From IMG/VR virus record IMGVR_UViG_3300033151_000166, positions 1 through 64,000 of that record: 64,000 nt of DNA. The stretch is one strand, 5' to 3'. The notes under the pieces were generated by a model. That model did no database searches, was not told the origin of the DNA, and saw nothing but the letters and a program-made list of their open reading frames with translations. Positions 1 to 64,000 of this stretch are shown here, one piece after another (the stretch's first letter is position 1; the number at the start of each line of letters is the position of its first letter). The position numbers and the translations under genes were made by a program. Source of the stretch: a virus.

Positions 1-1328
1 CCGTTTCTACTTTGAGCATCTATTGTTACCTTGTTACGTAAGTCTGTTGTGTGTATCACACCTGAAGAACTTCTAGAAATTCTAGCAACAGTACAAACAT
101 AATTTGTAAGTGTAGGGTCCTGTAAAAATAAACTCTCGTCTATAGACGTAAGCACACCAGTGTCAGTAAGATAAATAATACTTTGAAAGGCTGTTGCCCC
201 TAAAAGAATATCTTTTAGACCTAGAGTTAATTGTACACCATTAGAGTTAACCACAAAATCTGTATTTGTAGGATTAAGACTAAAGGTAGTAGAGTCTATC
301 TCTAGATAAGACTCATCTAGATCATAAAAACCTGGATTAATACTCTCAAGTCTATTGGTCTTAGTAGTATTAGTCGCAGTGTTCTGCTTCATAGTGGTCA
401 GCTCATTCCAAAGATCTGTCTGAGAACTTAAGGTTCCAGTTATCGCACCCCAAACTGCTTCACCTGTTCCACCACCACTGCTACCATCTATGTATACTCT
501 ACTCTTAGAAGTTTGAACCGTACCCTCAAGAACTGGTGAAAACCCATTATCATTTCCAACCTGCTCCTTAATATGATATTGTACAGTGTCATTCTCAGTT
601 AGACCTAAAGAGTTACTGTCAGTGAAAGACATTGCTAGAGTATCTGCAAACCCAGAAGTCAAAGTAACAATTCTAGCTTCTGATATGGTTCCATTATTTA
701 CGCTATAACCAAAGACTATTTGACCAGGTTTATTACTGTCATTAGTTACGTAGTACTCAACATCTAAGTGTACAGCTACTCCTGCCTCAGTGTCCTCTGG
801 AATTGTAGTTTCCAGCAGCACGACCTCTACCCAAGAGTCTTGAATTATATAGTCCTGGTTATTAGTAGTTTTTACTTCCCAACCTGGCGCTGGTGGAGCG
901 ACAGTGTATAGAACACCTTCACTGTTAACGTATACTTGTTGACCATCCATGCCGCCAAGCCCAGAGATCATTAAAGAACTACCATAGATCTCAGCTCTAC
1001 CACTAGCGAGTAATAGAGCACCGTTAGCTAGATCATAGCTACCGTCCTGACTGTAGACTATAAAAGGACTACCGGTAGATGATACACCTATAAGTCCTGC
1101 CAACTGCTTAGCACTGTCAAGCATAACTATCATTTGCTCATTAAGATTTAAAGCCGCGTTTAGTGTAGGATCATCTTCATCGGCTAAGACTGTGTCTAGC
1201 GAATTAAGAGTATCTAATGAGTCTAGAGTAATCTGTCTTACGTCTGCTGCTGATATATCACCACTAGTGTTGTCTGCTAATAGTGCTGCTATGTCATCAC
1301 GTATTTGCTGAACCGTCTTGATTGCCAT
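1..1328 (-). CDS. Tail fibre-like protein, C-terminus beyond window
   Basis: An open frame of about 442 codons starts at an ATG (1328-1326) and runs off the left edge without a stop. The N-terminus (MAIKTVQQIRDDIAALLADN) is followed by a helical stretch, a Gly/Ser/Thr-rich segment near residue 125 reading GMDGQQVYVNSEG, and beta-rich sequence with YIDGSSGGGTGEAVWGAIT. Such low-complexity beta-rich composition is typical of phage fibre or baseplate proteins. It follows the 785-residue repeat protein with a 10-base gap, in the late virion operon. Family not recognised; the fibre call is inference from composition and context. Confidence 0.6.
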   Translation of the reverse strand, partial: MAIKTVQQIRDDIAALLADNTSGDISAADVRQITLDSLDTLNSLDTVLADEDDPTLNAALNLNEQMIVMLDSAKQLAGLIGVSSTGSPFIVYSQDGSYDLANGALLLASGRAEIYGSSLMISGLGGMDGQQVYVNSEGVLYTVAPPAPGWEVKTTNNQDYIIQDSWVEVVLLETTIPEDTEAGVAVHLDVEYYVTNDSNKPGQIVFGYSVNNGTISEARIVTLTSGFADTLAMSFTDSNSLGLTENDTVQYHIKEQVGNDNGFSPVLEGTVQTSKSRVYIDGSSGGGTGEAVWGAITGTLSSQTDLWNELTTMKQNTATNTTKTNRLESINPGFYDLDESYLEIDSTTFSLNPTNTDFVVNSNGVQLTLGLKDILLGATAFQSIIYLTDTGVLTSIDESLFLQDPTLTNYVCTVARISRSSSGVIHTTDLRNKVTIDAQSRN

Positions 1329-1338
1329 TGTATGTCCT

Positions 1339-3696
1339 TTAATTAAATGCTGAGCTGAAGGCTGAATTAAACTGAGCTACTAGAGCTAGACTCTGTACAT
1401 CAGCTTCACCAAGTATATTACTTGAGCTAAACTTGTCTAAATCCCCAGCACTTTGTAACGTTGCTTCAGCGCTTAGACTACTTGCTAGATACTTACTCAA
1501 TCCGCCTGTAGTTAAGACACTTGCGTTGCCTTGTAGACTAGCACTTAGTAATCTTGTTCTTATACCTATAGCTGTCATTGAGGCTGTCTCTAATAATACA
1601 GATCTAGCTCCTATATCTTTAATACCAGTAACTAAGGTTCCAGCGTTTGCTTGTAAGTGAACTGAGATATCTAGATTTAAAGACGCGCTAGTTCTAACTT
1701 TGGCCTCGCCACTTAGTAACGCTTGACCAGCAGTGTTATTAACAAAGTACTCTATAGCAAGACTAGCTTGACCTGATAGTACACTGTTAGCTGGCAGTGT
1801 TAACCCTGATTTTGAATAGATATCAGCCGCCCCTTGTAAGTCAATGCTAGTCTGTAGCTCAAGACCGGCTGTTGACTCAATGATCGCCTCACTGAATAAA
1901 TTAGTTGAAGCACCATAAGATAGTGTAGCTACTGAATCAACATTGGCAACGCCAATTAAGTTACTTTGTAACCATACATTTAGTCTACCTAGAATAGTAA
2001 GATTAACCTCACCTAGTAACTGAGCCTCAGCAATCTTCGTAAGTCCAGCAGTTGTGTACATATAACTGAAGGCTCTTAAACTAGCTAAAGCTGTTATGTC
2101 TATACTACTAAGTATCTCAACGGTTGCTAAACCAGCTAGGTTAGCTGCTCCTGGTACATAAGTACCACCAGCTATGAGTAGATTAGCTGTAGCGACTAGA
2201 TGGGCCTCGGCTAAATGCTCAGTCTCGATAGACCCAAAGGTAGTCATCAATGCCTCGCCTAACAATTGACTTTCAGAGTATCTATCTAAAGTACTAAGTA
2301 TCGTGGTATTTGCTTCACCAAACAGTTGTGCTCTACCTGTTTTAACTCCCTCAACTACAATGCTTAGAACTGCTATACCTTGTAGATCAGATGACGCTAG
2401 TCTAAGTACTGAAGATGAAATATCACTAAGTGCATTAACGCTTAGATGAGCCTCAGCTGAAAGAGCCGCGACTACATTACCAGTGACAAATAGATCAGCA
2501 AGCCCACTTAAATGTGATGAATAGTGCGTGTCAGTACCAAACGTAACGGTCATATCAGCTGAACCACTAATGTGGCTACTTAAGTATTTATGTAGCGTAG
2601 AGTCACCAGAAAGAGTTGCTGAACCACTAAGATCAGAATCACTAAACAGATTTCGACCAGGAACACAGTTTAGTATTGAGATGGTTGTAAGTCTAGCCCT
2701 ACCAAACAGTACTGAAACAATGAGTCCTGAACCTTGTAAGTTAGCTGAACCTTGTAAGTTAGCTGAACCAAGTATAGTACTGGTAAGATCACAAGTAATA
2801 TCGGCTGAACCAAATAAGTGAGCTATGCCAAAGACACCTGGTTGTGTACGACCTGTTGCTATAAGATCTGCTGAACCAAGTAAACCAGCACTACCAAATA
2901 GTGACTTGTACAGTGTGACCATAATATCTAGTTGCGACTCCCCGTATAAGAAGGCTACGCCAAAGATAGTATCTTGTTCCACGACTGCACAACGTAATAA
3001 AGCCTCAGCTTGTAGGTGCGACTCTAAGCTGCGATATCTAGTCCCAACGACTTGTAAATCGGCTTGGCCGAAAAAAACTGCAGAGGCCGTTCCCCCTTCT
3101 ACAAGATTAGCATACAACTCAGCCGCTGCACTAAGTGCTCCGCTAGAAGTAAGTTCTATACCAGCTGAACTTGTTAAGTAGCTATAGCCTTGTAGTCTAG
3201 CTTTACTAGTCTCTGGCTCATCGGCTCCTACTTTAATATTGACAACACCCATAACGCTAAAGGTAATAGATGTTAGGTTATTACGCATCTGAGCTCTAGA
3301 TGTTAGAGCTTGTTCTACTGAACTGACAACAAACTTAATACCAGTCTCATTGAACTCTGATATAGGTTTCTTTAATCCAGCATACTCATAGATACATATA
3401 GCAGTGAAGCGCGGAGTATATAGCATGAAATCTGATAAGAGCTCATTAGTCTTAAGTGAGTTAGCATCTGATGTTTCAGCGAAAGAAATGAAGAGTCTGT
3501 AGTTTATAGTGGTAAAAGTCTTAGTATCTAGTTTCTCTTGAACCAGTATTAGCTGGTCCTTATTTTGTTGCATGAGCGTAGTGACACTCTCTATAGATGA
3601 CGTGTTAACAAACTTAAGATTGTTATCCTTAGCAAAGACATTACAGTGGTATTGAATACTAGCTGTAACATCAATTACTGATGCCTTACTTGCCAT
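1339..3696 (-). CDS. Repeat-rich virion protein with GSAxL repeats
   Basis: 785 residues. Residues 1 to about 155 form a non-repetitive domain whose position right after two connector-like genes would suit a tail completion or terminator role (inference). From about residue 160 to the end the protein consists of degenerate repeats of roughly 20-30 residues built on L-x-G-x-A-x-L, for example LSGSADL, LLGSADL, LQGSANL, LFGEANT, LSAEATL. Two units (GSANLQ) are an exact 18-base DNA duplication. The same repeat appears in three other late proteins of this phage. The regular small/hydrophobic alternation suggests a beta-solenoid or fibrous shaft. Stop and start overlap with the upstream gene by one base. 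Confidence 0.75.
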   Translation of the reverse strand: MASKASVIDVTASIQYHCNVFAKDNNLKFVNTSSIESVTTLMQQNKDQLILVQEKLDTKTFTTINYRLFISFAETSDANSLKTNELLSDFMLYTPRFTAICIYEYAGLKKPISEFNETGIKFVVSSVEQALTSRAQMRNNLTSITFSVMGVVNIKVGADEPETSKARLQGYSYLTSSAGIELTSSGALSAAAELYANLVEGGTASAVFFGQADLQVVGTRYRSLESHLQAEALLRCAVVEQDTIFGVAFLYGESQLDIMVTLYKSLFGSAGLLGSADLIATGRTQPGVFGIAHLFGSADITCDLTSTILGSANLQGSANLQGSGLIVSVLFGRARLTTISILNCVPGRNLFSDSDLSGSATLSGDSTLHKYLSSHISGSADMTVTFGTDTHYSSHLSGLADLFVTGNVVAALSAEAHLSVNALSDISSSVLRLASSDLQGIAVLSIVVEGVKTGRAQLFGEANTTILSTLDRYSESQLLGEALMTTFGSIETEHLAEAHLVATANLLIAGGTYVPGAANLAGLATVEILSSIDITALASLRAFSYMYTTAGLTKIAEAQLLGEVNLTILGRLNVWLQSNLIGVANVDSVATLSYGASTNLFSEAIIESTAGLELQTSIDLQGAADIYSKSGLTLPANSVLSGQASLAIEYFVNNTAGQALLSGEAKVRTSASLNLDISVHLQANAGTLVTGIKDIGARSVLLETASMTAIGIRTRLLSASLQGNASVLTTGGLSKYLASSLSAEATLQSAGDLDKFSSSNILGEADVQSLALVAQFNSAFSSAFN
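2729..2764 (-). repeat. Exact 18-bp tandem duplication in repeat gene
   Basis: Two adjacent identical 18-base copies (plus-strand unit GAACCTTGTAAGTTAGCT at 2729-2746 and 2747-2764), followed by the first five bases of a third. They encode consecutive GSANLQ units of the 785-residue protein. This looks like a recent slippage or unequal-recombination event within the repeat region. Confidence 0.9.
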
Positions 3697-4307
3697 TATA
3701 GATCCTGAGTCGCTCGAATTTTAATCACGCCATAGTCGTTGGTACTAGACATAACCTTGTAAGCATTTCCCTTGTAATAGATCGTAAAGGGGGCTTGGTA
3801 ATCTTGTAGTTGTGCTTGTGCTAGAATAAATGTTTGCTCAAAAGCATCAACTGCCTGAGCAGTCGGTTGTACACGTTCTTTACGGTCAAAGGAATCCAAG
3901 TAACAGTGGAAATCGTTATCAAAAATAAGATCAACATTGCCGTCCACCAAAGTGGTATTGCCATCTGTGCTAAGTCCATCTGTGACATCTCCTAGCGCAT
4001 TCTCTCTGGTTATTAGGGCTTTAATACCTACACGCTCATTAGCAGGCATTAGTTGATACTCGAACATGTTCTTGTTAGATCGCTCAAGGAAATGCTTGTA
4101 TACTAACCATGGTTGGTTATGAATAAACATCATGAGTCCATCTATAGTAGGATTGCTACTAGACGTAATATATAGCAAGAATTTATCGCTTGTTAGTGGA
4201 TCCTGTTGTAAGCTATAAGACTTGTGAAATACGTTACCAGTATATTTAGCTGGTATGAAAAAATCTACTTTCTTCTGAAATCTACTGCGGACTGCTGAAA
4301 TTTCCAT
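3696..4307 (-). CDS. Probable head-tail connector or closure protein
   Basis: 203 residues, sharing a TAATG stop-start overlap with the upstream connector-like gene. Its place two genes after the major capsid protein is where head-closure (stopper) proteins lie in many siphophages. No motif proves this. Residues ~110-130 carry STDGNTTLVDGNVDLIF, a DGNxxL double motif that recurs in two other proteins of this window (22519-23535 and 59866-60882). Start at ATG 4307. Function is inferred from gene order only. Confidence 0.6.
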   Translation of the reverse strand: MEISAVRSRFQKKVDFFIPAKYTGNVFHKSYSLQQDPLTSDKFLLYITSSSNPTIDGLMMFIHNQPWLVYKHFLERSNKNMFEYQLMPANERVGIKALITRENALGDVTDGLSTDGNTTLVDGNVDLIFDNDFHCYLDSFDRKERVQPTAQAVDAFEQTFILAQAQLQDYQAPFTIYYKGNAYKVMSSTNDYGVIKIRATQDL

Positions 4308-4696
4308 TATCTTGCGTCCTGTGTCACAGGGTCTACATCTGGAGTCACAATACTGAAACGACTTACTGACACATTGATATCAGTTGGGTTCTCTATCTCA
4401 GCTACTTTGTCTTTAGCTAACTGTATTAGTTCACGAAGCGTATCAAAACGTGTGAGCTCATTAAAGTTATCTTTGATCTTCTCTGGTACAGCTAAGAGTA
4501 TATACGACTCAAGCATTACTATAGCTTTATAACCCATAGCGTACTTTTGTACTGTAGCTGGTACAGTGCTTACGTCATAGCCTGCTAGCCACTCTTCAGT
4601 ATAGCTGATTAAGTCTAGGTCATCAATAACTGAGTCTGGTAATTCAGCCTCTGACAATCCCGATATCGCTCGAATAAATGAATGTGTAATTGTCAT
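4307..4696 (-). CDS. Probable head-tail adaptor
   Basis: 129 residues, largely alpha-helical (segments around GLSEAELPDSVIDDLDLI and YAMGYKAIVMLESYILL). Size, helical content and place after the capsid gene match gp6-like head-tail adaptors that dock on the portal. No diagnostic motif is visible, so the call rests on synteny. It lies just downstream of a possible weak terminator and is translationally coupled to the next gene. Confidence 0.55.
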   Translation of the reverse strand: MTITHSFIRAISGLSEAELPDSVIDDLDLISYTEEWLAGYDVSTVPATVQKYAMGYKAIVMLESYILLAVPEKIKDNFNELTRFDTLRELIQLAKDKVAEIENPTDINVSVSRFSIVTPDVDPVTQDAR

Positions 4697-4714
4697 AGAA
4701 GCTCCTTAACACAA

Positions 4715-4728
4715 AAGCCCAGCGGCTT
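4715..4728 (-). terminator. Possible weak intrinsic terminator
   Basis: Read on the minus strand, AAGCC-GCTG-GGCTT forms a 5-bp stem followed by TTTTG. It sits between the 112-residue gene and the adaptor gene, so it could dampen transcription after the capsid module. The stem is short; partial attenuation is the most that can be suggested. Confidence 0.4.
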
Positions 4729-4740
4729 CTGCATAAAGAG

Positions 4741-5079
4741 TTACTTTTTAGGTTCGTCTTTCTTTGGTTCTTTTTTAGCATCTGCTTCCGCTTTTGCTTT
4801 TGCTTCTGCCATTACTTTAGCGTCTGCTGCATCGAACTCAGCTTTGTCAGCTGCTACTTGCTCAGCTTTTTCAGCTTCTACTCTAGCAGTCTTCTTAGCT
4901 TTAGCTTGTGGTGATAGTTCTTTATCAGAAGCTTTTTCAACCTCTACCAAGTGACCATCATTAACTAACTGACGAATGTGGAGAGAAGAACGAACGTCAA
5001 AGACGTCCTTTCCACTCAAACATACTTTTTGATGTTGCTCCCAAAATACCTTTTTAGGTTCTTTAAGTTTAACTAGCAT
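4741..5079 (-). CDS. Small Ala/Lys/Glu-rich protein after capsid gene
   Basis: 112 residues. The first ~60 residues are ordered-looking (LVKLKEPKKVFWEQHQKV), then comes a highly charged, Ala-rich helix (EAKAKAEADAKKEPKKDEP). It lies 15 bases after the major capsid gene, in the late operon. The C-terminal half should be coiled coil or disordered. Proteins of this form after the capsid gene are common in phages but have no single function; not recognised further. Confidence 0.6.
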   Translation of the reverse strand: MLVKLKEPKKVFWEQHQKVCLSGKDVFDVRSSLHIRQLVNDGHLVEVEKASDKELSPQAKAKKTARVEAEKAEQVAADKAEFDAADAKVMAEAKAKAEADAKKEPKKDEPKK

Positions 5080-5094
5080 AGTCCACCTCCAGCT

Positions 5095-6255
5095 TTACGC
5101 TGAGAGCTTCAAGACGAATGTAGCGTCATTGAAGATACGGCTGATCTCATCAGAGATAGAGATTACTACTGAATCAAACTGCTGAGTGATAATACGCTCA
5201 GACTCTTGAATGTCAGTACCAGCTTGGATAACACGCTCAAGAGCATATTGCTTGTCAAGTGTGAACACGTGATCTTCAGGAATAGTACCATCTGTCATTG
5301 GGAAGATAGTAACATTTTCCCACATTCCACGTGAAACCTGGATGTTCTGACCAACTGGACCTTGCTTAAGAGCTGCCATCATTGCTACTGGGTCAACGTC
5401 TGGCTTCTCCATCATGATGATCTTAAGTGCTGTATCAAGTGAACAGTAGTAAACTGAACAGTGGTATGGACGGAAACTTGCAGTCCACTTCAACCATGCA
5501 GTGTAAGTAATCTTACCACCAGTTGCTGCTGCGTCTAGTGAGCTAGACTCAGTAACTGTTGTACCGTTGAAACCGATAGCCATTGCTTTCTTGAATAAGT
5601 CCATAGACTGAGTAAGCATGATACGAGAGATAACGATTGAAAGGATATCAATTGTAGCTTCGCGCTGGAACTCATAAGACATGTCAATTTGGACACCACG
5701 TTTGTAAACTGATTTAGCACTTTCTTCCCATGCAATTTGAACACGAGGGAATGTACCGAATTCACCAACACGACCCATAGCATACTGATCACGATCTACT
5801 TGATCTGACTGGCCTGCTTTAGTGTCAATCCATAACTCTTTGTAAGTTGTACCTTGGATTGTACGTGTAGTTGCTAAAAGGTTGTTGACATCATAGTCTT
5901 GATCTTTTAGTAGTGCCATACGTGCAACACGAGAAACGAACTCAGGGAACAAGATACGAGATTCAGGCACATCAGTTTGAAGTGGCTGGTTATCAGCGTA
6001 GTTGTAATCCGCAGATGCTTTAAGGAAGTCTTCAACAGTTGATGCGTAGATACCTTTTTCTGGGATAGACTTAGTAACAATACCAAAACGCTGCAGTTGA
6101 CGCTCAAATGCATCTAGCTTATCGTCAGACGCAGACGGGTTAACGCGCTCAAGGTACTGAGACAATGACATACGACGCGTTGCAGCGTCATTATACATAG
6201 CTGGCGAGAGTTGAACCTCTGCTGCCGTTGCTACTGATTTAATTTTCTTAGGCAT
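5095..6255 (-). CDS. Major capsid protein
   Basis: 386 residues. Length, position right after protease/scaffold and decoration genes, and composition fit a HK97-fold major capsid protein. An N-terminal helical arm (SLSQYLERVNPSASDDKLDA) is followed by the body, with ILFPEFVSRVARMALLKDQD, a long strand-rich centre, and an acidic C-terminal strand (SVVISISDEISRIFNDATF). The short N-terminus gives no obvious long propeptide, consistent with the scaffold being carried by the protease gene. Preceded by an AGGAGGCC-type ribosome site. Identity is inferred from these features and gene order. Confidence 0.85.
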   Translation of the reverse strand: MPKKIKSVATAAEVQLSPAMYNDAATRRMSLSQYLERVNPSASDDKLDAFERQLQRFGIVTKSIPEKGIYASTVEDFLKASADYNYADNQPLQTDVPESRILFPEFVSRVARMALLKDQDYDVNNLLATTRTIQGTTYKELWIDTKAGQSDQVDRDQYAMGRVGEFGTFPRVQIAWEESAKSVYKRGVQIDMSYEFQREATIDILSIVISRIMLTQSMDLFKKAMAIGFNGTTVTESSSLDAAATGGKITYTAWLKWTASFRPYHCSVYYCSLDTALKIIMMEKPDVDPVAMMAALKQGPVGQNIQVSRGMWENVTIFPMTDGTIPEDHVFTLDKQYALERVIQAGTDIQESERIITQQFDSVVISISDEISRIFNDATFVLKLSA

Positions 6256-6265
6256 TTAGGCCTCC

Positions 6266-6649
6266 TTAGATTAAGAAGAAGACGGCTACGTCTTCATCTG
6301 CTGCTGTTGCTTGTGTCAATGTAATACACTTAGTAACTTCTGTACCTGCACCTGCTTTAACATAGTCAGTTGTTGCGCCGACTGTTACTGCAACACCAGC
6401 TGCGATAGCTGCAGTTGCTTTAAACGAGTGAACACCAGAGAAGTCAACAGTACAAATGTTGTCATTAGCATTAACAGTACGAAGTACCATAAATTGAGCT
6501 GCGTCAACAGTTGCTGCAACGACTACACCTGTGGCATTAATCATAACAAAGTTTCCAATGTCAGATTTAGTAAGAGCCGGGTCCATAGGCATGGTAAGTA
6601 CACGTTTTAGAGTATACTGACCTTTGTAGAGTAAGTCTGGGTATGCCAT
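6266..6649 (-). CDS. Capsid decoration protein-like
   Basis: 127 residues, Ala/Val/Thr-rich and beta-rich (GVVVAATVDAAQFMVLRTVN, AAIAAGVAVTVGATTDYV). This resembles the small head-decoration proteins (DUF2190/lambda gpD-like type) encoded next to major capsid genes. It sits 9 bases after the protease-scaffold gene and 10 before the capsid gene. No catalytic motif is present; the call depends on composition and place. Confidence 0.65.
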   Translation of the reverse strand: MAYPDLLYKGQYTLKRVLTMPMDPALTKSDIGNFVMINATGVVVAATVDAAQFMVLRTVNANDNICTVDFSGVHSFKATAAIAAGVAVTVGATTDYVKAGAGTEVTKCITLTQATAADEDVAVFFLI

Positions 6650-6658
6650 AGTGTCTCC

Positions 6659-7063
6659 TTATACTTCGTAAGCTGCAGCTGGCATGCTGTAAGCTTCTGG
6701 TTCGTCATTGTCAGTAGTCTGACGGCCTGTTGGAAGAGCTTTCGCTTTTGCCAAGTATGTATCAAGATCAGCAAACAGTGCAACTAAGTCTGTTGGAGCT
6801 GTATAGTTCTCAGCAAAAGGAACTGCTAACGCAGTGACCTTTTCACCTAGAGAACTAACTGCTTCAGTATACTTAGTAGCTGCTTCTTCTGAAGCTGCGA
6901 TAGCCTCATCACGAGCTGTCACTGCTGTATCATATTGATTTGCTTTATCAAGTAGGTCTATGTTCTTCTCACGAAAGCTTAGGTTGTCTTCTTTAAGTCC
7001 AACGATCGCCTCACGTGATTCAGCATAGCTGTCTTGTAGAGCTTTCAATTCCTCTTCAGTCAT
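6659..7063 (-). CDS. Nested in-frame scaffold product
   Basis: Inside the protease-scaffold gene, an ATG at 7063-7061 is preceded by AAGGA with six bases of spacing, a full-strength ribosome site in the middle of a reading frame. Starting here gives a 134-residue protein that is exactly the helical scaffold part. Lambda C/Nu3 and other phages use the same arrangement to make extra scaffold. The site is visible; its use is inference. Confidence 0.6.
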   Translation of the reverse strand: MTEEELKALQDSYAESREAIVGLKEDNLSFREKNIDLLDKANQYDTAVTARDEAIAASEEAATKYTEAVSSLGEKVTALAVPFAENYTAPTDLVALFADLDTYLAKAKALPTGRQTTDNDEPEAYSMPAAAYEV

Positions 7064-7708
7064 TGTAGGTCCTTCGTTATTTTTTACTTCAAACTTGTTT
7101 TGCTCGAAAGAACTAGCATGGACAACCTCTAAACTACCTTCAGCAAAATTGAGAGCGTTCTTGGTAAAGAAATCTTCCTTACTAGATGCTTCAATTACCT
7201 TCGCTTCTTGTACAGCTCCAGAATAAACTAAGCTACCTTCAGAAGCTTTGATATCATCTAACATCACATAACAAGTCTCTTCACCAATAGTTTGACCCTG
7301 ATTATCTTTAGTCTCATATGATCTGCCAGGATAGTGGCTACAGTTTTCATAGTCTCCAATATCGTGACCACAAATAGAACAGTCGTGTTTACTAGCACTA
7401 AAGCCAATAGATACACTATCAAGAATACCAGTATCGATGCGTGTTTTAATGTCATCATATTCGATAATCCCTTGAGGTACAAAGAACTTAGCTTGAACTT
7501 GCTCGCTCTTTACCTCTGCTTCATACCACTGACCAACTGGTAAACCACCAGAGTTATGAGCTAGTAGTAGGGGTAAGCCTTTCTCATTAATGTGCTGCGC
7601 TACTTGAGCTAAGGCGTTCTCACGAAAACGTGTGTTATATGATGTAGGCTTCATATCGATAAAGACTGTCTTTACCTTATAAGCGCCTTCAGTTGGTGTC
7701 TTTGGCAT
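6659..7708 (-). CDS. Prohead protease fused to scaffold
   Basis: 349 residues. Residues 1-180 resemble phage prohead serine proteases: His51 in LLLAHNSGG and a Ser in DSVSIGF (Ser98/Ser100) match the catalytic pair of the family. A small insert with Cys110, Cys113, Cys123 and His125 forms a probable zinc knuckle. From about residue 216 the protein is a long acidic helical segment (TEEELKALQDSYAESREAI onward), as expected for an internal scaffold. It would mature the prohead and be degraded. An in-frame internal start makes a separate scaffold product likely (see nested entry). Confidence 0.85.
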   Translation of the reverse strand: MPKTPTEGAYKVKTVFIDMKPTSYNTRFRENALAQVAQHINEKGLPLLLAHNSGGLPVGQWYEAEVKSEQVQAKFFVPQGIIEYDDIKTRIDTGILDSVSIGFSASKHDCSICGHDIGDYENCSHYPGRSYETKDNQGQTIGEETCYVMLDDIKASEGSLVYSGAVQEAKVIEASSKEDFFTKNALNFAEGSLEVVHASSFEQNKFEVKNNEGPTMTEEELKALQDSYAESREAIVGLKEDNLSFREKNIDLLDKANQYDTAVTARDEAIAASEEAATKYTEAVSSLGEKVTALAVPFAENYTAPTDLVALFADLDTYLAKAKALPTGRQTTDNDEPEAYSMPAAAYEV

Positions 7709-7723
7709 TATAGATCCTTTATG

Positions 7724-9142
7724 TTAAGATGACGACTCATTGCCACGAGTGTCTCCTGCTCCGTCACCGCCTGTTACAGACCGCCCTAGTGGGTCTTCAT
7801 TAGGTGAAATATTTTCTGTGTCTACTTCAGGTCCACCATCTAGAAACAGTGTCCCTGATAAATCGTTCTCTGGAAGATGATCAATACCAAGTTCTTGAGC
7901 TGCCTCAGAGTCAGTGATGTGCCCAAAGCTTTGCAGTTGTAGAATTCTATTCTGTTTAGCAAGTCTTTGTGGTTCTAACTCTAAGTCTGGTCTAAGATTG
8001 ATTGATCTGTGTCTAACTTTGATCGAACCTTTAAGTCCCATAAGACGTGCACTCAATGTATAGGCTTGTGACATAAGCTTGTCTGCACGTTGTTGTAAGA
8101 AGGTTGGAGTATTGATAAACACCATAGTCTCAACTGAGGCGATGTTCTGTGAGCCTGAGCTTGCTTTACCTAGAATAGAAGGTAAGACCTTAAGACTAGA
8201 AGTTAGTTGACTATCAAGAACATCAACAATAGGTCTGAAGTCTACAGTCATACTACCTTGAGTGGATAAGTAGTCTACCTCGATAGAGTCAAAGATAACG
8301 ATAGCATCTTCTGGATTCAATTGAGCAAGACCTGTAGAGATATCGTTCTTCTGTTTAACGACCCACTTCTCAAGCTTCTCAGGATCCATGCGTATATCAG
8401 CTGGAGCATTCTTAATTAGAACATCTTCCAGTATAGTTACTTTGTGTCTAGGATAGCCCGCGCGTCTAATGACTCTTTGAATATCCGTAATAACCGTCTG
8501 CTTAAAAGTAACAGCTTGAATAGCTGCCAATAGAGGTGACTCTGATTGTGCTTGATCTGGATGCAAGTCAAGGTTACCGTAGAAGAAGGTTGGTATGTCA
8601 AGATTGATCTCTGTGCCCGCCGCTTCTTGAAAGGGTATGAATACACCATTCTTCTTACGCCATTTAATCTCTTTAGCTGCAACAGGGATATATCTAGTAG
8701 GTAGCTTGAACTCATCCAAGATAACTTCTAAACCAAGTCCACCAAACATGAACAGTTGCATCATGATTTGAACTGATAACTCTCTAGGATCGGGAGCTCC
8801 TACTGTTGATAACCAAGTAGCATCTAGTACTGCGATAAACTGTTTGGTCTTATCAGCATCGTACTCACCTTTTTCATTAACGAAGTATATGTCAATTTCA
8901 GTGTCTGCAAATCTAAGCACTGACCAGATAGCATTTGAACTATCGGCGTCGTACTTCTGTAGGTTCTTTAAAACTGTCTGAGTGTCTCCAGACGATCTAA
9001 TAGTGGTAGGATCAAAGTAGGCTGAGAAAGTGGCTGGTGAATACTTGTCGCCCTCTTTAACCTCAGTCTGAGTCTTAGGCTTGTTAGATGCTTTAGCACC
9101 CTTAAACAAGTTCTTAAGAGTCGGTAATTTTAAAAATTTCAA
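7724..9142 (-). CDS. Portal protein
   Basis: 472 residues. It lies between terminase and protease genes, the standard portal place, and has the expected mixed N-terminal domain (ATWLSTVGAPDPRELSVQIM) and a helical stem/crown region (FLQQRADKLMSQAYTLSARL) resembling DUF935-type portals. The C-terminus is acidic and Gly-rich. The portal forms the dodecameric DNA channel at one capsid vertex and docks the terminase. Start ATG with a nearby AGGA. Confidence 0.8.
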   Translation of the reverse strand: MKFLKLPTLKNLFKGAKASNKPKTQTEVKEGDKYSPATFSAYFDPTTIRSSGDTQTVLKNLQKYDADSSNAIWSVLRFADTEIDIYFVNEKGEYDADKTKQFIAVLDATWLSTVGAPDPRELSVQIMMQLFMFGGLGLEVILDEFKLPTRYIPVAAKEIKWRKKNGVFIPFQEAAGTEINLDIPTFFYGNLDLHPDQAQSESPLLAAIQAVTFKQTVITDIQRVIRRAGYPRHKVTILEDVLIKNAPADIRMDPEKLEKWVVKQKNDISTGLAQLNPEDAIVIFDSIEVDYLSTQGSMTVDFRPIVDVLDSQLTSSLKVLPSILGKASSGSQNIASVETMVFINTPTFLQQRADKLMSQAYTLSARLMGLKGSIKVRHRSINLRPDLELEPQRLAKQNRILQLQSFGHITDSEAAQELGIDHLPENDLSGTLFLDGGPEVDTENISPNEDPLGRSVTGGDGAGDTRGNESSS

Positions 9143-9157
9143 GTCCTGTCCTTTAGA

Positions 9158-9454
9158 TTAGTTTTCTGGTCCAGTTACATCACTACCAAACAAGCTTCCA
9201 CCACCGACTGTCTGAGTCTCATTAACTGTCGCTTTAGCATCAATGGCTACACCAGTCGGGCTTTTATCTTGTGTTCTAGTTGAACCCTGACTCTCGCTAT
9301 CTATAGCAATAGGATTTCTTGCAGCTGAAGAGTGGACACGTTGTGTCTGCTGAACCTCTACAACTAAATCTCCACAAGCAACAAACATGCTAGCACTGAA
9401 CATTAACAAGATAATGTATAGATACAAATTTACAATCTTTTTATTTATCTGCAT
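9158..9454 (-). CDS. Small lipoprotein (possible spanin or exclusion protein)
   Basis: 98 residues from ATG 9454, chosen because GGAGG lies seven bases upstream (a TTG twelve bases earlier overlaps that site). The N-terminus has Lys residues, a hydrophobic stretch (LYLYIILLMFSASMF) and a lipobox-like VAC-Gly, so cleavage and lipidation at Cys are expected. The rest is Ser/Thr/Gly-rich and polar, so it probably extends into the periplasm. Lipoproteins in phages act as outer spanins or superinfection-exclusion proteins. Its place between terminase and portal is unusual for lysis genes; no partner spanin or endolysin is seen in the window. Confidence 0.6.
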   Translation of the reverse strand: MQINKKIVNLYLYIILLMFSASMFVACGDLVVEVQQTQRVHSSAARNPIAIDSESQGSTRTQDKSPTGVAIDAKATVNETQTVGGGSLFGSDVTGPEN

Positions 9455-9504
9455 ACTAGCCTCCAATATTTTGTAGGTTATAGTATGTGCAGACTATCGG
9501 GCAA

Positions 9505-11121
9505 TCACTTTATTACAGCGGTTGATATCATAGGTTTAGCTACGTGTTGTGTGCTGGCACCAAAGATATCTATCGCTAACTTCATGTAGCCTAGAGCATG
9601 TAAGAAGTGATCTGGTTTAACCTTAACATATCTTACTGCCTCTACCTCATCATCCTTGAGCCTCTGCTTAATCATACCGTGCATGTGCTTCTCAAAAGTA
9701 TCATACTCATTACTGACGGAGACTGCAATTTCATCTGTAGCTAGAACCTTATCATATAGCATAGTCCTATTGACTGTGACGTCTTGCTCATTTGACTTAA
9801 GTGCAAAGTAGTCTTTCTGGTTATCAGAGTAGTAACAAGTAAAGGCCTTGCCTGGTAACATATCTCTAATATCTGCCGAGAGTTTGGTCTGCGGCAGTGC
9901 GTCTAGTACCATGCCTACAATGAAGTACTTATAGATAAGCTCTTTGACTCTAGCCTTAATCTTATGCTCAGAGACCTTCTCTGTAGAACATATGACTAAG
10001 CCTTTAGGTGTAGGGAAACCTAGGACTAACCAACAGTCTTTACCGAAGTCAATTCCAATGAATAAACCGTAACTCTCAGATGGATCATACTTACCAGGTT
10101 TAAGCTTATCTGTATCAAAGATCTGATTAGCATCAATGTAGTCTTCACCCAAACCAAAGTTAACCCAGTCAGAATACAGTTCGTAGTCTTCACGTGATCT
10201 AAGTAAGTCAAACGGTCGTTGTGTCTCTGTGTGCCAAGGTCTAACCTGATAGCCTGATATGAAACGACCTGGGTGTTCAGCAACCCACTCCATAGCAGTG
10301 TACTCATTATAGTTCATAGGTCTTCTACACTTCTCACACTGCATCACTACTTGATCAGGTCCGATCATAACCAAGTCATCCAATGTAATGTTCTCAAGTG
10401 GTACATCATAATAGTCATCGTGTAGGATCTTTACGTCTCTGAAGAAGTCGTGGTTGTTCCAATGATTACAGTGTGGACACTTTTGAAGGTACTGTTTCTT
10501 AGTACTAAGTTCAAACTCTTTAGACACACCAAAGTCAGGTATAGTAGGCGTAGAGAATCTCTTAATGATCTTATGTTTAGAGTGTGATAGACGTGAGTTG
10601 TATTTACCAACAACTGCCATATCGGAGAAATCGTACTCATCTGTGATGATTGCATCTGCTGGAACTGAAATAGCTGATGAGCTTCCTTTAGTTCCCTTTA
10701 TATATAAGTAAGACTTTCCTAGTTGTTTGAGCTCTTTTGAGTCTACCTTATAATTCAATAAGTTGTGCATAAGAGGCGCCTCTTTAACGATCTCATCTAC
10801 ACGTGTAGTAGAGAAGTTAAGCGCCATGGTTCTAGTAGGTTGTGTCATGATAACAGTCAGACCTTGGTTACGTACTAAGAAAGCCAAGCCCCAACGAATA
10901 ATAATTTCTGTTAGTCCTACCTGCGAACACTTCTTAACTACCATCTGTTGAGCATTGTCATTAAGAATTTCTCTTTGGAACTCATGACCGGCAAGTGAGA
11001 AGTTACGTCCTAGTAGTTTAGTGTTAGCTTCAATCCAATCAGCATTGGTTTGACCGTGGCTTAGCAGTCCGTAGCGACCCATAAGCTCAGCTCTAAAGTT
11101 AGTTATGTAGGGATTATGCAT
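9505..11121 (-). CDS. Terminase large subunit (GpA-like)
   Basis: 538 residues from ATG 11121, which has GGAG eight bases upstream and overlaps the upstream stop; an in-frame GTG at 11139 is the alternative. The ATPase domain shows a degenerate Walker A (KKCSQVGLTE), a Walker B (AIITDEYD), and a cysteine motif (CPHCNHW with a later CEKC) seen in lambda gpA-like terminases. The C-terminal nuclease domain contains GIDFGKDCWLV and an Asp near MVLDALPQ. The enzyme packages DNA through the portal and cuts concatemers. Confidence 0.88.
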   Translation of the reverse strand: MHNPYITNFRAELMGRYGLLSHGQTNADWIEANTKLLGRNFSLAGHEFQREILNDNAQQMVVKKCSQVGLTEIIIRWGLAFLVRNQGLTVIMTQPTRTMALNFSTTRVDEIVKEAPLMHNLLNYKVDSKELKQLGKSYLYIKGTKGSSSAISVPADAIITDEYDFSDMAVVGKYNSRLSHSKHKIIKRFSTPTIPDFGVSKEFELSTKKQYLQKCPHCNHWNNHDFFRDVKILHDDYYDVPLENITLDDLVMIGPDQVVMQCEKCRRPMNYNEYTAMEWVAEHPGRFISGYQVRPWHTETQRPFDLLRSREDYELYSDWVNFGLGEDYIDANQIFDTDKLKPGKYDPSESYGLFIGIDFGKDCWLVLGFPTPKGLVICSTEKVSEHKIKARVKELIYKYFIVGMVLDALPQTKLSADIRDMLPGKAFTCYYSDNQKDYFALKSNEQDVTVNRTMLYDKVLATDEIAVSVSNEYDTFEKHMHGMIKQRLKDDEVEAVRYVKVKPDHFLHALGYMKLAIDIFGASTQHVAKPMISTAVIK

Positions 11122-11506
11122 TACCTTGCTCCAAGGCACTTATTACTTTGTCTCGTAATATAGGATCTGCTTCATCGAGAGCTGCAAGAACCGCTTCTTT
11201 AAAGGCTTTAACTGCCTCAATACCAGCTAACTTCTCTTCATTACGCATAATAAAAGTAAGGAACTTCTGAGCCTCTTTTACTACGTTAAGGTCTTCAGGG
11301 GTTTCAATTGCTGTTAGTGAATCTAAATACGATTGCACAAGCTTATATGCCTTAGTAAACTCGTCTTTGAGCTCGAATTGTGAATCCTTAACATCGAATA
11401 ATTTCTTAATGTCTTCGCGATATTCAGCATCAACCAGAAGGTCAATAGCGTCTGGATTTTTCTCAATTCGCATCAAGGCTCTGTATACATTGCCGTCTAT
11501 AATCAT
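11114..11506 (-). CDS. Possible terminase small subunit
   Basis: 130 residues, alpha-helical and acidic. It sits directly upstream of the large terminase with an 8-base overlap, the usual place of the small subunit, which recognises DNA. The N-terminal NVYRALMRIEKNPDAIDLL could form a helix-turn-helix-like element but is not diagnostic. Its own start overlaps the 630-residue gene stop. Identified by position only. Confidence 0.4.
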   Translation of the reverse strand: MIIDGNVYRALMRIEKNPDAIDLLVDAEYREDIKKLFDVKDSQFELKDEFTKAYKLVQSYLDSLTAIETPEDLNVVKEAQKFLTFIMRNEEKLAGIEAVKAFKEAVLAALDEADPILRDKVISALEQGNA

Positions 11507-13395
11507 GGGTCCGCCCTTGGGTCTATTACACTAAAGTGTGCGTACGGTAAAGGCAAAGGCCAATACCACTTACACTCTGCACACCCTACTACTACGCCTA
11601 GATCAGCTAGTTCTTCCACTACCTCTACAGGTAGTTTTTCTTGAATAGCTTTGTACAGTCTTTGCGCTTCATTAGTAAGATGCTCTTCCGGGAAATCTGA
11701 GTACTGTTTCAGTCTACTATAGTCGTAGACCTCTGGAGTATATAAAACAAAGTATGCCCGCGCTGATGATGTTAGGCTCAGATACTGGTCCTCCAATAGT
11801 ATACACCCGCTAAAGTCCAATTGCTTAGTGGGTATTCCGTACTTAGAAACAGCTCCGTCCTGGTCTATAGGTGTATAAGCAATCTCAGCGTTTGGGTTAC
11901 CATCGTTTATGTTCCACTCTGATTTGAGTGCTAGATCTACGCCTACTAACTTGACACCAGCCTTAACAACTGTAGAGCCAGTAGTAGTCATCCAACAGCT
12001 ATCCAGTTGAGCACCTTGTTCGACAGTGACACTGCCAGTTTCAATAGCACAACTAACCATAACGGCTTCACTCTGAGTGATCACTTGGCCCTTAAAATCA
12101 CAGTATTCAATGACAGTGTTTGGTCCAAGAGCTATAGAACAGTTGCTTACACTAGAACTACGGATAGCAATCTTGCCTGTACCGTTAATAGAACAATCTT
12201 TAAGGACGATAGCATTGGAAATGAGCACCTCACCTGCGGTCATAACGATATTCTTAGCCTGTACGTTGTTAATAGTAAGCTTGCTAGCTGTAAGATCACA
12301 CCCTGTAAAGTTAGTTCTAGTAGCAATCATCTCTCCAACTGCGTAGTTACCAGCAAGTAGCATACAACTATCAAGGAAACCAGCTCCTATTGTACCGAGT
12401 ATATCGTCTTTTTCCTCACACAATATCTTAGTATTCTTGAGATCAGCTCCACATACGTAGTCTGTCTGGTTGAAACGGAGACATGAATCGGTAGCATTAG
12501 CGAGAGTAAGGTTACCCCAGTTCATGGCAATAGTGTTTCCCTGTAGTACCTTACCCTTAATAAAGTAGCGAGGCACTGTTCCGTCTAATATATTCATATC
12601 AAAGAACTGATTGTCATAGGCTTCGTCACATTCAATACGTGATGCATTCATGTAGTTACGGTCAAAGACTCCTTTGAACTTACCGTGTACTGACTTGTCA
12701 TCTCCAGGCGAACTCATAGTAGCAAGGTGATATACTCTGAAAGCATTAGCATACAAGAACGTCTTGAAGCTAAACCAGTTGTCCGGACCAATCTCTGCCT
12801 CGCCAAATACGGAGTTGTAATGGTTATTGTCACTAAAGCTAGGAGAGTTAAGAGCAACCGTAGCAAGGCGGTATCCATCTATCTTCATAGTCTGTGGCTT
12901 AGCAGTATACATCCAAGCATAATATTGTCCGATGCCTACCGAGAACAGTTCTTGATGGAGGAACGAAGCTCTAAAGTATGGAGGTGCACCTTCAAAGTAT
13001 CTATTAGGATGAACAAAAGGTGTAGTGAACATATCTCTAGTTACCTCATAGTCTGCACCCTTCTGCGTAAATGGTCCCACAGTTCTCTTCGGCAGTCCTG
13101 GTGATACTACTAGATATGTACAGTCGTCTGCCTGCTTCGCATGGTAATACATGTCAGGGTCATATGGTAACAAGTCATCTGGTATGTTGTCAAACCACTT
13201 CTGGTATTCAGCACATGTTCCAAGACAACTGGCTTGGCCAAATGAGTGCCAGACTCCTACCTCGGTACGATAGCCATTGTAAGGTTTACTCTCCCAACTG
13301 GTGGCTGTAGCTGGTAGGGATGCAGGTGCGCTGCCATCTGATGGGTATCCTGAGCCATTGCCATGGTTAATGCCGAGCTCTCTTTCTATGCCCAT
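11503..13395 (-). CDS. Large beta-helix-like protein, first late gene
   Basis: 630 residues, first gene of the left minus-strand block, starting 18 bases from the control region. From about residue 340 to 500 there is a ladder of short strands with regularly spaced Asn/Cys/Gly and aliphatic residues (FTGCDLTASKLTINNVQAKN, VSNCSIALGPNTVIEYCDF), the signature of a right-handed parallel beta-helix. The N-terminal half is Trp/Tyr/Cys-rich and unlike anything I recognise. A virion or receptor-related role is possible but a terminase-proximal place is odd for a fibre. No enzymatic motif seen. Confidence 0.6.
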   Translation of the reverse strand: MGIERELGINHGNGSGYPSDGSAPASLPATATSWESKPYNGYRTEVGVWHSFGQASCLGTCAEYQKWFDNIPDDLLPYDPDMYYHAKQADDCTYLVVSPGLPKRTVGPFTQKGADYEVTRDMFTTPFVHPNRYFEGAPPYFRASFLHQELFSVGIGQYYAWMYTAKPQTMKIDGYRLATVALNSPSFSDNNHYNSVFGEAEIGPDNWFSFKTFLYANAFRVYHLATMSSPGDDKSVHGKFKGVFDRNYMNASRIECDEAYDNQFFDMNILDGTVPRYFIKGKVLQGNTIAMNWGNLTLANATDSCLRFNQTDYVCGADLKNTKILCEEKDDILGTIGAGFLDSCMLLAGNYAVGEMIATRTNFTGCDLTASKLTINNVQAKNIVMTAGEVLISNAIVLKDCSINGTGKIAIRSSSVSNCSIALGPNTVIEYCDFKGQVITQSEAVMVSCAIETGSVTVEQGAQLDSCWMTTTGSTVVKAGVKLVGVDLALKSEWNINDGNPNAEIAYTPIDQDGAVSKYGIPTKQLDFSGCILLEDQYLSLTSSARAYFVLYTPEVYDYSRLKQYSDFPEEHLTNEAQRLYKAIQEKLPVEVVEELADLGVVVGCAECKWYWPLPLPYAHFSVIDPRADP

Positions 13396-13426
13396 GATGA
13401 TTCCTTAATAAAGATTTAATCTTTCT

Positions 13427-13437
13427 TATGGTATAAT
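13427..13437 (+). promoter_or_regulatory. Extended -10 promoter of the early block
   Basis: TATGGTATAAT contains TGn-TATAAT, a perfect extended -10, with no TTGACA-like -35 at 16-18 bases upstream. It lies 227 bases before the first plus-strand micro-gene. It lacks the ACTTG prefix found at the other phage promoters, so it may be the one read by unmodified host polymerase early in infection (inference). Confidence 0.55.
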
Positions 13438-13488
13438 GTATTATTGGTAGGCACTGATATGTAGAAAAAATTTTTGGTGGTTTTTAGC

Positions 13489-13575
13489 TCACTGATGGTA
13501 GCTGGTAAAAAATTTCCTGGATGCATAGAAGAGTTAGTTCACTGATGGTAGCTGGTAAAAAAATTTCCTGGATGC
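13489..13575. repeat. Two 36/37-base direct repeats, 50-base period
   Basis: The segment starting TCACTGATGGTAGCTGGTAA at 13489-13524 is repeated at 13539-13575, identical except for one extra A in the A-run. The start-to-start period is 50 bases. Both copies lie between the divergent gene blocks, downstream of the plus-strand promoter, so they could be protein-binding sites or leader RNA elements. Confidence 0.95.
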
Positions 13576-13663
13576 GCAGCGGGGCTATATATGTGTGTCA
13601 TACGCACATGTAAATAAAGGCATGGTACCCGCCTTAAGCGGTAGCAGTACGAAAGGTTATGGT

Positions 13664-13753
13664 ATGTTCAAGTATATCTGGTTGAAGATGGATAAGGTAG
13701 AGCAGTTAGTAGATAGAGCAGCACTCTGGTGCGAAGACAAAGGATGGTTGTAA
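13664..13753 (+). CDS. 29-residue early micro-protein
   Basis: ATG 13664 with GAAAGG seven bases upstream, stop TAA overlapping the next start (TAATG). The peptide begins MFKYIWLKMDKVEQLV and is rich in Trp and charged residues, likely one amphipathic helix. It is the first gene after the control region. Coupled translation with the next gene supports it being real; function unknown. It could also act as a leader peptide. Confidence 0.5.
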   Translation: MFKYIWLKMDKVEQLVDRAALWCEDKGWL

Positions 13754-13950
13754 TGTTAGGTATTAAATGGCACGCGAATAATGTACGATATGAGAAACAA
13801 AACATCAGCTTCTGGGTTAAGGCAGTGGCTATTGCTAAGATGCAACAGCGTAGTACGATGTTTGCTAAAGAGTGTCTAATGGATGCTATCACTAGATTAG
13901 ATCATTATAAACAACAACTGAAAGAGGAGATTGGATTATGTACAGAGTAA
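13753..13950 (+). CDS. Small early protein, unknown
   Basis: 65 residues from ATG 13753, chosen because AAGGA lies just upstream and the start overlaps the preceding stop. Sequence begins MLGIKWHANNVRYEKQNISF and continues as a basic amphipathic helix (FAKECLMDAITRLDHYKQQL). Overlaps the next gene by 13 bases. Not recognised; early operon position suggests host takeover or regulation. Confidence 0.6.
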   Translation: MLGIKWHANNVRYEKQNISFWVKAVAIAKMQQRSTMFAKECLMDAITRLDHYKQQLKEEIGLCTE

Positions 13951-14186
13951 TTGATATAGCTGAGAAGCTACAGGCTGAGAGATTGTACCCACTGGCTATA
14001 GCTGGTGATAGGGTAGTGTGTGACTGGGAAGGTGACAGTAGCATAGTGGTATGGATGGTTAACCTACACGATGGTAGTACACATACAGGTAGATACTACA
14101 GGTATGAGGTATCAGGTAACTATGGTTGTAAGACTAAGACTGAGGCTATAGAAGAAGCTATGGCATACTTCAAGTCTAAGATCTAG
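13938..14186 (+). CDS. Small early protein, unknown
   Basis: 82 residues; ATG 13938 is preceded by GAGGAG. The sequence reads as a small alpha/beta domain (LAIAGDRVVCDWEGDSSIVV, then HDGSTHTGRYYRYEV and a C-terminal helix TKTEAIEEAMAYFKS). The final helix with E-AI-EA-AY resembles the end of many small phage domains, but no family is recognised. Followed by a hairpin. Confidence 0.65.
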   Translation: MYRVIDIAEKLQAERLYPLAIAGDRVVCDWEGDSSIVVWMVNLHDGSTHTGRYYRYEVSGNYGCKTKTEAIEEAMAYFKSKI

Positions 14187-14192
14187 TGAGTA

Positions 14193-14216
14193 AGAGTGCA
14201 TGGTACGATGCACTCT
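14193..14216 (+). terminator. Intergenic hairpin, 9-bp stem
   Basis: AGAGTGCAT (14193-14201) pairs perfectly with ATGCACTCT (14208-14216) around a six-base loop. No U-run follows, so it is not a standard terminator. It may be an RNA-stability or processing hairpin between two early genes. Confidence 0.5.
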
Positions 14217-14253
14217 ACGGTCACTAGACCAAATCAAACACACAGGAGTTACT

Positions 14254-15000
14254 ATGAAGTTTAATAATCTTTATACTAATGAAACACATGCTATAATTCT
14301 TTTCGCTGATGGCGAAGTTAACAGTACTAAAGGTCAAGATCTATTGTGGAGTAGATCAATGCACTGCCTTAAGTTACCAGTTGTATCTATAGATGAGGTA
14401 CCTAATGAGCTATTAGCTCTATTCGATACATCATATGCTAATGTACCATGTATCTTATTAAGTAATGATGATGAGGTAGATGCCTATAGAGAGCTACTGT
14501 ATGCACATATAGGTGATCTTGATATACTTAAGATGCTAGGCTATGCTGCTATACATGGTTATATAGACCCTAATCGTATGGACTATATACGTAAAGATCT
14601 GTTTAATGTGGATAATGAGACATTCCCTAAGCAGGTAGTTGAGCTGTACCAGCAGTGTAAGAGTAATCAAGACTCTATAAGCGGCTATCTTAGACAGTAC
14701 TCTAGAGATATCCTTAAGAAGGATAAGGCATCACATGCTTGGATAGCTTACTGTAGAAGACAAGATAGTTATGGCTGGTGGATGCTAGACAATCTAAGAA
14801 GACTAAAGGAGGAGTTTAAAGATCCATCTGGTAAGCAGCGTATGAGTGCTAAACAAGAGCTTAGATTAACCTACGCTAAGCTAGCAAAGGAGGTACCTAT
14901 AGGGCATAGAAAGAGATGGGAGATAGACTGGGCACTCAAGGATAAGGACTTACGAGCATACAAGCTTGATGAGTTAATTAAAATCATAAAGGAACTGTAA
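14254..15000 (+). CDS. Early protein of 248 residues, unknown
   Basis: ATG 14254 is chosen because CAGGAG lies seven bases upstream; the frame is open further upstream but only through the hairpin. An N-terminal alpha/beta part (HAIILFADGEVNSTKGQDLL, PCILLSNDDEVDAYRELLYA) is followed by a basic helical C-terminal half (RLKEEFKDPSGKQRMSAKQE). Stop overlaps the next start (TAATG). No motif recognised. Confidence 0.7.
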   Translation: MKFNNLYTNETHAIILFADGEVNSTKGQDLLWSRSMHCLKLPVVSIDEVPNELLALFDTSYANVPCILLSNDDEVDAYRELLYAHIGDLDILKMLGYAAIHGYIDPNRMDYIRKDLFNVDNETFPKQVVELYQQCKSNQDSISGYLRQYSRDILKKDKASHAWIAYCRRQDSYGWWMLDNLRRLKEEFKDPSGKQRMSAKQELRLTYAKLAKEVPIGHRKRWEIDWALKDKDLRAYKLDELIKIIKEL

Positions 15001-15467
15001 TGAGAGAAAGAATAATCACAGCTATGGCTGTAGTAGATAAGGCATGCTATGAGTTTGCTTCAGGTGGTATACCTGCTGAGGACTTAGTTGTACTGAATAA
15101 GTACAAGGCTAATGGTATGATTAAGTTCACTAAGGCACAGCTTAAGATTGGTGAGAACTTGTTCTTACCACTTATGGCTGACCCTGCTATGAGGGGTATA
15201 TACCTCAAGCTATGGGTTAAGATGGTAGTGCATGGTATAGCTAAGTATGGCATCAACAGTAAGTTTGGTGAGAGTACAGCTGCTACATACTTTAGTAACT
15301 TCGATCTGTATAGCCACAAGTATGGTATAGTGGCTATACAAGGACTAGAGTATGATGAGCTTAAGTCTGCATGTATGGTTATAAGCAATGATGATTTGTC
15401 ACCACTAGAGAAAGCGGATGACATGGGTATCTACAATGAACTAATTGAAGGAGAAGATAATGAGTAA
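15000..15467 (+). CDS. Early protein of 155 residues, unknown
   Basis: Translationally coupled to the gene before (TAATG). Helical in the N-terminal part (RERIITAMAVVDKACYEFAS), with a central IKFTKAQLKIGENLFLPLMA and an acidic C-terminal tail. Overlaps the next gene by eight bases. No family recognised. Codon use matches its neighbours (frequent CTA, AGA, GGT), so no sign of recent transfer. Confidence 0.65.
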   Translation: MRERIITAMAVVDKACYEFASGGIPAEDLVVLNKYKANGMIKFTKAQLKIGENLFLPLMADPAMRGIYLKLWVKMVVHGIAKYGINSKFGESTAATYFSNFDLYSHKYGIVAIQGLEYDELKSACMVISNDDLSPLEKADDMGIYNELIEGEDNE

Positions 15468-15918
15468 AGAATACATGATGTCCATAGAGGCAGGTGGTGG
15501 TGAGTATGGTAATGGTGAAGTGTACAGTGATCCAGATGAATTGGTTTACTGGTGTATGAAGAATGGTTGCTTTAAGCTAGATAACACTGAATATAGGATT
15601 AACCTTAATCCTCGTGAAGGATGGTACATAGAGGGTCATGAGTGTAGTACACTAGCTGATCTAATGCAAACAATCACTAACCTGATTGATAACCATGAGA
15701 CACTGCATGCACTGAGCTATACTGATATAGGCAATGCTATGCATGATAATAAGGATAGCCTAGATAGGATAGAGCTAGAGAGTGCTATGAGTACTGCTGG
15801 CTGGTGCTATGCTATGGACTACTATAAGGTAGAGCGTAGTGAGGCAGACATGAGTGATACACTGGCTACATACATGGCTATTAAGTATCTAGATATATAC
15901 GAAAAGTGGGAGGTGTAA
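15460..15918 (+). CDS. Early protein of 152 residues, unknown
   Basis: Start set at ATG 15460, seven bases after GAAGGAG; a TTG 15 bases earlier overlaps that site and is unlikely. The protein is acidic, with EAGGGEYGNGEVYSDPDELV, a Trp/Gly-containing strand pair (PREGWYIEGHECSTLADLM) and two C-terminal helices. Not recognised. Confidence 0.65.
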   Translation: MSKEYMMSIEAGGGEYGNGEVYSDPDELVYWCMKNGCFKLDNTEYRINLNPREGWYIEGHECSTLADLMQTITNLIDNHETLHALSYTDIGNAMHDNKDSLDRIELESAMSTAGWCYAMDYYKVERSEADMSDTLATYMAIKYLDIYEKWEV

Positions 15919-15919
15919 G

Positions 15920-16246
15920 ATGAGTACAGTCTTTGCTAGAACAAACAACACAGAGGTATCAGTGGTATGTATCACTATACAAGAACATAATGACTGCATG
16001 GACTATATAGAGTCTGTGCTAAAGGCTAATAGCTATGATGTAGCTGCTATCAATAATGACCTATCTGAGACAGTGTTAATCACGTTTATGTCTCATGGTA
16101 GAGAAGACCTTAACATACACGTAGAAAGAGACTTATTGACTGGAGCCTTTATATATGGCCTTGTTGTAATAGAGTGTCACTATTGGACTAGACTAGATAT
16201 TAGCTTAGAAGCCTTGCTTATAGAGCTTAAACACCGATACACATAA
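15920..16246 (+). CDS. Early protein of 108 residues, unknown
   Basis: Starts one base after the previous stop, with GGGAGG upstream. Small alpha/beta protein; internal EHNDCMDYIESVLKANSYDV and VIECHYWTRLDISLEALLIE. Followed by a 32-base gap carrying one copy of a 17-base intergenic repeat. No family recognised. Confidence 0.65.
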   Translation: MSTVFARTNNTEVSVVCITIQEHNDCMDYIESVLKANSYDVAAINNDLSETVLITFMSHGREDLNIHVERDLLTGAFIYGLVVIECHYWTRLDISLEALLIELKHRYT

Positions 16247-16252
16247 GTATCG

Positions 16253-16269
16253 ACACTGGATGTTTCCTG
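16253..16269 (+). repeat. 17-base intergenic repeat, copy 1
   Basis: ACACTGGATGTTTCCTG lies between the 108- and 185-residue genes. A second copy with one mismatch (ACACTGGATGTTGCCTG) lies at 17272-17288, also between genes and upstream of a start. Shared untranslated sequence of this kind may be a regulator-binding or RNA-processing site. Confidence 0.75.
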
Positions 16270-16278
16270 AAAGAACCT

Positions 16279-16836
16279 ATGAAAGAAGATATGATGAATG
16301 AGATTAAAAGAGCGAGTTGGTGGTTTGAGGCTGAGATGGTATCAGATGTGGCTGATAAGGCAATCAGTATAGTGTCAACAACAGATGAAGTACGATTTGT
16401 CTTTGCTGAGGTTATGGATAGAGACACGGCTATGAGTAATCTAATTGACTTCCTACCTGATCATGAATGGTATATACCAAGACACACAGCTAATCATACA
16501 CTAACTGTCTATCGTGAAGCACCAGATGCATTCATGTTCAAAGACCTTGTATGTGAGACTGATGAGTATAAAGGCCAAGAGCGTAAGATCAGAGTAAGAG
16601 GCTTTGGTGACATATTCTTATGGAAGAACCTAGACAGTGACATAGGTGAACATAGATGGTTTCCCTCTGGTATAACTCTTCTACCTAGAGAGCACTCATA
16701 TGTATACTCTGATGGTGCAGTGTTCTACTTTGACTTTATGAACAAACTAGGTAAGTTCCTAGATTGTGATGCCGATCAGTTACGTTTCATAGTAGCTAGT
16801 CAGAACCTGATGAATTCAGTAAGCTATAGGAGCTAG
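16279..16836 (+). CDS. Early protein of 185 residues, unknown
   Basis: ATG 16279 is used, but ATGs at 16291 and 16294 are also preceded by A/G-rich sequence, so the start is uncertain by five codons. The protein has alternating strands and helices, a basic motif EYKGQERKIRVRGFGDIFLW, and an aromatic C-terminal half. No family recognised. Confidence 0.65.
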   Translation: MKEDMMNEIKRASWWFEAEMVSDVADKAISIVSTTDEVRFVFAEVMDRDTAMSNLIDFLPDHEWYIPRHTANHTLTVYREAPDAFMFKDLVCETDEYKGQERKIRVRGFGDIFLWKNLDSDIGEHRWFPSGITLLPREHSYVYSDGAVFYFDFMNKLGKFLDCDADQLRFIVASQNLMNSVSYRS

Positions 16837-16838
16837 AG

Positions 16839-17081
16839 ATGAAATTTCACGAAAAACAGATAATGAGAACAATGATATTCCTTGAGGCCTGTGAAGGTGA
16901 GCAAGGCTGTGTGTCTATAGAAGACTTAACTATCAAGTACGACTACTGGATAAATGGTTATGCTCAAGAGACACTTAAACTGTCTATACTAGACAAGGAT
17001 GATGATGTTCTATGGATGACAGACGGTCCAACACGAAGATCACTCAGAGATTTACACGATATATTAGGAGAGTCAGTATGA
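16839..17081 (+). CDS. Early protein of 80 residues, unknown
   Basis: Starts two bases after the previous stop with GGAGCTAGAG upstream, and its stop overlaps the next start (ATGA). Acidic; includes FLEACEGEQGCVSIEDLTIK and PTRRSLRDLHDILGES. Not recognised. Confidence 0.65.
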   Translation: MKFHEKQIMRTMIFLEACEGEQGCVSIEDLTIKYDYWINGYAQETLKLSILDKDDDVLWMTDGPTRRSLRDLHDILGESV

Positions 17082-17260
17082 AATATGTAGTATACACGGA
17101 AGAGACAATCCGTAAAGGGTTTGTAGTCGAGGCTGACAGTCGTGAGGCTGCCATAGTTGAGTTTGAGCGTCAAGAGAAAGATGGTACAGCATATGAGAGT
17201 GAAGATGCTGACTACTTTCAAGAGTCACCGACTGTAATCACTGATGCTGAGCTAGTTTAA
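17078..17260 (+). CDS. Small early protein of 60 residues
   Basis: Start set at ATG 17078 because AGGAG (17066-17070) is well spaced and the start overlaps the previous stop. The sequence MKYVVYTEETIRKGFVVEAD with SREAAIVEFERQ reads as a beta-hairpin plus helix, like small host-interaction or SHOCT-size domains. Acidic C-terminus. Function unknown. Confidence 0.65.
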   Translation: MKYVVYTEETIRKGFVVEADSREAAIVEFERQEKDGTAYESEDADYFQESPTVITDAELV

Positions 17261-17271
17261 GCTTATTAACC

Positions 17272-17288
17272 ACACTGGATGTTGCCTG
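17272..17288 (+). repeat. 17-base intergenic repeat, copy 2
   Basis: ACACTGGATGTTGCCTG, one mismatch from the copy at 16253-16269, again in a gap between early genes and 24 bases before a start codon. Confidence 0.75.
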
Positions 17289-17311
17289 TAATAAATATAA
17301 AGGAGTCTTAA

Positions 17312-17662
17312 ATGACTTTCATAATCACCAAAGAACTATTAACCGCCGCTTCTGCTAACCACCTATCTAGCTTCAATAGAGCCATTGCAGACCACACTAC
17401 AGCTGATAACATGGGTTGTGACCTAGAACACGCGCCATATCAGGTATCTGATGTTATTCCTCTATTAGCAGTCCGTTTCGCTGATAATAGTATGTATGAG
17501 GATGCTTGTGCTGAATTACCAGCTGGATCTTACCTAATCAACGATATTGATGAGGATATGTTGATGACACCTGAGAGAATCAGCGATTTTGAGCAGACAT
17601 TGAGCAATTATGCTCACGATCTGTACCTTCCAGGCAGTGATCTACTAGTTAATGTAGTATAG
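17312..17662 (+). CDS. Early protein of 116 residues, unknown
   Basis: ATG 17312 follows AAAGGAGTC. Acidic protein with SANHLSSFNRAIADHTTADN, a conserved-looking YEDACAELPAGSYLINDI, and a C-terminal strand. It is the last gene before a clear terminator hairpin, so it ends the first early transcription unit. Not recognised. Confidence 0.65.
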   Translation: MTFIITKELLTAASANHLSSFNRAIADHTTADNMGCDLEHAPYQVSDVIPLLAVRFADNSMYEDACAELPAGSYLINDIDEDMLMTPERISDFEQTLSNYAHDLYLPGSDLLVNVV

Positions 17663-17670
17663 TGAGCAGT

Positions 17671-17706
17671 TATAGCACCTTCCGAGGTGCTATATAGTGC
17701 TTATTT
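17671..17706 (+). terminator. Intrinsic terminator of first early unit
   Basis: TATAGCACCT (17671-17680) pairs perfectly with AGGTGCTATA (17685-17694) around a TCCG tetraloop, followed a few bases later by TTATTTT. A 10-bp stem plus T-rich tail just after the 116-residue gene fits a rho-independent terminator, though the T-run is not immediately adjacent. Confidence 0.7.
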
Positions 17707-17925
17707 TGAGCCAATAGCGTACTATCAACGCAAAAACAAGGCAATTATACACAAAATACACTAAAATCGAGGCCCATATCATGGCTTATATAGCTAGTGA
17801 TATAACTTAGTAAGTAGAATACTCGTGCGATTATATTCTATAACTACACCTCACGTCCGGCACATAAGCGGGGGTCTAACATCATTTTAGCTATACCATC
17901 CGAATAGCAAGAAAGACCCATCCCG

Positions 17926-17938
17926 CTTGTGATATAAT
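17926..17938 (+). promoter_or_regulatory. Promoter, phage consensus (first of three)
   Basis: CTTGTGATATAAT with an extended -10 (TGA-TATAAT). No -35 hexamer is visible. It lies 189 bases before the start of the 133-residue protein and is the first of a tandem triple. Confidence 0.75.
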
Positions 17939-17996
17939 ATGTATCAAGAGCAAGGAAGCACTGAGACATATCGATTCTCAGAGTAACTTTAATCTC

Positions 17997-18010
17997 ACTT
18001 GTGATATAAT
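17997..18010 (+). promoter_or_regulatory. Promoter, phage consensus (second of three)
   Basis: ACTTGTGATATAAT, an exact match to the phage consensus, 72 bases after the first. No -35 element is visible. Confidence 0.78.
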
Positions 18011-18069
18011 ATATGTATGAGTGACTGAGAACCAGCGAGATTTGAAAGAGTCAAAGCAATCTTCAGTCC

Positions 18070-18083
18070 ACTTGCGATATAAT
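18070..18083 (+). promoter_or_regulatory. Promoter variant (third of three)
   Basis: ACTTGCGATATAAT, differing from the consensus at one base (T to C), which removes the extended -10 TG but keeps the ACTTG element. It is 44 bases before the start codon. That the ACTTG part is retained suggests it has its own role. Confidence 0.65.
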
Positions 18084-18126
18084 ATATATCAAGAGTGAGA
18101 GCTCAAATCAAATCAAGGAGTTCTAA

Positions 18127-18528
18127 ATGAACTTTTCAATCCCAACTGTCGAAGACATCGTAACCAAGTACCAAGCTGTAGAGCTGGACAACCCTGAGCA
18201 AGCAAAAGCTGAACTTATGAAGTTGAACAAAGACGAACTTGTCGAACGTTTAATCCAAGCAACAAGCCACCGTAGTGGAACTGTCCAAGAACTTGCTAAA
18301 GCAATCCTTCAAGATGAGGAGCTGATCGCTGCGAACTATGAGACCATTGCTGATGCCATTAAAGTAATGATGCCTACTGCCAAGACGAGCTCAAAGAGCA
18401 TTGCTTCATATGTAAGCAAGAAACGTGAAGAGTGGGAACTACCTCCAAGAATTCGTATCGCCACTCAACGTCCAAAGAAGGTACCTGAACCTGAAGCTGA
18501 AGCTGAAGCACCTGAAGCTGAAGCGTAA
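18127..18528 (+). CDS. Basic/acidic-tailed protein, strongly expressed candidate
   Basis: 133 residues, ATG preceded by AAGGAG. An N-terminal helical domain is followed by a motif with LQDEELIAANYETIADAIKV and TSSKSIASYVSKKREEW, which aligns with LQDETLAELSYAELANYLKE and TTANSIAWYANWLKTKG in the protein at 27728-28228. The shared core reads like a small winged-helix unit. The C-terminus is a Pro-Glu-Ala tail, also seen at 24207-24512. Three tandem promoters point to high expression. A DNA- or polymerase-binding role is possible but unproven. Confidence 0.7.
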   Translation: MNFSIPTVEDIVTKYQAVELDNPEQAKAELMKLNKDELVERLIQATSHRSGTVQELAKAILQDEELIAANYETIADAIKVMMPTAKTSSKSIASYVSKKREEWELPPRIRIATQRPKKVPEPEAEAEAPEAEA

Positions 18529-18641
18529 TGGCATTGGCATGGCTATTAGGCCTTGCCGTGTTCCTCTACTCTGTATACGTAGCTGTGAGGTACGTGATCC
18601 CAGCTATCATTCTTCTAACCTACGAATTGTTTAATTCATAG
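18528..18641 (+). CDS. 37-residue single-span membrane protein
   Basis: ATG 18528 overlaps the preceding stop (TAATG). The peptide (MALAWLLGLAVFLYSVYVAV then RYVIPAIILLTYELFNS) is almost wholly hydrophobic, so one or two membrane spans are expected. It is coupled to the 133-residue gene. Small phage membrane proteins can modify the host envelope or act in lysis; here the early setting argues against lysis. Function unknown. Confidence 0.6.
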   Translation: MALAWLLGLAVFLYSVYVAVRYVIPAIILLTYELFNS

Positions 18642-18793
18642 GTTCACCCTCCCCACCATTTCATATATCATATTTATTCCGCGAGCCACAACATTTGGGA
18701 ACTATTTTTGTAAAATAATGCAACCCATTTGACTCAATCATTTATCGTATTTCATCCAATCGTGACCGATTTTTGATGCCTGTAACAGCGAGT

Positions 18794-18850
18794 CGTGAAA
18801 AACGTCAAGGGGTAAGGGACATTTGCAAAATTTTAATTTGGTTTTTCACG
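18794..18850. repeat. 10-base inverted repeat with 37-base loop
   Basis: CGTGAAAAAC at 18794-18803 and its exact reverse complement GTTTTTCACG at 18841-18850. The loop includes CAAAATTTTAATTTG, itself partly palindromic. It could be a cruciform, a protein-binding site or an origin hairpin. Confidence 0.75.
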
Positions 18851-19193
18851 TCTAAATATTATGTAAAAGGTACAAATAGACTCTATTTTCATAGACGTCC
18901 AACAGCTGTGATTACCATTGCCATTACAGTGCGATCACTCACAGCGCTTAACAGTGGACTTTTTTTACACATATATATATATATAATAAAGTTATTAAAA
19001 ATAAATATAATATATAATCTTCATGCATATTGACACCGGCTGCATGTTTTGCTCTTTGTTATTTTTATGCGCTGCGTTTTTTTTACAGTCGTACGCTACA
19101 AGGCGTGTTAACATACAATTCGATACTATATTACAAAAATATATTATGAGTCACAGTTCAGCTAATTCCACTGCGTGCGAGCTCAATGGCAAT

Positions 19194-19284
19194 GGCATTT
19201 AACCTTTAACATCTAGGCATTTAACATTTAACATTTAGGCATCAGGCATTTAACATTAGGCAATGGCATTTAACATTAGGCAAT
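19194..19284. repeat. Iteron-like GGCATTTAAC repeat array
   Basis: GGCATTTAAC occurs at 19194, 19216, 19245 and 19265. The last two lie in an exact 20-base tandem duplication (GGCATTTAACATTAGGCAAT, 19245-19264 and 19265-19284), and degenerate GGCAATGGCATCAGGCAAAT continues to about 19309. Such an array next to an AT-rich tract suggests iterons, with regulation of the promoter 60 bases downstream as an alternative. Confidence 0.8.
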
Positions 19285-19344
19285 GGCAATGGCATCAGGC
19301 AAATCAGCATAAAGGTAAATGATCTATAAGGTATAATTGTTCTA

Positions 19345-19358
19345 ACTTGTGATATAAT
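19345..19358 (+). promoter_or_regulatory. Promoter, phage consensus
   Basis: ACTTGTGATATAAT, exact consensus, followed by ATATATAAATAAAG and 34 bases later the ATG at 19392. It lies directly after the iteron-like array. A second TATAAT-like GTATAATTG (19331-19339) lies just upstream. Confidence 0.78.
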
Positions 19359-19391
19359 ATATATAAATAAAGATATATAAATGGAGAAAGA

Positions 19392-19796
19392 ATGCAGTTA
19401 AAGCAGATACCAGAGGGATATAACACTTCCGTGCCTATGTGGCACATGGAGGAACCATCTACAGATGACATCACATACCCTGAAGCTGAATTGGCACAAA
19501 GGATTAGACGTCTTAAAGCAGTGGACCGACCGAAGCATATGACCATACCTGAACATAAGGGACATATGGCAGATCTACTAGGCTTCAGCTTTGTACCTCA
19601 AGACGCAAACCTAATGGCATGGGAGAAGTATGAGAACCCTTACTATATATACTATATGGGCTGGAACAGTACGTTAGCCGGTGGTGCTCATGTCGCGCCT
19701 CAGTTCTTAGGTTACGACACTGCGTACTGGAATGTAGGTGTCAAGGCCATTATCCGAGACATGATGAAGGGAGAACTACTCGCGTCAGGATGCTAG
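19392..19796 (+). CDS. Unknown protein of 134 residues
   Basis: ATG 19392 with GGAGAAAG upstream. Contains EAELAQRIRRLKAVDRPKHM and an aromatic stretch YENPYYIYYMGWNSTLAGGA. Not recognised. The next gene's frame is already open 30 bases before this stop and has no well-placed start, so the two may be one gene joined by recoding; see the next entry. Confidence 0.6.
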   Translation: MQLKQIPEGYNTSVPMWHMEEPSTDDITYPEAELAQRIRRLKAVDRPKHMTIPEHKGHMADLLGFSFVPQDANLMAWEKYENPYYIYYMGWNSTLAGGAHVAPQFLGYDTAYWNVGVKAIIRDMMKGELLASGC

Positions 19797-19803
19797 TGAT
19801 GTT

Positions 19804-20541
19804 GTGCTGTCTGCGACTGCTCTTGACAGTCGATCGCGTCAAGCTCGCCGCGATCAGAGACTTGACGAACTACTCGAGGTTGACGAAGCCGTTAGAAAAC
19901 AGGTTGGCAAGTACTACTGGCAATGGCCCGGTCAAGAGCAAGGACTATACCTAAAGACCTTTGGACCTAACAAGACAGCTGTACATACGAGTCCTGTGAC
20001 TACTCTAATCAACTTCATCTCTGGTAAGCCCGGTGTGAATGGCCGTGCTCACTTCTATGAGCTGGCTGGTAAACGCATCTATCGCTTTGTTCCTTGGGAT
20101 GCTCGGCTAAATGTGCCTGACCATGAGATACTAATAGACGTGGCTACAGACCTCTCGCCCTTGTTTAATGGAGAGCCTGTGTATGACCGATCTACTCATA
20201 GATGGTGTGACTGGCCACAGTGGCTGACGAAGATTCTAGTGCCTAAGTATCTGGTGCGTGGTGCCAATGGCCTTCGTGATGGCAACAGACTCGCTAACTA
20301 CATTAACCGTGTTAAGCAAGGTAAGATGACGGGTACAGGTGGTTACTTTGCCATCACGAGAGAAGATTACATGAGTTTTATAGGTCTCGATCGCTTCGAT
20401 GACCGTATGCACGCCACCAGATCTGAGGTAACACATACATATGTGCAGACGCATTTCGATGGCAAAGGTCAACTGACATTTCCTGACTGGCAGCAAGATA
20501 ACTTTGTACCAGTAGTAGAGGAGTATAGCACCGGACCCTGA
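19804..20541 (+). CDS. Unknown protein of 245 residues, odd start and end
   Basis: The only usable start is GTG 19804, 13 bases after the nearest AGGA, while the better-spaced ATG 19799 opens a 51-codon frame in another register. The protein is basic and Trp-rich (KYYWQWPGQEQGLYLKTFG, HRWCDWPQWLTKILVPKYLV), with KQGKMTGTGGYFAITREDYM near the end. The stop is CCC-TGA; a +1 slip there extends it by 24 residues (see next entry). No family recognised. Confidence 0.6.
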   Translation: MLSATALDSRSRQARRDQRLDELLEVDEAVRKQVGKYYWQWPGQEQGLYLKTFGPNKTAVHTSPVTTLINFISGKPGVNGRAHFYELAGKRIYRFVPWDARLNVPDHEILIDVATDLSPLFNGEPVYDRSTHRWCDWPQWLTKILVPKYLVRGANGLRDGNRLANYINRVKQGKMTGTGGYFAITREDYMSFIGLDRFDDRMHATRSEVTHTYVQTHFDGKGQLTFPDWQQDNFVPVVEEYSTGP

Positions 20542-20614
20542 AGAGACTATTAACATGGATGGTGTGTCATTGGCTGAGCTTGAAGCTATGTTCGATGAGC
20601 AAGGAGAGATATAA
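20537..20614 (+). CDS. +1 frameshift extension (or 19-residue micro-gene)
   Basis: If the ribosome slips from CCC to CCT at 20536-20539, reading continues as EETINMDGVSLAELEAMFDE and ends at TAA 20612-20614, adding 24 residues. Without slipping, the only product is a 19-residue peptide from ATG 20555, which has no ribosome site. CCC-UGA is a known +1 frameshift signal (described in Listeria phage PSA structural genes). The stop again overlaps the next start. Use of this site is inference. Confidence 0.45.
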   Translation, partial: PEETINMDGVSLAELEAMFDEQGEI

Positions 20615-20769
20615 TGTTAGGCTTATTTGATTGGATGCTGCTAGATTGCATTACCTCTGAGGTAGAGCTAATAGACGTCCCAGACATTACCGTAGACGTA
20701 GATACTAGCATCGATGTTCCTGATATTGATCTTGACTTAGATATACCCGACTGTGATGATATATTTTAA
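20614..20769 (+). CDS. Asp-rich acidic 51-residue protein
   Basis: ATG 20614 overlaps the preceding stop and has AAGGAG upstream. After MLGLFDWMLLDC the protein is a repetitive acidic string (DVPDITVDVDTSIDVPDIDL onward) with Asp at every second or third position alternating with Ile/Val. A strand-forming acidic protein of this kind could mimic DNA, as several phage anti-restriction proteins do; that is speculation from composition. Overlaps the next gene by 14 bases. Confidence 0.55.
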   Translation: MLGLFDWMLLDCITSEVELIDVPDITVDVDTSIDVPDIDLDLDIPDCDDIF

Positions 20770-20866
20770 TCCTGACTGGGTATTCACAGTGTATGTGCTA
20801 GTACAGACTGTACTTGCCATTGCTCTAGGTCACTCTGTCTATAACATACTAAAGGAGTGGTTATGA
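20756..20866 (+). CDS. 36-residue membrane micro-protein
   Basis: ATG 20756 overlaps the acidic gene; the peptide MIYFNPDWVFTVYVLVQTVL followed by AIALGHSVYNILKEWL has one membrane span with a short charged C-terminus. Stop overlaps the next start (ATGA). No good ribosome site, so translation would be by coupling. Function unknown. Confidence 0.5.
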   Translation: MIYFNPDWVFTVYVLVQTVLAIALGHSVYNILKEWL

Positions 20867-20943
20867 CATATACAGGCGCAGTGGTTTTATTGCTGCTAAT
20901 AGTTGTGGGGCTGGCATCAGTTCTAGTCCCAGGGTATAAATAA
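20863..20943 (+). CDS. 26-residue membrane micro-protein
   Basis: ATG 20863, with AAAGGAG ten bases upstream. The peptide is one hydrophobic span (YTGAVVLLLLIVVGLASVLV) with a short PGYK tail. It ends four bases before the next promoter. Function unknown. Confidence 0.5.
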   Translation: MTYTGAVVLLLLIVVGLASVLVPGYK

Positions 20944-20947
20944 TGAT

Positions 20948-20961
20948 ACTTGTGATATAAT
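20948..20961 (+). promoter_or_regulatory. Promoter, phage consensus
   Basis: ACTTGTGATATAAT, exact consensus, 28 bases before the ATG at 20989. No -35 element is visible; the preceding gene ends four bases upstream. Confidence 0.78.
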
Positions 20962-20988
20962 TATATATATCATAAGAAAGGATGATTG

Positions 20989-21249
20989 ATGTTAGACCTA
21001 CTAATGTGTGACGGGGAACAAGCACTGTATGTGTTCCCAGAAGAACGTAAAGTAATATGGAATGAGCGTACCTACAATAGCATGGGCAATGGCGTGTTCT
21101 TTGGCCCTGGTGGACCGATTAGCGTTGACCTAGATAAGGGTACAGTAAGCGTTGGCAAGCACGTATTCTTGTGTACGGACCAACCGAAGCCAGATACTAC
21201 TATCATGGTTGATGAGACTCAGTACCTATGTAAAGAGATACAGTGGTAG
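20989..21249 (+). CDS. Small protein, first of a tandem paralogue pair
   Basis: 86 residues from ATG 20989, seven bases after AAGGA (a TTG one codon earlier is unlikely). It aligns with the next gene: LLMCDGEQALYVFPEERKVIW, GGPISVDLDKGTVSVGKHVF match LMLVCDYHQLVVIP, GYINIDLDSMTIFVNDDLY. Both look like small all-beta domains ending in a C-rich strand. Function unknown. Confidence 0.65.
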   Translation: MLDLLMCDGEQALYVFPEERKVIWNERTYNSMGNGVFFGPGGPISVDLDKGTVSVGKHVFLCTDQPKPDTTIMVDETQYLCKEIQW

Positions 21250-21443
21250 AGCTCATGCTAGTATGTGACTACCATCAGTTAGTTGTTATCCCTAAGAATG
21301 TTATCTGGGATAATGAGATCTTTTGGCAGATCAGTAGTACCATATACCGAGGCGAGTCTGGCTATATTAATATAGACCTAGACTCAATGACTATATTCGT
21401 CAATGACGATTTATACAAATGTAAGGAGGCACCAGATGCCTAA
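21243..21443 (+). CDS. Small protein, second of a tandem paralogue pair
   Basis: 66 residues, probably from GTG 21243 since this aligns its N-terminus (MVELMLVCD) with the preceding paralogue; ATG 21255 is the alternative. Overlaps the gene before by seven bases and the Lar-like gene after by eight. Diverged copy, so the duplication is old. Confidence 0.6.
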   Translation: MVELMLVCDYHQLVVIPKNVIWDNEIFWQISSTIYRGESGYINIDLDSMTIFVNDDLYKCKEAPDA

Positions 21444-21837
21444 GAGAAGTAGAGAACCAATATTTGAAAGTGAGCTTGGTTACATTATAACTCACGATGA
21501 CTTAGGTCATAGACCCAATTTACCTGAGTTACTAACTGAACTAACAGAGATGTGTAGTGCAATGAGTGATGGCATCGTACAAGCAGATGAGCGTCAAGAG
21601 TTGATTGCTGAACTGTTCTACTTTAGTGTTCGTGATGGTCGCCGTGTACTCAGTGTTATGGCCCCTCTAAAGCCTTGCCCATTCTGTGGTAACGATGATA
21701 TTGATGGTAAACGTGGTAGTGGCGATGATCGAGACTACTGGTACTATGAGTGTAGTCAATGTAATGTACGTCTACCACTATGCCGTACCAATAGTGATGC
21801 AATCAATGCCTGGAACACTCGTGTCGACTGCAATTGA
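21436..21837 (+). CDS. Lar-like restriction alleviation protein
   Basis: 133 residues from ATG 21436, which follows AAGGAGG; the open frame upstream is ignored. The C-terminal ~60 residues carry the Lar-type zinc ribbon: LKPCPFCGNDD, then YYECSQCNVRL, then DAINAWNTR. Lar proteins of Rac prophage reduce type I restriction of incoming DNA by modulating methylation. The N-terminal ~70 residues are an extra helical domain not typical of short Lar proteins. Zinc-ribbon identity is firm; anti-restriction activity is inferred. Confidence 0.7.
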   Translation: MPKRSREPIFESELGYIITHDDLGHRPNLPELLTELTEMCSAMSDGIVQADERQELIAELFYFSVRDGRRVLSVMAPLKPCPFCGNDDIDGKRGSGDDRDYWYYECSQCNVRLPLCRTNSDAINAWNTRVDCN

Positions 21838-22051
21838 TCTACTAGTCTACGACGTCATAGACGTACATGACTTCAAAGAGTTAGAGATGATACTTGATGA
21901 ACTCGAGGTCACTCTAACCGACTGTTGGGTTATCAAGAATAGACTCGAAGCTTTCGAGCTTGATGCTCTATCTAAGACAGACCCTAACAATATGGCTGCA
22001 AGCTTTGCTAAGACGTGTGAGCTTGTAGTACAATACTATCAACGATTCTAA
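21806..22051 (+). CDS. Small helical protein, unknown
   Basis: 81 residues if it starts at ATG 21806, overlapping the Lar-like gene by 32 bases; GTG 21821 is another candidate and neither has a strong ribosome site. Acidic and helical (DFKELEMILDELEVTLTDCW, MAASFAKTCELVVQYYQRF). Not recognised. Confidence 0.5.
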   Translation: MPGTLVSTAIDLLVYDVIDVHDFKELEMILDELEVTLTDCWVIKNRLEAFELDALSKTDPNNMAASFAKTCELVVQYYQRF

Positions 22052-22061
22052 AGGACGGACT

Positions 22062-22460
22062 ATGATGAACCAAAAACAAATGAGAGACCTAGACTACTTC
22101 CTATCACGTGGTGTGCTTGCAGGCAGTAGAGCCTGGTCAACTAACTTCAAGGCTGATGCTGACTATGATATCTTTATGTACTGGGCAGATGTACCAGATG
22201 ATATTAAACGTAGTGACAGCATCGTTAACTATGGTCAAGCAGCTGGAGTGATCTCAGTATTCTATGTCATCACTGCTGAAGGTGAGACTATCAACGTACA
22301 AACAGTGAAAGACCCTCAAACTTTATACAAGTTTAGACTGGCGTCACTAATCATGAAGCAGCTGTTCCCTATCAATGACAAGGTCAAACGTATCAAGCAC
22401 TGGCGTCATGCACTGACCATGGCAAATGTTCAACCCTACAGAGAATACACGACTGACTAG
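22062..22460 (+). CDS. Nucleotidyltransferase-like protein
   Basis: 132 residues; ATG 22062 or the adjacent ATG 22065 follows AAAGGAC. The N-terminus has the polymerase-beta-type nucleotidyltransferase signature: Gly21-Ser22 (AGSRAWSTN) and Asp34-Tyr-Asp36 (DADYDIF), the metal-binding acids. A later INVQTVKDP may supply the third strand. Small NTases of this type occur as MNT-like antitoxins and phage-encoded predicted nucleotidyltransferases. Substrate and role are unknown. Confidence 0.65.
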   Translation: MMNQKQMRDLDYFLSRGVLAGSRAWSTNFKADADYDIFMYWADVPDDIKRSDSIVNYGQAAGVISVFYVITAEGETINVQTVKDPQTLYKFRLASLIMKQLFPINDKVKRIKHWRHALTMANVQPYREYTTD

Positions 22461-22484
22461 ACTACCCTCTTCACAATTACCCTA

Positions 22485-22508
22485 TAGTAAAGTGTATACA
22501 CTTTACTA
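22485..22508. promoter_or_regulatory. Perfect 24-base palindrome before a start codon
   Basis: Half-site TAGTAAAGTGTA is followed immediately by its exact reverse complement. The centre is GTATAC. It ends 10 bases before the ATG at 22519 and overlaps that gene's AAGGA site. A perfect palindrome without a loop suggests a dimeric repressor operator; as RNA it could also hide the ribosome site. No consensus promoter lies nearby. Confidence 0.8.
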
Positions 22509-22518
22509 AGGACTCACA

Positions 22519-23535
22519 ATGGCATTGGCAATCATAGATGGCAATAACGGCTTATACGATGGCAACTCATACCTCTATGATGCCCACTACTACTATGACA
22601 TAGGTCATATGACACAGTACTCAAAGATACCTTCATCTGAATACCTACAGTACAACACTGGTGGCACGCACGAAGGTATACCTAGATACTTTGACGGTAA
22701 CGTAGAGCTTATAACCAATGCTGATGGCAGACAACCTCAGCGACCATTCAAGGGTCTAACACAAGACGGTATACTATTCCAGATACTAGAGACACTTAAG
22801 GGTTGGCCTAAGGATAACTCTAACATCTTTGTGTACAAGAACAAATATGGTGAGGTAGAGCTGGTACAAGCGTATGCAGTTGGTGGTACACAAACAGTCG
22901 TGTCTCATATGCTATGTTTTAATGATAACAAATATAGAAACCATGATACTTATAACCTTCGCTACGCAACTAAGTTCTTGAATGCTAATATTCCTAATCG
23001 CAATGCAGTTCCACTCACTACAACAACCAAGACACCTTGGGACTCGACACTGCAAACACCTGATCGTACTGAGTGTTATATGCTACGTGGCAGCCATAAG
23101 CTATGGAAGATCAACAACAAGTACTATGATGCCGTGGGAAATCAATTAGCTGCAATGGCCCTGGCATCACCAAGAGTCAATGAACTTATATATGCTACCG
23201 ATACAGGTAAACCATTTGAAGGCGTAGTACCTCAACACCTAATATACGAAGCGGGTGCCGCCTATGATAGTTATGGCACTAACTTAGACATACCATTCAC
23301 ATACTCATTCGATGAGATAGTACTATCTAGACAAGAGAAATCACTCAAGGGACCACTCAATATACGTGGCTTATACTACTGGTGTACACTTGAGTTTGCT
23401 ACTAATCCTACTGGTGTTACTGGTCTTTATAAGATCAATAGCTATTTAGAGACTGACATAAGTCGTCTACCATCACGTGATATGATGGTTGGGATTGAGC
23501 ATAATAAAGATGTAGTGATTACCTCAACAAGTTAA
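22519..23535 (+). CDS. Unknown, possible virion protein with DGN motifs
   Basis: 338 residues, ATG preceded by AAGGA. The N-terminus reads AIIDGNNGLYDGNSYLYD and residue ~65 carries FDGNVELITNADG; the same DGNxxL motif occurs in a connector and the DUF2163-like tail protein on the minus strand. The rest is aromatic, strand-rich sequence with no enzyme motif. The shared motif hints at a virion component, even though it lies on the early strand under a separate operator. Function unproven. Confidence 0.6.
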   Translation: MALAIIDGNNGLYDGNSYLYDAHYYYDIGHMTQYSKIPSSEYLQYNTGGTHEGIPRYFDGNVELITNADGRQPQRPFKGLTQDGILFQILETLKGWPKDNSNIFVYKNKYGEVELVQAYAVGGTQTVVSHMLCFNDNKYRNHDTYNLRYATKFLNANIPNRNAVPLTTTTKTPWDSTLQTPDRTECYMLRGSHKLWKINNKYYDAVGNQLAAMALASPRVNELIYATDTGKPFEGVVPQHLIYEAGAAYDSYGTNLDIPFTYSFDEIVLSRQEKSLKGPLNIRGLYYWCTLEFATNPTGVTGLYKINSYLETDISRLPSRDMMVGIEHNKDVVITSTS

Positions 23536-23558
23536 TTACTTACAACTTGTGATATAAT
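23527..23558 (+). promoter_or_regulatory. Promoter with overlapping inverted repeat
   Basis: AACTTGTGATATAAT (23544-23558) is the consensus promoter. Its AACTTGT (23544-23550) is the exact reverse complement of ACAAGTT at 23527-23533. The pair could fold as RNA at the end of the upstream transcript or bind a protein next to the -10. The ATG at 23578 lies 19 bases downstream. Confidence 0.75.
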
Positions 23559-23577
23559 ATAATTTAAGGAGTTACAA

Positions 23578-24198
23578 ATGGCTGATACAGGACTTTTATT
23601 ACGCGGGGATCTATTCAACAATATCTTTATAGACCCAGTCGTTACACGTGAAATAGCTATTGCTGGGGCTTGGCTTAGTGCTGGTACTGACAATGGTACT
23701 GGTGGAACTGACGTACACTATCTGAATCTAGCAGCGCTTGCTAAGATAGGAAAATTGAATGATGATCAAGGCTCTAGCGATGCTGGCCTTAAGACTTCCG
23801 ATCTTCCGATCACTTTCGACGGTGGACTATTTAACCAGCAACCAGAAGGCATCATCGTTGATGAGAACTTCATGTTGTACTTCGCAGCTCTAGGCTTTAA
23901 AGAAGTAACAGAGGACAAGCTGACATTCTTGGATGACAGCTTCCTTGACCTACCGTATCTAAAGTTCCTCAACTATCTACCAGATGTAGCTGCAACAGCA
24001 GTTGATATCACTGTTACTTGGAACCAGGGTGTTAAAGCTCAGATTACCAATGAGACGAGTGGCACTGCCCTAGGCTATGCTACGACCTCTGGTTCCCCTT
24101 ACGTATATCCAGTTGCACCAGCAGCTAATGATATTATTAGTGTTGCAATGATTGATGGTACTTTCAATGCAGCTAAGAAACAAACTATAACTATTTAA
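23578..24198 (+). CDS. Possible virion protein of 206 residues
   Basis: ATG after AAGGAG. The protein has an ordered first half (LLLRGDLFNNIFIDPVVTRE) and a Thr/Ala-rich beta C-terminus (AATAVDITVTWNQGVKAQIT, NAAKKQTITI), the profile of a tube, decoration or Ig-like virion protein. It is driven by its own consensus promoter and followed after eight bases by an Ala/Glu/Pro-tailed protein. Not recognised; virion role is a guess from composition. Confidence 0.55.
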   Translation: MADTGLLLRGDLFNNIFIDPVVTREIAIAGAWLSAGTDNGTGGTDVHYLNLAALAKIGKLNDDQGSSDAGLKTSDLPITFDGGLFNQQPEGIIVDENFMLYFAALGFKEVTEDKLTFLDDSFLDLPYLKFLNYLPDVAATAVDITVTWNQGVKAQITNETSGTALGYATTSGSPYVYPVAPAANDIISVAMIDGTFNAAKKQTITI

Positions 24199-24206
24199 GG
24201 ACCCTT

Positions 24207-24512
24207 ATGAATAAAGCTTACAAAGATCTCGTGGACGGACTAGCTCAAGTCGGTGATGCACTCGTTGCAATTGGTGAAGATCCTACACCAGCACCTATTA
24301 AGTTACTTGTATCTGAACTGGTTAATAAACTTAACCTCAACAATGGCGATGCTGTTGACACTCTAACAATGTTGCGCTATGCCGTTGATAATGATGATGA
24401 AACACTGACTAAACTCACTGCTTACATCACTACTAAACCAGGTGAAGCTCCAGTTGCTGAAGCAGTTGTTGAACCTGAACCAGAAGCTGAGCCTACACCT
24501 ACTAAGGCTTAA
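24207..24512 (+). CDS. Small helical protein with acidic Pro-Glu tail
   Basis: 101 residues. A helical N-terminal domain (KAYKDLVDGLAQVGDALVAI, LLVSELVNKLNLNNGDAVDT) ends in AEAVVEPEPEAEPTPTK, a tail like those of the proteins at 18127 and 27728. Co-transcribed with the 206-residue gene. Function unknown. Confidence 0.65.
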   Translation: MNKAYKDLVDGLAQVGDALVAIGEDPTPAPIKLLVSELVNKLNLNNGDAVDTLTMLRYAVDNDDETLTKLTAYITTKPGEAPVAEAVVEPEPEAEPTPTKA

Positions 24513-24514
24513 GC

Positions 24515-24748
24515 ATGCACCCTATGGACTTATGCCCGGCGGACTATCCGGCATCAGAAGACTGTAAAAAGATCTTCTGTGAATACCGTAACAAGAAGGG
24601 CAAATGCTCCTTAGACATACAGCTTGAGAACCGCCCTTATGAGGTGGCTGAGATAGCTGATATCCTACAAATCTCTCGTCAACGCATCTGGCGTCTATAT
24701 GACTCAGGTGTTGCAAAGATGAAAAATCTAGTTAACCGGTACTATTGA
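24515..24748 (+). CDS. Sigma region 4.2-like DNA-binding protein with Cys cluster
   Basis: 77 residues. The N-terminal half has Cys7, Cys17, Cys22 and Cys31, likely a metal-binding knuckle. Residues 42-70 (YEVAEIADILQISRQRIWRL then YDSGVAKMK) align without gaps to sigma70 region 4.2: Arg55 matches R584 and Arg57 R586, while E585 and R588, the -35 readers, are replaced by Gln56 and Trp59. It is two bases after the previous gene and ends at a clear terminator. Small Cys/sigma4-like proteins are known in phages; here a separate sigma factor lacks exactly this part. Role as polymerase partner is inference. Confidence 0.7.
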   Translation: MHPMDLCPADYPASEDCKKIFCEYRNKKGKCSLDIQLENRPYEVAEIADILQISRQRIWRLYDSGVAKMKNLVNRYY

Positions 24749-24753
24749 TAATT

Positions 24754-24772
24754 AAAGCTCTCGAGCTTTTTT
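24754..24772 (+). terminator. Intrinsic terminator
   Basis: AAAGCT-CTCG-AGCTTT (24754-24769) followed by TTT, a 6-bp stem with U-run directly after the sigma4-like gene and seven bases before the next promoter. Good rho-independent form. Confidence 0.75.
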
Positions 24773-24778
24773 ATCATT

Positions 24779-24792
24779 ACTTGTGATATAAT
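24779..24792 (+). promoter_or_regulatory. Promoter, phage consensus
   Basis: ACTTGTGATATAAT, exact consensus, 28 bases before the KTSC gene start and immediately after a terminator. No -35 is visible. Confidence 0.78.
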
Positions 24793-24819
24793 TATACATA
24801 TCAAAAGTAAGGATAAACA

Positions 24820-25035
24820 ATGGAAATTCCAATGCAGTCAGTCGAGAGCTCAAACATCGACTCAATCGGTTATGATCAAGACAGTGAGACTCTTTATGTA
24901 GAGTTCAAATCAGGTATTACATACAAGTACGAGAATGTCCCATTCTATAAGTACACTGAACTAATGGATGCTAACAGTGTTGGTCGCTATCTCAATGCTG
25001 AGATTAAGGGCGCACATGAGTATTCCAGACTATAA
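24820..25035 (+). CDS. KTSC domain protein
   Basis: 71 residues, whole length matching a KTSC domain: SSNIDSIGYDQDSETLYVEF, GITYKYENVP, then MDANSVGRYLNAEIKGAHEY. KTSC proteins are small domains found widely in phages and fused to lysyl-tRNA synthetases; their function is unknown, though nucleic-acid binding is often suggested. The ATG follows AAGGAT. Confidence 0.75.
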   Translation: MEIPMQSVESSNIDSIGYDQDSETLYVEFKSGITYKYENVPFYKYTELMDANSVGRYLNAEIKGAHEYSRL

Positions 25036-25345
25036 ACTTGAGTTCAGCTGCTGGGACCTAAAAGATAAGCACTTGAAAGAGTACAACATCTGGTACTACG
25101 GCACTGACTTAGGTATCATCTGTATGAAGGTGGTAGATGGCGACTTAGAGATACATAACATCTTTATTGATGAAGCTTACAGAGGCAATGCTCACGGAGC
25201 AAGCTTAGTGAGTCAGTTAAGAGTTTATGTTGATCGGGTAACAGCAGTGGACGTAGTTCCAGATGCTGAAGGTTTCTGGGAAAAGATAGGCGTAGATATC
25301 ATTAGACACCCTCACTTTCTTGGCGATCAAACTATTGAAGGATAA
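25016..25345 (+). CDS. GNAT-like acetyltransferase, short
   Basis: 109 residues from ATG 25016, which follows AAGGG and overlaps the KTSC stop. Residues ~45-65 read DLEIHNIFIDEAYRGNAHGA, matching the acetyl-CoA-binding motif A of GNAT enzymes (R/Q-x-x-G-x-G/A), followed by a beta-alpha unit. It is shorter than the usual 140-170 residues and lacks a clear motif B, so activity is uncertain. Phage GNATs can modify host proteins. Confidence 0.55.
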   Translation: MSIPDYKLEFSCWDLKDKHLKEYNIWYYGTDLGIICMKVVDGDLEIHNIFIDEAYRGNAHGASLVSQLRVYVDRVTAVDVVPDAEGFWEKIGVDIIRHPHFLGDQTIEG

Positions 25346-25348
25346 GAT

Positions 25349-25579
25349 ATGAAGGCAGTTACACTAACTAGTCTAGGTTTAGAAGATTATAAGCCTGAGA
25401 CGATTGAAGACGAGATATCTAAGCGAGCTACTAACTTTGCTCGTTATGCTATGGCAGATGTAGAGTATGCACTGCAAGTCCTAGGTATGAAGATGGACGC
25501 CGAGCAGTACGAGCAAGCCTTTAGAGCTATGATGGTTCGTAAAGCTAAGAACGAGGTTCGTAAGTATAATGCAGGATAA
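25349..25579 (+). CDS. Small helical protein, unknown
   Basis: 76 residues, ATG after AAGGATAAG. Mostly helix (EDEISKRATNFARYAMADVE, AEQYEQAFRAMMVRKAKNEV). In the same operon as the KTSC and GNAT-like genes. Not recognised. Confidence 0.65.
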   Translation: MKAVTLTSLGLEDYKPETIEDEISKRATNFARYAMADVEYALQVLGMKMDAEQYEQAFRAMMVRKAKNEVRKYNAG

Positions 25580-25754
25580 AATAGTTATATCTAACTTGAT
25601 ACACTTTATGGAGTTTATCAAGAGAGAGGTATATACAGCTGAGATACCAGAGAATAAGAAGGCTCTGGTAGCTAAACGAATGCAAGACCTAGCTAAACAA
25701 GGCTATGACTTGGCAAAGAATGGTGCTATAACCATTACTATAAAGGAAGACTAG
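25569..25754 (+). CDS. Small helical protein, unknown
   Basis: 61 residues, overlapping the previous gene by 11 bases. Basic, helical (LIHFMEFIKREVYTAEIPEN, ALVAKRMQDLAKQGYDLA). Not recognised; coupled translation supports it. Confidence 0.6.
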   Translation: MQDKIVISNLIHFMEFIKREVYTAEIPENKKALVAKRMQDLAKQGYDLAKNGAITITIKED

Positions 25755-26012
25755 ATGTATGCAAATGATATGAAAGACGGTATGGCCATTAAGATGACCC
25801 ATGGTAGAGAAGGTCACTGTCGTGACAACAAGAGAGGTATCATTAGAGTAGTTGAGGTACCAGTATTCGGTGGTCAACAAGGCACTGACGTTGGCTCATG
25901 CTATGTAGACGAGATTTTGAAGATTCAAGACTTCGAGGGTGAGTGGCATGCTATGGAGTTAACCAAAGCACATAAGAAGACACTTATTGATATTAGAAAC
26001 GAGGGCTGGTAA
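25755..26012 (+). CDS. Small beta-rich protein, unknown
   Basis: 85 residues, starting directly after the preceding stop with AAGGAAG upstream. Reads as a small beta barrel (GMAIKMTHGREGHCRDNKRG, RVVEVPVFGGQQGTDVGSCY) with a C-terminal helix. Shares one base with the next start (TAATG). Not recognised. Confidence 0.65.
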   Translation: MYANDMKDGMAIKMTHGREGHCRDNKRGIIRVVEVPVFGGQQGTDVGSCYVDEILKIQDFEGEWHAMELTKAHKKTLIDIRNEGW

Positions 26013-26311
26013 TGTTTGACTGGAAAGAGCTTGAAAAGTTGGTAGACGATGGTCGATCACCACTGGCTGAAGACTTGATCAGAACAGATGAGAAAGCAGT
26101 TCATGCTTTTATCTTAGCTCGTTACTTGATGAGTAATAACAAAATCGGGTTCATCATGCTACTAAGCTTGATTGATCGTCGCGAGGTGTCTGTAGTCATT
26201 GCAGCACATCAACTGTGGATGATCTTTAACCTCAAACAGTTGAAAGACATGGCAACTATAGCATATGAAGAGGCTCCAGAGCTATTTGTTAGACCAGAGA
26301 CTCAAGAGTAA
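26012..26311 (+). CDS. Small helical protein, unknown
   Basis: 99 residues, coupled to the gene before by TAATG. All-helical, with EKLVDDGRSPLAEDLIRTDE and a repeat-like IMLLSLIDRREVSVVIAAHQ. Last gene of its operon. Not recognised. Confidence 0.65.
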   Translation: MFDWKELEKLVDDGRSPLAEDLIRTDEKAVHAFILARYLMSNNKIGFIMLLSLIDRREVSVVIAAHQLWMIFNLKQLKDMATIAYEEAPELFVRPETQE

Positions 26312-26317
26312 GCACTC

Positions 26318-26340
26318 CACGAGAATACTCGTGGTATAAT
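26318..26340 (+). promoter_or_regulatory. Promoter variant with inverted repeat
   Basis: CTCGTGGTATAAT (26328-26340) is a variant of the phage consensus with an intact extended -10. CACGAG (26318-26323) and CTCGTG (26328-26333) are perfect inverted arms around AATA, so an operator overlaps the upstream part of the promoter. It faces the DNA ligase gene. Confidence 0.7.
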
Positions 26341-26349
26341 ATAATTTAT

Positions 26350-26380
26350 AGAGGATATTTGCTGATGTAAATGTCCTCTT
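26350..26380 (+). promoter_or_regulatory. Hairpin at the start of the ligase leader
   Basis: AGAGGATATTT (26350-26360) pairs with AAATGTCCTCT (26369-26379) around an eight-base loop, with one G-U-type pair. It would lie at the very 5' end of the transcript from the promoter just upstream, ~90 bases before the ligase start. It could stabilise the RNA or attenuate it. Confidence 0.65.
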
Positions 26381-26382
26381 AG

Positions 26383-26393
26383 ATTATATCACA
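26383..26393 (-). promoter_or_regulatory. Opposite-strand copy of promoter core
   Basis: On the minus strand this reads TGTGATATAAT, the full extended -10 of the phage consensus without the ACT prefix. It is the only minus-strand copy I found. It faces the plus-strand promoter 43 bases away and, if active, would give antisense RNA to the gene at 26012. Confidence 0.45.
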
Positions 26394-26466
26394 GACTAAG
26401 AACTGTGCGGTATGGCTCACGGATTGAGCTTAAAAGTTAACATTTAATCGAAATGGAGGTTGATAA

Positions 26467-27429
26467 ATGGCGTATGAATCAAAAGAGTATGGAAGTTTTC
26501 TTTCAGCTAAGAAGAAGTCTAATATAAATGGCGTGGCACTGTTAAAGTCCAATAGTAATTTATACATTGAAGAGAAATTTGATGGTCACCGTCTTGTCAT
26601 CAGCAAAGTAAATGGTATTTACAGAGCGATGACTAGAGGTGGTAAAGATAAGATGGATATTATTCCTCATATCGAAGCAGCTCTAGAACTAATGGAGTTA
26701 CCAGATGATACGATCATTGATACTGAAGCTATTGTCTTGGACGCAGAAGATCGTTGGGCAGCTACACAGTCTGAACTTGGATCCCATGGCGCTTGTACTA
26801 CTGCTGTCTCTATTATTATATTTGATATTCAGCGTTGGGCGGGTGTAGATCATTCCACAAGCTTCTACCTAGATCGTAGAGCAGTCGTTAAAGAGTGGGT
26901 CGCTGATCACTCTATCAATTCGCGGAAGCCAATTGATAAGACTGAGTCTACGAACTTTGTAGAGACTAACGTTCATTATTCCAGAGCATGGCCCGTATCA
27001 GCATACGAAAGCCACTGGAATAGAATTGTTACAACTGGTGGACGTGAAGGTTTAATGCTTAAAGACAATGCATCTAATCGTTATAACTATGGTTGGACCA
27101 AAGTCAAAAAGCTTATTGAAGTAGACTGTTTTGTTATTGGTACTACCAAGGGTAAAGGTAAGTATGAAGGTATGATCGGGGCTCTTGAAGTCGCAGTATA
27201 CAATCATGGTACTATCTATCCTATAGGTAAGATAACTTCTTTAGGCGACTTACAAAATCGTGCTGAAGCAACTCAATTAGCTATTGATAACAACCTTAAA
27301 TTCAAGGTTCTAACAGTTGAATGTAATGAGGTCACAAAAGATCTTAAGCTACGTCACGGTGTATTCGTTAAGTGGTACCCAGACAAGCTTAAAGATGAGT
27401 GCTTACTAGACCAGCTCAAGGAAGACTAA
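26467..27429 (+). CDS. ATP-dependent DNA ligase
   Basis: 320 residues, ATG after ATGGAGG. Motif I EEKFDGHR places the adenylated Lys at 37. Motif III DTEAIVLD (~84), motif IV EGLMLKDN and motif V WTKVKKL follow in order. The C-terminal ~100 residues match an OB-fold (VDCFVIGTTKGKGKYEGMIG, LRHGVFVKWYPDKLKDE). It lacks the N-terminal DNA-binding domain of larger ligases, like T7 ligase. It seals nicks in lagging-strand and repair synthesis. Confidence 0.9.
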   Translation: MAYESKEYGSFLSAKKKSNINGVALLKSNSNLYIEEKFDGHRLVISKVNGIYRAMTRGGKDKMDIIPHIEAALELMELPDDTIIDTEAIVLDAEDRWAATQSELGSHGACTTAVSIIIFDIQRWAGVDHSTSFYLDRRAVVKEWVADHSINSRKPIDKTESTNFVETNVHYSRAWPVSAYESHWNRIVTTGGREGLMLKDNASNRYNYGWTKVKKLIEVDCFVIGTTKGKGKYEGMIGALEVAVYNHGTIYPIGKITSLGDLQNRAEATQLAIDNNLKFKVLTVECNEVTKDLKLRHGVFVKWYPDKLKDECLLDQLKED

Positions 27430-27618
27430 ATGACACATAATGGATGGTTCGTTAACCCTCATAATGCTAATTTAGCAGTGAACTTAGAGCAGGCATCTAC
27501 TCTAGACTTGAAAGACAATAAGGTCATCATTAGCGGTATCAGAATTTGGACTTTCGAGTCTGACACTGTAGCCGCTAGAGTTTTCGAACAGATGATTAGG
27601 ACTGCTCAGCAAAAATGA
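27430..27618 (+). CDS. Small protein after ligase, unknown
   Basis: 62 residues, starting directly at the ligase stop with AAGGAAG upstream. Small beta-then-helix protein (LDLKDNKVIISGIRIWTFES, VAARVFEQMIRTAQQK). Probably translated with the ligase. Not recognised. Confidence 0.65.
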   Translation: MTHNGWFVNPHNANLAVNLEQASTLDLKDNKVIISGIRIWTFESDTVAARVFEQMIRTAQQK

Positions 27619-27628
27619 GCTAACAATT

Positions 27629-27660
27629 ACAAGTAGCATAACAACTACTTGTGATATAAT
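27629..27660 (+). promoter_or_regulatory. Promoter with overlapping inverted repeat
   Basis: ACTTGTGATATAAT at 27647-27660 is the exact consensus. CTACTTGT (27645-27652) is the exact reverse complement of ACAAGTAG (27629-27636) across an eight-base loop. This is the longest of three promoters with such an overlap (others at 23527 and 26318). Confidence 0.78.
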
Positions 27661-27727
27661 ATAAATTCAAAAGAGTATTGGTGCGGACAACGGACTGAAA
27701 TCTTTTATCAAAAAACAGGAGTCAATT

Positions 27728-28228
27728 ATGACAAAGACACAATTAATCGCAAGAGCAGCAGGTCTGGGTTTACCAGTAGAAGACAAAGATACAAAAGAGG
27801 TACTTTTAGAGAAAGTATCAAACTTTTTCATCGAAAACGATGACAAAGAGGCGCTAGTATCTTTCCTTGAAGAGAACGGTTTCACTCTTGATGAAGAGGG
27901 TAACGTTGTTAAGAAGTCAAAGCGTGGTAGTCTTGGTGAGAACCCAAATACTAAAGCTTTCCATACGATCAAAGTACTTCAAGATGAGACTCTTGCTGAA
28001 CTATCTTATGCAGAGCTTGCTAACTACCTTAAAGAGACTGAGGGTGTTGAAACTACAGCTAACTCTATCGCTTGGTATGCTAACTGGCTTAAGACTAAAG
28101 GCAAAGAGTGTGTTGCTCGTGCTAAAAAGTCTAAGAAAGCTGACAAAGCAGCAGCTGAAGCAGCAGAAGCAGCAGAAGCAGAAGACGCTCCTGAAGTCGA
28201 AGAGACTGAAGAAGCAGCAGAGGTTTAA
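27728..28228 (+). CDS. Acidic-tailed protein, paralogue of the 18127 protein
   Basis: 166 residues, ATG after CAGGAG. Residues 1-35 (TKTQLIARAAGLGLPVEDKD) resemble a SAP/HeH-type helical DNA-binding unit. Residues ~80-130 align with the 133-residue protein at 18127 (LQDETLAELSYAELANYL; TTANSIAWYANWLKTKG). The C-terminus is an Ala-Glu tail after a basic KKSKKADK patch. The early promoter and the DNA-binding-like parts suggest a nucleoid- or replication-associated role (inference). Confidence 0.7.
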   Translation: MTKTQLIARAAGLGLPVEDKDTKEVLLEKVSNFFIENDDKEALVSFLEENGFTLDEEGNVVKKSKRGSLGENPNTKAFHTIKVLQDETLAELSYAELANYLKETEGVETTANSIAWYANWLKTKGKECVARAKKSKKADKAAAEAAEAAEAEDAPEVEETEEAAEV

Positions 28229-28736
28229 TCCTCTCTTCACGGCTTCGGCCGTGCATATGGTCAATGACCACCAAATTCGCTGGTGCTTCCCAGACTAAAC
28301 GAAGCTATGTTAATTTATGATAAAGTTATTGAGGGTCTAGCCATCCTCAGTACGTTTGTTCAATGCAGTCCTAGTGGTTTATCCACATTTTCTCCTAGGG
28401 CTTCTAGAGTAAACTATAACATCACTGTGTGATTTTTGATTTGAGTTCTCAGAACATAGGCCCTCATCCTCCTATGTTCTCTAGAGCTCGTCATCTTAGG
28501 TCTCGTACACCTTAAGACAGTTCTACCTGCTATGGGGTAACAACATAGACGAGTGTTCTGATCCCGATTAATACGATTAAGAAAGGCAAACAGGTCGTGC
28601 CTTCACACTCTCGGGTCACTAAAAGTCTCATACCATCTCTAGGTGACCCGGTATTATCCAATCAACCTTCTTTCAATACTTCCCTGACATAACGCCTTTA
28701 GTTAGGGAAGATCTCATATCAAGCAAATCTATTCAT
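28229..28736 (+). ncRNA. Hairpin-rich gene-free region, candidate structured RNA
   Basis: 508 bases with no plausible gene on either strand, between a strongly promoted gene and the next promoter. Visible stems include CACGGC-TTCG-GCCGTG (28238-28253), ATCAC-TGT-GTGAT followed by TTTTT (about 28421-28438), AGAACATAGG/CCTATGTTCT (10 bp, about 28450-28480), CGGGTCAC/GTGACCCG (28612-28619 and 28643-28650), and CTTCCCTGAC/GTTAGGGAAG (28679-28688 and 28701-28710, one wobble), plus shorter AAGGCA/TGCCTT, CCTAG/CTAGG and TCTAGAG/CTCTAGA pairs. This density suggests a large structured RNA, or a processed 3' region. A consensus DnaA-box-like TTATCCACA lies at 28379-28387. Confidence 0.45.
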
Positions 28737-28750
28737 ACTTGTGTTATAAT
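28737..28750 (+). promoter_or_regulatory. Promoter variant
   Basis: ACTTGTGTTATAAT, one base from the consensus (A to T) with the extended -10 TG kept. It is 29 bases before the dUTPase-like gene. Confidence 0.72.
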
Positions 28751-28779
28751 AATTTAAACTAAAACTCAAAGGCTAGATA

Positions 28780-29355
28780 ATGAATATTACTGATACAGTG
28801 GAACGTCAATGGAATTGGCAAAAGACAATGAACTCGGATTTTGATACTATGTACTTGGCAGCGATCGAAGAAGTTGGTGAGCTCGTAGCAAGCTTTGGAT
28901 ATGCAGACTGGAAAAAGTCAGAGAGAGATACTCAGAACATTCTAGTTGAGTCAGCCGACTTATTTATCTTTGTTATCAACTGTGCATACTATGCTAAAGA
29001 ACCTATTAAAGGTCAACTCAATCCTCATATGACACCTATCGGTGACGATCGCAAATTTGCTCAGACACTCATTAGAGCACTGTCAGAGAACGATATGGAC
29101 TATCTAATCAACATTCTATTTACTGAGTACCCAATGGCATATGACTATGTAATGGCTAAGCAAGCACTTAATGCTCTACGTCAAGATCATGGCTATAAGA
29201 CTGGTGACTACATTAAAAACTGGGGTACAGATACTAAACCATACGAAGACAATAGAGCTTTATCAGCACTACTTGGTCGTGGTTTAAACTACAATGGTAT
29301 GTACTTGGAACTAAACACGCAGTATACTGCAATGATGACTACTAGACTAGGATAA
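28780..29355 (+). CDS. dUTPase/dCTPase-like all-alpha pyrophosphatase
   Basis: 191 residues. It carries the metal-binding signature of dimeric all-alpha NTP pyrophosphatases: Glu31-V-G-Glu34 (AAIEEVGELVASFGYADWKK) and Glu57-S-A-Asp60 (VESADLFIFV). The family includes Campylobacter dUTPase and T4 gp56 (dCTPase-dUTPase). The enzyme hydrolyses dUTP and possibly dCTP, giving dUMP/dCMP for the TS-family enzyme encoded at 38611. Which nucleotide it prefers cannot be read from the sequence. Confidence 0.75.
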   Translation: MNITDTVERQWNWQKTMNSDFDTMYLAAIEEVGELVASFGYADWKKSERDTQNILVESADLFIFVINCAYYAKEPIKGQLNPHMTPIGDDRKFAQTLIRALSENDMDYLINILFTEYPMAYDYVMAKQALNALRQDHGYKTGDYIKNWGTDTKPYEDNRALSALLGRGLNYNGMYLELNTQYTAMMTTRLG

Positions 29356-29358
29356 ATC

Positions 29359-29535
29359 ATGGCAACAAGTGCAAAGAAGGTTTTGAAGATAGATGCTCAC
29401 GGTCAAGTAGCCGGAACGTATCTATCAGCAACTGAAGCAGCTAAAGATGTAGGCGTTACACCTCAAGCTATCTCTAATGCCTGTAGATATGGTATTAAGG
29501 TCAAAGGCACAAGGTGGATATATGCACGTACTTAA
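29359..29535 (+). CDS. NUMOD1-like small DNA-binding protein
   Basis: 58 residues from ATG 29359 (no strong ribosome site; three bases after the preceding stop). The sequence VLKIDAHGQVAGTYLSATEA, AAKDVGVTPQAISNACRYG and KGTRWIYAR matches the NUMOD1 repeat, usually the DNA-binding part of homing endonucleases. No nuclease domain is attached. Overlaps the primase start by 14 bases. Could be a leftover of a homing gene or an independent regulator. Confidence 0.6.
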   Translation: MATSAKKVLKIDAHGQVAGTYLSATEAAKDVGVTPQAISNACRYGIKVKGTRWIYART

Positions 29536-32287
29536 ATACTACCATGTAGACCACAAAGATAAGTGGCATATTGTACCTGAAAGCCAGATACCAGTCAATG
29601 CTAAATATGAGTCAGTCATGTACCTTAAGTATAGAGCTGAAGATGTTGAAGCAAGTGGCGAGCAACAAGAGTATTGGGGTCCAATGTACATTGACCTTGA
29701 TAGCGAAGACGTATTAATAGCCTTAGCTGATATGAGAGAGATCTTAACTTACTTAGACCTCAACTTTAATATCCAAGAACCTAACTATAGAATATATGCT
29801 AGTGGTAGTAAAGGCTTTCACCTAGAGATTAATCCATATCTATATATGGATGGTAAATTCAAAGTAGCTCTACCTCTACGTTACAGAGCTATGGCTGCTA
29901 GAATTAAACAAGATCTTGGTGATAGAGTCTGTATTGACATGGGTGTATACTCACAAGGTAAGGGTAGACAGTGGCGTAGACCAAACGTCAAGCGTGAGAA
30001 TGGCAACTATAAAGTCTGGTTACCAAGAGCGGAGTTTAACAAGTTAGACTTGGATAAACTAAATGATGTAGTTAAACAGCCAGGCTTGGTAGCACCAATA
30101 TTTGAAAAAGTAATGGTGAATGAATTGCTTAAGTCCTGGTTTGAATCTACTAAGAAACTAGTTGAAATGGCTAAGCCATCAAAACCTGTACCAGATAACG
30201 TAATCCTAGATACTGAGACTCCTGAGTGTGTCGTTAAGTTAGCTAGGAATAAAGATGTTAAAGGTAATGTTAATTCAAACCTTCTAGCTATGCAAGCTAT
30301 CAGTTATGGTATAGCTAGAGCTTGGAACGTAGATCAGATTATATCATATAACCGTGAGTTTATCAACAACTACCGCTCATCACAGTATAAAACTGCAGCG
30401 GCTTTTGAAGATCACTTTAGAGGTTTATACGACTATGCATCTGAAGCACCAGACAAATTTAAGTTTGGTTGTAAGATGATGCTATCTTGTGTAGACTCAG
30501 TCGACTGTAACTCTTGTGCCATTAAGATCGGCGAAGACGCAGAGAACATGGTTGAAGGTATTATTGTTAAAGATGGTCACTACTATCTTATACCTGATGA
30601 CCCTGATCAACAACCAAGAAAACTATCTAATTTTACCATCGACTTAAGATCAATGACTTATATGGAAAGTGAGCTATACTCTGAAGAGCCACCAGTATTA
30701 GATATAAAATTTAGTAGTCCAAAGAACGCCACCAGAGGACTATGGTCAGAGAGCAAGAAGGTCAAGCAAGATCTTTTCGCAAGCAAACAGGCGTTCACTA
30801 AAATACTGAGCTTAGAGCTAGCTTACTTTGGCTCAGATAAGGACTTACAGATGTTGAAACTAGCTATTATGCATGCCAGTGACCCCAAGAAGATACTACA
30901 GGTTGAATACACTGGGTTATACTGGAAAAATGATGAGTGGCACTTTGTCACTAAAGACGGTTCTATGTCTCTTAACGGGACTATTGATCTTATCAAGACT
31001 ACAGCAGGTGCAGCGGCAGCTACTAAGACTAAGCTTAACTTTGAGTCTGAGCGCCCACCTAGACCTGACGAGATTATAAAGTACTTTGATACTCTAGCTG
31101 AGATCAACTCTAGTATCGTAACAGTTCCACTTATCACTTGGTTCTTTGGAGCATTCTTTAGTCCGCACTGTATGACTATGAATGAGCCAGCACCAAGTCT
31201 ATTTGTTACGGGTTCACATGGAGCTGGTAAAACTCAGTCTATTCTACAGATGCATAGACTGTTTGCACCAGACAGACCATCGTTTCCTTCTATTAGTAGT
31301 ACAACAGCTTTCTCTATGAATAAGTTCTGTAGCTCGACTAACCTGATGCCACTCATATTTGATGAGTTTAAACCTTCAGCTAACACGTCTAAACGTGGTG
31401 AAGAGGGTCAAGTATCTCAAGCTATTCGTGCTTCATACAATAAAGGCTACGAGTCTCGTGGTACTAAGAATAGAACAGTTGAAGAGACTCCTTTCTTGGC
31501 ACCTATCGGCTTTATTGGTGAACAACAAATTAATGAGGGTGCAGTTCAAGATCGTATTGTTCTAGTACACATGGATAAAGCAACTCACTCTAGAAAAAGA
31601 TCTGATGCTCTGGAAGATTTGAAACGTCTTGATATTGAAGTCATTGGTGCTCACTTCCTAGAGTTTGCTATGCGTGTACGTCCAGAAGAATTTGTTAATA
31701 AGGTTCTAAGCTATGATAAGCAGTTAGAAGACAAGTATAACGGAGTCTTTGATAATAGACCACGTAGAAACTTAGCTAATCTTATGACTGTAATGGACTT
31801 GATTGAGCAGTATGTATTACTATATACAAGTGATGAGTCTTTGGTAGAGAAGTTGGCCGGTATTATGAACGAGTATGTTAGCAGCTTCAATAGTCACTCT
31901 ACTAAAGTATACAATGAAATGCGTGGTATGGACGATACAGTTCAAAGCCTTAATTCATTGAATGACCTTGCCGATCTCATTAACCCTAATCTAGGTGATT
32001 TGGCACTGATGAGAAATAGACAGTATACTATTGAGGATGGCATCCTATACATTGATGTAGCAGCTTGTTATACTAACCTCAGCATCTATATCCAGAAGAA
32101 TAGATTGAACTTGTATCTAACAGACAAATCTAGCTTCTTGATGCAGCTTAACCAGAAGAACTATGTAACTAAGAAGATGTTCAAGTCAGATAAGATTATT
32201 AGTGGCAGACAGCGTATGCTAGTTGGTATCAACTTAGAATTAGCTGAAGCTAGCAGTGTTGTTCTAGACAACTTTAGTAGGAAATAA
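29522..32287 (+). CDS. Primase-helicase (AEP-type primase, P-loop helicase)
   Basis: 921 residues from ATG 29522, preceded by AAGGTGG; an upstream in-frame start lies inside the NUMOD1-like gene and is less likely. The N-terminal half has archaeo-eukaryotic-type primase motifs: PMYIDLDSED (metal Asp pair near 55-60) and YASGSKGFHLEI (near 97-110), with a His. A cysteine-containing linker (CVDSVDCNSCAIKI) may bind metal. The C-terminal half has Walker A GSHGAGKTQS at ~563 and a Walker B-like LIFDEFKP. It should unwind and prime phage DNA at the fork. Confidence 0.85.
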   Translation: MHVLKYYHVDHKDKWHIVPESQIPVNAKYESVMYLKYRAEDVEASGEQQEYWGPMYIDLDSEDVLIALADMREILTYLDLNFNIQEPNYRIYASGSKGFHLEINPYLYMDGKFKVALPLRYRAMAARIKQDLGDRVCIDMGVYSQGKGRQWRRPNVKRENGNYKVWLPRAEFNKLDLDKLNDVVKQPGLVAPIFEKVMVNELLKSWFESTKKLVEMAKPSKPVPDNVILDTETPECVVKLARNKDVKGNVNSNLLAMQAISYGIARAWNVDQIISYNREFINNYRSSQYKTAAAFEDHFRGLYDYASEAPDKFKFGCKMMLSCVDSVDCNSCAIKIGEDAENMVEGIIVKDGHYYLIPDDPDQQPRKLSNFTIDLRSMTYMESELYSEEPPVLDIKFSSPKNATRGLWSESKKVKQDLFASKQAFTKILSLELAYFGSDKDLQMLKLAIMHASDPKKILQVEYTGLYWKNDEWHFVTKDGSMSLNGTIDLIKTTAGAAAATKTKLNFESERPPRPDEIIKYFDTLAEINSSIVTVPLITWFFGAFFSPHCMTMNEPAPSLFVTGSHGAGKTQSILQMHRLFAPDRPSFPSISSTTAFSMNKFCSSTNLMPLIFDEFKPSANTSKRGEEGQVSQAIRASYNKGYESRGTKNRTVEETPFLAPIGFIGEQQINEGAVQDRIVLVHMDKATHSRKRSDALEDLKRLDIEVIGAHFLEFAMRVRPEEFVNKVLSYDKQLEDKYNGVFDNRPRRNLANLMTVMDLIEQYVLLYTSDESLVEKLAGIMNEYVSSFNSHSTKVYNEMRGMDDTVQSLNSLNDLADLINPNLGDLALMRNRQYTIEDGILYIDVAACYTNLSIYIQKNRLNLYLTDKSSFLMQLNQKNYVTKKMFKSDKIISGRQRMLVGINLELAEASSVVLDNFSRK

Positions 32288-32288
32288 T

Positions 32289-33722
32289 ATGACTTCCTTG
32301 GCAATGACTCCCTTCGATTATCAACTGGAAGATATGAAATTCTTAATATCATCTGGTAAAGCCGCATTGACACACGAACCTGGGGTTGGCAAAACCTTTG
32401 GTGCGATGTTAGCACTTACATATATAATCGAAAAGTCCGGCGGACAGGCCCTAGTTGTTATGCCACCTATTTTACTAAATACTTGGTATGAGAAATTCCA
32501 TGAGTACTTTGATACTGATCTTAAGATATTTGTCTACAAAGGTTCGCCGAAAGAGCGTAAAGCGATCAAATTAGAGAACCATGACGTCGTCTTAGTAAGC
32601 TATGATTTATTGCAGCGAGACTATGAGTCGTTCAGAAAAATTCTATGGAAGTCAGTTACCATAGATGAAAGTAAGTATATCAAGGTTGGCACTGTCACTA
32701 AGTCTAAGAAGACTGGAAACATGAATAAGTTTGGTTGTGTACAGTCTTTAGCCTATAGAGCTGAGTATGTGACCATAATGAATGGGACACCCTTGACGAA
32801 ATCACCTATGGATTTATTCCATATCTTTCAATTGATTAACCCTTCTATGTACATAACTAAGAAGAACTTCTTAAGAACCCATGCTAGATATGCTAAGGAT
32901 GATGGCGGTTTCCCTATGATCATTGGTTGGCAGAAGTTAGAAGCACTGCAAGTACGCCTTGATAGAGTCAGTAGACGTATGATAAAGTCACAGGTACTGA
33001 AAGATCTACCACCTAAGCAGTTAATCATTAAACAATTTGACCTTGAACCTAAACATAGTAAGACCTTAAAAGAACTGATAGACTTTGGTTTTGTAGAGCT
33101 CAAAGACTCTAGTAAAGAATTCCTATTCTTAGAGGGTACTTCTTTATTGATGCAAGCTAGACAAGCTATGTTTGATCCTAGTATATTAGGTTTACCTGGT
33201 GAGTCAGCATATGTAGAGGTATTACAAGATATCTTAGAGGACCTAGGTGATGAGCAAGTGATTATTTTTGCTCACTTTCATGGCACTATAGATATTATAC
33301 GTAAGTTACTAGAGAAGATGAAGCTATCACACACTGAACTGCACGGTAGAGTCACAGCAGCTAAGCGAGATGGAGCAGTGACTGCATTTAAACAAAAGAA
33401 AGTCCAAGTACTACTAGCTAATGCTCTATCAGCTGGTGTAGGTCTAGACTTTCAACAAGCAAGGAATGTTATCTTTGCCGAGCTAGATCATCAAGTAGAT
33501 AGTTTCTGGCAAGGTATGGATAGAGTACATAGACCAGGTCAAACTGATGATGTAAATGTCTTTGCACTGGTAGCTAAGAATACACCAGCCGTAGCTCTAA
33601 TGAGAGGTATTAAAACTAATATAGACTATGTATCAGCTGTACTTACTGGTAAAGAAGACGCTTCAGTCCTATATAACAATAGAATTACTGAGAAAGAGGA
33701 GAGAGAATGGATGGCTTTGTAG
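32289..33722 (+). CDS. SNF2-family DNA helicase/translocase
   Basis: 477 residues. Helicase motifs in order: I HEPGVGKTFG, II TIDESKYIK (DES instead of the usual DEAH-like), III NGTPLTKSPMDLF, IV VIIFAHFHGT, V ANALSAGVGLDFQQA, VI FWQGMDRVHRPGQ. This arrangement is SNF2-like. Phage SNF2 proteins such as T4 UvsW-type enzymes act in recombination-linked replication and branch migration. Overlaps the sigma factor gene by 16 bases, so the two are co-expressed. Confidence 0.88.
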   Translation: MTSLAMTPFDYQLEDMKFLISSGKAALTHEPGVGKTFGAMLALTYIIEKSGGQALVVMPPILLNTWYEKFHEYFDTDLKIFVYKGSPKERKAIKLENHDVVLVSYDLLQRDYESFRKILWKSVTIDESKYIKVGTVTKSKKTGNMNKFGCVQSLAYRAEYVTIMNGTPLTKSPMDLFHIFQLINPSMYITKKNFLRTHARYAKDDGGFPMIIGWQKLEALQVRLDRVSRRMIKSQVLKDLPPKQLIIKQFDLEPKHSKTLKELIDFGFVELKDSSKEFLFLEGTSLLMQARQAMFDPSILGLPGESAYVEVLQDILEDLGDEQVIIFAHFHGTIDIIRKLLEKMKLSHTELHGRVTAAKRDGAVTAFKQKKVQVLLANALSAGVGLDFQQARNVIFAELDHQVDSFWQGMDRVHRPGQTDDVNVFALVAKNTPAVALMRGIKTNIDYVSAVLTGKEDASVLYNNRITEKEEREWMAL

Positions 33723-34276
33723 AGGACCTAATAGAAGAGCATATGTATCTAGTAAATATCATAGCTCATAGATACAAGAACGCTAGTAATGGTTTAGGCT
33801 TTAATGATTTAGTACAAGAAGGTTCTATAGGTCTTATAACCGCAGTGGATTATTATGACCCCACCTACGGTACTAAGTTCTCTAGCTATGCTGGTATCTG
33901 GATTAAGCAGTCGATGACTGATGCCTTGACCTCTAAGTCTAGAGTACTGCGTCTACCAAGTCACATAGTATATAACAAGTTTAGAATCCAGAAGTTTAAA
34001 GATCAATTTCTAGCTACTAATAACTTTGAACCTGATGTAGACATGATATCAAAATCATTGGTTATAGACCGACACCTTGTTATACAGATACTAGACCTAC
34101 AGACTGATAAGTGTGGTTTAACTGAACTAGACTTTGAAGATCAAAACTCTGAAGACATGCTAGAAGTGGTTGAGCAAGATGACAATTTCGACTTTGTCAT
34201 TAAAGGGATGAAGCGTCTCAGTACTAAAGAGCAAATTGTCCTAGCACTAAAATTTAACCTAATGAGCAAGATTTAA
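33707..34276 (+). CDS. Sigma70-family factor lacking region 4.2
   Basis: 189 residues. Regions 2.1-2.4 are clear: FNDLVQEGSIGLITAVDYYD and GTKFSSYAGIWIKQSMTDAL. Offset 369 aligns it with E. coli sigma70 without gaps: Gln68=Q437 and Thr71=T440 (-12 readers), Tyr61=Y430 and Trp65=W434 (melting), His86=H455 (extended -10); E458 is Tyr89. Region 3 follows. The protein ends 18 residues into region 4.1 (LSTKEQIVLALKFNL), so the -35-reading helix-turn-helix is missing. Promoter DNA follows at once, so it is not a frameshifted pseudogene. Likely reads the phage's -35-less promoters. Confidence 0.85.
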   Translation: MDGFVEDLIEEHMYLVNIIAHRYKNASNGLGFNDLVQEGSIGLITAVDYYDPTYGTKFSSYAGIWIKQSMTDALTSKSRVLRLPSHIVYNKFRIQKFKDQFLATNNFEPDVDMISKSLVIDRHLVIQILDLQTDKCGLTELDFEDQNSEDMLEVVEQDDNFDFVIKGMKRLSTKEQIVLALKFNLMSKI

Positions 34277-34290
34277 GAAACGGTTAAAAT

Positions 34291-34304
34291 ACTTGTGCTA
34301 TAAT
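34291..34304 (+). promoter_or_regulatory. Promoter variant after sigma gene
   Basis: ACTTGTGCTATAAT, one base from consensus (A to C), with TG of the extended -10 kept. 61 bases before the next gene. The transcript start would carry CAAAAG/CTTTTG arms (about 34313-34335). Confidence 0.7.
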
Positions 34305-34365
34305 AATAACATCAAAAGTGAATGTGCACCTTTTGAGTAAAAATTTCAGCACACGGAGACAAAAC

Positions 34366-35001
34366 ATGGCAAAAGTAAAACAAAACATTGAAGATATGGA
34401 CGTAACAGCTGAAGTAGAAGCACCTGTAACAGATGTAGTAGTAACAGGTACGGCGGCAACGCCAGTAGCATCAGGTTCACAGATGCAACAAATGAATACA
34501 GAATTTGAAGGTCTTGATACTATCGCTAGTTTCATGCCTTACTTTATTCTTGATGGCTCAGAGCTACTTAACAAGACTGATAACTCAGCGCATCCAGCGC
34601 TTGAGGTGATTCTTGAAGGTGGTAAACCAGTATGGCAACTATGGGACGAAAGTTCTAACTTGATTGCTGAGAGTTTTGATGGAGCAGTTGATACAGCTGG
34701 TCGTCCTATGGCTGGCTTACTTGCAGCTGAGAAAGAAAAAGCTCAGAAACCTCAAGATATGAAGATCCAAGCACGTTATGAGATTTACTTCTTGTGGGAC
34801 TATGCTGAAGAAGGTGAGAAACTTACAAAGATTTCACTGTCACCAGCATCTAAGTTCCAGCTTGCTGATTATATCAAAGAGCTTTCTAAAGATGGTCTTA
34901 AACTATCTGATGCAAAGACAAAGATCACTGCTGAGCGTGTAGTTTCTAAGCAAGGCTTCCGTTACAGCCGCGCTTCATTCGAGAACATCGGAGACGCATA
35001 A
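34366..35001 (+). CDS. Possible ssDNA-binding or replication protein
   Basis: 211 residues from ATG 34366, chosen for GGAG seven bases upstream; the frame extends 48 bases further but without a start signal. The N-terminus is low-complexity and acidic; the body holds a strand-rich domain (EVILEGGKPVWQLWDESSNL, KIQARYEIYFLWDYAEEGEK) and a C-terminal TAERVVSKQGFRYSRASFEN. Own promoter, placed between helicase and polymerase genes, which would fit an abundant SSB. There is no recognisable OB signature or acidic C-terminus; this is context-based. Confidence 0.5.
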   Translation: MAKVKQNIEDMDVTAEVEAPVTDVVVTGTAATPVASGSQMQQMNTEFEGLDTIASFMPYFILDGSELLNKTDNSAHPALEVILEGGKPVWQLWDESSNLIAESFDGAVDTAGRPMAGLLAAEKEKAQKPQDMKIQARYEIYFLWDYAEEGEKLTKISLSPASKFQLADYIKELSKDGLKLSDAKTKITAERVVSKQGFRYSRASFENIGDA

Positions 35002-35156
35002 TGCGTGCCGGTGGTTCTGGCTGTGTAGGCCGACCTGATGGTGGCAATGAGCGTGAAGGTAAAGCCCGCTTTACTAAGACGCCAATGACACTACAACGTA
35101 AGATCAATCGCCGCAAGAGTAAAGCGGCTCGTGCTAGTCGTAAGGCTAATAGATGA
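35001..35156 (+). CDS. 51-residue highly basic protein
   Basis: ATG 35001 overlaps the preceding stop (TAATG), with GGAGACG upstream. The peptide is strongly basic (LQRKINRRKSKAARASRKAN) after a Gly-rich start. Likely binds nucleic acid or is an internal basic peptide. Stop overlaps the next start (ATGA). Not recognised. Confidence 0.6.
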   Translation: MRAGGSGCVGRPDGGNEREGKARFTKTPMTLQRKINRRKSKAARASRKANR

Positions 35157-35365
35157 TGGATATGTCAGCAGCAGTTTTAATGGAAGTTATGACTGCTGAT
35201 ATGATGGCTAGAAGAGGGCAGATAAGTCATACTTATACGCGCTTAATGAGTCAACTATCTGGGCTACATGCATCTAAGGCTAGTCATAATCCCTGGCTAT
35301 TCACAGTGTTAAACTGTATCACGTATAAGGCAAGCTATGAGCGTAATCTTAATAGAGGGTCCTGA
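35153..35365 (+). CDS. Small protein before dNMP kinase, unknown
   Basis: 70 residues, ATG overlapping the preceding stop and overlapping the kinase start by 29 bases. Met-rich helical N-terminus (MMDMSAAVLMEVMTADMMAR) then a Ser/His-rich part. No ribosome site of its own; coupling is likely. Not recognised. Confidence 0.5.
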   Translation: MMDMSAAVLMEVMTADMMARRGQISHTYTRLMSQLSGLHASKASHNPWLFTVLNCITYKASYERNLNRGS

Positions 35366-35849
35366 CAAGTGTGGTAAAACCACGCTAGTCAAGAGTCTAA
35401 CTACGGCTGGTCTACTTCCAAGAGCAAAGCATCTACCTGATGGTCCTTTTAGACCATTGGTTATAGATGGTGCAGTGACTGGTTTAGCATCCACTTTCTT
35501 ATTCTTTGCTAATGAACAACAGTTCTGGCAAGACTATGCAACCACTCCAGGCGACTTCGTCTGTGATCGCGGTATGATATCTATGTTAGTCTATCAAGGC
35601 TATCTTCTTGGTAACATGCCACCTATTGTTATTCTTAACCTGTATAAGACGATCATGACTGATCTGAACATTACAGAGATTGTATACTTGACAAATGAAC
35701 CTTTTGAAGAGTATGATGACAATGACTTATTCGAAGCTTATGGGTACACGCAGATACGTGCCTGTTATGAAGACGCTATTAAACTTGTAGAGTCTAACTT
35801 CGCAGATATAAAAATTACCCGCTTAGATCTTTCTGTAGACACACATTAG
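35337..35849 (+). CDS. Deoxynucleoside monophosphate kinase-like
   Basis: 170 residues. P-loop GPDKCGKTT at residues 8-16, then DFVCDRGMISMLVYQG in the place of the Asp-Arg of thymidylate kinases, and a C-terminal LTNEPFEEYDD. It phosphorylates dNMPs, here probably dTMP or the modified dCMP product. The lid region is short compared with host Tmk (~210 residues). Confidence 0.75.
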   Translation: MSVILIEGPDKCGKTTLVKSLTTAGLLPRAKHLPDGPFRPLVIDGAVTGLASTFLFFANEQQFWQDYATTPGDFVCDRGMISMLVYQGYLLGNMPPIVILNLYKTIMTDLNITEIVYLTNEPFEEYDDNDLFEAYGYTQIRACYEDAIKLVESNFADIKITRLDLSVDTH

Positions 35850-35918
35850 ACGCTTAACAGCGTCTTCGGGTACTTTTCAAATATTCTAATTTAAACTTAA
35901 ACTATATGAAAAGTACCC
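35848..35918 (+). promoter_or_regulatory. Two strong hairpins before the nuclease-polymerase genes
   Basis: AGACGC-TTAACA-GCGTCT (35848-35865) is followed by GGGTACTTTTCA (35868-35879), which pairs perfectly over 12 bp with TGAAAAGTACCC (35907-35918) around a 27-base A/T-rich loop. It lies between the kinase and the 5' nuclease, whose ribosome site (TAGGAG) follows 10 bases later. No promoter is seen here, so it may be an RNase processing or stability element, or a regulator-binding site. Confidence 0.75.
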
Positions 35919-35941
35919 CACCAATTTTAGGAGCTTAAAAA

Positions 35942-36670
35942 ATGTTATTTATTGATGCTAACAACTATGTTAAAAGAATTTATCACGGCGGTGGAAATCC
36001 TTACACGCTAATTCATGACCTACTCATGAAAAATCTGGACGTACAAATTCAATTTGTATGTGACACTAGTTCTAGTCGTAAGCCTAGACGAGAGATACAC
36101 CCTAAGTATAAGTTTGGAAGAGACATGGGTGATGACCCAGTATACTTTGAAGTTATGGAGAACTGTCAGAACATAGCTAGATGCTTTGACAATGTAACAG
36201 CTCTAAACATCATTAACGCTGAGGCTGATGATTACATCGCTAATAGTGTATCAAAAGGTGACACTGTTATCTCTAATGACCGCGATCTTTGGCCTTTAGT
36301 AAAAGACGGTGTTGAGATACTTCTTAACGCTTCTATGCGTGTAGATGAAGTGGCAATGGTACATAAGTTTGACACGAAAAATCCAGACCACATTTATCTC
36401 TATAAATGCTTAGTTGGTGACACATCAGACAAGATCCCAGGTAAACGTGGATTTGGTAAAGCTGCTTGGGGTAAATTATCTGGCTATGAAAGAGATAAAG
36501 TATGGGAAGCATTACGTACTGGTGAGGCGCATGACCTAATCAATGAGCAGGTTCTTATGTGTTATAAGCTAGCGATGCCTTTACCTATTGGCTCTTACGA
36601 AATCGAGCAGCTTGAAAACCTTAATAGAACTTCGGTTCAATATTGTGAAGACAAAGGAATTATCTTATGA
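35942..36670 (+). CDS. 5'-3' exonuclease (flap nuclease)
   Basis: 242 residues. Family residues in order: LFIDANN (Asp5), PRREIHPKYK (basic arch), INAEADDYIAN (metal cluster), ISNDRDLWPLV (metal Asps) and a helix-three-turn-helix GDTSDKIPGKRGFGKAAW. Matches the T5/T7-type 5' nucleases that remove RNA primers and flaps. ATGA overlap with the polymerase gene. Confidence 0.9.
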   Translation: MLFIDANNYVKRIYHGGGNPYTLIHDLLMKNLDVQIQFVCDTSSSRKPRREIHPKYKFGRDMGDDPVYFEVMENCQNIARCFDNVTALNIINAEADDYIANSVSKGDTVISNDRDLWPLVKDGVEILLNASMRVDEVAMVHKFDTKNPDHIYLYKCLVGDTSDKIPGKRGFGKAAWGKLSGYERDKVWEALRTGEAHDLINEQVLMCYKLAMPLPIGSYEIEQLENLNRTSVQYCEDKGIIL

Positions 36671-38574
36671 TCTATAACAAATCAAATATACAGGATGCAC
36701 TTGCCATCCTTAAAGACAGTCCAGAAGAGATCTGGTCTATTGACCTCGAGACATACAACCCTTACGAGAACGCCTGGTTTATGGAACTTAGCGCTAAGCA
36801 AAGACCATTGAACCGTATTGACAGTAAGATCGTGTCACTTCAGCTGGCTACACCATCTGGTATTGAGATGTACTTTGACTTTGCTCACAAGCAAGAGGGT
36901 GAAGACTTACGTCTTGACTATAAGTATCTAGGCGAGATCCTAGATCAATGTAAGTCCAATGACTTGATCGCTCACAATGCAGCCTTTGAGTATGGAATGA
37001 TCTTGCGTCATGGCTACGACTGCCCTCAAGATTACTATGATACTATGATTATGGGAGTACTATACAATGAAAACATGGCACAAGGTCTTAAGCCTACGAT
37101 TAAAACTCGTTTTGGTCACATCATGCCTAGCTACGCTGAGACTGTTGGTGACGGTACTATGGCTGATATCACTGCCATCGAAGGTTATGAATATGGTATG
37201 TCTGATGCTGATTGGACTCTTAAGCTTTATGACTGGTATGCTGAGCGCATTAGCATGGCCTATTATGAAACTTTTGAAATGGATACTATTAAAATTATCT
37301 CTCACCAGTACGCCGGAGGACAGGCTATCGATACAGACAGACTTGCAGAAATTCAAGCAGAAGATATCTTGGCTCGTGATGTAATCTTTGACAAGTTTCC
37401 TGAACTAAAAGAGATAAACATGAACAGTCCTAAGCAGGTAGCAGTGTTCTTATACGATGAGATGGGTCTTAAACCTTTTAAAGTCTCAAAGAAAACAGGA
37501 GCTCCGTCCACAGACAAAGAGTCACTGTTTGAGTTGGAGTCAGAGTATGGTAAGCAGTATCCTATTGTTAAAGCCTTCGCTGATATTCGTAAGCTTGAGA
37601 CAAGATTGAAACTATACTATCGTCCTTACCCTAAGTTGATCTATCCTGATGGACTACTACACTCAGAGATACGCCAGACTGGTACAGTTACAGGTAGATT
37701 TAGTTCTAACTCACCTAACACTCAGCAAGTAGCTAAGCGTGGTGATGGTAAGAAGGTTCGTGATGTATACATACCTCATAAAGGTCACGACTGTATCGTA
37801 TGTATTGACTGGTCTCAGATTGAGATGCGTATTGCAGCTCACATGTCTAACGACCCTAAGCTAGTTGATGGATATCTAACTGAGAAAGATATGCACACAC
37901 TGTCTGGTACAAACATCTCTGGTCTAGAGTATGATGAGATGGTAGCGCTGGTCAATGAAGAAGACTCAGAACAGAAAGCTAACCGCCAAAAAGGTAAGAC
38001 TCTAAACTTTGCATCACTATACCTAGCATCACCAATGCGTCTAGCTAAATTTGATCTATTGGATTGTACAGTGCCAGAGGCTGAGCTATTCTTATCAGCT
38101 CACAAGCTAGGTTATGAGGGATACTTCTATAACTATGTTAATAAAGTATCTCGTGATGTTAATACTAATGGCTATGTTCAAACACTATTTGGTCGTACTA
38201 GACACTTGCCTGATATTAAGTCACCGATCAGAGTTTTAAGAAGTAGTGCTGAGACTCAAGCGTTGAACGCTACGATACAGGGAACAGCTGGAGATATAAT
38301 GAAGCTTAGCTTAAACACTCTATGGTCTGAGAAACTTCTATTCTTGAAGGACTTCAGATTTATTATGCAGGTTCATGATGAATTTGTATTTAGTTGTACT
38401 CATGAAGCCGCAGCTGAATTAATGCCTAAGGTCAGAGAGATCATGCAGCGTGTACCTAAAGGTTTCAGAGTACCTATCGTTGCTGAGGTATCTATAGGAC
38501 CGAACTTTGGTGATCAGCGCGAGCTACACGGTGATCTATCACTTGAGAATATCAAGCGCAAACTCTCTTTGTAA
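36667..38574 (+). CDS. DNA polymerase, family A
   Basis: 635 residues. Proofreading exonuclease: Exo I SIDLETYN (Asp26, Glu28), Exo II DLIAHNAAFEYG, Exo III-type MSDADWTLKLYD. Polymerase: motif A CIDWSQIEMRIAA (~380), motif B RQKGKTLNFASLY (~440), motif C QVHDEFVF (Asp571). Length and layout match T7 gp5-type replicative enzymes. In motif B the residue at the F/Y762 site is Phe (NF), so ddNTP discrimination is expected. Operon with the 5' nuclease, then the promoter at 38577. Confidence 0.95.
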   Translation: MIYNKSNIQDALAILKDSPEEIWSIDLETYNPYENAWFMELSAKQRPLNRIDSKIVSLQLATPSGIEMYFDFAHKQEGEDLRLDYKYLGEILDQCKSNDLIAHNAAFEYGMILRHGYDCPQDYYDTMIMGVLYNENMAQGLKPTIKTRFGHIMPSYAETVGDGTMADITAIEGYEYGMSDADWTLKLYDWYAERISMAYYETFEMDTIKIISHQYAGGQAIDTDRLAEIQAEDILARDVIFDKFPELKEINMNSPKQVAVFLYDEMGLKPFKVSKKTGAPSTDKESLFELESEYGKQYPIVKAFADIRKLETRLKLYYRPYPKLIYPDGLLHSEIRQTGTVTGRFSSNSPNTQQVAKRGDGKKVRDVYIPHKGHDCIVCIDWSQIEMRIAAHMSNDPKLVDGYLTEKDMHTLSGTNISGLEYDEMVALVNEEDSEQKANRQKGKTLNFASLYLASPMRLAKFDLLDCTVPEAELFLSAHKLGYEGYFYNYVNKVSRDVNTNGYVQTLFGRTRHLPDIKSPIRVLRSSAETQALNATIQGTAGDIMKLSLNTLWSEKLLFLKDFRFIMQVHDEFVFSCTHEAAAELMPKVREIMQRVPKGFRVPIVAEVSIGPNFGDQRELHGDLSLENIKRKLSL

Positions 38575-38576
38575 TT

Positions 38577-38590
38577 ACTTGTGATATAAT
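38577..38590 (+). promoter_or_regulatory. Promoter, phage consensus
   Basis: ACTTGTGATATAAT, exact consensus, three bases after the polymerase stop and 20 bases before the TS-family gene. This starts the nucleotide-metabolism and recombination operon. Confidence 0.78.
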
Positions 38591-38610
38591 ATGTTTACAA
38601 AGGAAAATTG

Positions 38611-39453
38611 ATGCAAAGAAAATTAAACACGGACTTCACTGAAGTCTATTACAATGTATTGAAACACGTTAAAGATGAGGGACAGTGGCAAGACAATGCT
38701 AGAACTGGTACCAAAGTTCTAGCTACTTTCGGTTACTCATTCCGTTGGGACATGAACTTCATGCCTCTATCTTCAGGTCGCAAGATGCACCTAACAACTA
38801 TGGCTGCTGAAGTAGCTTGGATGCTATCAGGTTCTACATCTATTCAATGGCTTAAGAAGTACACCAAAATCTGGAATGCTTTTGCTGATGATAAAGATGA
38901 GATACCTACTGCGTATGGTCATCGCTGGAGACACTCTTTTGGTGTTGATCAGATTCAAAACATCATCGATAAGTTAACTGAAGACCCAAGCTCTAGACAA
39001 CAAGTCTTGATGAGCTGGGATGCAAGATGTGATAATGTAGTACCAGCTGCTAACATTCCATGTCCATTCACTGCAGTGATCGCTATCATTAATGGTAAGT
39101 TAAACATACACTTGACACTAAGAAGTAATGATGTATTCTACGGTCTACCTTATGATGTTGGTATGTATACTTTCTTAGGTCAAGCCTTCGCTAGTGAGTT
39201 AGGTGTTGAGGTGGGAGAACTATTCTATAGTATCGCTCACGCTCATATCTATGAGAACCAAATGGATGCAGTTGAAGAGATGTTAACTGATAAAGTAACT
39301 CAAGGACCTCAATATAAAGTTGAGCTTAGAGCTTCAATCACTGATATCATTAGTGATAAGTCTGTATTCGTAAGACACGTGGCTGATATATATGAGCAAC
39401 TAAAGTATGAACCAGTCGTCTTAGCTAACAAGCTACCAAAAGTAGTAGAGTAA
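38611..39453 (+). CDS. Thymidylate synthase-family enzyme, probably dCMP-specific
   Basis: 280 residues from ATG 38611, after AAAGGA. TS-family residues are present: ARTGT (Arg21-equivalent), Glu67 in AEVAWMLSG (E58), Cys151 in NIPCPF (C146) and RSNDVFYGLPYD. The residue at E. coli ThyA Asn177 is Asp182. Asn there selects dUMP; Asp is found in T4-type dCMP hydroxymethylases, and an Asn-to-Asp change gives TS dCMP activity. A dCMP (hydroxy)methylase is thus likelier than a thymidylate synthase. Which C1 group is added cannot be read here. Confidence 0.8.
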   Translation: MQRKLNTDFTEVYYNVLKHVKDEGQWQDNARTGTKVLATFGYSFRWDMNFMPLSSGRKMHLTTMAAEVAWMLSGSTSIQWLKKYTKIWNAFADDKDEIPTAYGHRWRHSFGVDQIQNIIDKLTEDPSSRQQVLMSWDARCDNVVPAANIPCPFTAVIAIINGKLNIHLTLRSNDVFYGLPYDVGMYTFLGQAFASELGVEVGELFYSIAHAHIYENQMDAVEEMLTDKVTQGPQYKVELRASITDIISDKSVFVRHVADIYEQLKYEPVVLANKLPKVVE

Positions 39454-39860
39454 TGAAGAAGCGGTGGACGCCAGAGTTCTGGATGGAAGTGGCTGAACTG
39501 TTTAGCAGTCAGTCTACGTGTAACAAAGCCCAGGTTGGTTGTATCCTTACTAAAGATAAGAAAATGATCGCAGCTGGTGTTAATGGCACGACCCATGGTG
39601 ATGACAACTGTTGTGAAGATGACAGTGGACACACAGAACATTGGAGAGTTCACCACGCTGAAATGAATGCCTTGGCAAAGGTAGGTACCAATGCTAAAGG
39701 CTCTGTGGCATACGTCACACTAGCACCTTGCTATGAGTGTGCTAAGAACTTAATACTATTCGGTGTCACCAAAGTATACTACGGCAGTGTCAAAGAAGAG
39801 TATGAAGATGTTCTTATATATTTAGAGTCAATGGGTGTTGACACTGAGAAGGTTGATTAA
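39453..39860 (+). CDS. dCMP deaminase
   Basis: 135 residues, TAATG overlap with the TS-family gene. Zinc and catalytic residues His68-Ala-Glu70 (HHAEMNAL) and Pro92-Cys93-x-x-Cys96 (APCYEC) are intact. It makes dUMP from dCMP. The pairing with a cytosine-type TS-family enzyme is curious since both compete for dCMP; T4 also carries both. Confidence 0.85.
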   Translation: MKKRWTPEFWMEVAELFSSQSTCNKAQVGCILTKDKKMIAAGVNGTTHGDDNCCEDDSGHTEHWRVHHAEMNALAKVGTNAKGSVAYVTLAPCYECAKNLILFGVTKVYYGSVKEEYEDVLIYLESMGVDTEKVD

Positions 39861-39861
39861 G

Positions 39862-40179
39862 ATGGCATTAGAAGGTTTAAACGTAGGCTTCAACATGAAG
39901 ACCGTGCGTGCTGATAGAAAAGAGACGGCAGCTGAGGAAGACAAAGGTAAGATCAAACTTAATTTTAAAACAGTGGCTCGTAAGGGTGGACCTGTTACTA
40001 TAGAGTCTGAAACTATTACGTGGTGTGAAAACCGTGATGAGTCTGATGTATCTGAACTATGGAAGAGATTGTTTATTAGAAAAGAGCATACCACTGAAAT
40101 GGCTAAGCAGTACAAAGATGTTTGTCACTACCTAACTCAAAAGTATGGTTGTGACCTACCTAAAAGGAGTCATAGATGA
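39862..40179 (+). CDS. Small protein, unknown
   Basis: 105 residues from ATG 39862, right after the preceding stop with AAGG upstream; the open frame starting 27 bases earlier lies within the deaminase. Basic N-terminal half (MKTVRADRKETAAEEDKGKI), Trp-containing middle, helical end. ATGA overlap with the next gene. Not recognised. Confidence 0.6.
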   Translation: MALEGLNVGFNMKTVRADRKETAAEEDKGKIKLNFKTVARKGGPVTIESETITWCENRDESDVSELWKRLFIRKEHTTEMAKQYKDVCHYLTQKYGCDLPKRSHR

Positions 40180-40571
40180 CAGGCATCTTATTACTATCAG
40201 AGAACAATTGTTTTGCTGATGAGGATGGTAAAGTAAGTTGGGGACCAGCAGCTGATAAGCTATGGGTTAGACGTATGATCTTTCAAAAGAAAGTCTTTGT
40301 TGGTTATCATACTTGGAAGTCTATACAGTCTCACTACTCACTACTTGATCTACCCTCGTCGTGGCAGTTTGTAAACCCAATGGACGCTACAATTCATTTT
40401 GGTGGACCAAAGTCTTTCAAGAGTTTCCCACCAGATAGATTTATTATACACAAAACTCGTACACCTATTGCTGGTATGTTCTTTGATATGAACTGGCTAG
40501 AAGATAACTACGAGCTAACAGACTCAAGCGACTGTCCTGAGTATACGGAGTTGATCTATGCCAAAAAATGA
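40176..40571 (+). CDS. Dihydrofolate reductase-like, short
   Basis: 131 residues. The N-terminal third (ILLLSENNCFADEDGKVSWG, DKLWVRRMIFQKKVFVGYHT, WKSIQ) follows the DHFR pattern of an NADPH/folate enzyme, and IHFGGPKSF fits the GG loop. It is about 30 residues shorter than usual, and the proline of WxxPxD is not kept. Its place beside a TS-family gene supports a folate-cycle role, but it may be inactive or altered. Confidence 0.5.
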   Translation: MTGILLLSENNCFADEDGKVSWGPAADKLWVRRMIFQKKVFVGYHTWKSIQSHYSLLDLPSSWQFVNPMDATIHFGGPKSFKSFPPDRFIIHKTRTPIAGMFFDMNWLEDNYELTDSSDCPEYTELIYAKK

Positions 40572-41001
40572 TGGTAAGTTAACTGAGCGTATATTCGATG
40601 CTCAGTTCAAAGATGAGACCGCCAGAGATATAAACTTTGTGTACTATAAATTTATCGACAGTCATGCTGCTCGTAACTTGGTACAAAACCAGCCTGCTGA
40701 TAGACTAATAATCTATATGGGAACTGTAATACTTACTGAGATCAAATCTTCTTATGACCCAATGCGTTTCCCACTGAAGAACATCTCTAAGAAACAAATT
40801 GGTACTGGAAGACGCTGGGTAGCAGCTGGTACTAAGTCTATGTTTATTATCCATAGACTACAAACAAATGAGTTCTTCTTCGTACCTCTAACTGAGGTTC
40901 TAAAGAAGATGGACAGTGGTCATAAGAGTTGGAAGTGGTCTGAGCTAGAGTACTTCAAACACGAGGCAACCTATGCGTTTTGGAAACGTTATGGTAATTA
41001 A
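40558..41001 (+). CDS. RecU-like Holliday junction resolvase
   Basis: 147 residues, overlapping the DHFR-like gene by 14 bases. PADRLIIYMGTVILTEIKSS shows the PD-(D/E)xK-fold pattern (Asp, then Glu-x-Lys), and DPMRFPLKNISKKQIGTGRR matches the RecU family segment that follows. Resolvases cut branched DNA for recombination and packaging. It fits next to the SbcD/SbcC pair. Confidence 0.7.
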   Translation: MPKNDGKLTERIFDAQFKDETARDINFVYYKFIDSHAARNLVQNQPADRLIIYMGTVILTEIKSSYDPMRFPLKNISKKQIGTGRRWVAAGTKSMFIIHRLQTNEFFFVPLTEVLKKMDSGHKSWKWSELEYFKHEATYAFWKRYGN

Positions 41002-41018
41002 ATTCAAAGGAGTAACTA

Positions 41019-41402
41019 ATGAAAATAGTTATTGAAGTAGAAGACCTAAGCAAGATCGGTTACACGCATGAAGTTCGTATGCCTAGCCCAGACATTCATC
41101 ATGTATGTCTAGCTGGTGAGTTGGCAGTTAACGCTGTTGGTACTATCAAAGCAATTGAAACAAAAGTTGGTAACGGTTCTAAAGCCAGACCAAATGCTGA
41201 CGCTGTTCAAGTAACTGGACTTAAGTCTATTGAAGTTGGTGAGAACGGTGAGATCACGATTGAAGGCAATCACACTGTAGTGATTAAACAAAAGGGGTTG
41301 GCTAAAAGTGTCAAAATTGCAGACGTCAAAGCAACCACCAGCAAACCTACAAGAGCTGAGAAGCGTGCCAAAAATAAAGCAGGCGATGCTCAGACTAGCT
41401 AA
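41019..41402 (+). CDS. Unknown protein with basic tail
   Basis: 127 residues, ATG after AAAGGAG. A beta-rich body (KIVIEVEDLSKIGYTHEVRM, ENGEITIEGNHTVVIKQKG) ends in a Lys/Arg-rich tail (PTRAEKRAKNKAGD). In the recombination operon. Could bind DNA; no family recognised. Confidence 0.6.
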   Translation: MKIVIEVEDLSKIGYTHEVRMPSPDIHHVCLAGELAVNAVGTIKAIETKVGNGSKARPNADAVQVTGLKSIEVGENGEITIEGNHTVVIKQKGLAKSVKIADVKATTSKPTRAEKRAKNKAGDAQTS

Positions 41403-41439
41403 CAAGCTAAACCCATTCTAATTCAAAAGGCGGACAACC

Positions 41440-42330
41440 ATGAATAATCTAGCACTAGGCGACTTGCATATTGGCAAGCGCCACAAAGTAACCTTCGGAG
41501 ACCCAGCTATCTGGGACGAGTTAACTATGAAAGTAGTTATCGAGTTACTTAAACTTCACAAACCAAAACACTTGATACTAACAGGCGATGTATTCGACTC
41601 TAGTAAACCCACTGCACTAGACTTTGCTCAAGTAGTAATGCTCACATCTATGGTAGACAGAGTAACTATCTTAACTGGTAACCACGATCTATCTATGATT
41701 GCCGAGGATATAGCTTTTAGCTATCTGTCTAGACTTCCTAATGTTACTCTAGTAGAGGCTAATCATTTTACCTATGTATATGACGGTGCTTATGCAGTGG
41801 GCTGGTGTGATACTCAAGAAGAATTTATTAAGACAATGGCAATGGCATTGAGAGATGTACCTGAAAATGGCGTTGTCTATGCTCATTGTAATAGGAAGTA
41901 TTGGGAAAATGACAATGACAATAGCTTTACCGATGAGCTCTACGACTTGGCAGCCAGTAGAAACATTACCGTTATCTCTGGACATGAGCATACCTCTTCT
42001 ATCTCTAACCATTTCATTCATCTCGGTAGCGTTGTACCTCAAGCACGAAATCAACTGAACCAAAAGTATGGTTGGGCTGACGACAAGCTACTTGAGTTAC
42101 CAATGCACTGGGCATCTAGTGAATTAGATGTGGCAAGTGTGTACTTCCTAGAGGAAGATCCTATAGACATGAGTGACTTCTCTTGTTACTTGATACGTAA
42201 TGATAAAGAAGTTAAAGCTGAGGACCTCAAGCTCGAGAGTAAAGATCTTACTATCGATGTTATTGAAAGCTTCAGAGCGGCAGCAGTCAAAGAAGGTTTT
42301 GGAAAGGAATTATTAGATGAGTATCTCTAA
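41440..42330 (+). CDS. SbcD/Mre11-like nuclease subunit
   Basis: 296 residues. Calcineurin-like metallophosphoesterase motifs: GDLHIG, GDVFDS, TGNHDLS, YAHCN and GHEHTSS, in order. Matches T4 gp47/SbcD. It acts with the ATPase encoded just downstream (14-base overlap) to resect DNA ends for recombination-dependent replication. Confidence 0.88.
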   Translation: MNNLALGDLHIGKRHKVTFGDPAIWDELTMKVVIELLKLHKPKHLILTGDVFDSSKPTALDFAQVVMLTSMVDRVTILTGNHDLSMIAEDIAFSYLSRLPNVTLVEANHFTYVYDGAYAVGWCDTQEEFIKTMAMALRDVPENGVVYAHCNRKYWENDNDNSFTDELYDLAASRNITVISGHEHTSSISNHFIHLGSVVPQARNQLNQKYGWADDKLLELPMHWASSELDVASVYFLEEDPIDMSDFSCYLIRNDKEVKAEDLKLESKDLTIDVIESFRAAAVKEGFGKELLDEYL

Positions 42331-44179
42331 ACTAAGATTAATAAACTACCGTCAGTACAGTGATAAGACTATAAACTTTAAAGATAAGTTAACAGTCATT
42401 CGCGGGCGCAACGGTATAGGTAAGACAACAATAGTTGAGGCAATTGGTTTTGCTTTATTTGGTTCAGCATTACAACGTGGTAAGGCTAAGGAGTGGATTA
42501 AAAGAGGGGAAGCTCATGGTGGAGTGGTACTTACAATTGACGGCTTTACAATCGAGCGTTCTGATACCCTTGCTATTGTATATGACGGGAGCGGCAACAC
42601 TGTGGCTCGCAATAACACTGGCATTGTACAGTGGGTAGAGAACACTTATGGTTTAACACCTGATCTATATAAGACGTCATTCTATATAGGACAAAAAGAT
42701 ATTGGTAGCTTCGCTGCTCTCAGTCCACTAGAACGTACTAAGAGAGTTGAGAAACTTCTACGTATAGATCGTCTAGACGAGATCAAGACTAGTGTACGTG
42801 AGGCAGCTAAGGCAGAGACAGCCAATGTTACTGCGTACCAGGCTAAGCTAGAGAACATTACTTTAGTGCCCGTAGAAGACTTAGCTGATGAGTTAGCGAC
42901 TGCTCGTACAGTTCTTGAGGTACGTATAGTCGAGAACTCTGAGTACAAGACTAAGCTTGCTGAGTACAACACATATCTACAAGCTAAGCATCAGTGGGTT
43001 GGTGTAACTTATGATCTAGATGTAGCTGAGAAGCAATATCTAGAAGACTTGTCTCACAATGCGGCAGTGGCACCCACTAATAAACTTATTAATGAAAAGC
43101 TACGTCTATTGAAAATACTAAGAGATGTAAATGTATTGCCAAAGTATTTCACGTTGTCTGAACGCGAGATTGTGAACCACGAAAACACTATATTAAAGTT
43201 CGAAAAGCTAAGAACACAAATTAAAGTATTAAATTGTGAGCCAGTAGAACACCGTAGTCTAGACTATCAAGAGCGTGACATACGAGAAGAAGAAAAGATC
43301 TTGAGTCTTAACAAAAACATACCTGACACATGCCCTACTTGTGGACAGGACTGGCCAAGCAAAGCTACCATAGATGTAGACAAATTCAAGGCTCAACTAG
43401 AAGAGAAGAAAGAACGCTTTAGATCAGATGTGTGTGAGAACCAAGCACACGGTTTGAATGAACAACTCAAAGCTATTGAACTACCAGACTATAGCATGCA
43501 AGACCTAGCTGAAGCATCAGTAGCTCTAGCTAACAAAGCTAGTTACCTTAGACTAGAAGAGTTATCTGATGTAGCTGAAGTACTTCTTGATGAGGTTATA
43601 GTTTATAATCTTGAAGAGTGTCAACGTCAAGAAGCTATTCGTGCTAAGCTAACTAAAGTTATAGTAGAACCAGTTGAAGTTGATGTAGCTGGAGCACGTA
43701 AAGAAGTGGCTCGTTTTGAAGGTAACCAAAGAGATCTTGAAGCGTACAAGAGAGATGCAGTCATTGAAGAAGAGTATACTGGTCTACTGAATACATCTAT
43801 AGATAAGGTCGAGGAACTTAAAAGACTCATCAAGTTTATAGACCTGTACAGAAAATCATTTGGTGCTAACGTAATACCACTGCTACAGACAAACGTATCA
43901 AACATAGTTAACTTCCTTAGTGAAGGTAAGTACAGTTCTGTTAAGATCAATAATGATTATTCTATAGAAGACTTTGATTTTTACAGTGGTAGCGAGCAAG
44001 ACTCTGTATCATTTGCATTACGTCTAGCGATCTCACAAGTATCACGTATAGGTAGTTTTAAAACTATGCTCTTAGACGAGGTAGCGGCTAGCTTTGATGA
44101 TGAACGCGAGCAGAAGCTGATGGAAATCTTAGAGCTACAAGATACTCAACTAATCTACATAACTCATGGTGCTATATAG
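42317..44179 (+). CDS. SbcC/Rad50-like ATPase subunit
   Basis: 620 residues. Walker A GRNGIGKTT near residue 31, coiled coils in both directions from a CPTCG zinc hook at ~339, and a C-terminal SVSFALRLAISQVS signature with Walker B MLLDEVAASFD. T4 gp46-like in size (~560). Last plus-strand gene: its 3' end overlaps by 8 bases the convergent end of the minus-strand late block. Confidence 0.88.
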   Translation: MSISKLRLINYRQYSDKTINFKDKLTVIRGRNGIGKTTIVEAIGFALFGSALQRGKAKEWIKRGEAHGGVVLTIDGFTIERSDTLAIVYDGSGNTVARNNTGIVQWVENTYGLTPDLYKTSFYIGQKDIGSFAALSPLERTKRVEKLLRIDRLDEIKTSVREAAKAETANVTAYQAKLENITLVPVEDLADELATARTVLEVRIVENSEYKTKLAEYNTYLQAKHQWVGVTYDLDVAEKQYLEDLSHNAAVAPTNKLINEKLRLLKILRDVNVLPKYFTLSEREIVNHENTILKFEKLRTQIKVLNCEPVEHRSLDYQERDIREEEKILSLNKNIPDTCPTCGQDWPSKATIDVDKFKAQLEEKKERFRSDVCENQAHGLNEQLKAIELPDYSMQDLAEASVALANKASYLRLEELSDVAEVLLDEVIVYNLEECQRQEAIRAKLTKVIVEPVEVDVAGARKEVARFEGNQRDLEAYKRDAVIEEEYTGLLNTSIDKVEELKRLIKFIDLYRKSFGANVIPLLQTNVSNIVNFLSEGKYSSVKINNDYSIEDFDFYSGSEQDSVSFALRLAISQVSRIGSFKTMLLDEVAASFDDEREQKLMEILELQDTQLIYITHGAI

Positions 44180-45812
44180 CACTACCATTCGGTAACAATC
44201 CAACAAACTCTCCGTATCTAACTGCATCATCCGTAGTTAGATACATTAACTTAGCAGCGTAGGCATAGAAGTCTTCAGCTATATCAAGTGTACCTATGTA
44301 TGGTGGTAGTGCTATGTATGGATGAATAGATGTGTTAACACGTATGTCCATAGAGTCTAGATCAAAAGCCATAGGCGGACACTCATCCTCACCTATATTA
44401 AACCCACCATTACCGGCATCTCTCCAGACCTCAACATGCATCCACTGGTAAGGTCTAATGTTATTAGTAGCATACAAGTAATCCCAGTTCCAGCGCATAA
44501 AATCTATATTCTTGAGTCTCTCTTTTACTACGTTAGTATCAATAGCAACCAGGTTATTTGTAAGTATATAACCATTGACATTATATATTGAAGTGAAAAA
44601 ACTATTACGCACACCACCTTTATCCGTGATGTATGCAAAAGGTATTTCAAATATGTAGACCCAAATATAAGATCTAAATAGTATGTCATATAGATCGTTG
44701 TCCACACCATCTTTGATAACAACTTTAGAAGCATCTACAAAGTTATGTAGATTAAAGACTCTGAACATTCTAGAAGTATCAATAATTGAGTTAGGTATTG
44801 CAGCTCTTAAGAACATGTTCATACTGAAATCTACATACATGTAAGGACTAATCTCATGTGCAGTTGATGGAACTGCATAGCCAGATGTTGGTGCAGGTAG
44901 ATAAGGAAACTCACCTAACTGTAGAGAACCATTCCTAACATCTGCTGGCTCAGTGTAAGTATGCTTAGGTTGTAGCACGCCATTAATACAGATCATTCCT
45001 GGTGCAGTGTTAGCGTGAAAAGTTACACCATCATAAGTAGCATCAGGATTAAACTTAGTCTCTTGTGTGTAACACTGTGAGTCATAGATATTCTCAACGG
45101 CTTCAAAGCAACAAGTATCAAAGTTATAAACAAGTCTACCATCACATTTAACTGGATAATCCATCACTCTAAATTCAGTGGTTTCTATTAGCTCGCCATC
45201 ATAATAGACTTCGTACCAACCAGCACAGCCTAGTTCTTCAGAGGCTATAATAGCATCTATGTCTCCAACTCTATTACTAGATCTGTATGTGTATATAGGT
45301 TTGTCTAACTCGTAAACGCCTATACCTCTACCATTCTTACTGTAGAATTTGTAGTAGTAATCACGGATTCTAAAGCTGCTATTCTCAAAGTGCACTGAAG
45401 ATCGAGTACTTACAGTGAGGTACCAACGTTCTAGAACATCATCCCATTGTAAAGCTGTATCTATATAGGGCTGATATTCAAACAAAGTACAAGGTACTAT
45501 ATCAACTATAACACTAGGAGGTAATGTCGTGGTATTGGTACTAACCTCTGGTGTAGGTGAACTTGACAAGCCACCACCACCGCCACCAAGTTTCTGAATC
45601 TCTAGTCTACCACTCTTTGGGATATATAAAGTAGTAGTTGTGTTTAGATATACGTGAGCTGAGCCACCTAATCTAGCACCTAGACCAGCAACTACACTAG
45701 CAGAACCTCGCAGTTCTTCAGGTATACCTGTCTTAGTATTGGGTTGTTCAGCTGTCGCCGCTGCTGAGACATTAACAAATGCAGTTATGTATCCTGTAGT
45801 AAATAAAATCAT
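44172..45812 (-). CDS. Virion protein with one GSAxL repeat block
   Basis: 546 residues from ATG 45812 (GAGG upstream; ATGA overlap with the gene before). Begins with ILFTTGYITAFVNV, then ELRGSASVVAGLGARLGGSA (the repeat family), a Gly-rich GGGGGG stretch and a large body with many Cys/Tyr. It is the last gene of the minus block and probably an adhesin or tail fibre. No catalytic motif recognised. Confidence 0.6.
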   Translation of the reverse strand: MILFTTGYITAFVNVSAAATAEQPNTKTGIPEELRGSASVVAGLGARLGGSAHVYLNTTTTLYIPKSGRLEIQKLGGGGGGLSSSPTPEVSTNTTTLPPSVIVDIVPCTLFEYQPYIDTALQWDDVLERWYLTVSTRSSVHFENSSFRIRDYYYKFYSKNGRGIGVYELDKPIYTYRSSNRVGDIDAIIASEELGCAGWYEVYYDGELIETTEFRVMDYPVKCDGRLVYNFDTCCFEAVENIYDSQCYTQETKFNPDATYDGVTFHANTAPGMICINGVLQPKHTYTEPADVRNGSLQLGEFPYLPAPTSGYAVPSTAHEISPYMYVDFSMNMFLRAAIPNSIIDTSRMFRVFNLHNFVDASKVVIKDGVDNDLYDILFRSYIWVYIFEIPFAYITDKGGVRNSFFTSIYNVNGYILTNNLVAIDTNVVKERLKNIDFMRWNWDYLYATNNIRPYQWMHVEVWRDAGNGGFNIGEDECPPMAFDLDSMDIRVNTSIHPYIALPPYIGTLDIAEDFYAYAAKLMYLTTDDAVRYGEFVGLLPNGSAI

Positions 45813-46714
45813 ACTGGCCTCACTCTTAAGTTGCCTACGTAGTACCAACCATCTTTGTCTGGTAGTAAGTCAGGAGCTAACTCTAATGTATTGAATTCTA
45901 GTTTAGTACTCTGAGTCTCACTGTCATAACAGAACTTTAAGTTCTCATACTCTCTAGGATCATTTAGTAGGTAACAAGGTCTAATAGGATATTTAATACT
46001 ATAAGCACCAACTACACTAATATAGTCAGACTGCTGAGGTACTGTTACTCTACCTCTCTTATGTTCTACTACCTCTACTACTTGACCAGTCTCTGGGTTA
46101 ATCACATCAGTATACTCTATCCAAGTTTCGTGGCTAGCATTACTAAAAGGTACAACACCATCATGAAAGAACAACTCAATAACTGTTGGTTCGACAAACT
46201 CATTACCAACAAATGTCATAGCTGATCTACTAATAGTATCAACCTCACCACTGTACTCTAGTATGGTTTGATTTTCCTCTTCCTTATAGCACACTGATGT
46301 TAGGTAACTCCAGTCAAAAGGATCTGGTACTTTCTGGGTTGGTGGTAAAGTCCAACTCCAAGTGTAACTGTTACAGGTACGGATTAAGTACAGTGGCATA
46401 ATCCGTACCTTACGATACTCTTCAGCAAACATAATGACTTCTAAACCGGTAGTACCAGCGGGTACCTCAGCTAAGAAGATATAAGAGTAGTCAGCATCTG
46501 AATCAAGTATCAAAGGTCTAACAGAGAAGTTAACAGTTGTGAGTGTTAAAGTAACCGGGTCGTACTGTGCGGTCTGTGAGTCTTGTAGTGTCATATTAAT
46601 AACTGGATTATCGTAGGCAGTTGATTTATAATCTATACAATTAATCCCTTCGTAGAAGTTAGCTAGTAAGAGTCTACACTTCTCTTGTGATACTATCTCT
46701 TGTCCACTATACAT
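45809..46714 (-). CDS. Unknown tail-associated protein
   Basis: 301 residues from ATG 46714, with GAGGTG spaced five bases before it; the frame is open further upstream but within the preceding gene. Aromatic and beta-rich (YSYIFLAEVPAGTTGLEVIM, TWIEYTDVINPETGQVVEV-type strands). Eight-base overlap with the 243-residue gene. Likely part of the host-recognition set by position; no domain recognised. Confidence 0.6.
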   Translation of the reverse strand: MYSGQEIVSQEKCRLLLANFYEGINCIDYKSTAYDNPVINMTLQDSQTAQYDPVTLTLTTVNFSVRPLILDSDADYSYIFLAEVPAGTTGLEVIMFAEEYRKVRIMPLYLIRTCNSYTWSWTLPPTQKVPDPFDWSYLTSVCYKEEENQTILEYSGEVDTISRSAMTFVGNEFVEPTVIELFFHDGVVPFSNASHETWIEYTDVINPETGQVVEVVEHKRGRVTVPQQSDYISVVGAYSIKYPIRPCYLLNDPREYENLKFCYDSETQSTKLEFNTLELAPDLLPDKDGWYYVGNLRVRPV

Positions 46715-47438
46715 TTTGCACCTCGAATATAAGTTCACTGTACTCTTGGAACAGTGGTTGTACATCATCAGCTATCAAATGGTCTTTACCATCTTTAGAT
46801 ATCTTTAACACTGCAGCTAGTAACTGTTGTTGTATCCTACAAATCTCACCGATCTTCCAGGTATTATTACGAGTCCAATCCATACTCAAAGTACCTATTA
46901 CACTAGCACCTGTGAACTTAAGCTCGCTTGCACCATAGATAACTATATGACCAGTAGCTCTAGTGTTAGTGTTGAGTACATAATCTACAGGCCAATAACC
47001 ATCGACTGCGTATTGATTACCAGCCACTATACGACAAACAGCATTGATCTCTATTCTATAAGCAACATCAACATTTGAACCACAATCGTTTATAGTACAG
47101 TGCCCTTGTTCTATAGTGCTAACTACATTAGGAATGATAAAGACTGAAGATTGACAAGTCAAGTGCGCTATGTTAGCAGTGGCTGGGTTATATAGTGAGG
47201 AGTCTACAGTTAGATAGGTGTTACTGTTTAGAGGGTGAACGTCACCAGATAGAATCATAAAGCCATTGACGTCTAGTTGAGCACTAGCTAATAGATTTAC
47301 GCTTCCATGTTGGTTGTTGGCAGCTGCAGAGACAAGAGCCTCTGCTGCTAAGCTGAATTGGTTGTATATTACTATACCACCAGTTGTACTAGTAGTGGCT
47401 ATGCCATAGAGGTTGGCTACTCCTAGTACGTCCGCCAT
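46707..47438 (-). CDS. Virion protein with GSAxL-like repeats
   Basis: 243 residues. The start ADVLGVANLYGIATTSTT and SLAAEALVSAAAN, NLLASAQLDVNG, and IYGASELKFTGASVIGTLSM carry the same alternating repeat pattern as the 785- and 2188-residue proteins. Strand-rich; probably fibre or baseplate decoration. Confidence 0.6.
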   Translation of the reverse strand: MADVLGVANLYGIATTSTTGGIVIYNQFSLAAEALVSAAANNQHGSVNLLASAQLDVNGFMILSGDVHPLNSNTYLTVDSSLYNPATANIAHLTCQSSVFIIPNVVSTIEQGHCTINDCGSNVDVAYRIEINAVCRIVAGNQYAVDGYWPVDYVLNTNTRATGHIVIYGASELKFTGASVIGTLSMDWTRNNTWKIGEICRIQQQLLAAVLKISKDGKDHLIADDVQPLFQEYSELIFEVQNV

Positions 47439-47441
47439 GGG

Positions 47442-47846
47442 TTATGCCAGAGTAATACTTAAATCACCTACGGCGATTTTAAATGTATCACCATTACCAA
47501 CATCTTTAGCAGCTGTTAGCTGACCGTGATAAACCATGTTACCAGCACCCTGAGTTGTTCCGTCCATAAGACCGATGTGAGTAACAATACCCCATGCACC
47601 AGTAGCTTGTGGAAACGAAATCTCAGTAGTGTTAGCACTTGTTTCATTAGTAGCCGCAGAGAACTTGGTACTAATTTCAACACGTGCATATGCTGCAGCA
47701 TTTGGTACTTCATTCGTTAGATCGCCAGTTTCTCCTGGGTCAGCAGTGAATAAAGCCAAATAGACTGTTGGCATTGTGAAAGCTCCTACACCTAATGTGT
47801 GATCAAGCAACGCTTTTTCTAGATAATCCGTCATGTTATTAGCCAT
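47442..47846 (-). CDS. Phage tail fibre-type protein (small, conserved)
   Basis: 134 residues. The sequence MTDYLEKALLDHTLG, PTVYLALFTADPGETGDL, AAYARVEIS, then WGIVTHIGLMDGTTQGAG and a final GDTFKIAVGDLSITLA matches a widespread small phage tail protein family often labelled tail fibre protein. I recognise the family pattern but not an experimentally defined role. Confidence 0.75.
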   Translation of the reverse strand: MANNMTDYLEKALLDHTLGVGAFTMPTVYLALFTADPGETGDLTNEVPNAAAYARVEISTKFSAATNETSANTTEISFPQATGAWGIVTHIGLMDGTTQGAGNMVYHGQLTAAKDVGNGDTFKIAVGDLSITLA

Positions 47847-47890
47847 GATAGCTCCTTAGTTTAAACTGTTTGAACTTAGCGTTATATATG

Positions 47891-49003
47891 TTAAGGGGAA
47901 ATCCCTAACTCATCTTGTATTTGCCCCATTAGGTCCCAGTTACGAGCAATACAGCGTTGTTTAGATGCTGAGACAGTTAGATAAGTGTAACCTATTAAGT
48001 TAGTATCTGTAGCACCTAGACTGGCATCAGCATATAAAGAGTAAACACCACCAGATAGATACGCTTTATGTCCATTGTTCACTTCTAAAATAGCAATGGT
48101 ATGGAAATGACATTTGCCATAGGCATAGTTAGCTGGTTGAACATCATCTAGTATAGCTTGAGTAAAACCAAAGTTGCTTAAGTCTAAGGGTTTATACTCA
48201 CAAGTAACACGTACTTGTTGACTCATGGTACAAGAGGTATACTTATCAGCAGCAGCGTGCAGTTGTACGTTAGCATTACCACTCATAGGTTGTAAATCTT
48301 TATCAAGTATAGGGTCATGATTTAAGATTATAATACCAGCCGATATTAGATCACTAAAGCTAGAGTTATAGACCATACCCTCAGCAGGCTTAGGATTATA
48401 AGTGCCATCAGGAACTGTGTGTGCTGGTACTACTTGCCAATCATTAGTTGTTGCTGGTCTATAGTATATGTAATAAGAACCATCATCTCTAAGTGCAATT
48501 ATACAGTCAGTATAGTATCTAGTACGCTCATACCTATTATAGTTAGAACTGTAGTAGTACATAACTGAAACCCACTGAGCCTTGTACAACTTTTCAAAAG
48601 AGTAGTTTATAATTGGTTTTTTAAACTTCCACCACATCTCATCTATAGCACTTTGATCTAAAGTACCTGCCAGTGTCTTATTCTGATAGTTAACGGTCTC
48701 ACCCCAAGTGTGAATAAAACCATCTTTATCTAGTACTATACCACCGTATATTGTACCACCGTGACTATAGATATCACCTATCCACTCTAAGTGGTGATAG
48801 CCAACACCATAAGGAGTGTCAAAAAATTTGACGTCTTTATTGTTATAGTCATTGTTTAGGTTATAAGATACACCCCAAGCTAAGATCGTTCCGGTTCTAG
48901 TCATAGCTAAATGCTGGTACTCACGCCCGCCATAGCCGTCGTTTCTATCGGCGACCATGTATTGGGTGAGGTCAGTTAGTGGGTCTGGCTGAGGTACACT
49001 CAT
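47891..49003 (-). CDS. RCC1-like repeat protein
   Basis: 370 residues. Repeated pattern of small/aliphatic strands ending in W-G, such as MTRTGTILAWGVSYN and LDKDGFIHTWGETV, then LRDDGSYYIYYR, matches RCC1-type blades. The protein at 49063 has similar blades. In phages such beta-propeller-like proteins are found on tail tips and may bind host surface structures. Confidence 0.6.
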   Translation of the reverse strand: MSVPQPDPLTDLTQYMVADRNDGYGGREYQHLAMTRTGTILAWGVSYNLNNDYNNKDVKFFDTPYGVGYHHLEWIGDIYSHGGTIYGGIVLDKDGFIHTWGETVNYQNKTLAGTLDQSAIDEMWWKFKKPIINYSFEKLYKAQWVSVMYYYSSNYNRYERTRYYTDCIIALRDDGSYYIYYRPATTNDWQVVPAHTVPDGTYNPKPAEGMVYNSSFSDLISAGIIILNHDPILDKDLQPMSGNANVQLHAAADKYTSCTMSQQVRVTCEYKPLDLSNFGFTQAILDDVQPANYAYGKCHFHTIAILEVNNGHKAYLSGGVYSLYADASLGATDTNLIGYTYLTVSASKQRCIARNWDLMGQIQDELGISP

Positions 49004-49062
49004 CTAATATCCTTATATAACATCTATGGTTTGTAAATTACCATACTTGTCTATTAAGCCTC

Positions 49063-52000
49063 TTAGTAAGCAGCCATCGGTATAGAGTATTGCTGTACAA
49101 CACCAGCTAAATCAATTAGTAAGATAAATTGCCACTCAGCTGAGTAGAATCCTGATGGCGGTGTTCTACCAATACTACCTGCCATGATAGCTTTATAACC
49201 AGTACCTCTTGGTATCTTAGGTAGTAAGTTATCTTGTATTGGACCTCTAGGGTCGTTGTAATTATCACCGTAGGCAAAGATTTTCTCATACAGTATTTCA
49301 GTTGTGTAGTCAGTCTTTAATAAGAACGTGGCTCTAACATGACCTATGGTTGAATAGGATAGGTTAGGGTGATTCCAATCCAGTCTCTTAATAAAGTTTC
49401 TAATATTGGTACTCTCTTGCATTGGTCTTGTGATAGAGTCACCAACAATTTCTGGTATCAAAGCATTAACTTTACCAGCTTTTCTATAGCCTGCTACACC
49501 TGAAGAGACAGCTAGTACAGTGTTAGACACACTTAGTCTAGCACTCTGAGTTGTTGGAGCTTCAGTGTAAGCTAGAGCTACTAGATCTAAAGATGCCTCA
49601 TTATAGATATTGTTGTCATAGTTAGTAACTGCCAATAATGGTCCAGGTAAATTTTCAGCTCTAGCAAACCTAGGAAGATACTCAACTCCAGTAGTCCTAT
49701 CAAAGAACACATGTGTATTGGTACCATAAATTAATACAGCTGTATTGTCTTTACCACTGAACTGCCAGTAGATTATGTTAAGGAAGTTTTTAGGAGTACT
49801 ATAAACTGGAGAGTTAATTACACCTGTAGAAAAGGCCCAACTACAAGTGGTATTATTTAATTCGTCATTGTCTAACCAACTAAAATTAATTAGATTCAAA
49901 GCGTCACCTGAAGACAGAGCATTAGATGAGAACTTATAGTTGTCCTTAGTAACACCACTAGTTGGCATAGAAGCATTAATACTAGATTGAACCGCTGCTG
50001 GGTCACCGTAGTAAGTATCATAACGAGAGTTGTATACATAGAATTCAACACCACCATCAGCTTTAACAAGACCTATTGCAGTGAGTCCTGAAGGCCATTG
50101 CTTAGGCTTAACTGACACAAAGATATCTACATAGCCAGATGTAAACTGAGACAAGCCGTTATAAAAATCAATAGCATCAGAGTTGATAGTCAATGTTCCA
50201 TCTAGATTAAGACCTACTACTACAGTTGTTCTAACATAAGTTGTTGGAGCCTCGCTATCAGGGTAGTGATAGATATCTACTTCAAAAGCACTGGTCATGT
50301 CATTGCCGTTAACTGTTTGAGCTAGCTTAGAATTGTTAGTCCAAGGATACCAGATAACACCATTAGCTTTGTGCAATGACACAAGACCATAAGCAAGTGT
50401 CTGATAACCAAAGTTATTTAGTTTAACATCAACCCAGTCCTCAGTGCTTGGAAGATCTGGTATATAACTAGTTGAAGCTGCCCAACAAATGGCTGCTCCA
50501 TTCTTCAGCATAACTGCAGCTAGACTAGAGTTAGCGTAGTATAGGGAGAGTAAACTCCCAGCTACTAAATTGGTATGTCCATCATCAACTGGCGCTAGAG
50601 CAGCTAGACTATCAGTACAATATGCTACACCTTCAGGTGTTAGACCAGAGATAAGACTGTTACTAGTAGCCCAGATCTTATCTAACTTAATACCTGGAGG
50701 TGTAAGTCTTACAACGGCTTCTGTATCTGAGTCTCTAATCATATACCATTCTTTGTTTCTAGACACGTAGTAGCCACCGACTCTGTAACCACGAATAGCT
50801 TCTATTGGATCAGGCACATCAAAGTTAGGGAACTCATCGTAAACAGTATCTGTAGACATAAAAGACCAACTATAGATAGGGTTCTGACCTAGGTAAGAAA
50901 ACCAAGATCTATAAGGACTTCTAACAAAACTTTTTGCAGCCCCACTAAGTCTACCTATCATTCTATCACTAGCATCAATAGGTGAGCTAGCTGAACAGTC
51001 CATTGTTGCCACCTCAGACAGTGGGAATTTACTATAGAACTGATTAGACTTACAGGTCATTTGAATTGTAGCACCAAATCTAGTGAATCCGTAACGCGCT
51101 GCGTGCAGTGTAATCTCTGAATTACAATGTAAATGAGCGACAGCTGTGGTACTTAAAACTGTGTCTGTGAGTATTTGATTTGTTATACGCTGTATATCAA
51201 CCAAGTCGTAATTTCCTATAATAGCTGTATGCTCATAGTTGGTTTCCATTCTATGACCGACCAATGACCTATTGCCATCTAGAACATAATCAGGTATAGC
51301 AGGCAGTGCTACATTGGATAAGAAAGTACCGTTAACATATAGATCAGCGGTGTCATCACCAAGAGCATTAGCAAATACGACTGTCATTGAGTCGTCTATC
51401 TCACTTCTATATGCCTGCATCAAACCAAACTTAGTGTATCTAGTAAGATCTAAATGAGTATCCAGAGTACCTGCTGGTATCTCGCTTAGATTATATTGAC
51501 CACCAAGTTCCCAAGGACAACCTAGTTCTGAAGGGGTATTACTAGGGCTCAGACTAAGATCATATGGTTCAGTGTTTCTATTCAAGTAGAAGTACTGATC
51601 TCTACCAGTTCGCCACATTAGATCTCCGAACATCCATTCGCCACCTAACCAGCTTGCAGTGCCAATGTGTTGATGAGTAGTAAGGCGTCTATGTAGTGTT
51701 TGTATACCTGAAGACTGCCAAGAACCACCTCTAGCGCTTATGTATCTAGCAGTTATAGGCCAATTTTGTGAGTCGTAATACATGTAACCCATTTTAGTTT
51801 CATCTAGTTTAGCTTGGAAAGTAACAAAGCTAGCGCTAGTTTGAACCTCGCCATAAGCATACACGTAGTATCGATGTACGTTTAATGATGAGACCATCTC
51901 AGGTAATAACCATTTAGGGTCTTCTCTAAATTTAAGTACCTCAGTTATAGGGAAACCAGTGAAGTTCATCTGTAGGAAGTTAACTTGAATACTGTTAGCA

Positions 52001-55000
52001 AAGTCCTCATGACTAGGTACGTAGCCAGAGCCCTCGTTTTGAAGCTTAAAACCTGATTGAGTTAGAACAACTTCACCATTCATATACCAAACAGCACTTC
52101 CATGTATGATAGACAGTATTAGTTCTACTGAGTCACCCGGAGTATAAGGAATATTAACTCTTTTAGTTGCAGTGCCATAACCAGTACTACCAAAACCAAA
52201 TCTAAGCTCATTATTTTTAGTACCTACAAAGGCTGATGAGTTACCGTTGTCATAGTAGTCCCATATACTTATAGTCTGGAAGCCAAATATCCAGCCAGAA
52301 GAACCATTAGGTAGGTGTACTATTGTTCTCATACCAAAGTTCTCATAACGTAGTTGTTCTTTAACAGGTGCTACACCATCTTGTGTGAATGGATTACCAT
52401 AGAACCGAGGTCTAGAACCCCAAGTAGACTGAGGCGCAGTTCTCGGTTCCATATTGGTATTCCAAAACTCAGCTTGGTTCTTAGCACTAGCTTTATAAGA
52501 ATTGTCATAGCTTACTTGAATGTCTTTATTGATCTTTAGTATCTCATACTTCTCACCGAAATATGAATTACAAGTCATGTGACTTTTAAGATAAGCTTGG
52601 ATACCAGAAAGAACATCTATCTCTGAGCTACCTGACATATGACAAATAGCTACATTAGGTACAGCGTGTACAGTTGCACTACCAGCGTTGAACTTAGCTC
52701 TAGGTTTATGGTCATTCTCATACTTCAGTACATAACGATCAGCATCAGACAGTGTTCTATCAAAGAACCTTACACTGTCCCAGTTACCACCGTGCATTTC
52801 AAAGCTATCCATTAGTACCATAGACCCAGTTAAGGTGTCTCGCTCTAAAGTAAGATCACCATCTATATAGACTTTAAAGTGACTATTTTCAAATTCAATA
52901 GTGACATGATAAAAGCCTTGCTCTCTAGGAATATCTGATGTTGGGTCTAGCTCAGGGTGTACACAAGGTGACATTTCTATATGATCAGCCCATAACTTAT
53001 AGACAGTGTCAGCTCCGGAATAATCAGCCGCCTGAGTCACAGCACAAACGACTGAGACTTGAGAGGTTGGGCTTGCTTGACCAAAAGAATTAGGTATTAA
53101 CTCAAATTTCATACCTTGGTATTCTGAATCTCCACTAGCATGTTGTGCCTCTATAACTATGGGACTGCCCCAGGTATTCTCAGCGTCACCTATAGGTGGG
53201 CACCAAGCTGAATTAGACACATGAAAAGACATGGCCCATAGAGTATTAGAAGTTAACCAAGCTGCTACGTCAGGTGAACCATAACCGAGAGTTCCTGCTT
53301 GATCAAATCTACCAACTCTATGCCCTTCTACACCATTAGCGGAGCGAAAGATAGGTACAAAACCTTGAGCACCTATAGTTCCGTTAGGCCAAAAACCTAG
53401 ACAAGAGCCGTCCTCGAAGATATCAAATATCTGATCAGTGTTAAAAGGTAAAGGATATCTCCAACCAGCGACTGTTAAGTCACTACTAGAGCCAACTAGA
53501 TGAGCCTTAGGTCCAGGAATAGACTGACCTTTAGCTGTAAATCTATACACTTGTGGGTACAGTGTGATAAAAGGAGTGTAGGCTCTAATGTTTATAGCTT
53601 CGCCCTGTAGGTGCGCACTACCATATACTAGATAGAAACCACCTTCTACGTCTAGAGTAGCTGTACCTTGTAGGTTACCGAAAGCTTTAGGTCTAGCATG
53701 TGAAGTAGCTGAGGCACTAAGATGAGACTCTGTAGCACCAAGGTGTTTAGCTAGAACACCGTTTCTTGTACTTTGAGTTATCTCTTGGTCATAGTACTGT
53801 ACAAACTGTATACTAATAGCATTAGCAGAGCTATGAATTGGATGACTAACTGCAGTGCCATTTGAAGCTGGTGCTCTAGCGGTCAATGTTACACTAGCTT
53901 TGATCACACCATCAATACGTATAATGTATGTGGCTTGAGTACCATTAAGAATCTTTTGAACCTCTAGTAGATACGTATTGCCAACGCCATTATGTGGTAT
54001 GTTACCAAAGTTATATGAAGTACCGTTAAGACGCATACTCATACCAACGTAAGTTGAAGCTAGAGTACCATTTATATAGATGTACTCGCCAGTAGGGTGG
54101 TAACACTGATACATAGTTCCACCAGAAGCATTTAGTCTGATACTAGCAAAGTAAGACCAACTAACATATTTAGGGAAGAACGTGTATGATGTACGACCAA
54201 ACCTAGCATAGCCAGAGGTAGGTCGCATTGCTGTACCCTCAGGTAAAACTACGTAGGTCCAAGAACCCGTAGAGTAGTTATGCGTTAAACCAGTGACACT
54301 ATCAAGTGTGTTATTGTCAAAATCAAGGTTGTGAATTAACTTAGGTCCAAAATGTGTAGCACCAGCATCAGCAAAAACTGTAGCACCACCACTTAGAATA
54401 GACTCGCCCCACTCTCTATAGCTACCGGCTTCAGCATCAGCAAATAGATTAGCTTGCTGACTCAAGTGTGACGTACCGAGATAGTTGTACCAAGTATAGA
54501 CAACGTCTAAAGTAGCTGAAGCACTAAGATCAAAAGTAAAGTACCATAGACCACGAATAAACGACAGTACATCTAAAGTAGCTGAAGCAGTGAGCGGTGC
54601 GTTAAAATATAAATAACCTCTGATAGTAGGCACTATATTGACAGTTGCTGTCTCACTCAACACGGAGTCAAAGTACAAGTACCCACGTATAATAGGCACA
54701 ACATCAGGTAAGTAGGCTGAGCTACTTAGTATACTAGAACCTAGTACGTCACCTCTAAGAGTAACTGCGGTAGTCGCTTTACCATAAAGTCTACCTTCAC
54801 CTAGCGTTGGTCCAGTAGTGAAGCTGGTAGCATTACTTATAGCCTCACCAGCCAATCTAGTTCTAGAATCTTGTTCAACTGTTACTCTTATGTTAATAGG
54901 TAAGATCTCAGAAAAACCACTTGTACTATAAGGTCTTACTCCAAAATAGTACTGACCTATAGCCGATAAGAAACTACCATCATTATGAGCTAGACTAGCC

Positions 55001-55629
55001 ATAGTTGGATCATAAGCTTCTAGACGTTCTTGAATCCAATAAGGTTCGCCATTCTCAGTAGTCTCTATACCTGGATCATCGTCCTCGTGTACTAGATAAG
55101 TATTATCGTCAGGTGGTGTATTAGTAGCTGCATACAACTGAATGACTGTATCAATCCAAGGGTCATCCCAGTAAGCATCTGTTTGAATAGTTTCAACACC
55201 AACTAGTAAACCAGTAGTATCAAAAGGCTCACTGTTAATGTACAGTTGACCATCAGCGGGTGCTAGAACATACTCGTAAGTACCTGTTTTTATAGGGAAG
55301 GTTGAACTTAATTCTCTACCTAGATTTGACTCTGCTAGTACAGCTGCTGAACCAGCTAAGTCAGCTTGCTTGATTTTATTAAGAGACGCTTGAACAGTAG
55401 CTGAACCAACTAGTACAGTGCTGAAGTTAGGTCTTGCAACTGTACTCGCTGAACCACTAAGTCTAGCTGCGACTATCTTTAACAGTAGTGTACCAGAACC
55501 CTGTAATTCTGAAGAGCTACGAAGTAATGGCGTGGCTATACTAGTTACTAAAGCTGAACCAGATATAATGATGATAGAGCTGTCTTCAGACCACCCTTGG
55601 GCCGCATAGCCAGTTACTACGTAATTCAA
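49063..55629 (-). CDS. Giant modular adhesin/tail fibre protein
   Basis: 2188 residues, the largest gene in the window. Order by rough residue: 1-110 GSAxL repeats; 110-230 a PPC-like beta domain (DPWIDTVIQLYAATNT); 250-420 repeats (LRGDVLGSSILSSSA); ~430-620, 740-980, 1050-1200 and 1280-1480 lamin-G/concanavalin-like segments (LIHNLDFDNNTLDSVTG; FKVYIDGDLTLERDTL); short repeats between them; ~1590-1990 RCC1-like blades; 2000 on, repeats and a distinct C-terminal domain. Sugar-binding folds strung on repeats suggest a receptor-binding protein. Domain borders are by eye. Confidence 0.7.
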   Translation of the reverse strand: MNYVVTGYAAQGWSEDSSIIIISGSALVTSIATPLLRSSSELQGSGTLLLKIVAARLSGSASTVARPNFSTVLVGSATVQASLNKIKQADLAGSAAVLAESNLGRELSSTFPIKTGTYEYVLAPADGQLYINSEPFDTTGLLVGVETIQTDAYWDDPWIDTVIQLYAATNTPPDDNTYLVHEDDDPGIETTENGEPYWIQERLEAYDPTMASLAHNDGSFLSAIGQYYFGVRPYSTSGFSEILPINIRVTVEQDSRTRLAGEAISNATSFTTGPTLGEGRLYGKATTAVTLRGDVLGSSILSSSAYLPDVVPIIRGYLYFDSVLSETATVNIVPTIRGYLYFNAPLTASATLDVLSFIRGLWYFTFDLSASATLDVVYTWYNYLGTSHLSQQANLFADAEAGSYREWGESILSGGATVFADAGATHFGPKLIHNLDFDNNTLDSVTGLTHNYSTGSWTYVVLPEGTAMRPTSGYARFGRTSYTFFPKYVSWSYFASIRLNASGGTMYQCYHPTGEYIYINGTLASTYVGMSMRLNGTSYNFGNIPHNGVGNTYLLEVQKILNGTQATYIIRIDGVIKASVTLTARAPASNGTAVSHPIHSSANAISIQFVQYYDQEITQSTRNGVLAKHLGATESHLSASATSHARPKAFGNLQGTATLDVEGGFYLVYGSAHLQGEAINIRAYTPFITLYPQVYRFTAKGQSIPGPKAHLVGSSSDLTVAGWRYPLPFNTDQIFDIFEDGSCLGFWPNGTIGAQGFVPIFRSANGVEGHRVGRFDQAGTLGYGSPDVAAWLTSNTLWAMSFHVSNSAWCPPIGDAENTWGSPIVIEAQHASGDSEYQGMKFELIPNSFGQASPTSQVSVVCAVTQAADYSGADTVYKLWADHIEMSPCVHPELDPTSDIPREQGFYHVTIEFENSHFKVYIDGDLTLERDTLTGSMVLMDSFEMHGGNWDSVRFFDRTLSDADRYVLKYENDHKPRAKFNAGSATVHAVPNVAICHMSGSSEIDVLSGIQAYLKSHMTCNSYFGEKYEILKINKDIQVSYDNSYKASAKNQAEFWNTNMEPRTAPQSTWGSRPRFYGNPFTQDGVAPVKEQLRYENFGMRTIVHLPNGSSGWIFGFQTISIWDYYDNGNSSAFVGTKNNELRFGFGSTGYGTATKRVNIPYTPGDSVELILSIIHGSAVWYMNGEVVLTQSGFKLQNEGSGYVPSHEDFANSIQVNFLQMNFTGFPITEVLKFREDPKWLLPEMVSSLNVHRYYVYAYGEVQTSASFVTFQAKLDETKMGYMYYDSQNWPITARYISARGGSWQSSGIQTLHRRLTTHQHIGTASWLGGEWMFGDLMWRTGRDQYFYLNRNTEPYDLSLSPSNTPSELGCPWELGGQYNLSEIPAGTLDTHLDLTRYTKFGLMQAYRSEIDDSMTVVFANALGDDTADLYVNGTFLSNVALPAIPDYVLDGNRSLVGHRMETNYEHTAIIGNYDLVDIQRITNQILTDTVLSTTAVAHLHCNSEITLHAARYGFTRFGATIQMTCKSNQFYSKFPLSEVATMDCSASSPIDASDRMIGRLSGAAKSFVRSPYRSWFSYLGQNPIYSWSFMSTDTVYDEFPNFDVPDPIEAIRGYRVGGYYVSRNKEWYMIRDSDTEAVVRLTPPGIKLDKIWATSNSLISGLTPEGVAYCTDSLAALAPVDDGHTNLVAGSLLSLYYANSSLAAVMLKNGAAICWAASTSYIPDLPSTEDWVDVKLNNFGYQTLAYGLVSLHKANGVIWYPWTNNSKLAQTVNGNDMTSAFEVDIYHYPDSEAPTTYVRTTVVVGLNLDGTLTINSDAIDFYNGLSQFTSGYVDIFVSVKPKQWPSGLTAIGLVKADGGVEFYVYNSRYDTYYGDPAAVQSSINASMPTSGVTKDNYKFSSNALSSGDALNLINFSWLDNDELNNTTCSWAFSTGVINSPVYSTPKNFLNIIYWQFSGKDNTAVLIYGTNTHVFFDRTTGVEYLPRFARAENLPGPLLAVTNYDNNIYNEASLDLVALAYTEAPTTQSARLSVSNTVLAVSSGVAGYRKAGKVNALIPEIVGDSITRPMQESTNIRNFIKRLDWNHPNLSYSTIGHVRATFLLKTDYTTEILYEKIFAYGDNYNDPRGPIQDNLLPKIPRGTGYKAIMAGSIGRTPPSGFYSAEWQFILLIDLAGVVQQYSIPMAAY

Positions 55630-55631
55630 TG

Positions 55632-56153
55632 CTATGCCCCGAAGTAGGTCTTAATACCTTTGAATATGTCAACACGGTATTCTACATTCACTGAAGCATC
55701 TTTAAGTTTCATGTAAATACTGGTGCTTGTAACACCATTACCTGGTTGATCAAACTCAACTGTGAAGCCTGCATGTAGTCTAACCTCAGTAGCTGCACTG
55801 CTTCTAAGATTTGTAGTATCATGTAAGTACCATTGACCTGCAGAGTTCGGGTCTGCTTGATTAGGTTTGTCATAGAAAAAATGACCTGAGTAAGTATAGA
55901 ACCCTGAAGCTGTAACCCCAGTGAATGTGAAGTAGTACATGTCTTCAATGTTAGAAGCATCAACTGCTAGGATGTCATGAGTCAACTCTATAGACCCTTG
56001 AATATTTCCCTTCTCTGTAGTCGTAACTAACGTGGTGTTGTTATAGGCAATAGCAGCCTCACCTTGTTCTGCCAATAGAAAGTTCTGGTCAAGCTCATCG
56101 AATGTAAGTTCTCTACCTAGTCCCGATCTGTAAAGTATCTCTTTTCGTGCCAT
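55632..56153 (-). CDS. Tail protein with RxLTxxELDxNF motif
   Basis: 173 residues. The N-terminus ILYRSGLGRELTFDELDQNF is the short motif that begins many phage tail fibre or baseplate-linked proteins. The rest is a beta-rich domain. It directly precedes the giant adhesin gene (2-base gap), so it may connect it to the tail. Confidence 0.65.
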   Translation of the reverse strand: MARKEILYRSGLGRELTFDELDQNFLLAEQGEAAIAYNNTTLVTTTEKGNIQGSIELTHDILAVDASNIEDMYYFTFTGVTASGFYTYSGHFFYDKPNQADPNSAGQWYLHDTTNLRSSAATEVRLHAGFTVEFDQPGNGVTSTSIYMKLKDASVNVEYRVDIFKGIKTYFGA

Positions 56154-57037
56154 TATAGTCTCCTGCCGGTGAATTGTATTTGCTTACCGTAAAGTGTTAG
56201 ATTGATAAGCTCTTGTGTGTTTTGTCTCATACCTTTTGCGTAGTGAACTATCCCATTAGGATTAATAGTTTCAATGTCTGCATGCAGTATAGGTCTAGTA
56301 ATTATCACTGGGTCTTGATAGTTAAATAGAGTTTCTTCGTCTATGTTAACTACCAGGCTAATTGTTTCATTGCCGTTAGTAAACTCTAAAAGGTCCCCGG
56401 ACTTTAGCTCTTTTAAATCAATTATTGCATTAAGGTTTATATCGACAGTTTCACCTGAATCATATACTATGAATGGGTCTATTACTAAAGGATCTATGTC
56501 AGGAACATCTTTGGCACCAGCCCAACCAACACTGTTTCCAAGAGTAACAGTTGAAGGTATGAATAGTAACTGCTCATAGTTCTTAGGCCATTGGTAAGTT
56601 AGTTTGATGCCTGTAGGTACATAGCCAAGTCTCAAGTTCCACAGATATTCAGAATCAAAGTAGTGAGGATTAAAATAGAACTTGCTTCTCTTAATAGGGT
56701 CCCAACTATATTTACCTGTTATAGGATCTTGGTAAAGGCAATTGCCATTCTCAAGCTTAATGAATACAGCTGAGTCTTGATTAAAGATCGACTTGTTCTC
56801 TTTAGCATCATAAGTCTGACGACTGCCAACGATCAAAAGCTGCAGTAGTTTTTCTTGTGGTAGAAAGTATCTAGTAAAATAGTATTTGTCTGGAGCCTCA
56901 AACATATTAGGTTTGTGATTGCCAATGCTATTGCCGTTGATACTAATACCAACACTAGATGTATCACTAGAGATACCATGTATGTGGTAAGGCAAAGTCA
57001 AGTCTGTATCGTTAGTGGTGTATTTATATTTAAGCAT
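56153..57037 (-). CDS. Unknown tail-tip protein
   Basis: 294 residues; one-base overlap on both sides. Strand-rich with HIHGISSDTSSVGISINGNS at the start and SGDLLEFTNGNETISLVVNI. No motif recognised; virion role by position. Confidence 0.6.
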   Translation of the reverse strand: MLKYKYTTNDTDLTLPYHIHGISSDTSSVGISINGNSIGNHKPNMFEAPDKYYFTRYFLPQEKLLQLLIVGSRQTYDAKENKSIFNQDSAVFIKLENGNCLYQDPITGKYSWDPIKRSKFYFNPHYFDSEYLWNLRLGYVPTGIKLTYQWPKNYEQLLFIPSTVTLGNSVGWAGAKDVPDIDPLVIDPFIVYDSGETVDINLNAIIDLKELKSGDLLEFTNGNETISLVVNIDEETLFNYQDPVIITRPILHADIETINPNGIVHYAKGMRQNTQELINLTLYGKQIQFTGRRL

Positions 57038-57663
57038 CAGTTATCCTTCGCAAATACTATACCAACGTAACTAGTAACGCCAGTATCAAAGTTTACTTTA
57101 ATCTCAATAACAACTATCTTGATATCTTTATCTAGTATGTTAATAATGTCACCTTTGATAAACGCTTGAGCACGATTAAAAGTCACTGTACCACGAAAAA
57201 GTTTGAACTTAAAGTTGTTGTTGTAGAAGCTTCTAGCTCCAGCTACATCTAAAGTAGTATGAATATCTAAAGTCTTAGAATCTGTACTACCAAAAGGTCT
57301 GTAAACATTGGGCTCACCGAGCTGCTCTTTATCAATAAACTTTAGTGCTAGTGGTGCTTCTAAAGTGTTAGCTACAAACTCAAGTGAGTACTTACCATTG
57401 ATATAAGACTGCTCATTAAACTCACGCCATGTCATGCTATAGTTATGACCGCTAACATCTTGACTTATAAAGTTCATACTGTCACCTAGTATAACTGGTT
57501 CACGTGCATGTACTTGTGCTATGTAACTGTAGAAAGATTTATTGTCATTAAAAGATAAAGTAGCATCAGTCTCAATAACATTATCTGCCATAGTCATGAA
57601 GCCAACTGACTCAAACGGTGAGGTGAATTCATTAAGTGCTAAGTCCATTTGTGCTAAGTTCAT
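57037..57663 (-). CDS. Unknown tail-tip protein
   Basis: 208 residues, mixed strands, with LKLFRGTVTFNRAQAFIKG-like and DKDIKIVVIEIKVNFDTGV. Lies between the 734-residue protein and the 294-residue protein. Not recognised; virion role by position. Confidence 0.6.
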   Translation of the reverse strand: MNLAQMDLALNEFTSPFESVGFMTMADNVIETDATLSFNDNKSFYSYIAQVHAREPVILGDSMNFISQDVSGHNYSMTWREFNEQSYINGKYSLEFVANTLEAPLALKFIDKEQLGEPNVYRPFGSTDSKTLDIHTTLDVAGARSFYNNNFKFKLFRGTVTFNRAQAFIKGDIINILDKDIKIVVIEIKVNFDTGVTSYVGIVFAKDN

Positions 57664-57664
57664 G

Positions 57665-59869
57665 TTAAGCCTTTACTATAGGATCTTCAGCTGTTAGTAA
57701 CAGTGAAATTTTAGGTAGATTAAAGCTAGACCCAAGAGGAAAGTTCTTGAACTCTACCAAAGCCATGTTAGGATAGTTATTTAGTTGAGACTCATTGACT
57801 ATCTTACTACTCAAGTAATACTTTAGATCATCTGTGGTTATAGTATCGTTAACGATCGAGTCAGCGTTTGTTAGATTCAATACTTCTTTCTGTATCATAG
57901 TCTCATAACTCTTGTTATCTAGAGAAGGGTCATTAAGATTGATGCTATTTATATCTACCTTCCCTATTCTTATAAGCTCTTGTACAGTGCCTTTCATAGG
58001 TTCGTAACCTTTGAACACATATAGCCCCATATCAGAACCACTGTTCTGATCAATGGTTGGTAGTAACTTAGAGAACATACCACTGTATGAACAAGCATTA
58101 TAGTTATGGTACTTGTTTACAGTTGGGCAGTATGGTTGATCTGGTGTACCTGGGTATACATACATCTCTATGACTGGACTGTACGTTGGCATAACATGTC
58201 TAGTAAAAGTAAATTTAGTACAGCCTTTACTAGACACACCGGTTACTGGGTTACCGTCTTCATCTACTATGCCTGTCAAGTTATAGACCTCATCGTCTAT
58301 TAGTATTTGTTTCAAGTCAGTGATACGAGAAAAACCTATGCTATAGGCTATGTCAGCAAAGTGAAAGACACCTGAGTCTTTGAAGTCTGTACTAAAATCA
58401 ACTGTATTGAGTTTGTCTTCTGAAGCTACTTGAGTAGCCTCAACTATACTAGCTCTATGTCTGGCATCTAGTATCTTAGCAACATCACCCACCTCTGAGA
58501 AATATAAATCTAACTCATGAACTATCAAGTCTTTAGCATCAGAGTCAGCTGGATTATATAAGTTACCTACTCGTTGTAAGATATCTCCACCCGAGTACAT
58601 GACCGTGAACTGTCCAATGATTACAGAAGACGAGTCTATCAAAGCTTCCATAGCTAAGTCTTTATCTGGGTCACTAGATAGAAACTTACCTTGAAGATCA
58701 GTTGTATAGAATGACTCATAAGCAAGTAGTATGTTATAAGTAGCAAGAATAGCGTTAGTTTCATCTAAAATCTGTGGTACACTGCTGTAATTATAAAGCC
58801 TTTGAATTAAAATAAGCATGTTAGATTGCTTATCAAATAATTCCGTAGCGTAGCTAACTCCAATAGTGTTTAGTAACAGTTGGTAGTTCTCTTCAGTATA
58901 GGTAGTTCTAGGTCTAACACCAAAGACTCTTACTAACTCACGCTCAAGAAAACTAATATTGAACAAGTAACTAAAGTCGTACTCAGCTAGGTACTCAGCT
59001 ACAGCTTTAGTAATTTCAAAGTCATAGACAGTGAAATCTGTACTAGAGTCAATGGTACTTATCAAAGGCCAAGTAACATTTACATGCATGTCAGTCTCTA
59101 AAGGTACAAGCTGCAATTGATCTATAAGCCCTTCAGCTATAACAATCATGTTATTCATTATTGTAAAGTAGTCATGAGTAATGGTTAAGTTATCTAACAT
59201 ACCTTGTAACTCTATTAAAGACCGCTCTAGTATCTCATCAGCTTCAAAAGCTTTAGTATCCATCTCTATAGCGTAGTCTGGTAGTAGGTAGTAGTTACCA
59301 AGGTTATTAATAGTACCAGCTATTAAGTCTCCTTGGTTCACTACGATACTCACTGCTTTAGAGTAACCTATAGATAGATTTATAACGTTCTGGAAATGTC
59401 CAGTAAGCCTGCAAAGATCATCTTCACAAGTACTAACATCTACTAGAGGTATACCGTAAAAATCTAGAGCATCATCTTTATCCTCTTCTGGTACAGTCAT
59501 ATCGATCTCTGTAATATTAAGTAGCTCTTCTTCAGGAAGACCAAGATCTTGAAGTCTTGGTAGTGGCAGTCTTGGTTTGGAGAATACATCTAAACATCTA
59601 AATGACACCACGCCAAAAGAATTCTTTTGAAGCTGTCTAGTAACAATGTTAGCTATAGCTAATGGCTGTGCTTTAACATAAGAAGTGCCAGCTATATATG
59701 GTAGTGTTGCTTGAGAGATAGAAATCCCAGCAAAACCTGCTTGTGAATAAGTGTCCTCGTTAAAAGGTAAGAACCTAAGGTTATTAGCTATACAAGTACT
59801 GTAGTCTGTTTGTGAACCAGTACAAAAGTTCTGAGCCCCTACAAAATTCTCTATACGACCTGTACTCAT
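57665..59869 (-). CDS. Large tail-tip/baseplate protein, unknown family
   Basis: 734 residues; ATGA overlap with the DUF2163-like gene. An N-terminal strand-rich part with paired Cys (NFCTGSQTDYSTCIANN; STCEDDLCRLTG) is followed by a long helical middle (EADEILERSLIELQGMLDNL, RLYNYSSVPQILDETNAILA) and a final beta domain. Position after the tail-hub protein fits a baseplate or central fibre component. No family recognised. Confidence 0.6.
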   Translation of the reverse strand: MSTGRIENFVGAQNFCTGSQTDYSTCIANNLRFLPFNEDTYSQAGFAGISISQATLPYIAGTSYVKAQPLAIANIVTRQLQKNSFGVVSFRCLDVFSKPRLPLPRLQDLGLPEEELLNITEIDMTVPEEDKDDALDFYGIPLVDVSTCEDDLCRLTGHFQNVINLSIGYSKAVSIVVNQGDLIAGTINNLGNYYLLPDYAIEMDTKAFEADEILERSLIELQGMLDNLTITHDYFTIMNNMIVIAEGLIDQLQLVPLETDMHVNVTWPLISTIDSSTDFTVYDFEITKAVAEYLAEYDFSYLFNISFLERELVRVFGVRPRTTYTEENYQLLLNTIGVSYATELFDKQSNMLILIQRLYNYSSVPQILDETNAILATYNILLAYESFYTTDLQGKFLSSDPDKDLAMEALIDSSSVIIGQFTVMYSGGDILQRVGNLYNPADSDAKDLIVHELDLYFSEVGDVAKILDARHRASIVEATQVASEDKLNTVDFSTDFKDSGVFHFADIAYSIGFSRITDLKQILIDDEVYNLTGIVDEDGNPVTGVSSKGCTKFTFTRHVMPTYSPVIEMYVYPGTPDQPYCPTVNKYHNYNACSYSGMFSKLLPTIDQNSGSDMGLYVFKGYEPMKGTVQELIRIGKVDINSINLNDPSLDNKSYETMIQKEVLNLTNADSIVNDTITTDDLKYYLSSKIVNESQLNNYPNMALVEFKNFPLGSSFNLPKISLLLTAEDPIVKA

Positions 59870-60882
59870 ATTGACACTCCAAATAAATTATCGTCAGTAC
59901 CACAAGTATCTTCTGGTAACTCAGCTTCATGCGACCCACAGTAAGTTAGATCATCAGCTGAGAATATATCTAGAGTAGCTACTTGTTTACCTACGTTAGG
60001 AAAACCCCAAAACCTAGGTGTATTCTGAAAGCGCTTATGGCAGATTCCATAGGTTTTGTCACAAGCTAAGTACATCTCTACAGTGTCTATAACTATATCT
60101 TTGTCTAGGTAGTTCAAGAACAAATAGACTCTGTCATTCTCTACTCTTGTAACTCTAGATCTGTACTTACCATTTAACATTAGTATAGTACCAACCCAAT
60201 TGTCTATGTCATAGAACGCTTTATTAGGTTTAGCAAAGGCATCAACAAGTTCTAAGTTACCATCGTACCAGTTCTCGTTACCATCTATGGGTGTAAAGTT
60301 AATGACCGTATAGCCTGCACCAAAAGGATCTATAAACTCTAGGTTACCATCATGATACTCTAAGTTACCATCTAGTATATCTGCATTAGTACGCTCACCT
60401 ATGTAAAGATTGTCCCCGCTCTTAGCCATCTTGAAGTATCCTGTAAGACAGTGTACTGTAACATCACTAGCTACTATTCTATGTTTCAATGGATCAAGAC
60501 CACAGTTCTTTGAGTAGACCTGATTTTGACAAGTAGTATCAAGCTTGGGAGTCATAGGTTGTGATAGCTTATAATTTAGTACACTAGTTACTTCAAACTT
60601 AACCAAGTCTTTAGCATCACTAGATACTTTAGTAACATAACCATTTAAGAACAACTTATTGTCTAGATAAACTTTAATAGATGTGTCATAGCACAAGTAC
60701 ATAAGTTCTTCTTCTAGAGCATCAATAGCTGCGGTTGTTAAAGAGAAGCTAAGTCTATCTGAGACTATACCTTTCTTTGAAGTCAGACTACGAACTATGA
60801 GTCCCGACATGTACGTTGCGTCTGGGTCTGTTAAGTGATTAGCTATCTTGAAACTATTAGCTACAAGCAGTGTGATTAACAT
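59866..60882 (-). CDS. DUF2163/BR0599-like tail hub protein
   Basis: 338 residues. The C-terminal CDKTYGICHKRFQNTPRFWG followed by FPNVG matches the phage_BR0599/DUF2163 tail protein signature (also in gene transfer agents), and TTCQNQVYSKNCGLDPLKH fits the N-terminal Cys motif. Between them is an insertion with four DGN motifs (LDGNLEYHDGNLEFID, IDGNENWYDGNLELVD) not usual for the family. DUF2163 proteins form part of the tail tip hub. Confidence 0.75.
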   Translation of the reverse strand: MLITLLVANSFKIANHLTDPDATYMSGLIVRSLTSKKGIVSDRLSFSLTTAAIDALEEELMYLCYDTSIKVYLDNKLFLNGYVTKVSSDAKDLVKFEVTSVLNYKLSQPMTPKLDTTCQNQVYSKNCGLDPLKHRIVASDVTVHCLTGYFKMAKSGDNLYIGERTNADILDGNLEYHDGNLEFIDPFGAGYTVINFTPIDGNENWYDGNLELVDAFAKPNKAFYDIDNWVGTILMLNGKYRSRVTRVENDRVYLFLNYLDKDIVIDTVEMYLACDKTYGICHKRFQNTPRFWGFPNVGKQVATLDIFSADDLTYCGSHEAELPEDTCGTDDNLFGVSI

Positions 60883-61456
60883 CTGATACTCCTACAACGT
60901 ACATGTTAGAATACATCAGAGGTTTATAGACTTCCGTAAACTGCAACTTCATTTCGTAGACGGTGTTAGTTTTATGAATCTCTTTTATAGACTCGCCTAG
61001 AAATAAAAGTTTTCTAGGTACAACTGTGTCCGCACGTACAACTACTGGTGTATCAGAAGCTATCTGACTTATTGGTATTCTAACACCTATGTCAAGTAGA
61101 TGATCTGTGCCATCGGTAACATAAGAAACTTCACGGTCCATGAACTGATTGTAGTACTGGTACTCAAAGATATAAGTAATATAGTAAGTGACTGGTCCTA
61201 TAGGATTAACTCGCTTACTGATATTAAAACCAGGTCCCACTGGACTTAAGATGTATAAGTCATTAGGTTCTTGTAAGATTGCCGTTTCTATGGCATTCTT
61301 TAACTCGTCAGATACTAGACCAAAGTTAATAGCCCACTTAGTTAAAGGCAAACCTACTCTAGAATTATGAACAGTGTTATTCACCATTACAGGTTTAAAG
61401 CCTGTAACAATATCTAGACTAAGGTCATCATAAAGATACTTGTGTAAGACAGTCAT
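60857..61456 (-). CDS. DUF2460-position tail-tip protein
   Basis: 199 residues, between tape measure and DUF2163-like genes, where DUF2460 (distal tail-like) proteins occur in gene transfer agents. Beta-rich; contains LSPVGPGFNISKRVNPIGPV. Resemblance is positional more than sequence-based. 26-base overlap with the next gene. Confidence 0.5.
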   Translation of the reverse strand: MTVLHKYLYDDLSLDIVTGFKPVMVNNTVHNSRVGLPLTKWAINFGLVSDELKNAIETAILQEPNDLYILSPVGPGFNISKRVNPIGPVTYYITYIFEYQYYNQFMDREVSYVTDGTDHLLDIGVRIPISQIASDTPVVVRADTVVPRKLLFLGESIKEIHKTNTVYEMKLQFTEVYKPLMYSNMYVVGVSDVNHTACS

Positions 61457-64000
61457 TAGCTATACTCCTCAAATACTCTCTTAACACCATCAGCTATCTG
61501 GTCCATGTGAGCTTCTATAGAGTCAATGCCTACACTAGCACTAACTCCTATATTCACGTTAATGCCATCGCGGGCACTAGATGGTAACCCCGTGGTTACA
61601 CTCCCTCCACCTTGAACCTCTTGATTAATACCGGCATTTAAGTTCTCGAACCAAGCAAGTCCCTTATCTCTAACGATTTCTTTTCTTACCACGTACTCAC
61701 CAGCTTCTAGCATGTACTGATACTTATCACCACCACCATACTCACCAGGAGCGACTGCTTGCCCAGCTGAAGCATAACTAGGTAGAGGAGTAATCGGTCC
61801 ACCTTTACTTCTGTATCCTGTATTGGTTGCAGTATACGTTGCTGCTTGAATCGTAGCAACCGCTCTATAAGCAGCTTGTGCTATTTGATTAGCCATGATC
61901 TCCATAGTATTACCAACGTAAGCCATGCTGCCTAGGCTATTGATAGCAGCGTAAGAAGAAATCTGTATGCCTTGTGCCAAGGCTAACATAGCTGGACCAA
62001 TCTGAGCGGCTTCACCAAGACTAACTGTAACTGCTTTGACACTAGTAGTTAATGAACCAGCACCTACTGATAATGACTTAGCAGCTGTTTCAGTCTCTGT
62101 ACCTACTTTGCTCATCTCAAGCATAGCATCACCAAGAAGCGCAACGTTCTGAACTACTGGTGATAGGTCTGCTTTAGTATTGCTTCTAACGATCTCTTCT
62201 ATTGATAGGGTAACAGTTTCTAGTTTAGTTACCATGCCTTTAGTTGCAGTGACTGAGGCGTCAAATGATAGCTTGATAGCCTTGTCTATAGACTTCATTT
62301 GTTTACTAACTGTAGTCTGAGTATCTGTAAAGATCTTAGTAAACTGACCACCAACATCTGTACCTAGTGTCTGTACTGCTTGCTTCATAGCATCACTACT
62401 AAGAGCTGCTGAATACATGGCCGCTACGTTCTCTACAATCAAGTTCTGATTAATCTGTAGTTTAGATAGAGAGTCATTAAGTTGTGTCTCTAAAGCTGCT
62501 TTGTCAATAGCGATCTTAAAGACACCTGCTTCTTTAGCTGCTCTAACATCATCTAACCAAAGGTTTAATCCATCAGTTACAGTCTTAGTTACATTCACTG
62601 CCATGTTATGTAGGTTCTCTTCTAGTTGAACCTTAGCTTGATCAGCTCTAGTATTAGCATCCTCAACTGATCTGGTGATCTGAGTGTTAAGCTTTTGAAC
62701 CGCGTCCTCAGCATGTACTAGAAGACCTTTACCCGCTTCGTCATACTGAACAGCCATAGCTGTTAAGTTCTCTTGATAAGCTTTGTTACTAGCATCTATA
62801 GCATCATTAGTCTTATTGATTAGACTTTCCATAGCTCTGTCAATACTAGTTTCAAGTTTAGCCGTGGCTCTTTCAACACTAGTTTCTAAGGCTTGACCAG
62901 CACGCTCTGCTTTTGTATCAAGATCCTCAAAACCTTGATCTTTGTTTCTGTTGGCCTCATCTATACCACGTATAAAGGCTTTACCAGCATCAATAAAAGA
63001 ATCCTCTAGTTGTTGTTTTAAAGTATCTTTAGAGTCAAGAGCCGCTTGTCTAATGTCTGCAGCTCCATCAAGCATAGCTGTGTTCCAGTCAGTACGAGCA
63101 CGAGCATCATTCTCTATAAGCTTAGCTTCCGATCTCTCAATAGAAGTAGTAGCATTGTTTATAAAGTCTTGTGTCTTAGTAACAAGATCAGCTTGAAGCT
63201 GCTCTATCTTGATAGCAAGCTCTTGTCTAGCGTAATCTCTAGAGTCTTCAGCATCATCTGTCTGTCTGTCTTTACTTAAGTTAAGATCATTGATAGCATT
63301 CTGGATACTAACAGCTAAGTCATAAGCAGCATCTTGAATTCTAATTCTTAAGTCTTGACCTGCATAAGCCATCTGTCTGACTAGATCATCCATAGCATAC
63401 TGCATGTTAAGTTTCAAGTCTTCACTAGCTCTTCTAGTCTTAGTTGCTAAGTCTTCACCAGCTCTTGCTAGCTTGAGTTGTAGATCTTCACCAGCTCTTG
63501 CTACGCCAGTTGCAAGGTCTTCTTGAGAACGTGTAAGACTAAGTATCAAATCCTCGTTAGCTTGTTTGTTACTAAGTACAAGATCTTCCATACCACGATT
63601 GAATGCGGTTGTAATATCTAATGACCCACGTTGTTGAGCTATGAGTAGATCTTCTAGAGCTCTTTGGAAACCTTCATTAGCACTTTCTTGAGAACGTCTT
63701 CTAGCTTCTTCAGCATCCTCCTCAGCTTCTTTGGCTTTGATAGCTGCTTCTTGCAGAGCAAAAGAAAGGTTTGAACTTGCAGTTGCTAGTGCTGACTGTA
63801 GTTGATAACCAGCTTCACGTACTTTGATATCGAACTGAATCATAGTACCTTCAAGATCAAATAGCGCACCTTCCATGCCACCTTGAGCCTCTAGTATAAC
63901 ACCAGCAGTTGTGCTAATTCTAACTTCACCTTGACCAGCACCAGCTAAAGCTGCAGCCAGCTCATCAGAAGATAGACCAGAACCAATAATAGAACTACTA
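61456..64000 (-). CDS. Tape measure protein, N-terminus beyond window
   Basis: 848 codons in the window; the frame is open to the right edge, so the N-terminus is missing. A long region of 11-residue-type helical repeats (LARAGEDLATKTRRASEDL, AYAGQDLRIRIQDAAYDLAV) is coiled coil. The C-terminus has a Gly-rich GYRSKGGPITPLPS, then MLEAGEYVVRKEIVRDKG, typical of tape measure C-termini (PGEYVVR). It sets tail length and is ejected with DNA. Confidence 0.8.
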   Translation of the reverse strand, partial: SSSIIGSGLSSDELAAALAGAGQGEVRISTTAGVILEAQGGMEGALFDLEGTMIQFDIKVREAGYQLQSALATASSNLSFALQEAAIKAKEAEEDAEEARRRSQESANEGFQRALEDLLIAQQRGSLDITTAFNRGMEDLVLSNKQANEDLILSLTRSQEDLATGVARAGEDLQLKLARAGEDLATKTRRASEDLKLNMQYAMDDLVRQMAYAGQDLRIRIQDAAYDLAVSIQNAINDLNLSKDRQTDDAEDSRDYARQELAIKIEQLQADLVTKTQDFINNATTSIERSEAKLIENDARARTDWNTAMLDGAADIRQAALDSKDTLKQQLEDSFIDAGKAFIRGIDEANRNKDQGFEDLDTKAERAGQALETSVERATAKLETSIDRAMESLINKTNDAIDASNKAYQENLTAMAVQYDEAGKGLLVHAEDAVQKLNTQITRSVEDANTRADQAKVQLEENLHNMAVNVTKTVTDGLNLWLDDVRAAKEAGVFKIAIDKAALETQLNDSLSKLQINQNLIVENVAAMYSAALSSDAMKQAVQTLGTDVGGQFTKIFTDTQTTVSKQMKSIDKAIKLSFDASVTATKGMVTKLETVTLSIEEIVRSNTKADLSPVVQNVALLGDAMLEMSKVGTETETAAKSLSVGAGSLTTSVKAVTVSLGEAAQIGPAMLALAQGIQISSYAAINSLGSMAYVGNTMEIMANQIAQAAYRAVATIQAATYTATNTGYRSKGGPITPLPSYASAGQAVAPGEYGGGDKYQYMLEAGEYVVRKEIVRDKGLAWFENLNAGINQEVQGGGSVTTGLPSSARDGINVNIGVSASVGIDSIEAHMDQIADGVKRVFEEYS

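Follow-up and report, generated by a model that had tools for sequence, protein, structure and literature searches.

Domain 4 of sigma factors has so far been treated as a single folding unit. When we searched open-licence papers for split or two-part sigma factors, only SigO/RsoA, T4 gp55/gp33 and SPO1 gp34/gp33 were found. SigO and RsoA of Bacillus subtilis are two cooperating polypeptides that make up one sigma factor, cut between whole domains so that sigma4 resides in SigO and sigma2 in RsoA (PMC8103513). T4 gp55 and gp33, which have been termed a split sigma, share the sigma2 and sigma4 jobs on the host polymerase (PMC2988020); gp33 has no similarity to sigma4, T4 late promoters lack a -35 element (PMC2988020, PMC7408454, PMC7892883), and the activator of late transcription is the sliding clamp. 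For SPO1, both gp34 and gp33 are needed, and the late promoters consist of two boxes, CGTTAGA-N17-19-GATATT (PMC3601020).

Here we consider a pair of phage proteins to which these systems are analogues rather than identical counterparts. The window, by which we mean the whole stretch of DNA analysed, comprises 64 kb of the 75,676-base phage record IMGVR_UViG_3300033151_000166. It encodes a sigma factor of 189 residues and a protein of 77 residues, their genes lying 9 kb apart rather than next to each other. We compared five related phages, namely the window phage and four relatives: G001 (IMGVR_UViG_3300033146_005170), G002 (contig 76, JALWRR010000076.1), G003 (IMGVR_UViG_3300033146_000857) and G004 (IMGVR_UViG_3300036715_000875). 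All five genomes are metagenomic contigs from uncultured phages, and both proteins are present in each member of the set. The genes that matter for the argument are the following.

23578..24512, + strand: two conserved genes, of 206 and 101 residues, upstream of the gene for the 77-residue protein and in the same order in G001 and G002
24515..24748, + strand: candidate small subunit, with four invariant cysteines and a region-4.2 helix-turn-helix (SRQRIWR), from its PF04545 match and its homologues
28780..33722, + strand: genes for a MazG-like pyrophosphohydrolase, a primase and an SNF2-type helicase upstream of the sigma gene (profile matches), probably co-transcribed with it
33707..34276, + strand: candidate sigma subunit with regions 2 to 3 plus region 4.1, ending in FNLMSKI and a stop, from Pfam, PHROG and NCBIfam matches and homologues

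Scans of viral contigs with N-terminal and short patterns yielded only G001, and the conserved gene that follows sigma, used as a query, yielded two more relatives. This gene (34366-35001 in the window) always sits behind a promoter of the class described below, and its product is 72% identical in G001; neither Pfam nor PHROG gave a noteworthy match for it, and it has no counterpart in named phages. The 71.7-kb G002 contig (L032, L039-L041) is a bacterial-type phage filed in the MAG of an Asgard archaeon, where it is most likely misbinned, because the 2.3-Mb bin has no match to Sigma70_r2 other than its sigma. No homologues of the 77-residue protein were found among named phages and plasmids. 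Lachnospiraceae matches to it (L033-L037) were discarded, the only one examined, L037, being an unrelated excisionase-like helix-turn-helix protein beside an integrase. Sigma matches in fecal 'Bacteriophage sp.' records (e.g. H4, H9 and H12; MT837412, MT835471, MT836790) were likewise rejected as full-length RpoD of the housekeeping type, probably bacterial contamination.

The truncated sigma factor

The 189-residue reading frame at 33707-34276 encodes a sigma70-family factor. It matches Pfam Sigma70_r2 at 1.7e-14, PHROG_351 at 6.8e-33 and positions 3-175 of the 238 in NCBIfam RpoD_Cterm, and it covers the full-length RpoD, FliA and RpoS models as far as the end of region 4.1. Sigmas of the relatives, which are 63% (G001), 43% (G002), 36% (G003) and 42% (G004) identical to that of the window, match Sigma70_r2 with E-values of 5e-16 to 5e-22 and so possess the region 2 that marks the family; regions 2 to 4 on a single polypeptide, which also characterise it, are found in none of the five. 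The first-pass annotation had proposed that the residues reading the -10 are in register with those of E. coli sigma70, and a gap-free alignment bears this out, placing Q68, T71 and H86 at the positions of Q437, T440 and H455. Q68 and H86 are invariant across the five phage sigmas, T71 is not.

That the protein stops in region 4.1, as had also been noted, holds throughout the set. We built a model of 309 positions from seven full-length sigma factors only and searched it with all ten phage proteins: every one of the five sigmas ends at model position 265. Their C-termini read ...ALKFNLMAKI in G001, ...GMKFGFLKSL in G002, ...GLQYGLLSKIK in G003 and ...GLKFGILHRL in G004, each followed by a stop codon. 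Downstream of the FNLMSKI terminus in the window there are further stops and then a promoter, which leaves no room for region 4.2 after the sigma gene. A frameshift, read-through or a sequencing error at the end of sigma is ruled out by the second stop, by the promoter and by the identical endpoint in all five phages. An intron was rejected, the window having given no Rfam match, and a split intein is unlikely, there being no space for intein domains at the junction in either protein.

Genes are known to become split through homing endonucleases. In G002, and in G002 only, an HNH-type endonuclease-like reading frame (L041 8645-9148, - strand) separates the sigma gene from the conserved gene that comes next.

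The small protein and the position of the cut

Residues 40-70 of the 77-residue protein match columns 19-49 of the 50 in PF04545 Sigma70_r4 (E 5e-4), at a score of 19.9 bits that falls below the Pfam cut-off of 24.1 bits, and generic helix-turn-helix families score close to Sigma70_r4 for this copy. The G003 homologue scores 27.8-28.2 bits, above the cut-off, and the other four small proteins 18.4-22.0 bits; the five matches span only columns 18-50, and in every phage no Pfam family matches the small protein better than Sigma70_r4. A model of region 4.2 only, run against the 420 to 597 reading frames of each phage, ranked the small protein at the top in all five; in the window phage, where 491 frames were compared, its lead over the next was small. 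It is the sole PF04545 match in a six-frame search of the whole 75.7-kb record, and a second region 4 match, sought on each of the five phage contigs, was found on none. Among PDB entries, the G003 homologue matches domain 4 of Thermus SigA (1ku3) best, at E 0.06; AlphaFold models of the two window proteins, made from two-row alignments, were poor (pLDDT 58 and 51).

Small proteins are 76-80 residues long across the phages and share 73% (G001), 54% (G002), 44% (G003) and 52% (G004) identity with the window copy. The Cys4 cluster recognised at first reading recurs in all of them, with C7, C17, C22 and C31 invariant, as are I47, A48, Q52, S54, R55, R57, W59 and R60 of the helix-turn-helix. The cysteine module sits N-terminal to the helix-turn-helix, where the helices of region 4.1 would be; the four cysteines probably bind zinc, and the module may hold the small subunit to sigma or to the flap. 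Besides the cysteines, the best conserved parts of the protein include an altered recognition helix common to the five phages, SR[QH]R[IV]WR. R584 of sigma70 contacts -31, and E585 and R588 affect -33 (PMC2613000). At positions 584, 585, 588 and 589 all five small proteins have R, Q/H, W and R, so that the initial alignment to region 4.2 with changed -35-reading positions extends to the whole set.

On the model of 309 positions the small proteins fill the stretch from 263/273 to 301/305, without meaningful overlap with the sigmas, and the NCBIfam FliA model (241 positions) is tiled in the same way, by the window sigma over 17-201 and by the G002 small protein over 203-238. Because sigma ends at 265 and the small protein resumes at 263-273, the pair appears to divide domain 4 itself, between 4.1 and 4.2, rather than to be separated between domains. 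The first-pass annotation had proposed a division into sigma2/3 in one gene and a sigma4-like protein in the other; the two parts are complementary in every phage, but region 4.1 stays with sigma. In sigma70 numbering the cut falls around residues 566-571, within the loop that connects the domain 4 helices, and the D566-L573 loop of sigma70 has been reported to be flexible (PMC4236625). In the alignments, the positions at which the two halves of sigma70 domain 4 pack against each other across this loop appear to stay hydrophobic in both proteins, V558, M561 and I565 on one side and V576, I587 and I590 on the other.

A cut at this position is unlike any of the two-part sigma factors compared. 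As precedents, SigO/RsoA and T4 gp55/gp33 had both been put forward. The former is apt as a sigma factor of two polypeptides, but its whole-domain cut differs from one inside domain 4: the phage large subunit retains regions 2, 3 and 4.1, so that sigma2 and sigma4 are not parcelled out to separate proteins. The T4 pair is a split sigma too, yet it fits poorly because the phage promoters have a -35 box of their own, rather than a -10 only, and because gp33 is unrelated to sigma4, whereas the small protein contains a recognisable region 4.2. SPO1 gp34 runs from sigma2 through sigma4 in a single chain (TIGR02937 positions 4-163 of 165), unlike the truncated phage sigma, and SPO1 gp33 belongs to Phage_Gene33 (PF25742) and has no sigma4 match, whereas the 77-residue protein has no match to PF25742. 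With domain 4 of housekeeping sigma70/SigA (e.g. Thermus SigA, 1ku3/1ku7) the phage helix-turn-helix aligns without gaps; it differs in being on a separate protein, in its four invariant cysteines and in its changed -35-reading residues.

A promoter class with two boxes

In the window phage, all ten copies of CTTGTGnTATAAT are on the + strand; neither the opposite strand nor the control has any. The wider motif CTYRYKnTATAAT was observed 13, 6, 6, 4 and 10 times in the five phages, where 0.5, 0.5, 0.4, 0.45 and 0.5 occurrences are expected; a narrower promoter consensus can be written CTTRYGnTATAAT. Sites in the window, identified by this motif and, except for the first two, by alignment of the -35 box, are these.

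13425..13437, + strand: leftmost promoter-like site, CTTATGGTATAAT
17926..17938, + strand: promoter-like site, first of a tandem three
17998..18010, + strand: promoter-like site, second of the tandem three, -35 box CAGAGTA
18071..18083, + strand: promoter-like site CTTGCGATATAAT, third of the tandem three, -35 box CAAAGCA
19346..19358, + strand: promoter-like site
20949..20961, + strand: promoter-like site
23546..23558, + strand: promoter CTTGTGATATAAT of the operon with the gene for the 77-residue protein, -35 box ACAAGTT at 23527-23533
24780..24792, + strand: promoter-like site between that gene and a gene for 71 residues
26328..26340, + strand: promoter-like site CTCGTGGTATAAT before the DNA ligase gene
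27648..27660, + strand: promoter-like site, -35 box ACAAGTA
28738..28750, + strand: promoter of the operon of MazG-like, primase-helicase, SNF2 helicase and sigma genes, -35 box TCAAGCA at 28719-28725
34292..34304, + strand: promoter directly after the sigma gene, -35 box TTAAGAA at 34273-34279
38578..38590, + strand: promoter-like site before the thymidylate synthase gene

The sites at 23546 and 28738 precede the operons of the small protein and of sigma, respectively, in agreement with the earlier view that one promoter family drives both genes, and in all five phages a promoter of the class lies directly 3' of sigma. Members of the tandem trio at 17926-18083 are spaced by 72-73 bp in a stretch poor in reading frames. 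Genes on the opposite strand (terminase, portal, major head protein and tail; 44172-63876 and 1339-13395, - strand) have no promoter of the class, and no strong host-type promoters are obvious in the window. On that strand, a reading frame of 2188 residues at 49063-55629 matches nothing in PHROG, and in Pfam just a Laminin_G-like family, weakly.

The first-pass annotation had described these promoters as having no -35, a description that does not stand. A box with the consensus RAGT(A), not TTGACA, occupies roughly positions -36 to -33, some 20 bp 5' of the -10, its G falling at -34 in the window phage, G003 and G004 and at -35 in G001 and G002. For the first three phages studied, the six best upstream columns hold 2.4 bits, where the expectation is 0.76 and the 95% level 1.04, and a matrix trained on the promoters of the window phage recovers the box in G001 and G002 (p 0.0002). 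In a leave-one-phage-out test over 42 promoters, the box of each phage was recovered from the other four, with p 0.0003 for four phages and 0.0033 for the fifth, where null and data alike were allowed a common shift per left-out phage of up to 2 bases (three in the window-trained test). Held-out sites with weaker -10s were mostly within coding sequence and uninformative, with the exception of the site at 38603 in G001, whose -35 box ranked first. Matches resembling TTGACA occur at these promoters at chance level only, and relative to TTGACA the phage box retains only the G.

On the -10 side, the TGTGnTATAAT of the window phage is a near-perfect extended -10, which could serve host sigma70 even in the absence of a -35. 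Most sites in G001 and G003 lack the TG of the extended -10 (CTTATTA, CTTACGT, CTCATTA) and retain CTYR and RAGT.

A two-subunit sigma factor as the likely explanation

The idea of a two-part sigma factor, raised at first reading, is considerably strengthened by the co-occurrence of the proteins in all five phages, their common truncation point, their complementary coverage of the models and their shared promoter class. We think it likely that the phage makes a sigma factor of two subunits: a single domain 4 would be put together from both of them on the flap, and the small subunit would read a -35 specific to the phage. The large protein would bind the beta' coiled coil through region 2, with which it would also read and melt the -10, and would read the extended -10 through region 3, while carrying the first helices of domain 4. 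From the 77-residue protein would come the remainder of that domain, the 4.2 helix-turn-helix, preceded by the cysteine (probably zinc) module, and together the two would form one domain 4 on the flap tip of the polymerase. The simplest reading is that this completed domain reads RAGT(A), by way of the changed recognition helix of the small subunit, and that recognition of CTTRYGnTATAAT falls to the large subunit. The pair would thereby switch on the replication and metabolism module, including the operons of both its own subunits; because both genes lie behind promoters of the class, it would activate itself once started.

Several other scenarios might explain the same observations. The small protein could be a separate DNA-binding activator, with a role like that of T4 MotA, which binds RAGT and recruits polymerase carrying either the phage or the host sigma, domain 4 never being completed. 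Such an activator would sit comfortably with the scores of helix-turn-helix families other than sigma region 4, with the additional cysteine module, and with the shift of the box by one bp between phages, which suits a flexible tether. We nonetheless regard it as unlikely, given that Sigma70_r4 outscores other families in all five phages, that the small protein supplies exactly the piece that sigma is missing, and that the box is located about where sigma4 would read.

A second scenario follows T4, where there is precedent for a second part that binds the flap (PMC2988020, PMC7892883): like gp33, the small protein would cap the beta flap and block domain 4 of the host sigma without reading any sequence, the -35 being read otherwise or reflecting an effect of alpha-CTD or flap. 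This seems to us quite improbable, since gp33 lacks the similarity to sigma4, in sequence and in structure, that the 77-residue protein has, since T4 late promoters consist of a -10 only and these have a conserved -35, and since SR[QH]R[IV]WR belongs, with the cysteines, to the best conserved stretches of the protein.

The two proteins might instead act separately, the truncated sigma alone driving extended -10 promoters and the 77-residue protein regulating something else. Sigma factors can initiate at extended -10 promoters without region 4, and the 9 kb between the genes fits with independent functions. Yet co-occurrence in five of five phages and an identical truncation would then be hard to account for, as would the conserved -35 box, which sigma alone could not read, and we give this scenario little credence. 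That host sigma70 simply uses the sites as ordinary extended -10 promoters, as TGTGnTATAAT in the window phage might suggest, is highly improbable in view of the sites in G001 and G003 that mostly lack TG but keep CTYR and RAGT, the chance level of TTGACA matches and the fact that the phages encode a sigma of their own.

Returning to the two-subunit sigma factor, a fuller version of it seems to us to stand a little better than an even chance: a sigma naturally split in its -35-reading domain, with a small subunit held by a cysteine/zinc module and a private RAGT box that is read only by the completed domain. As only a completed domain 4 could read that box, availability of the small subunit could act as a gate on the regulon. 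If this is true, domain 4 can be supplied as two pieces, and the phages would possess an orthogonal promoter system that takes two keys. It would also directly open the question of which residues set -35 specificity, E585Q/H, R588W and Q589R being the changes that accompany the passage from TTGACA to RAGTA.
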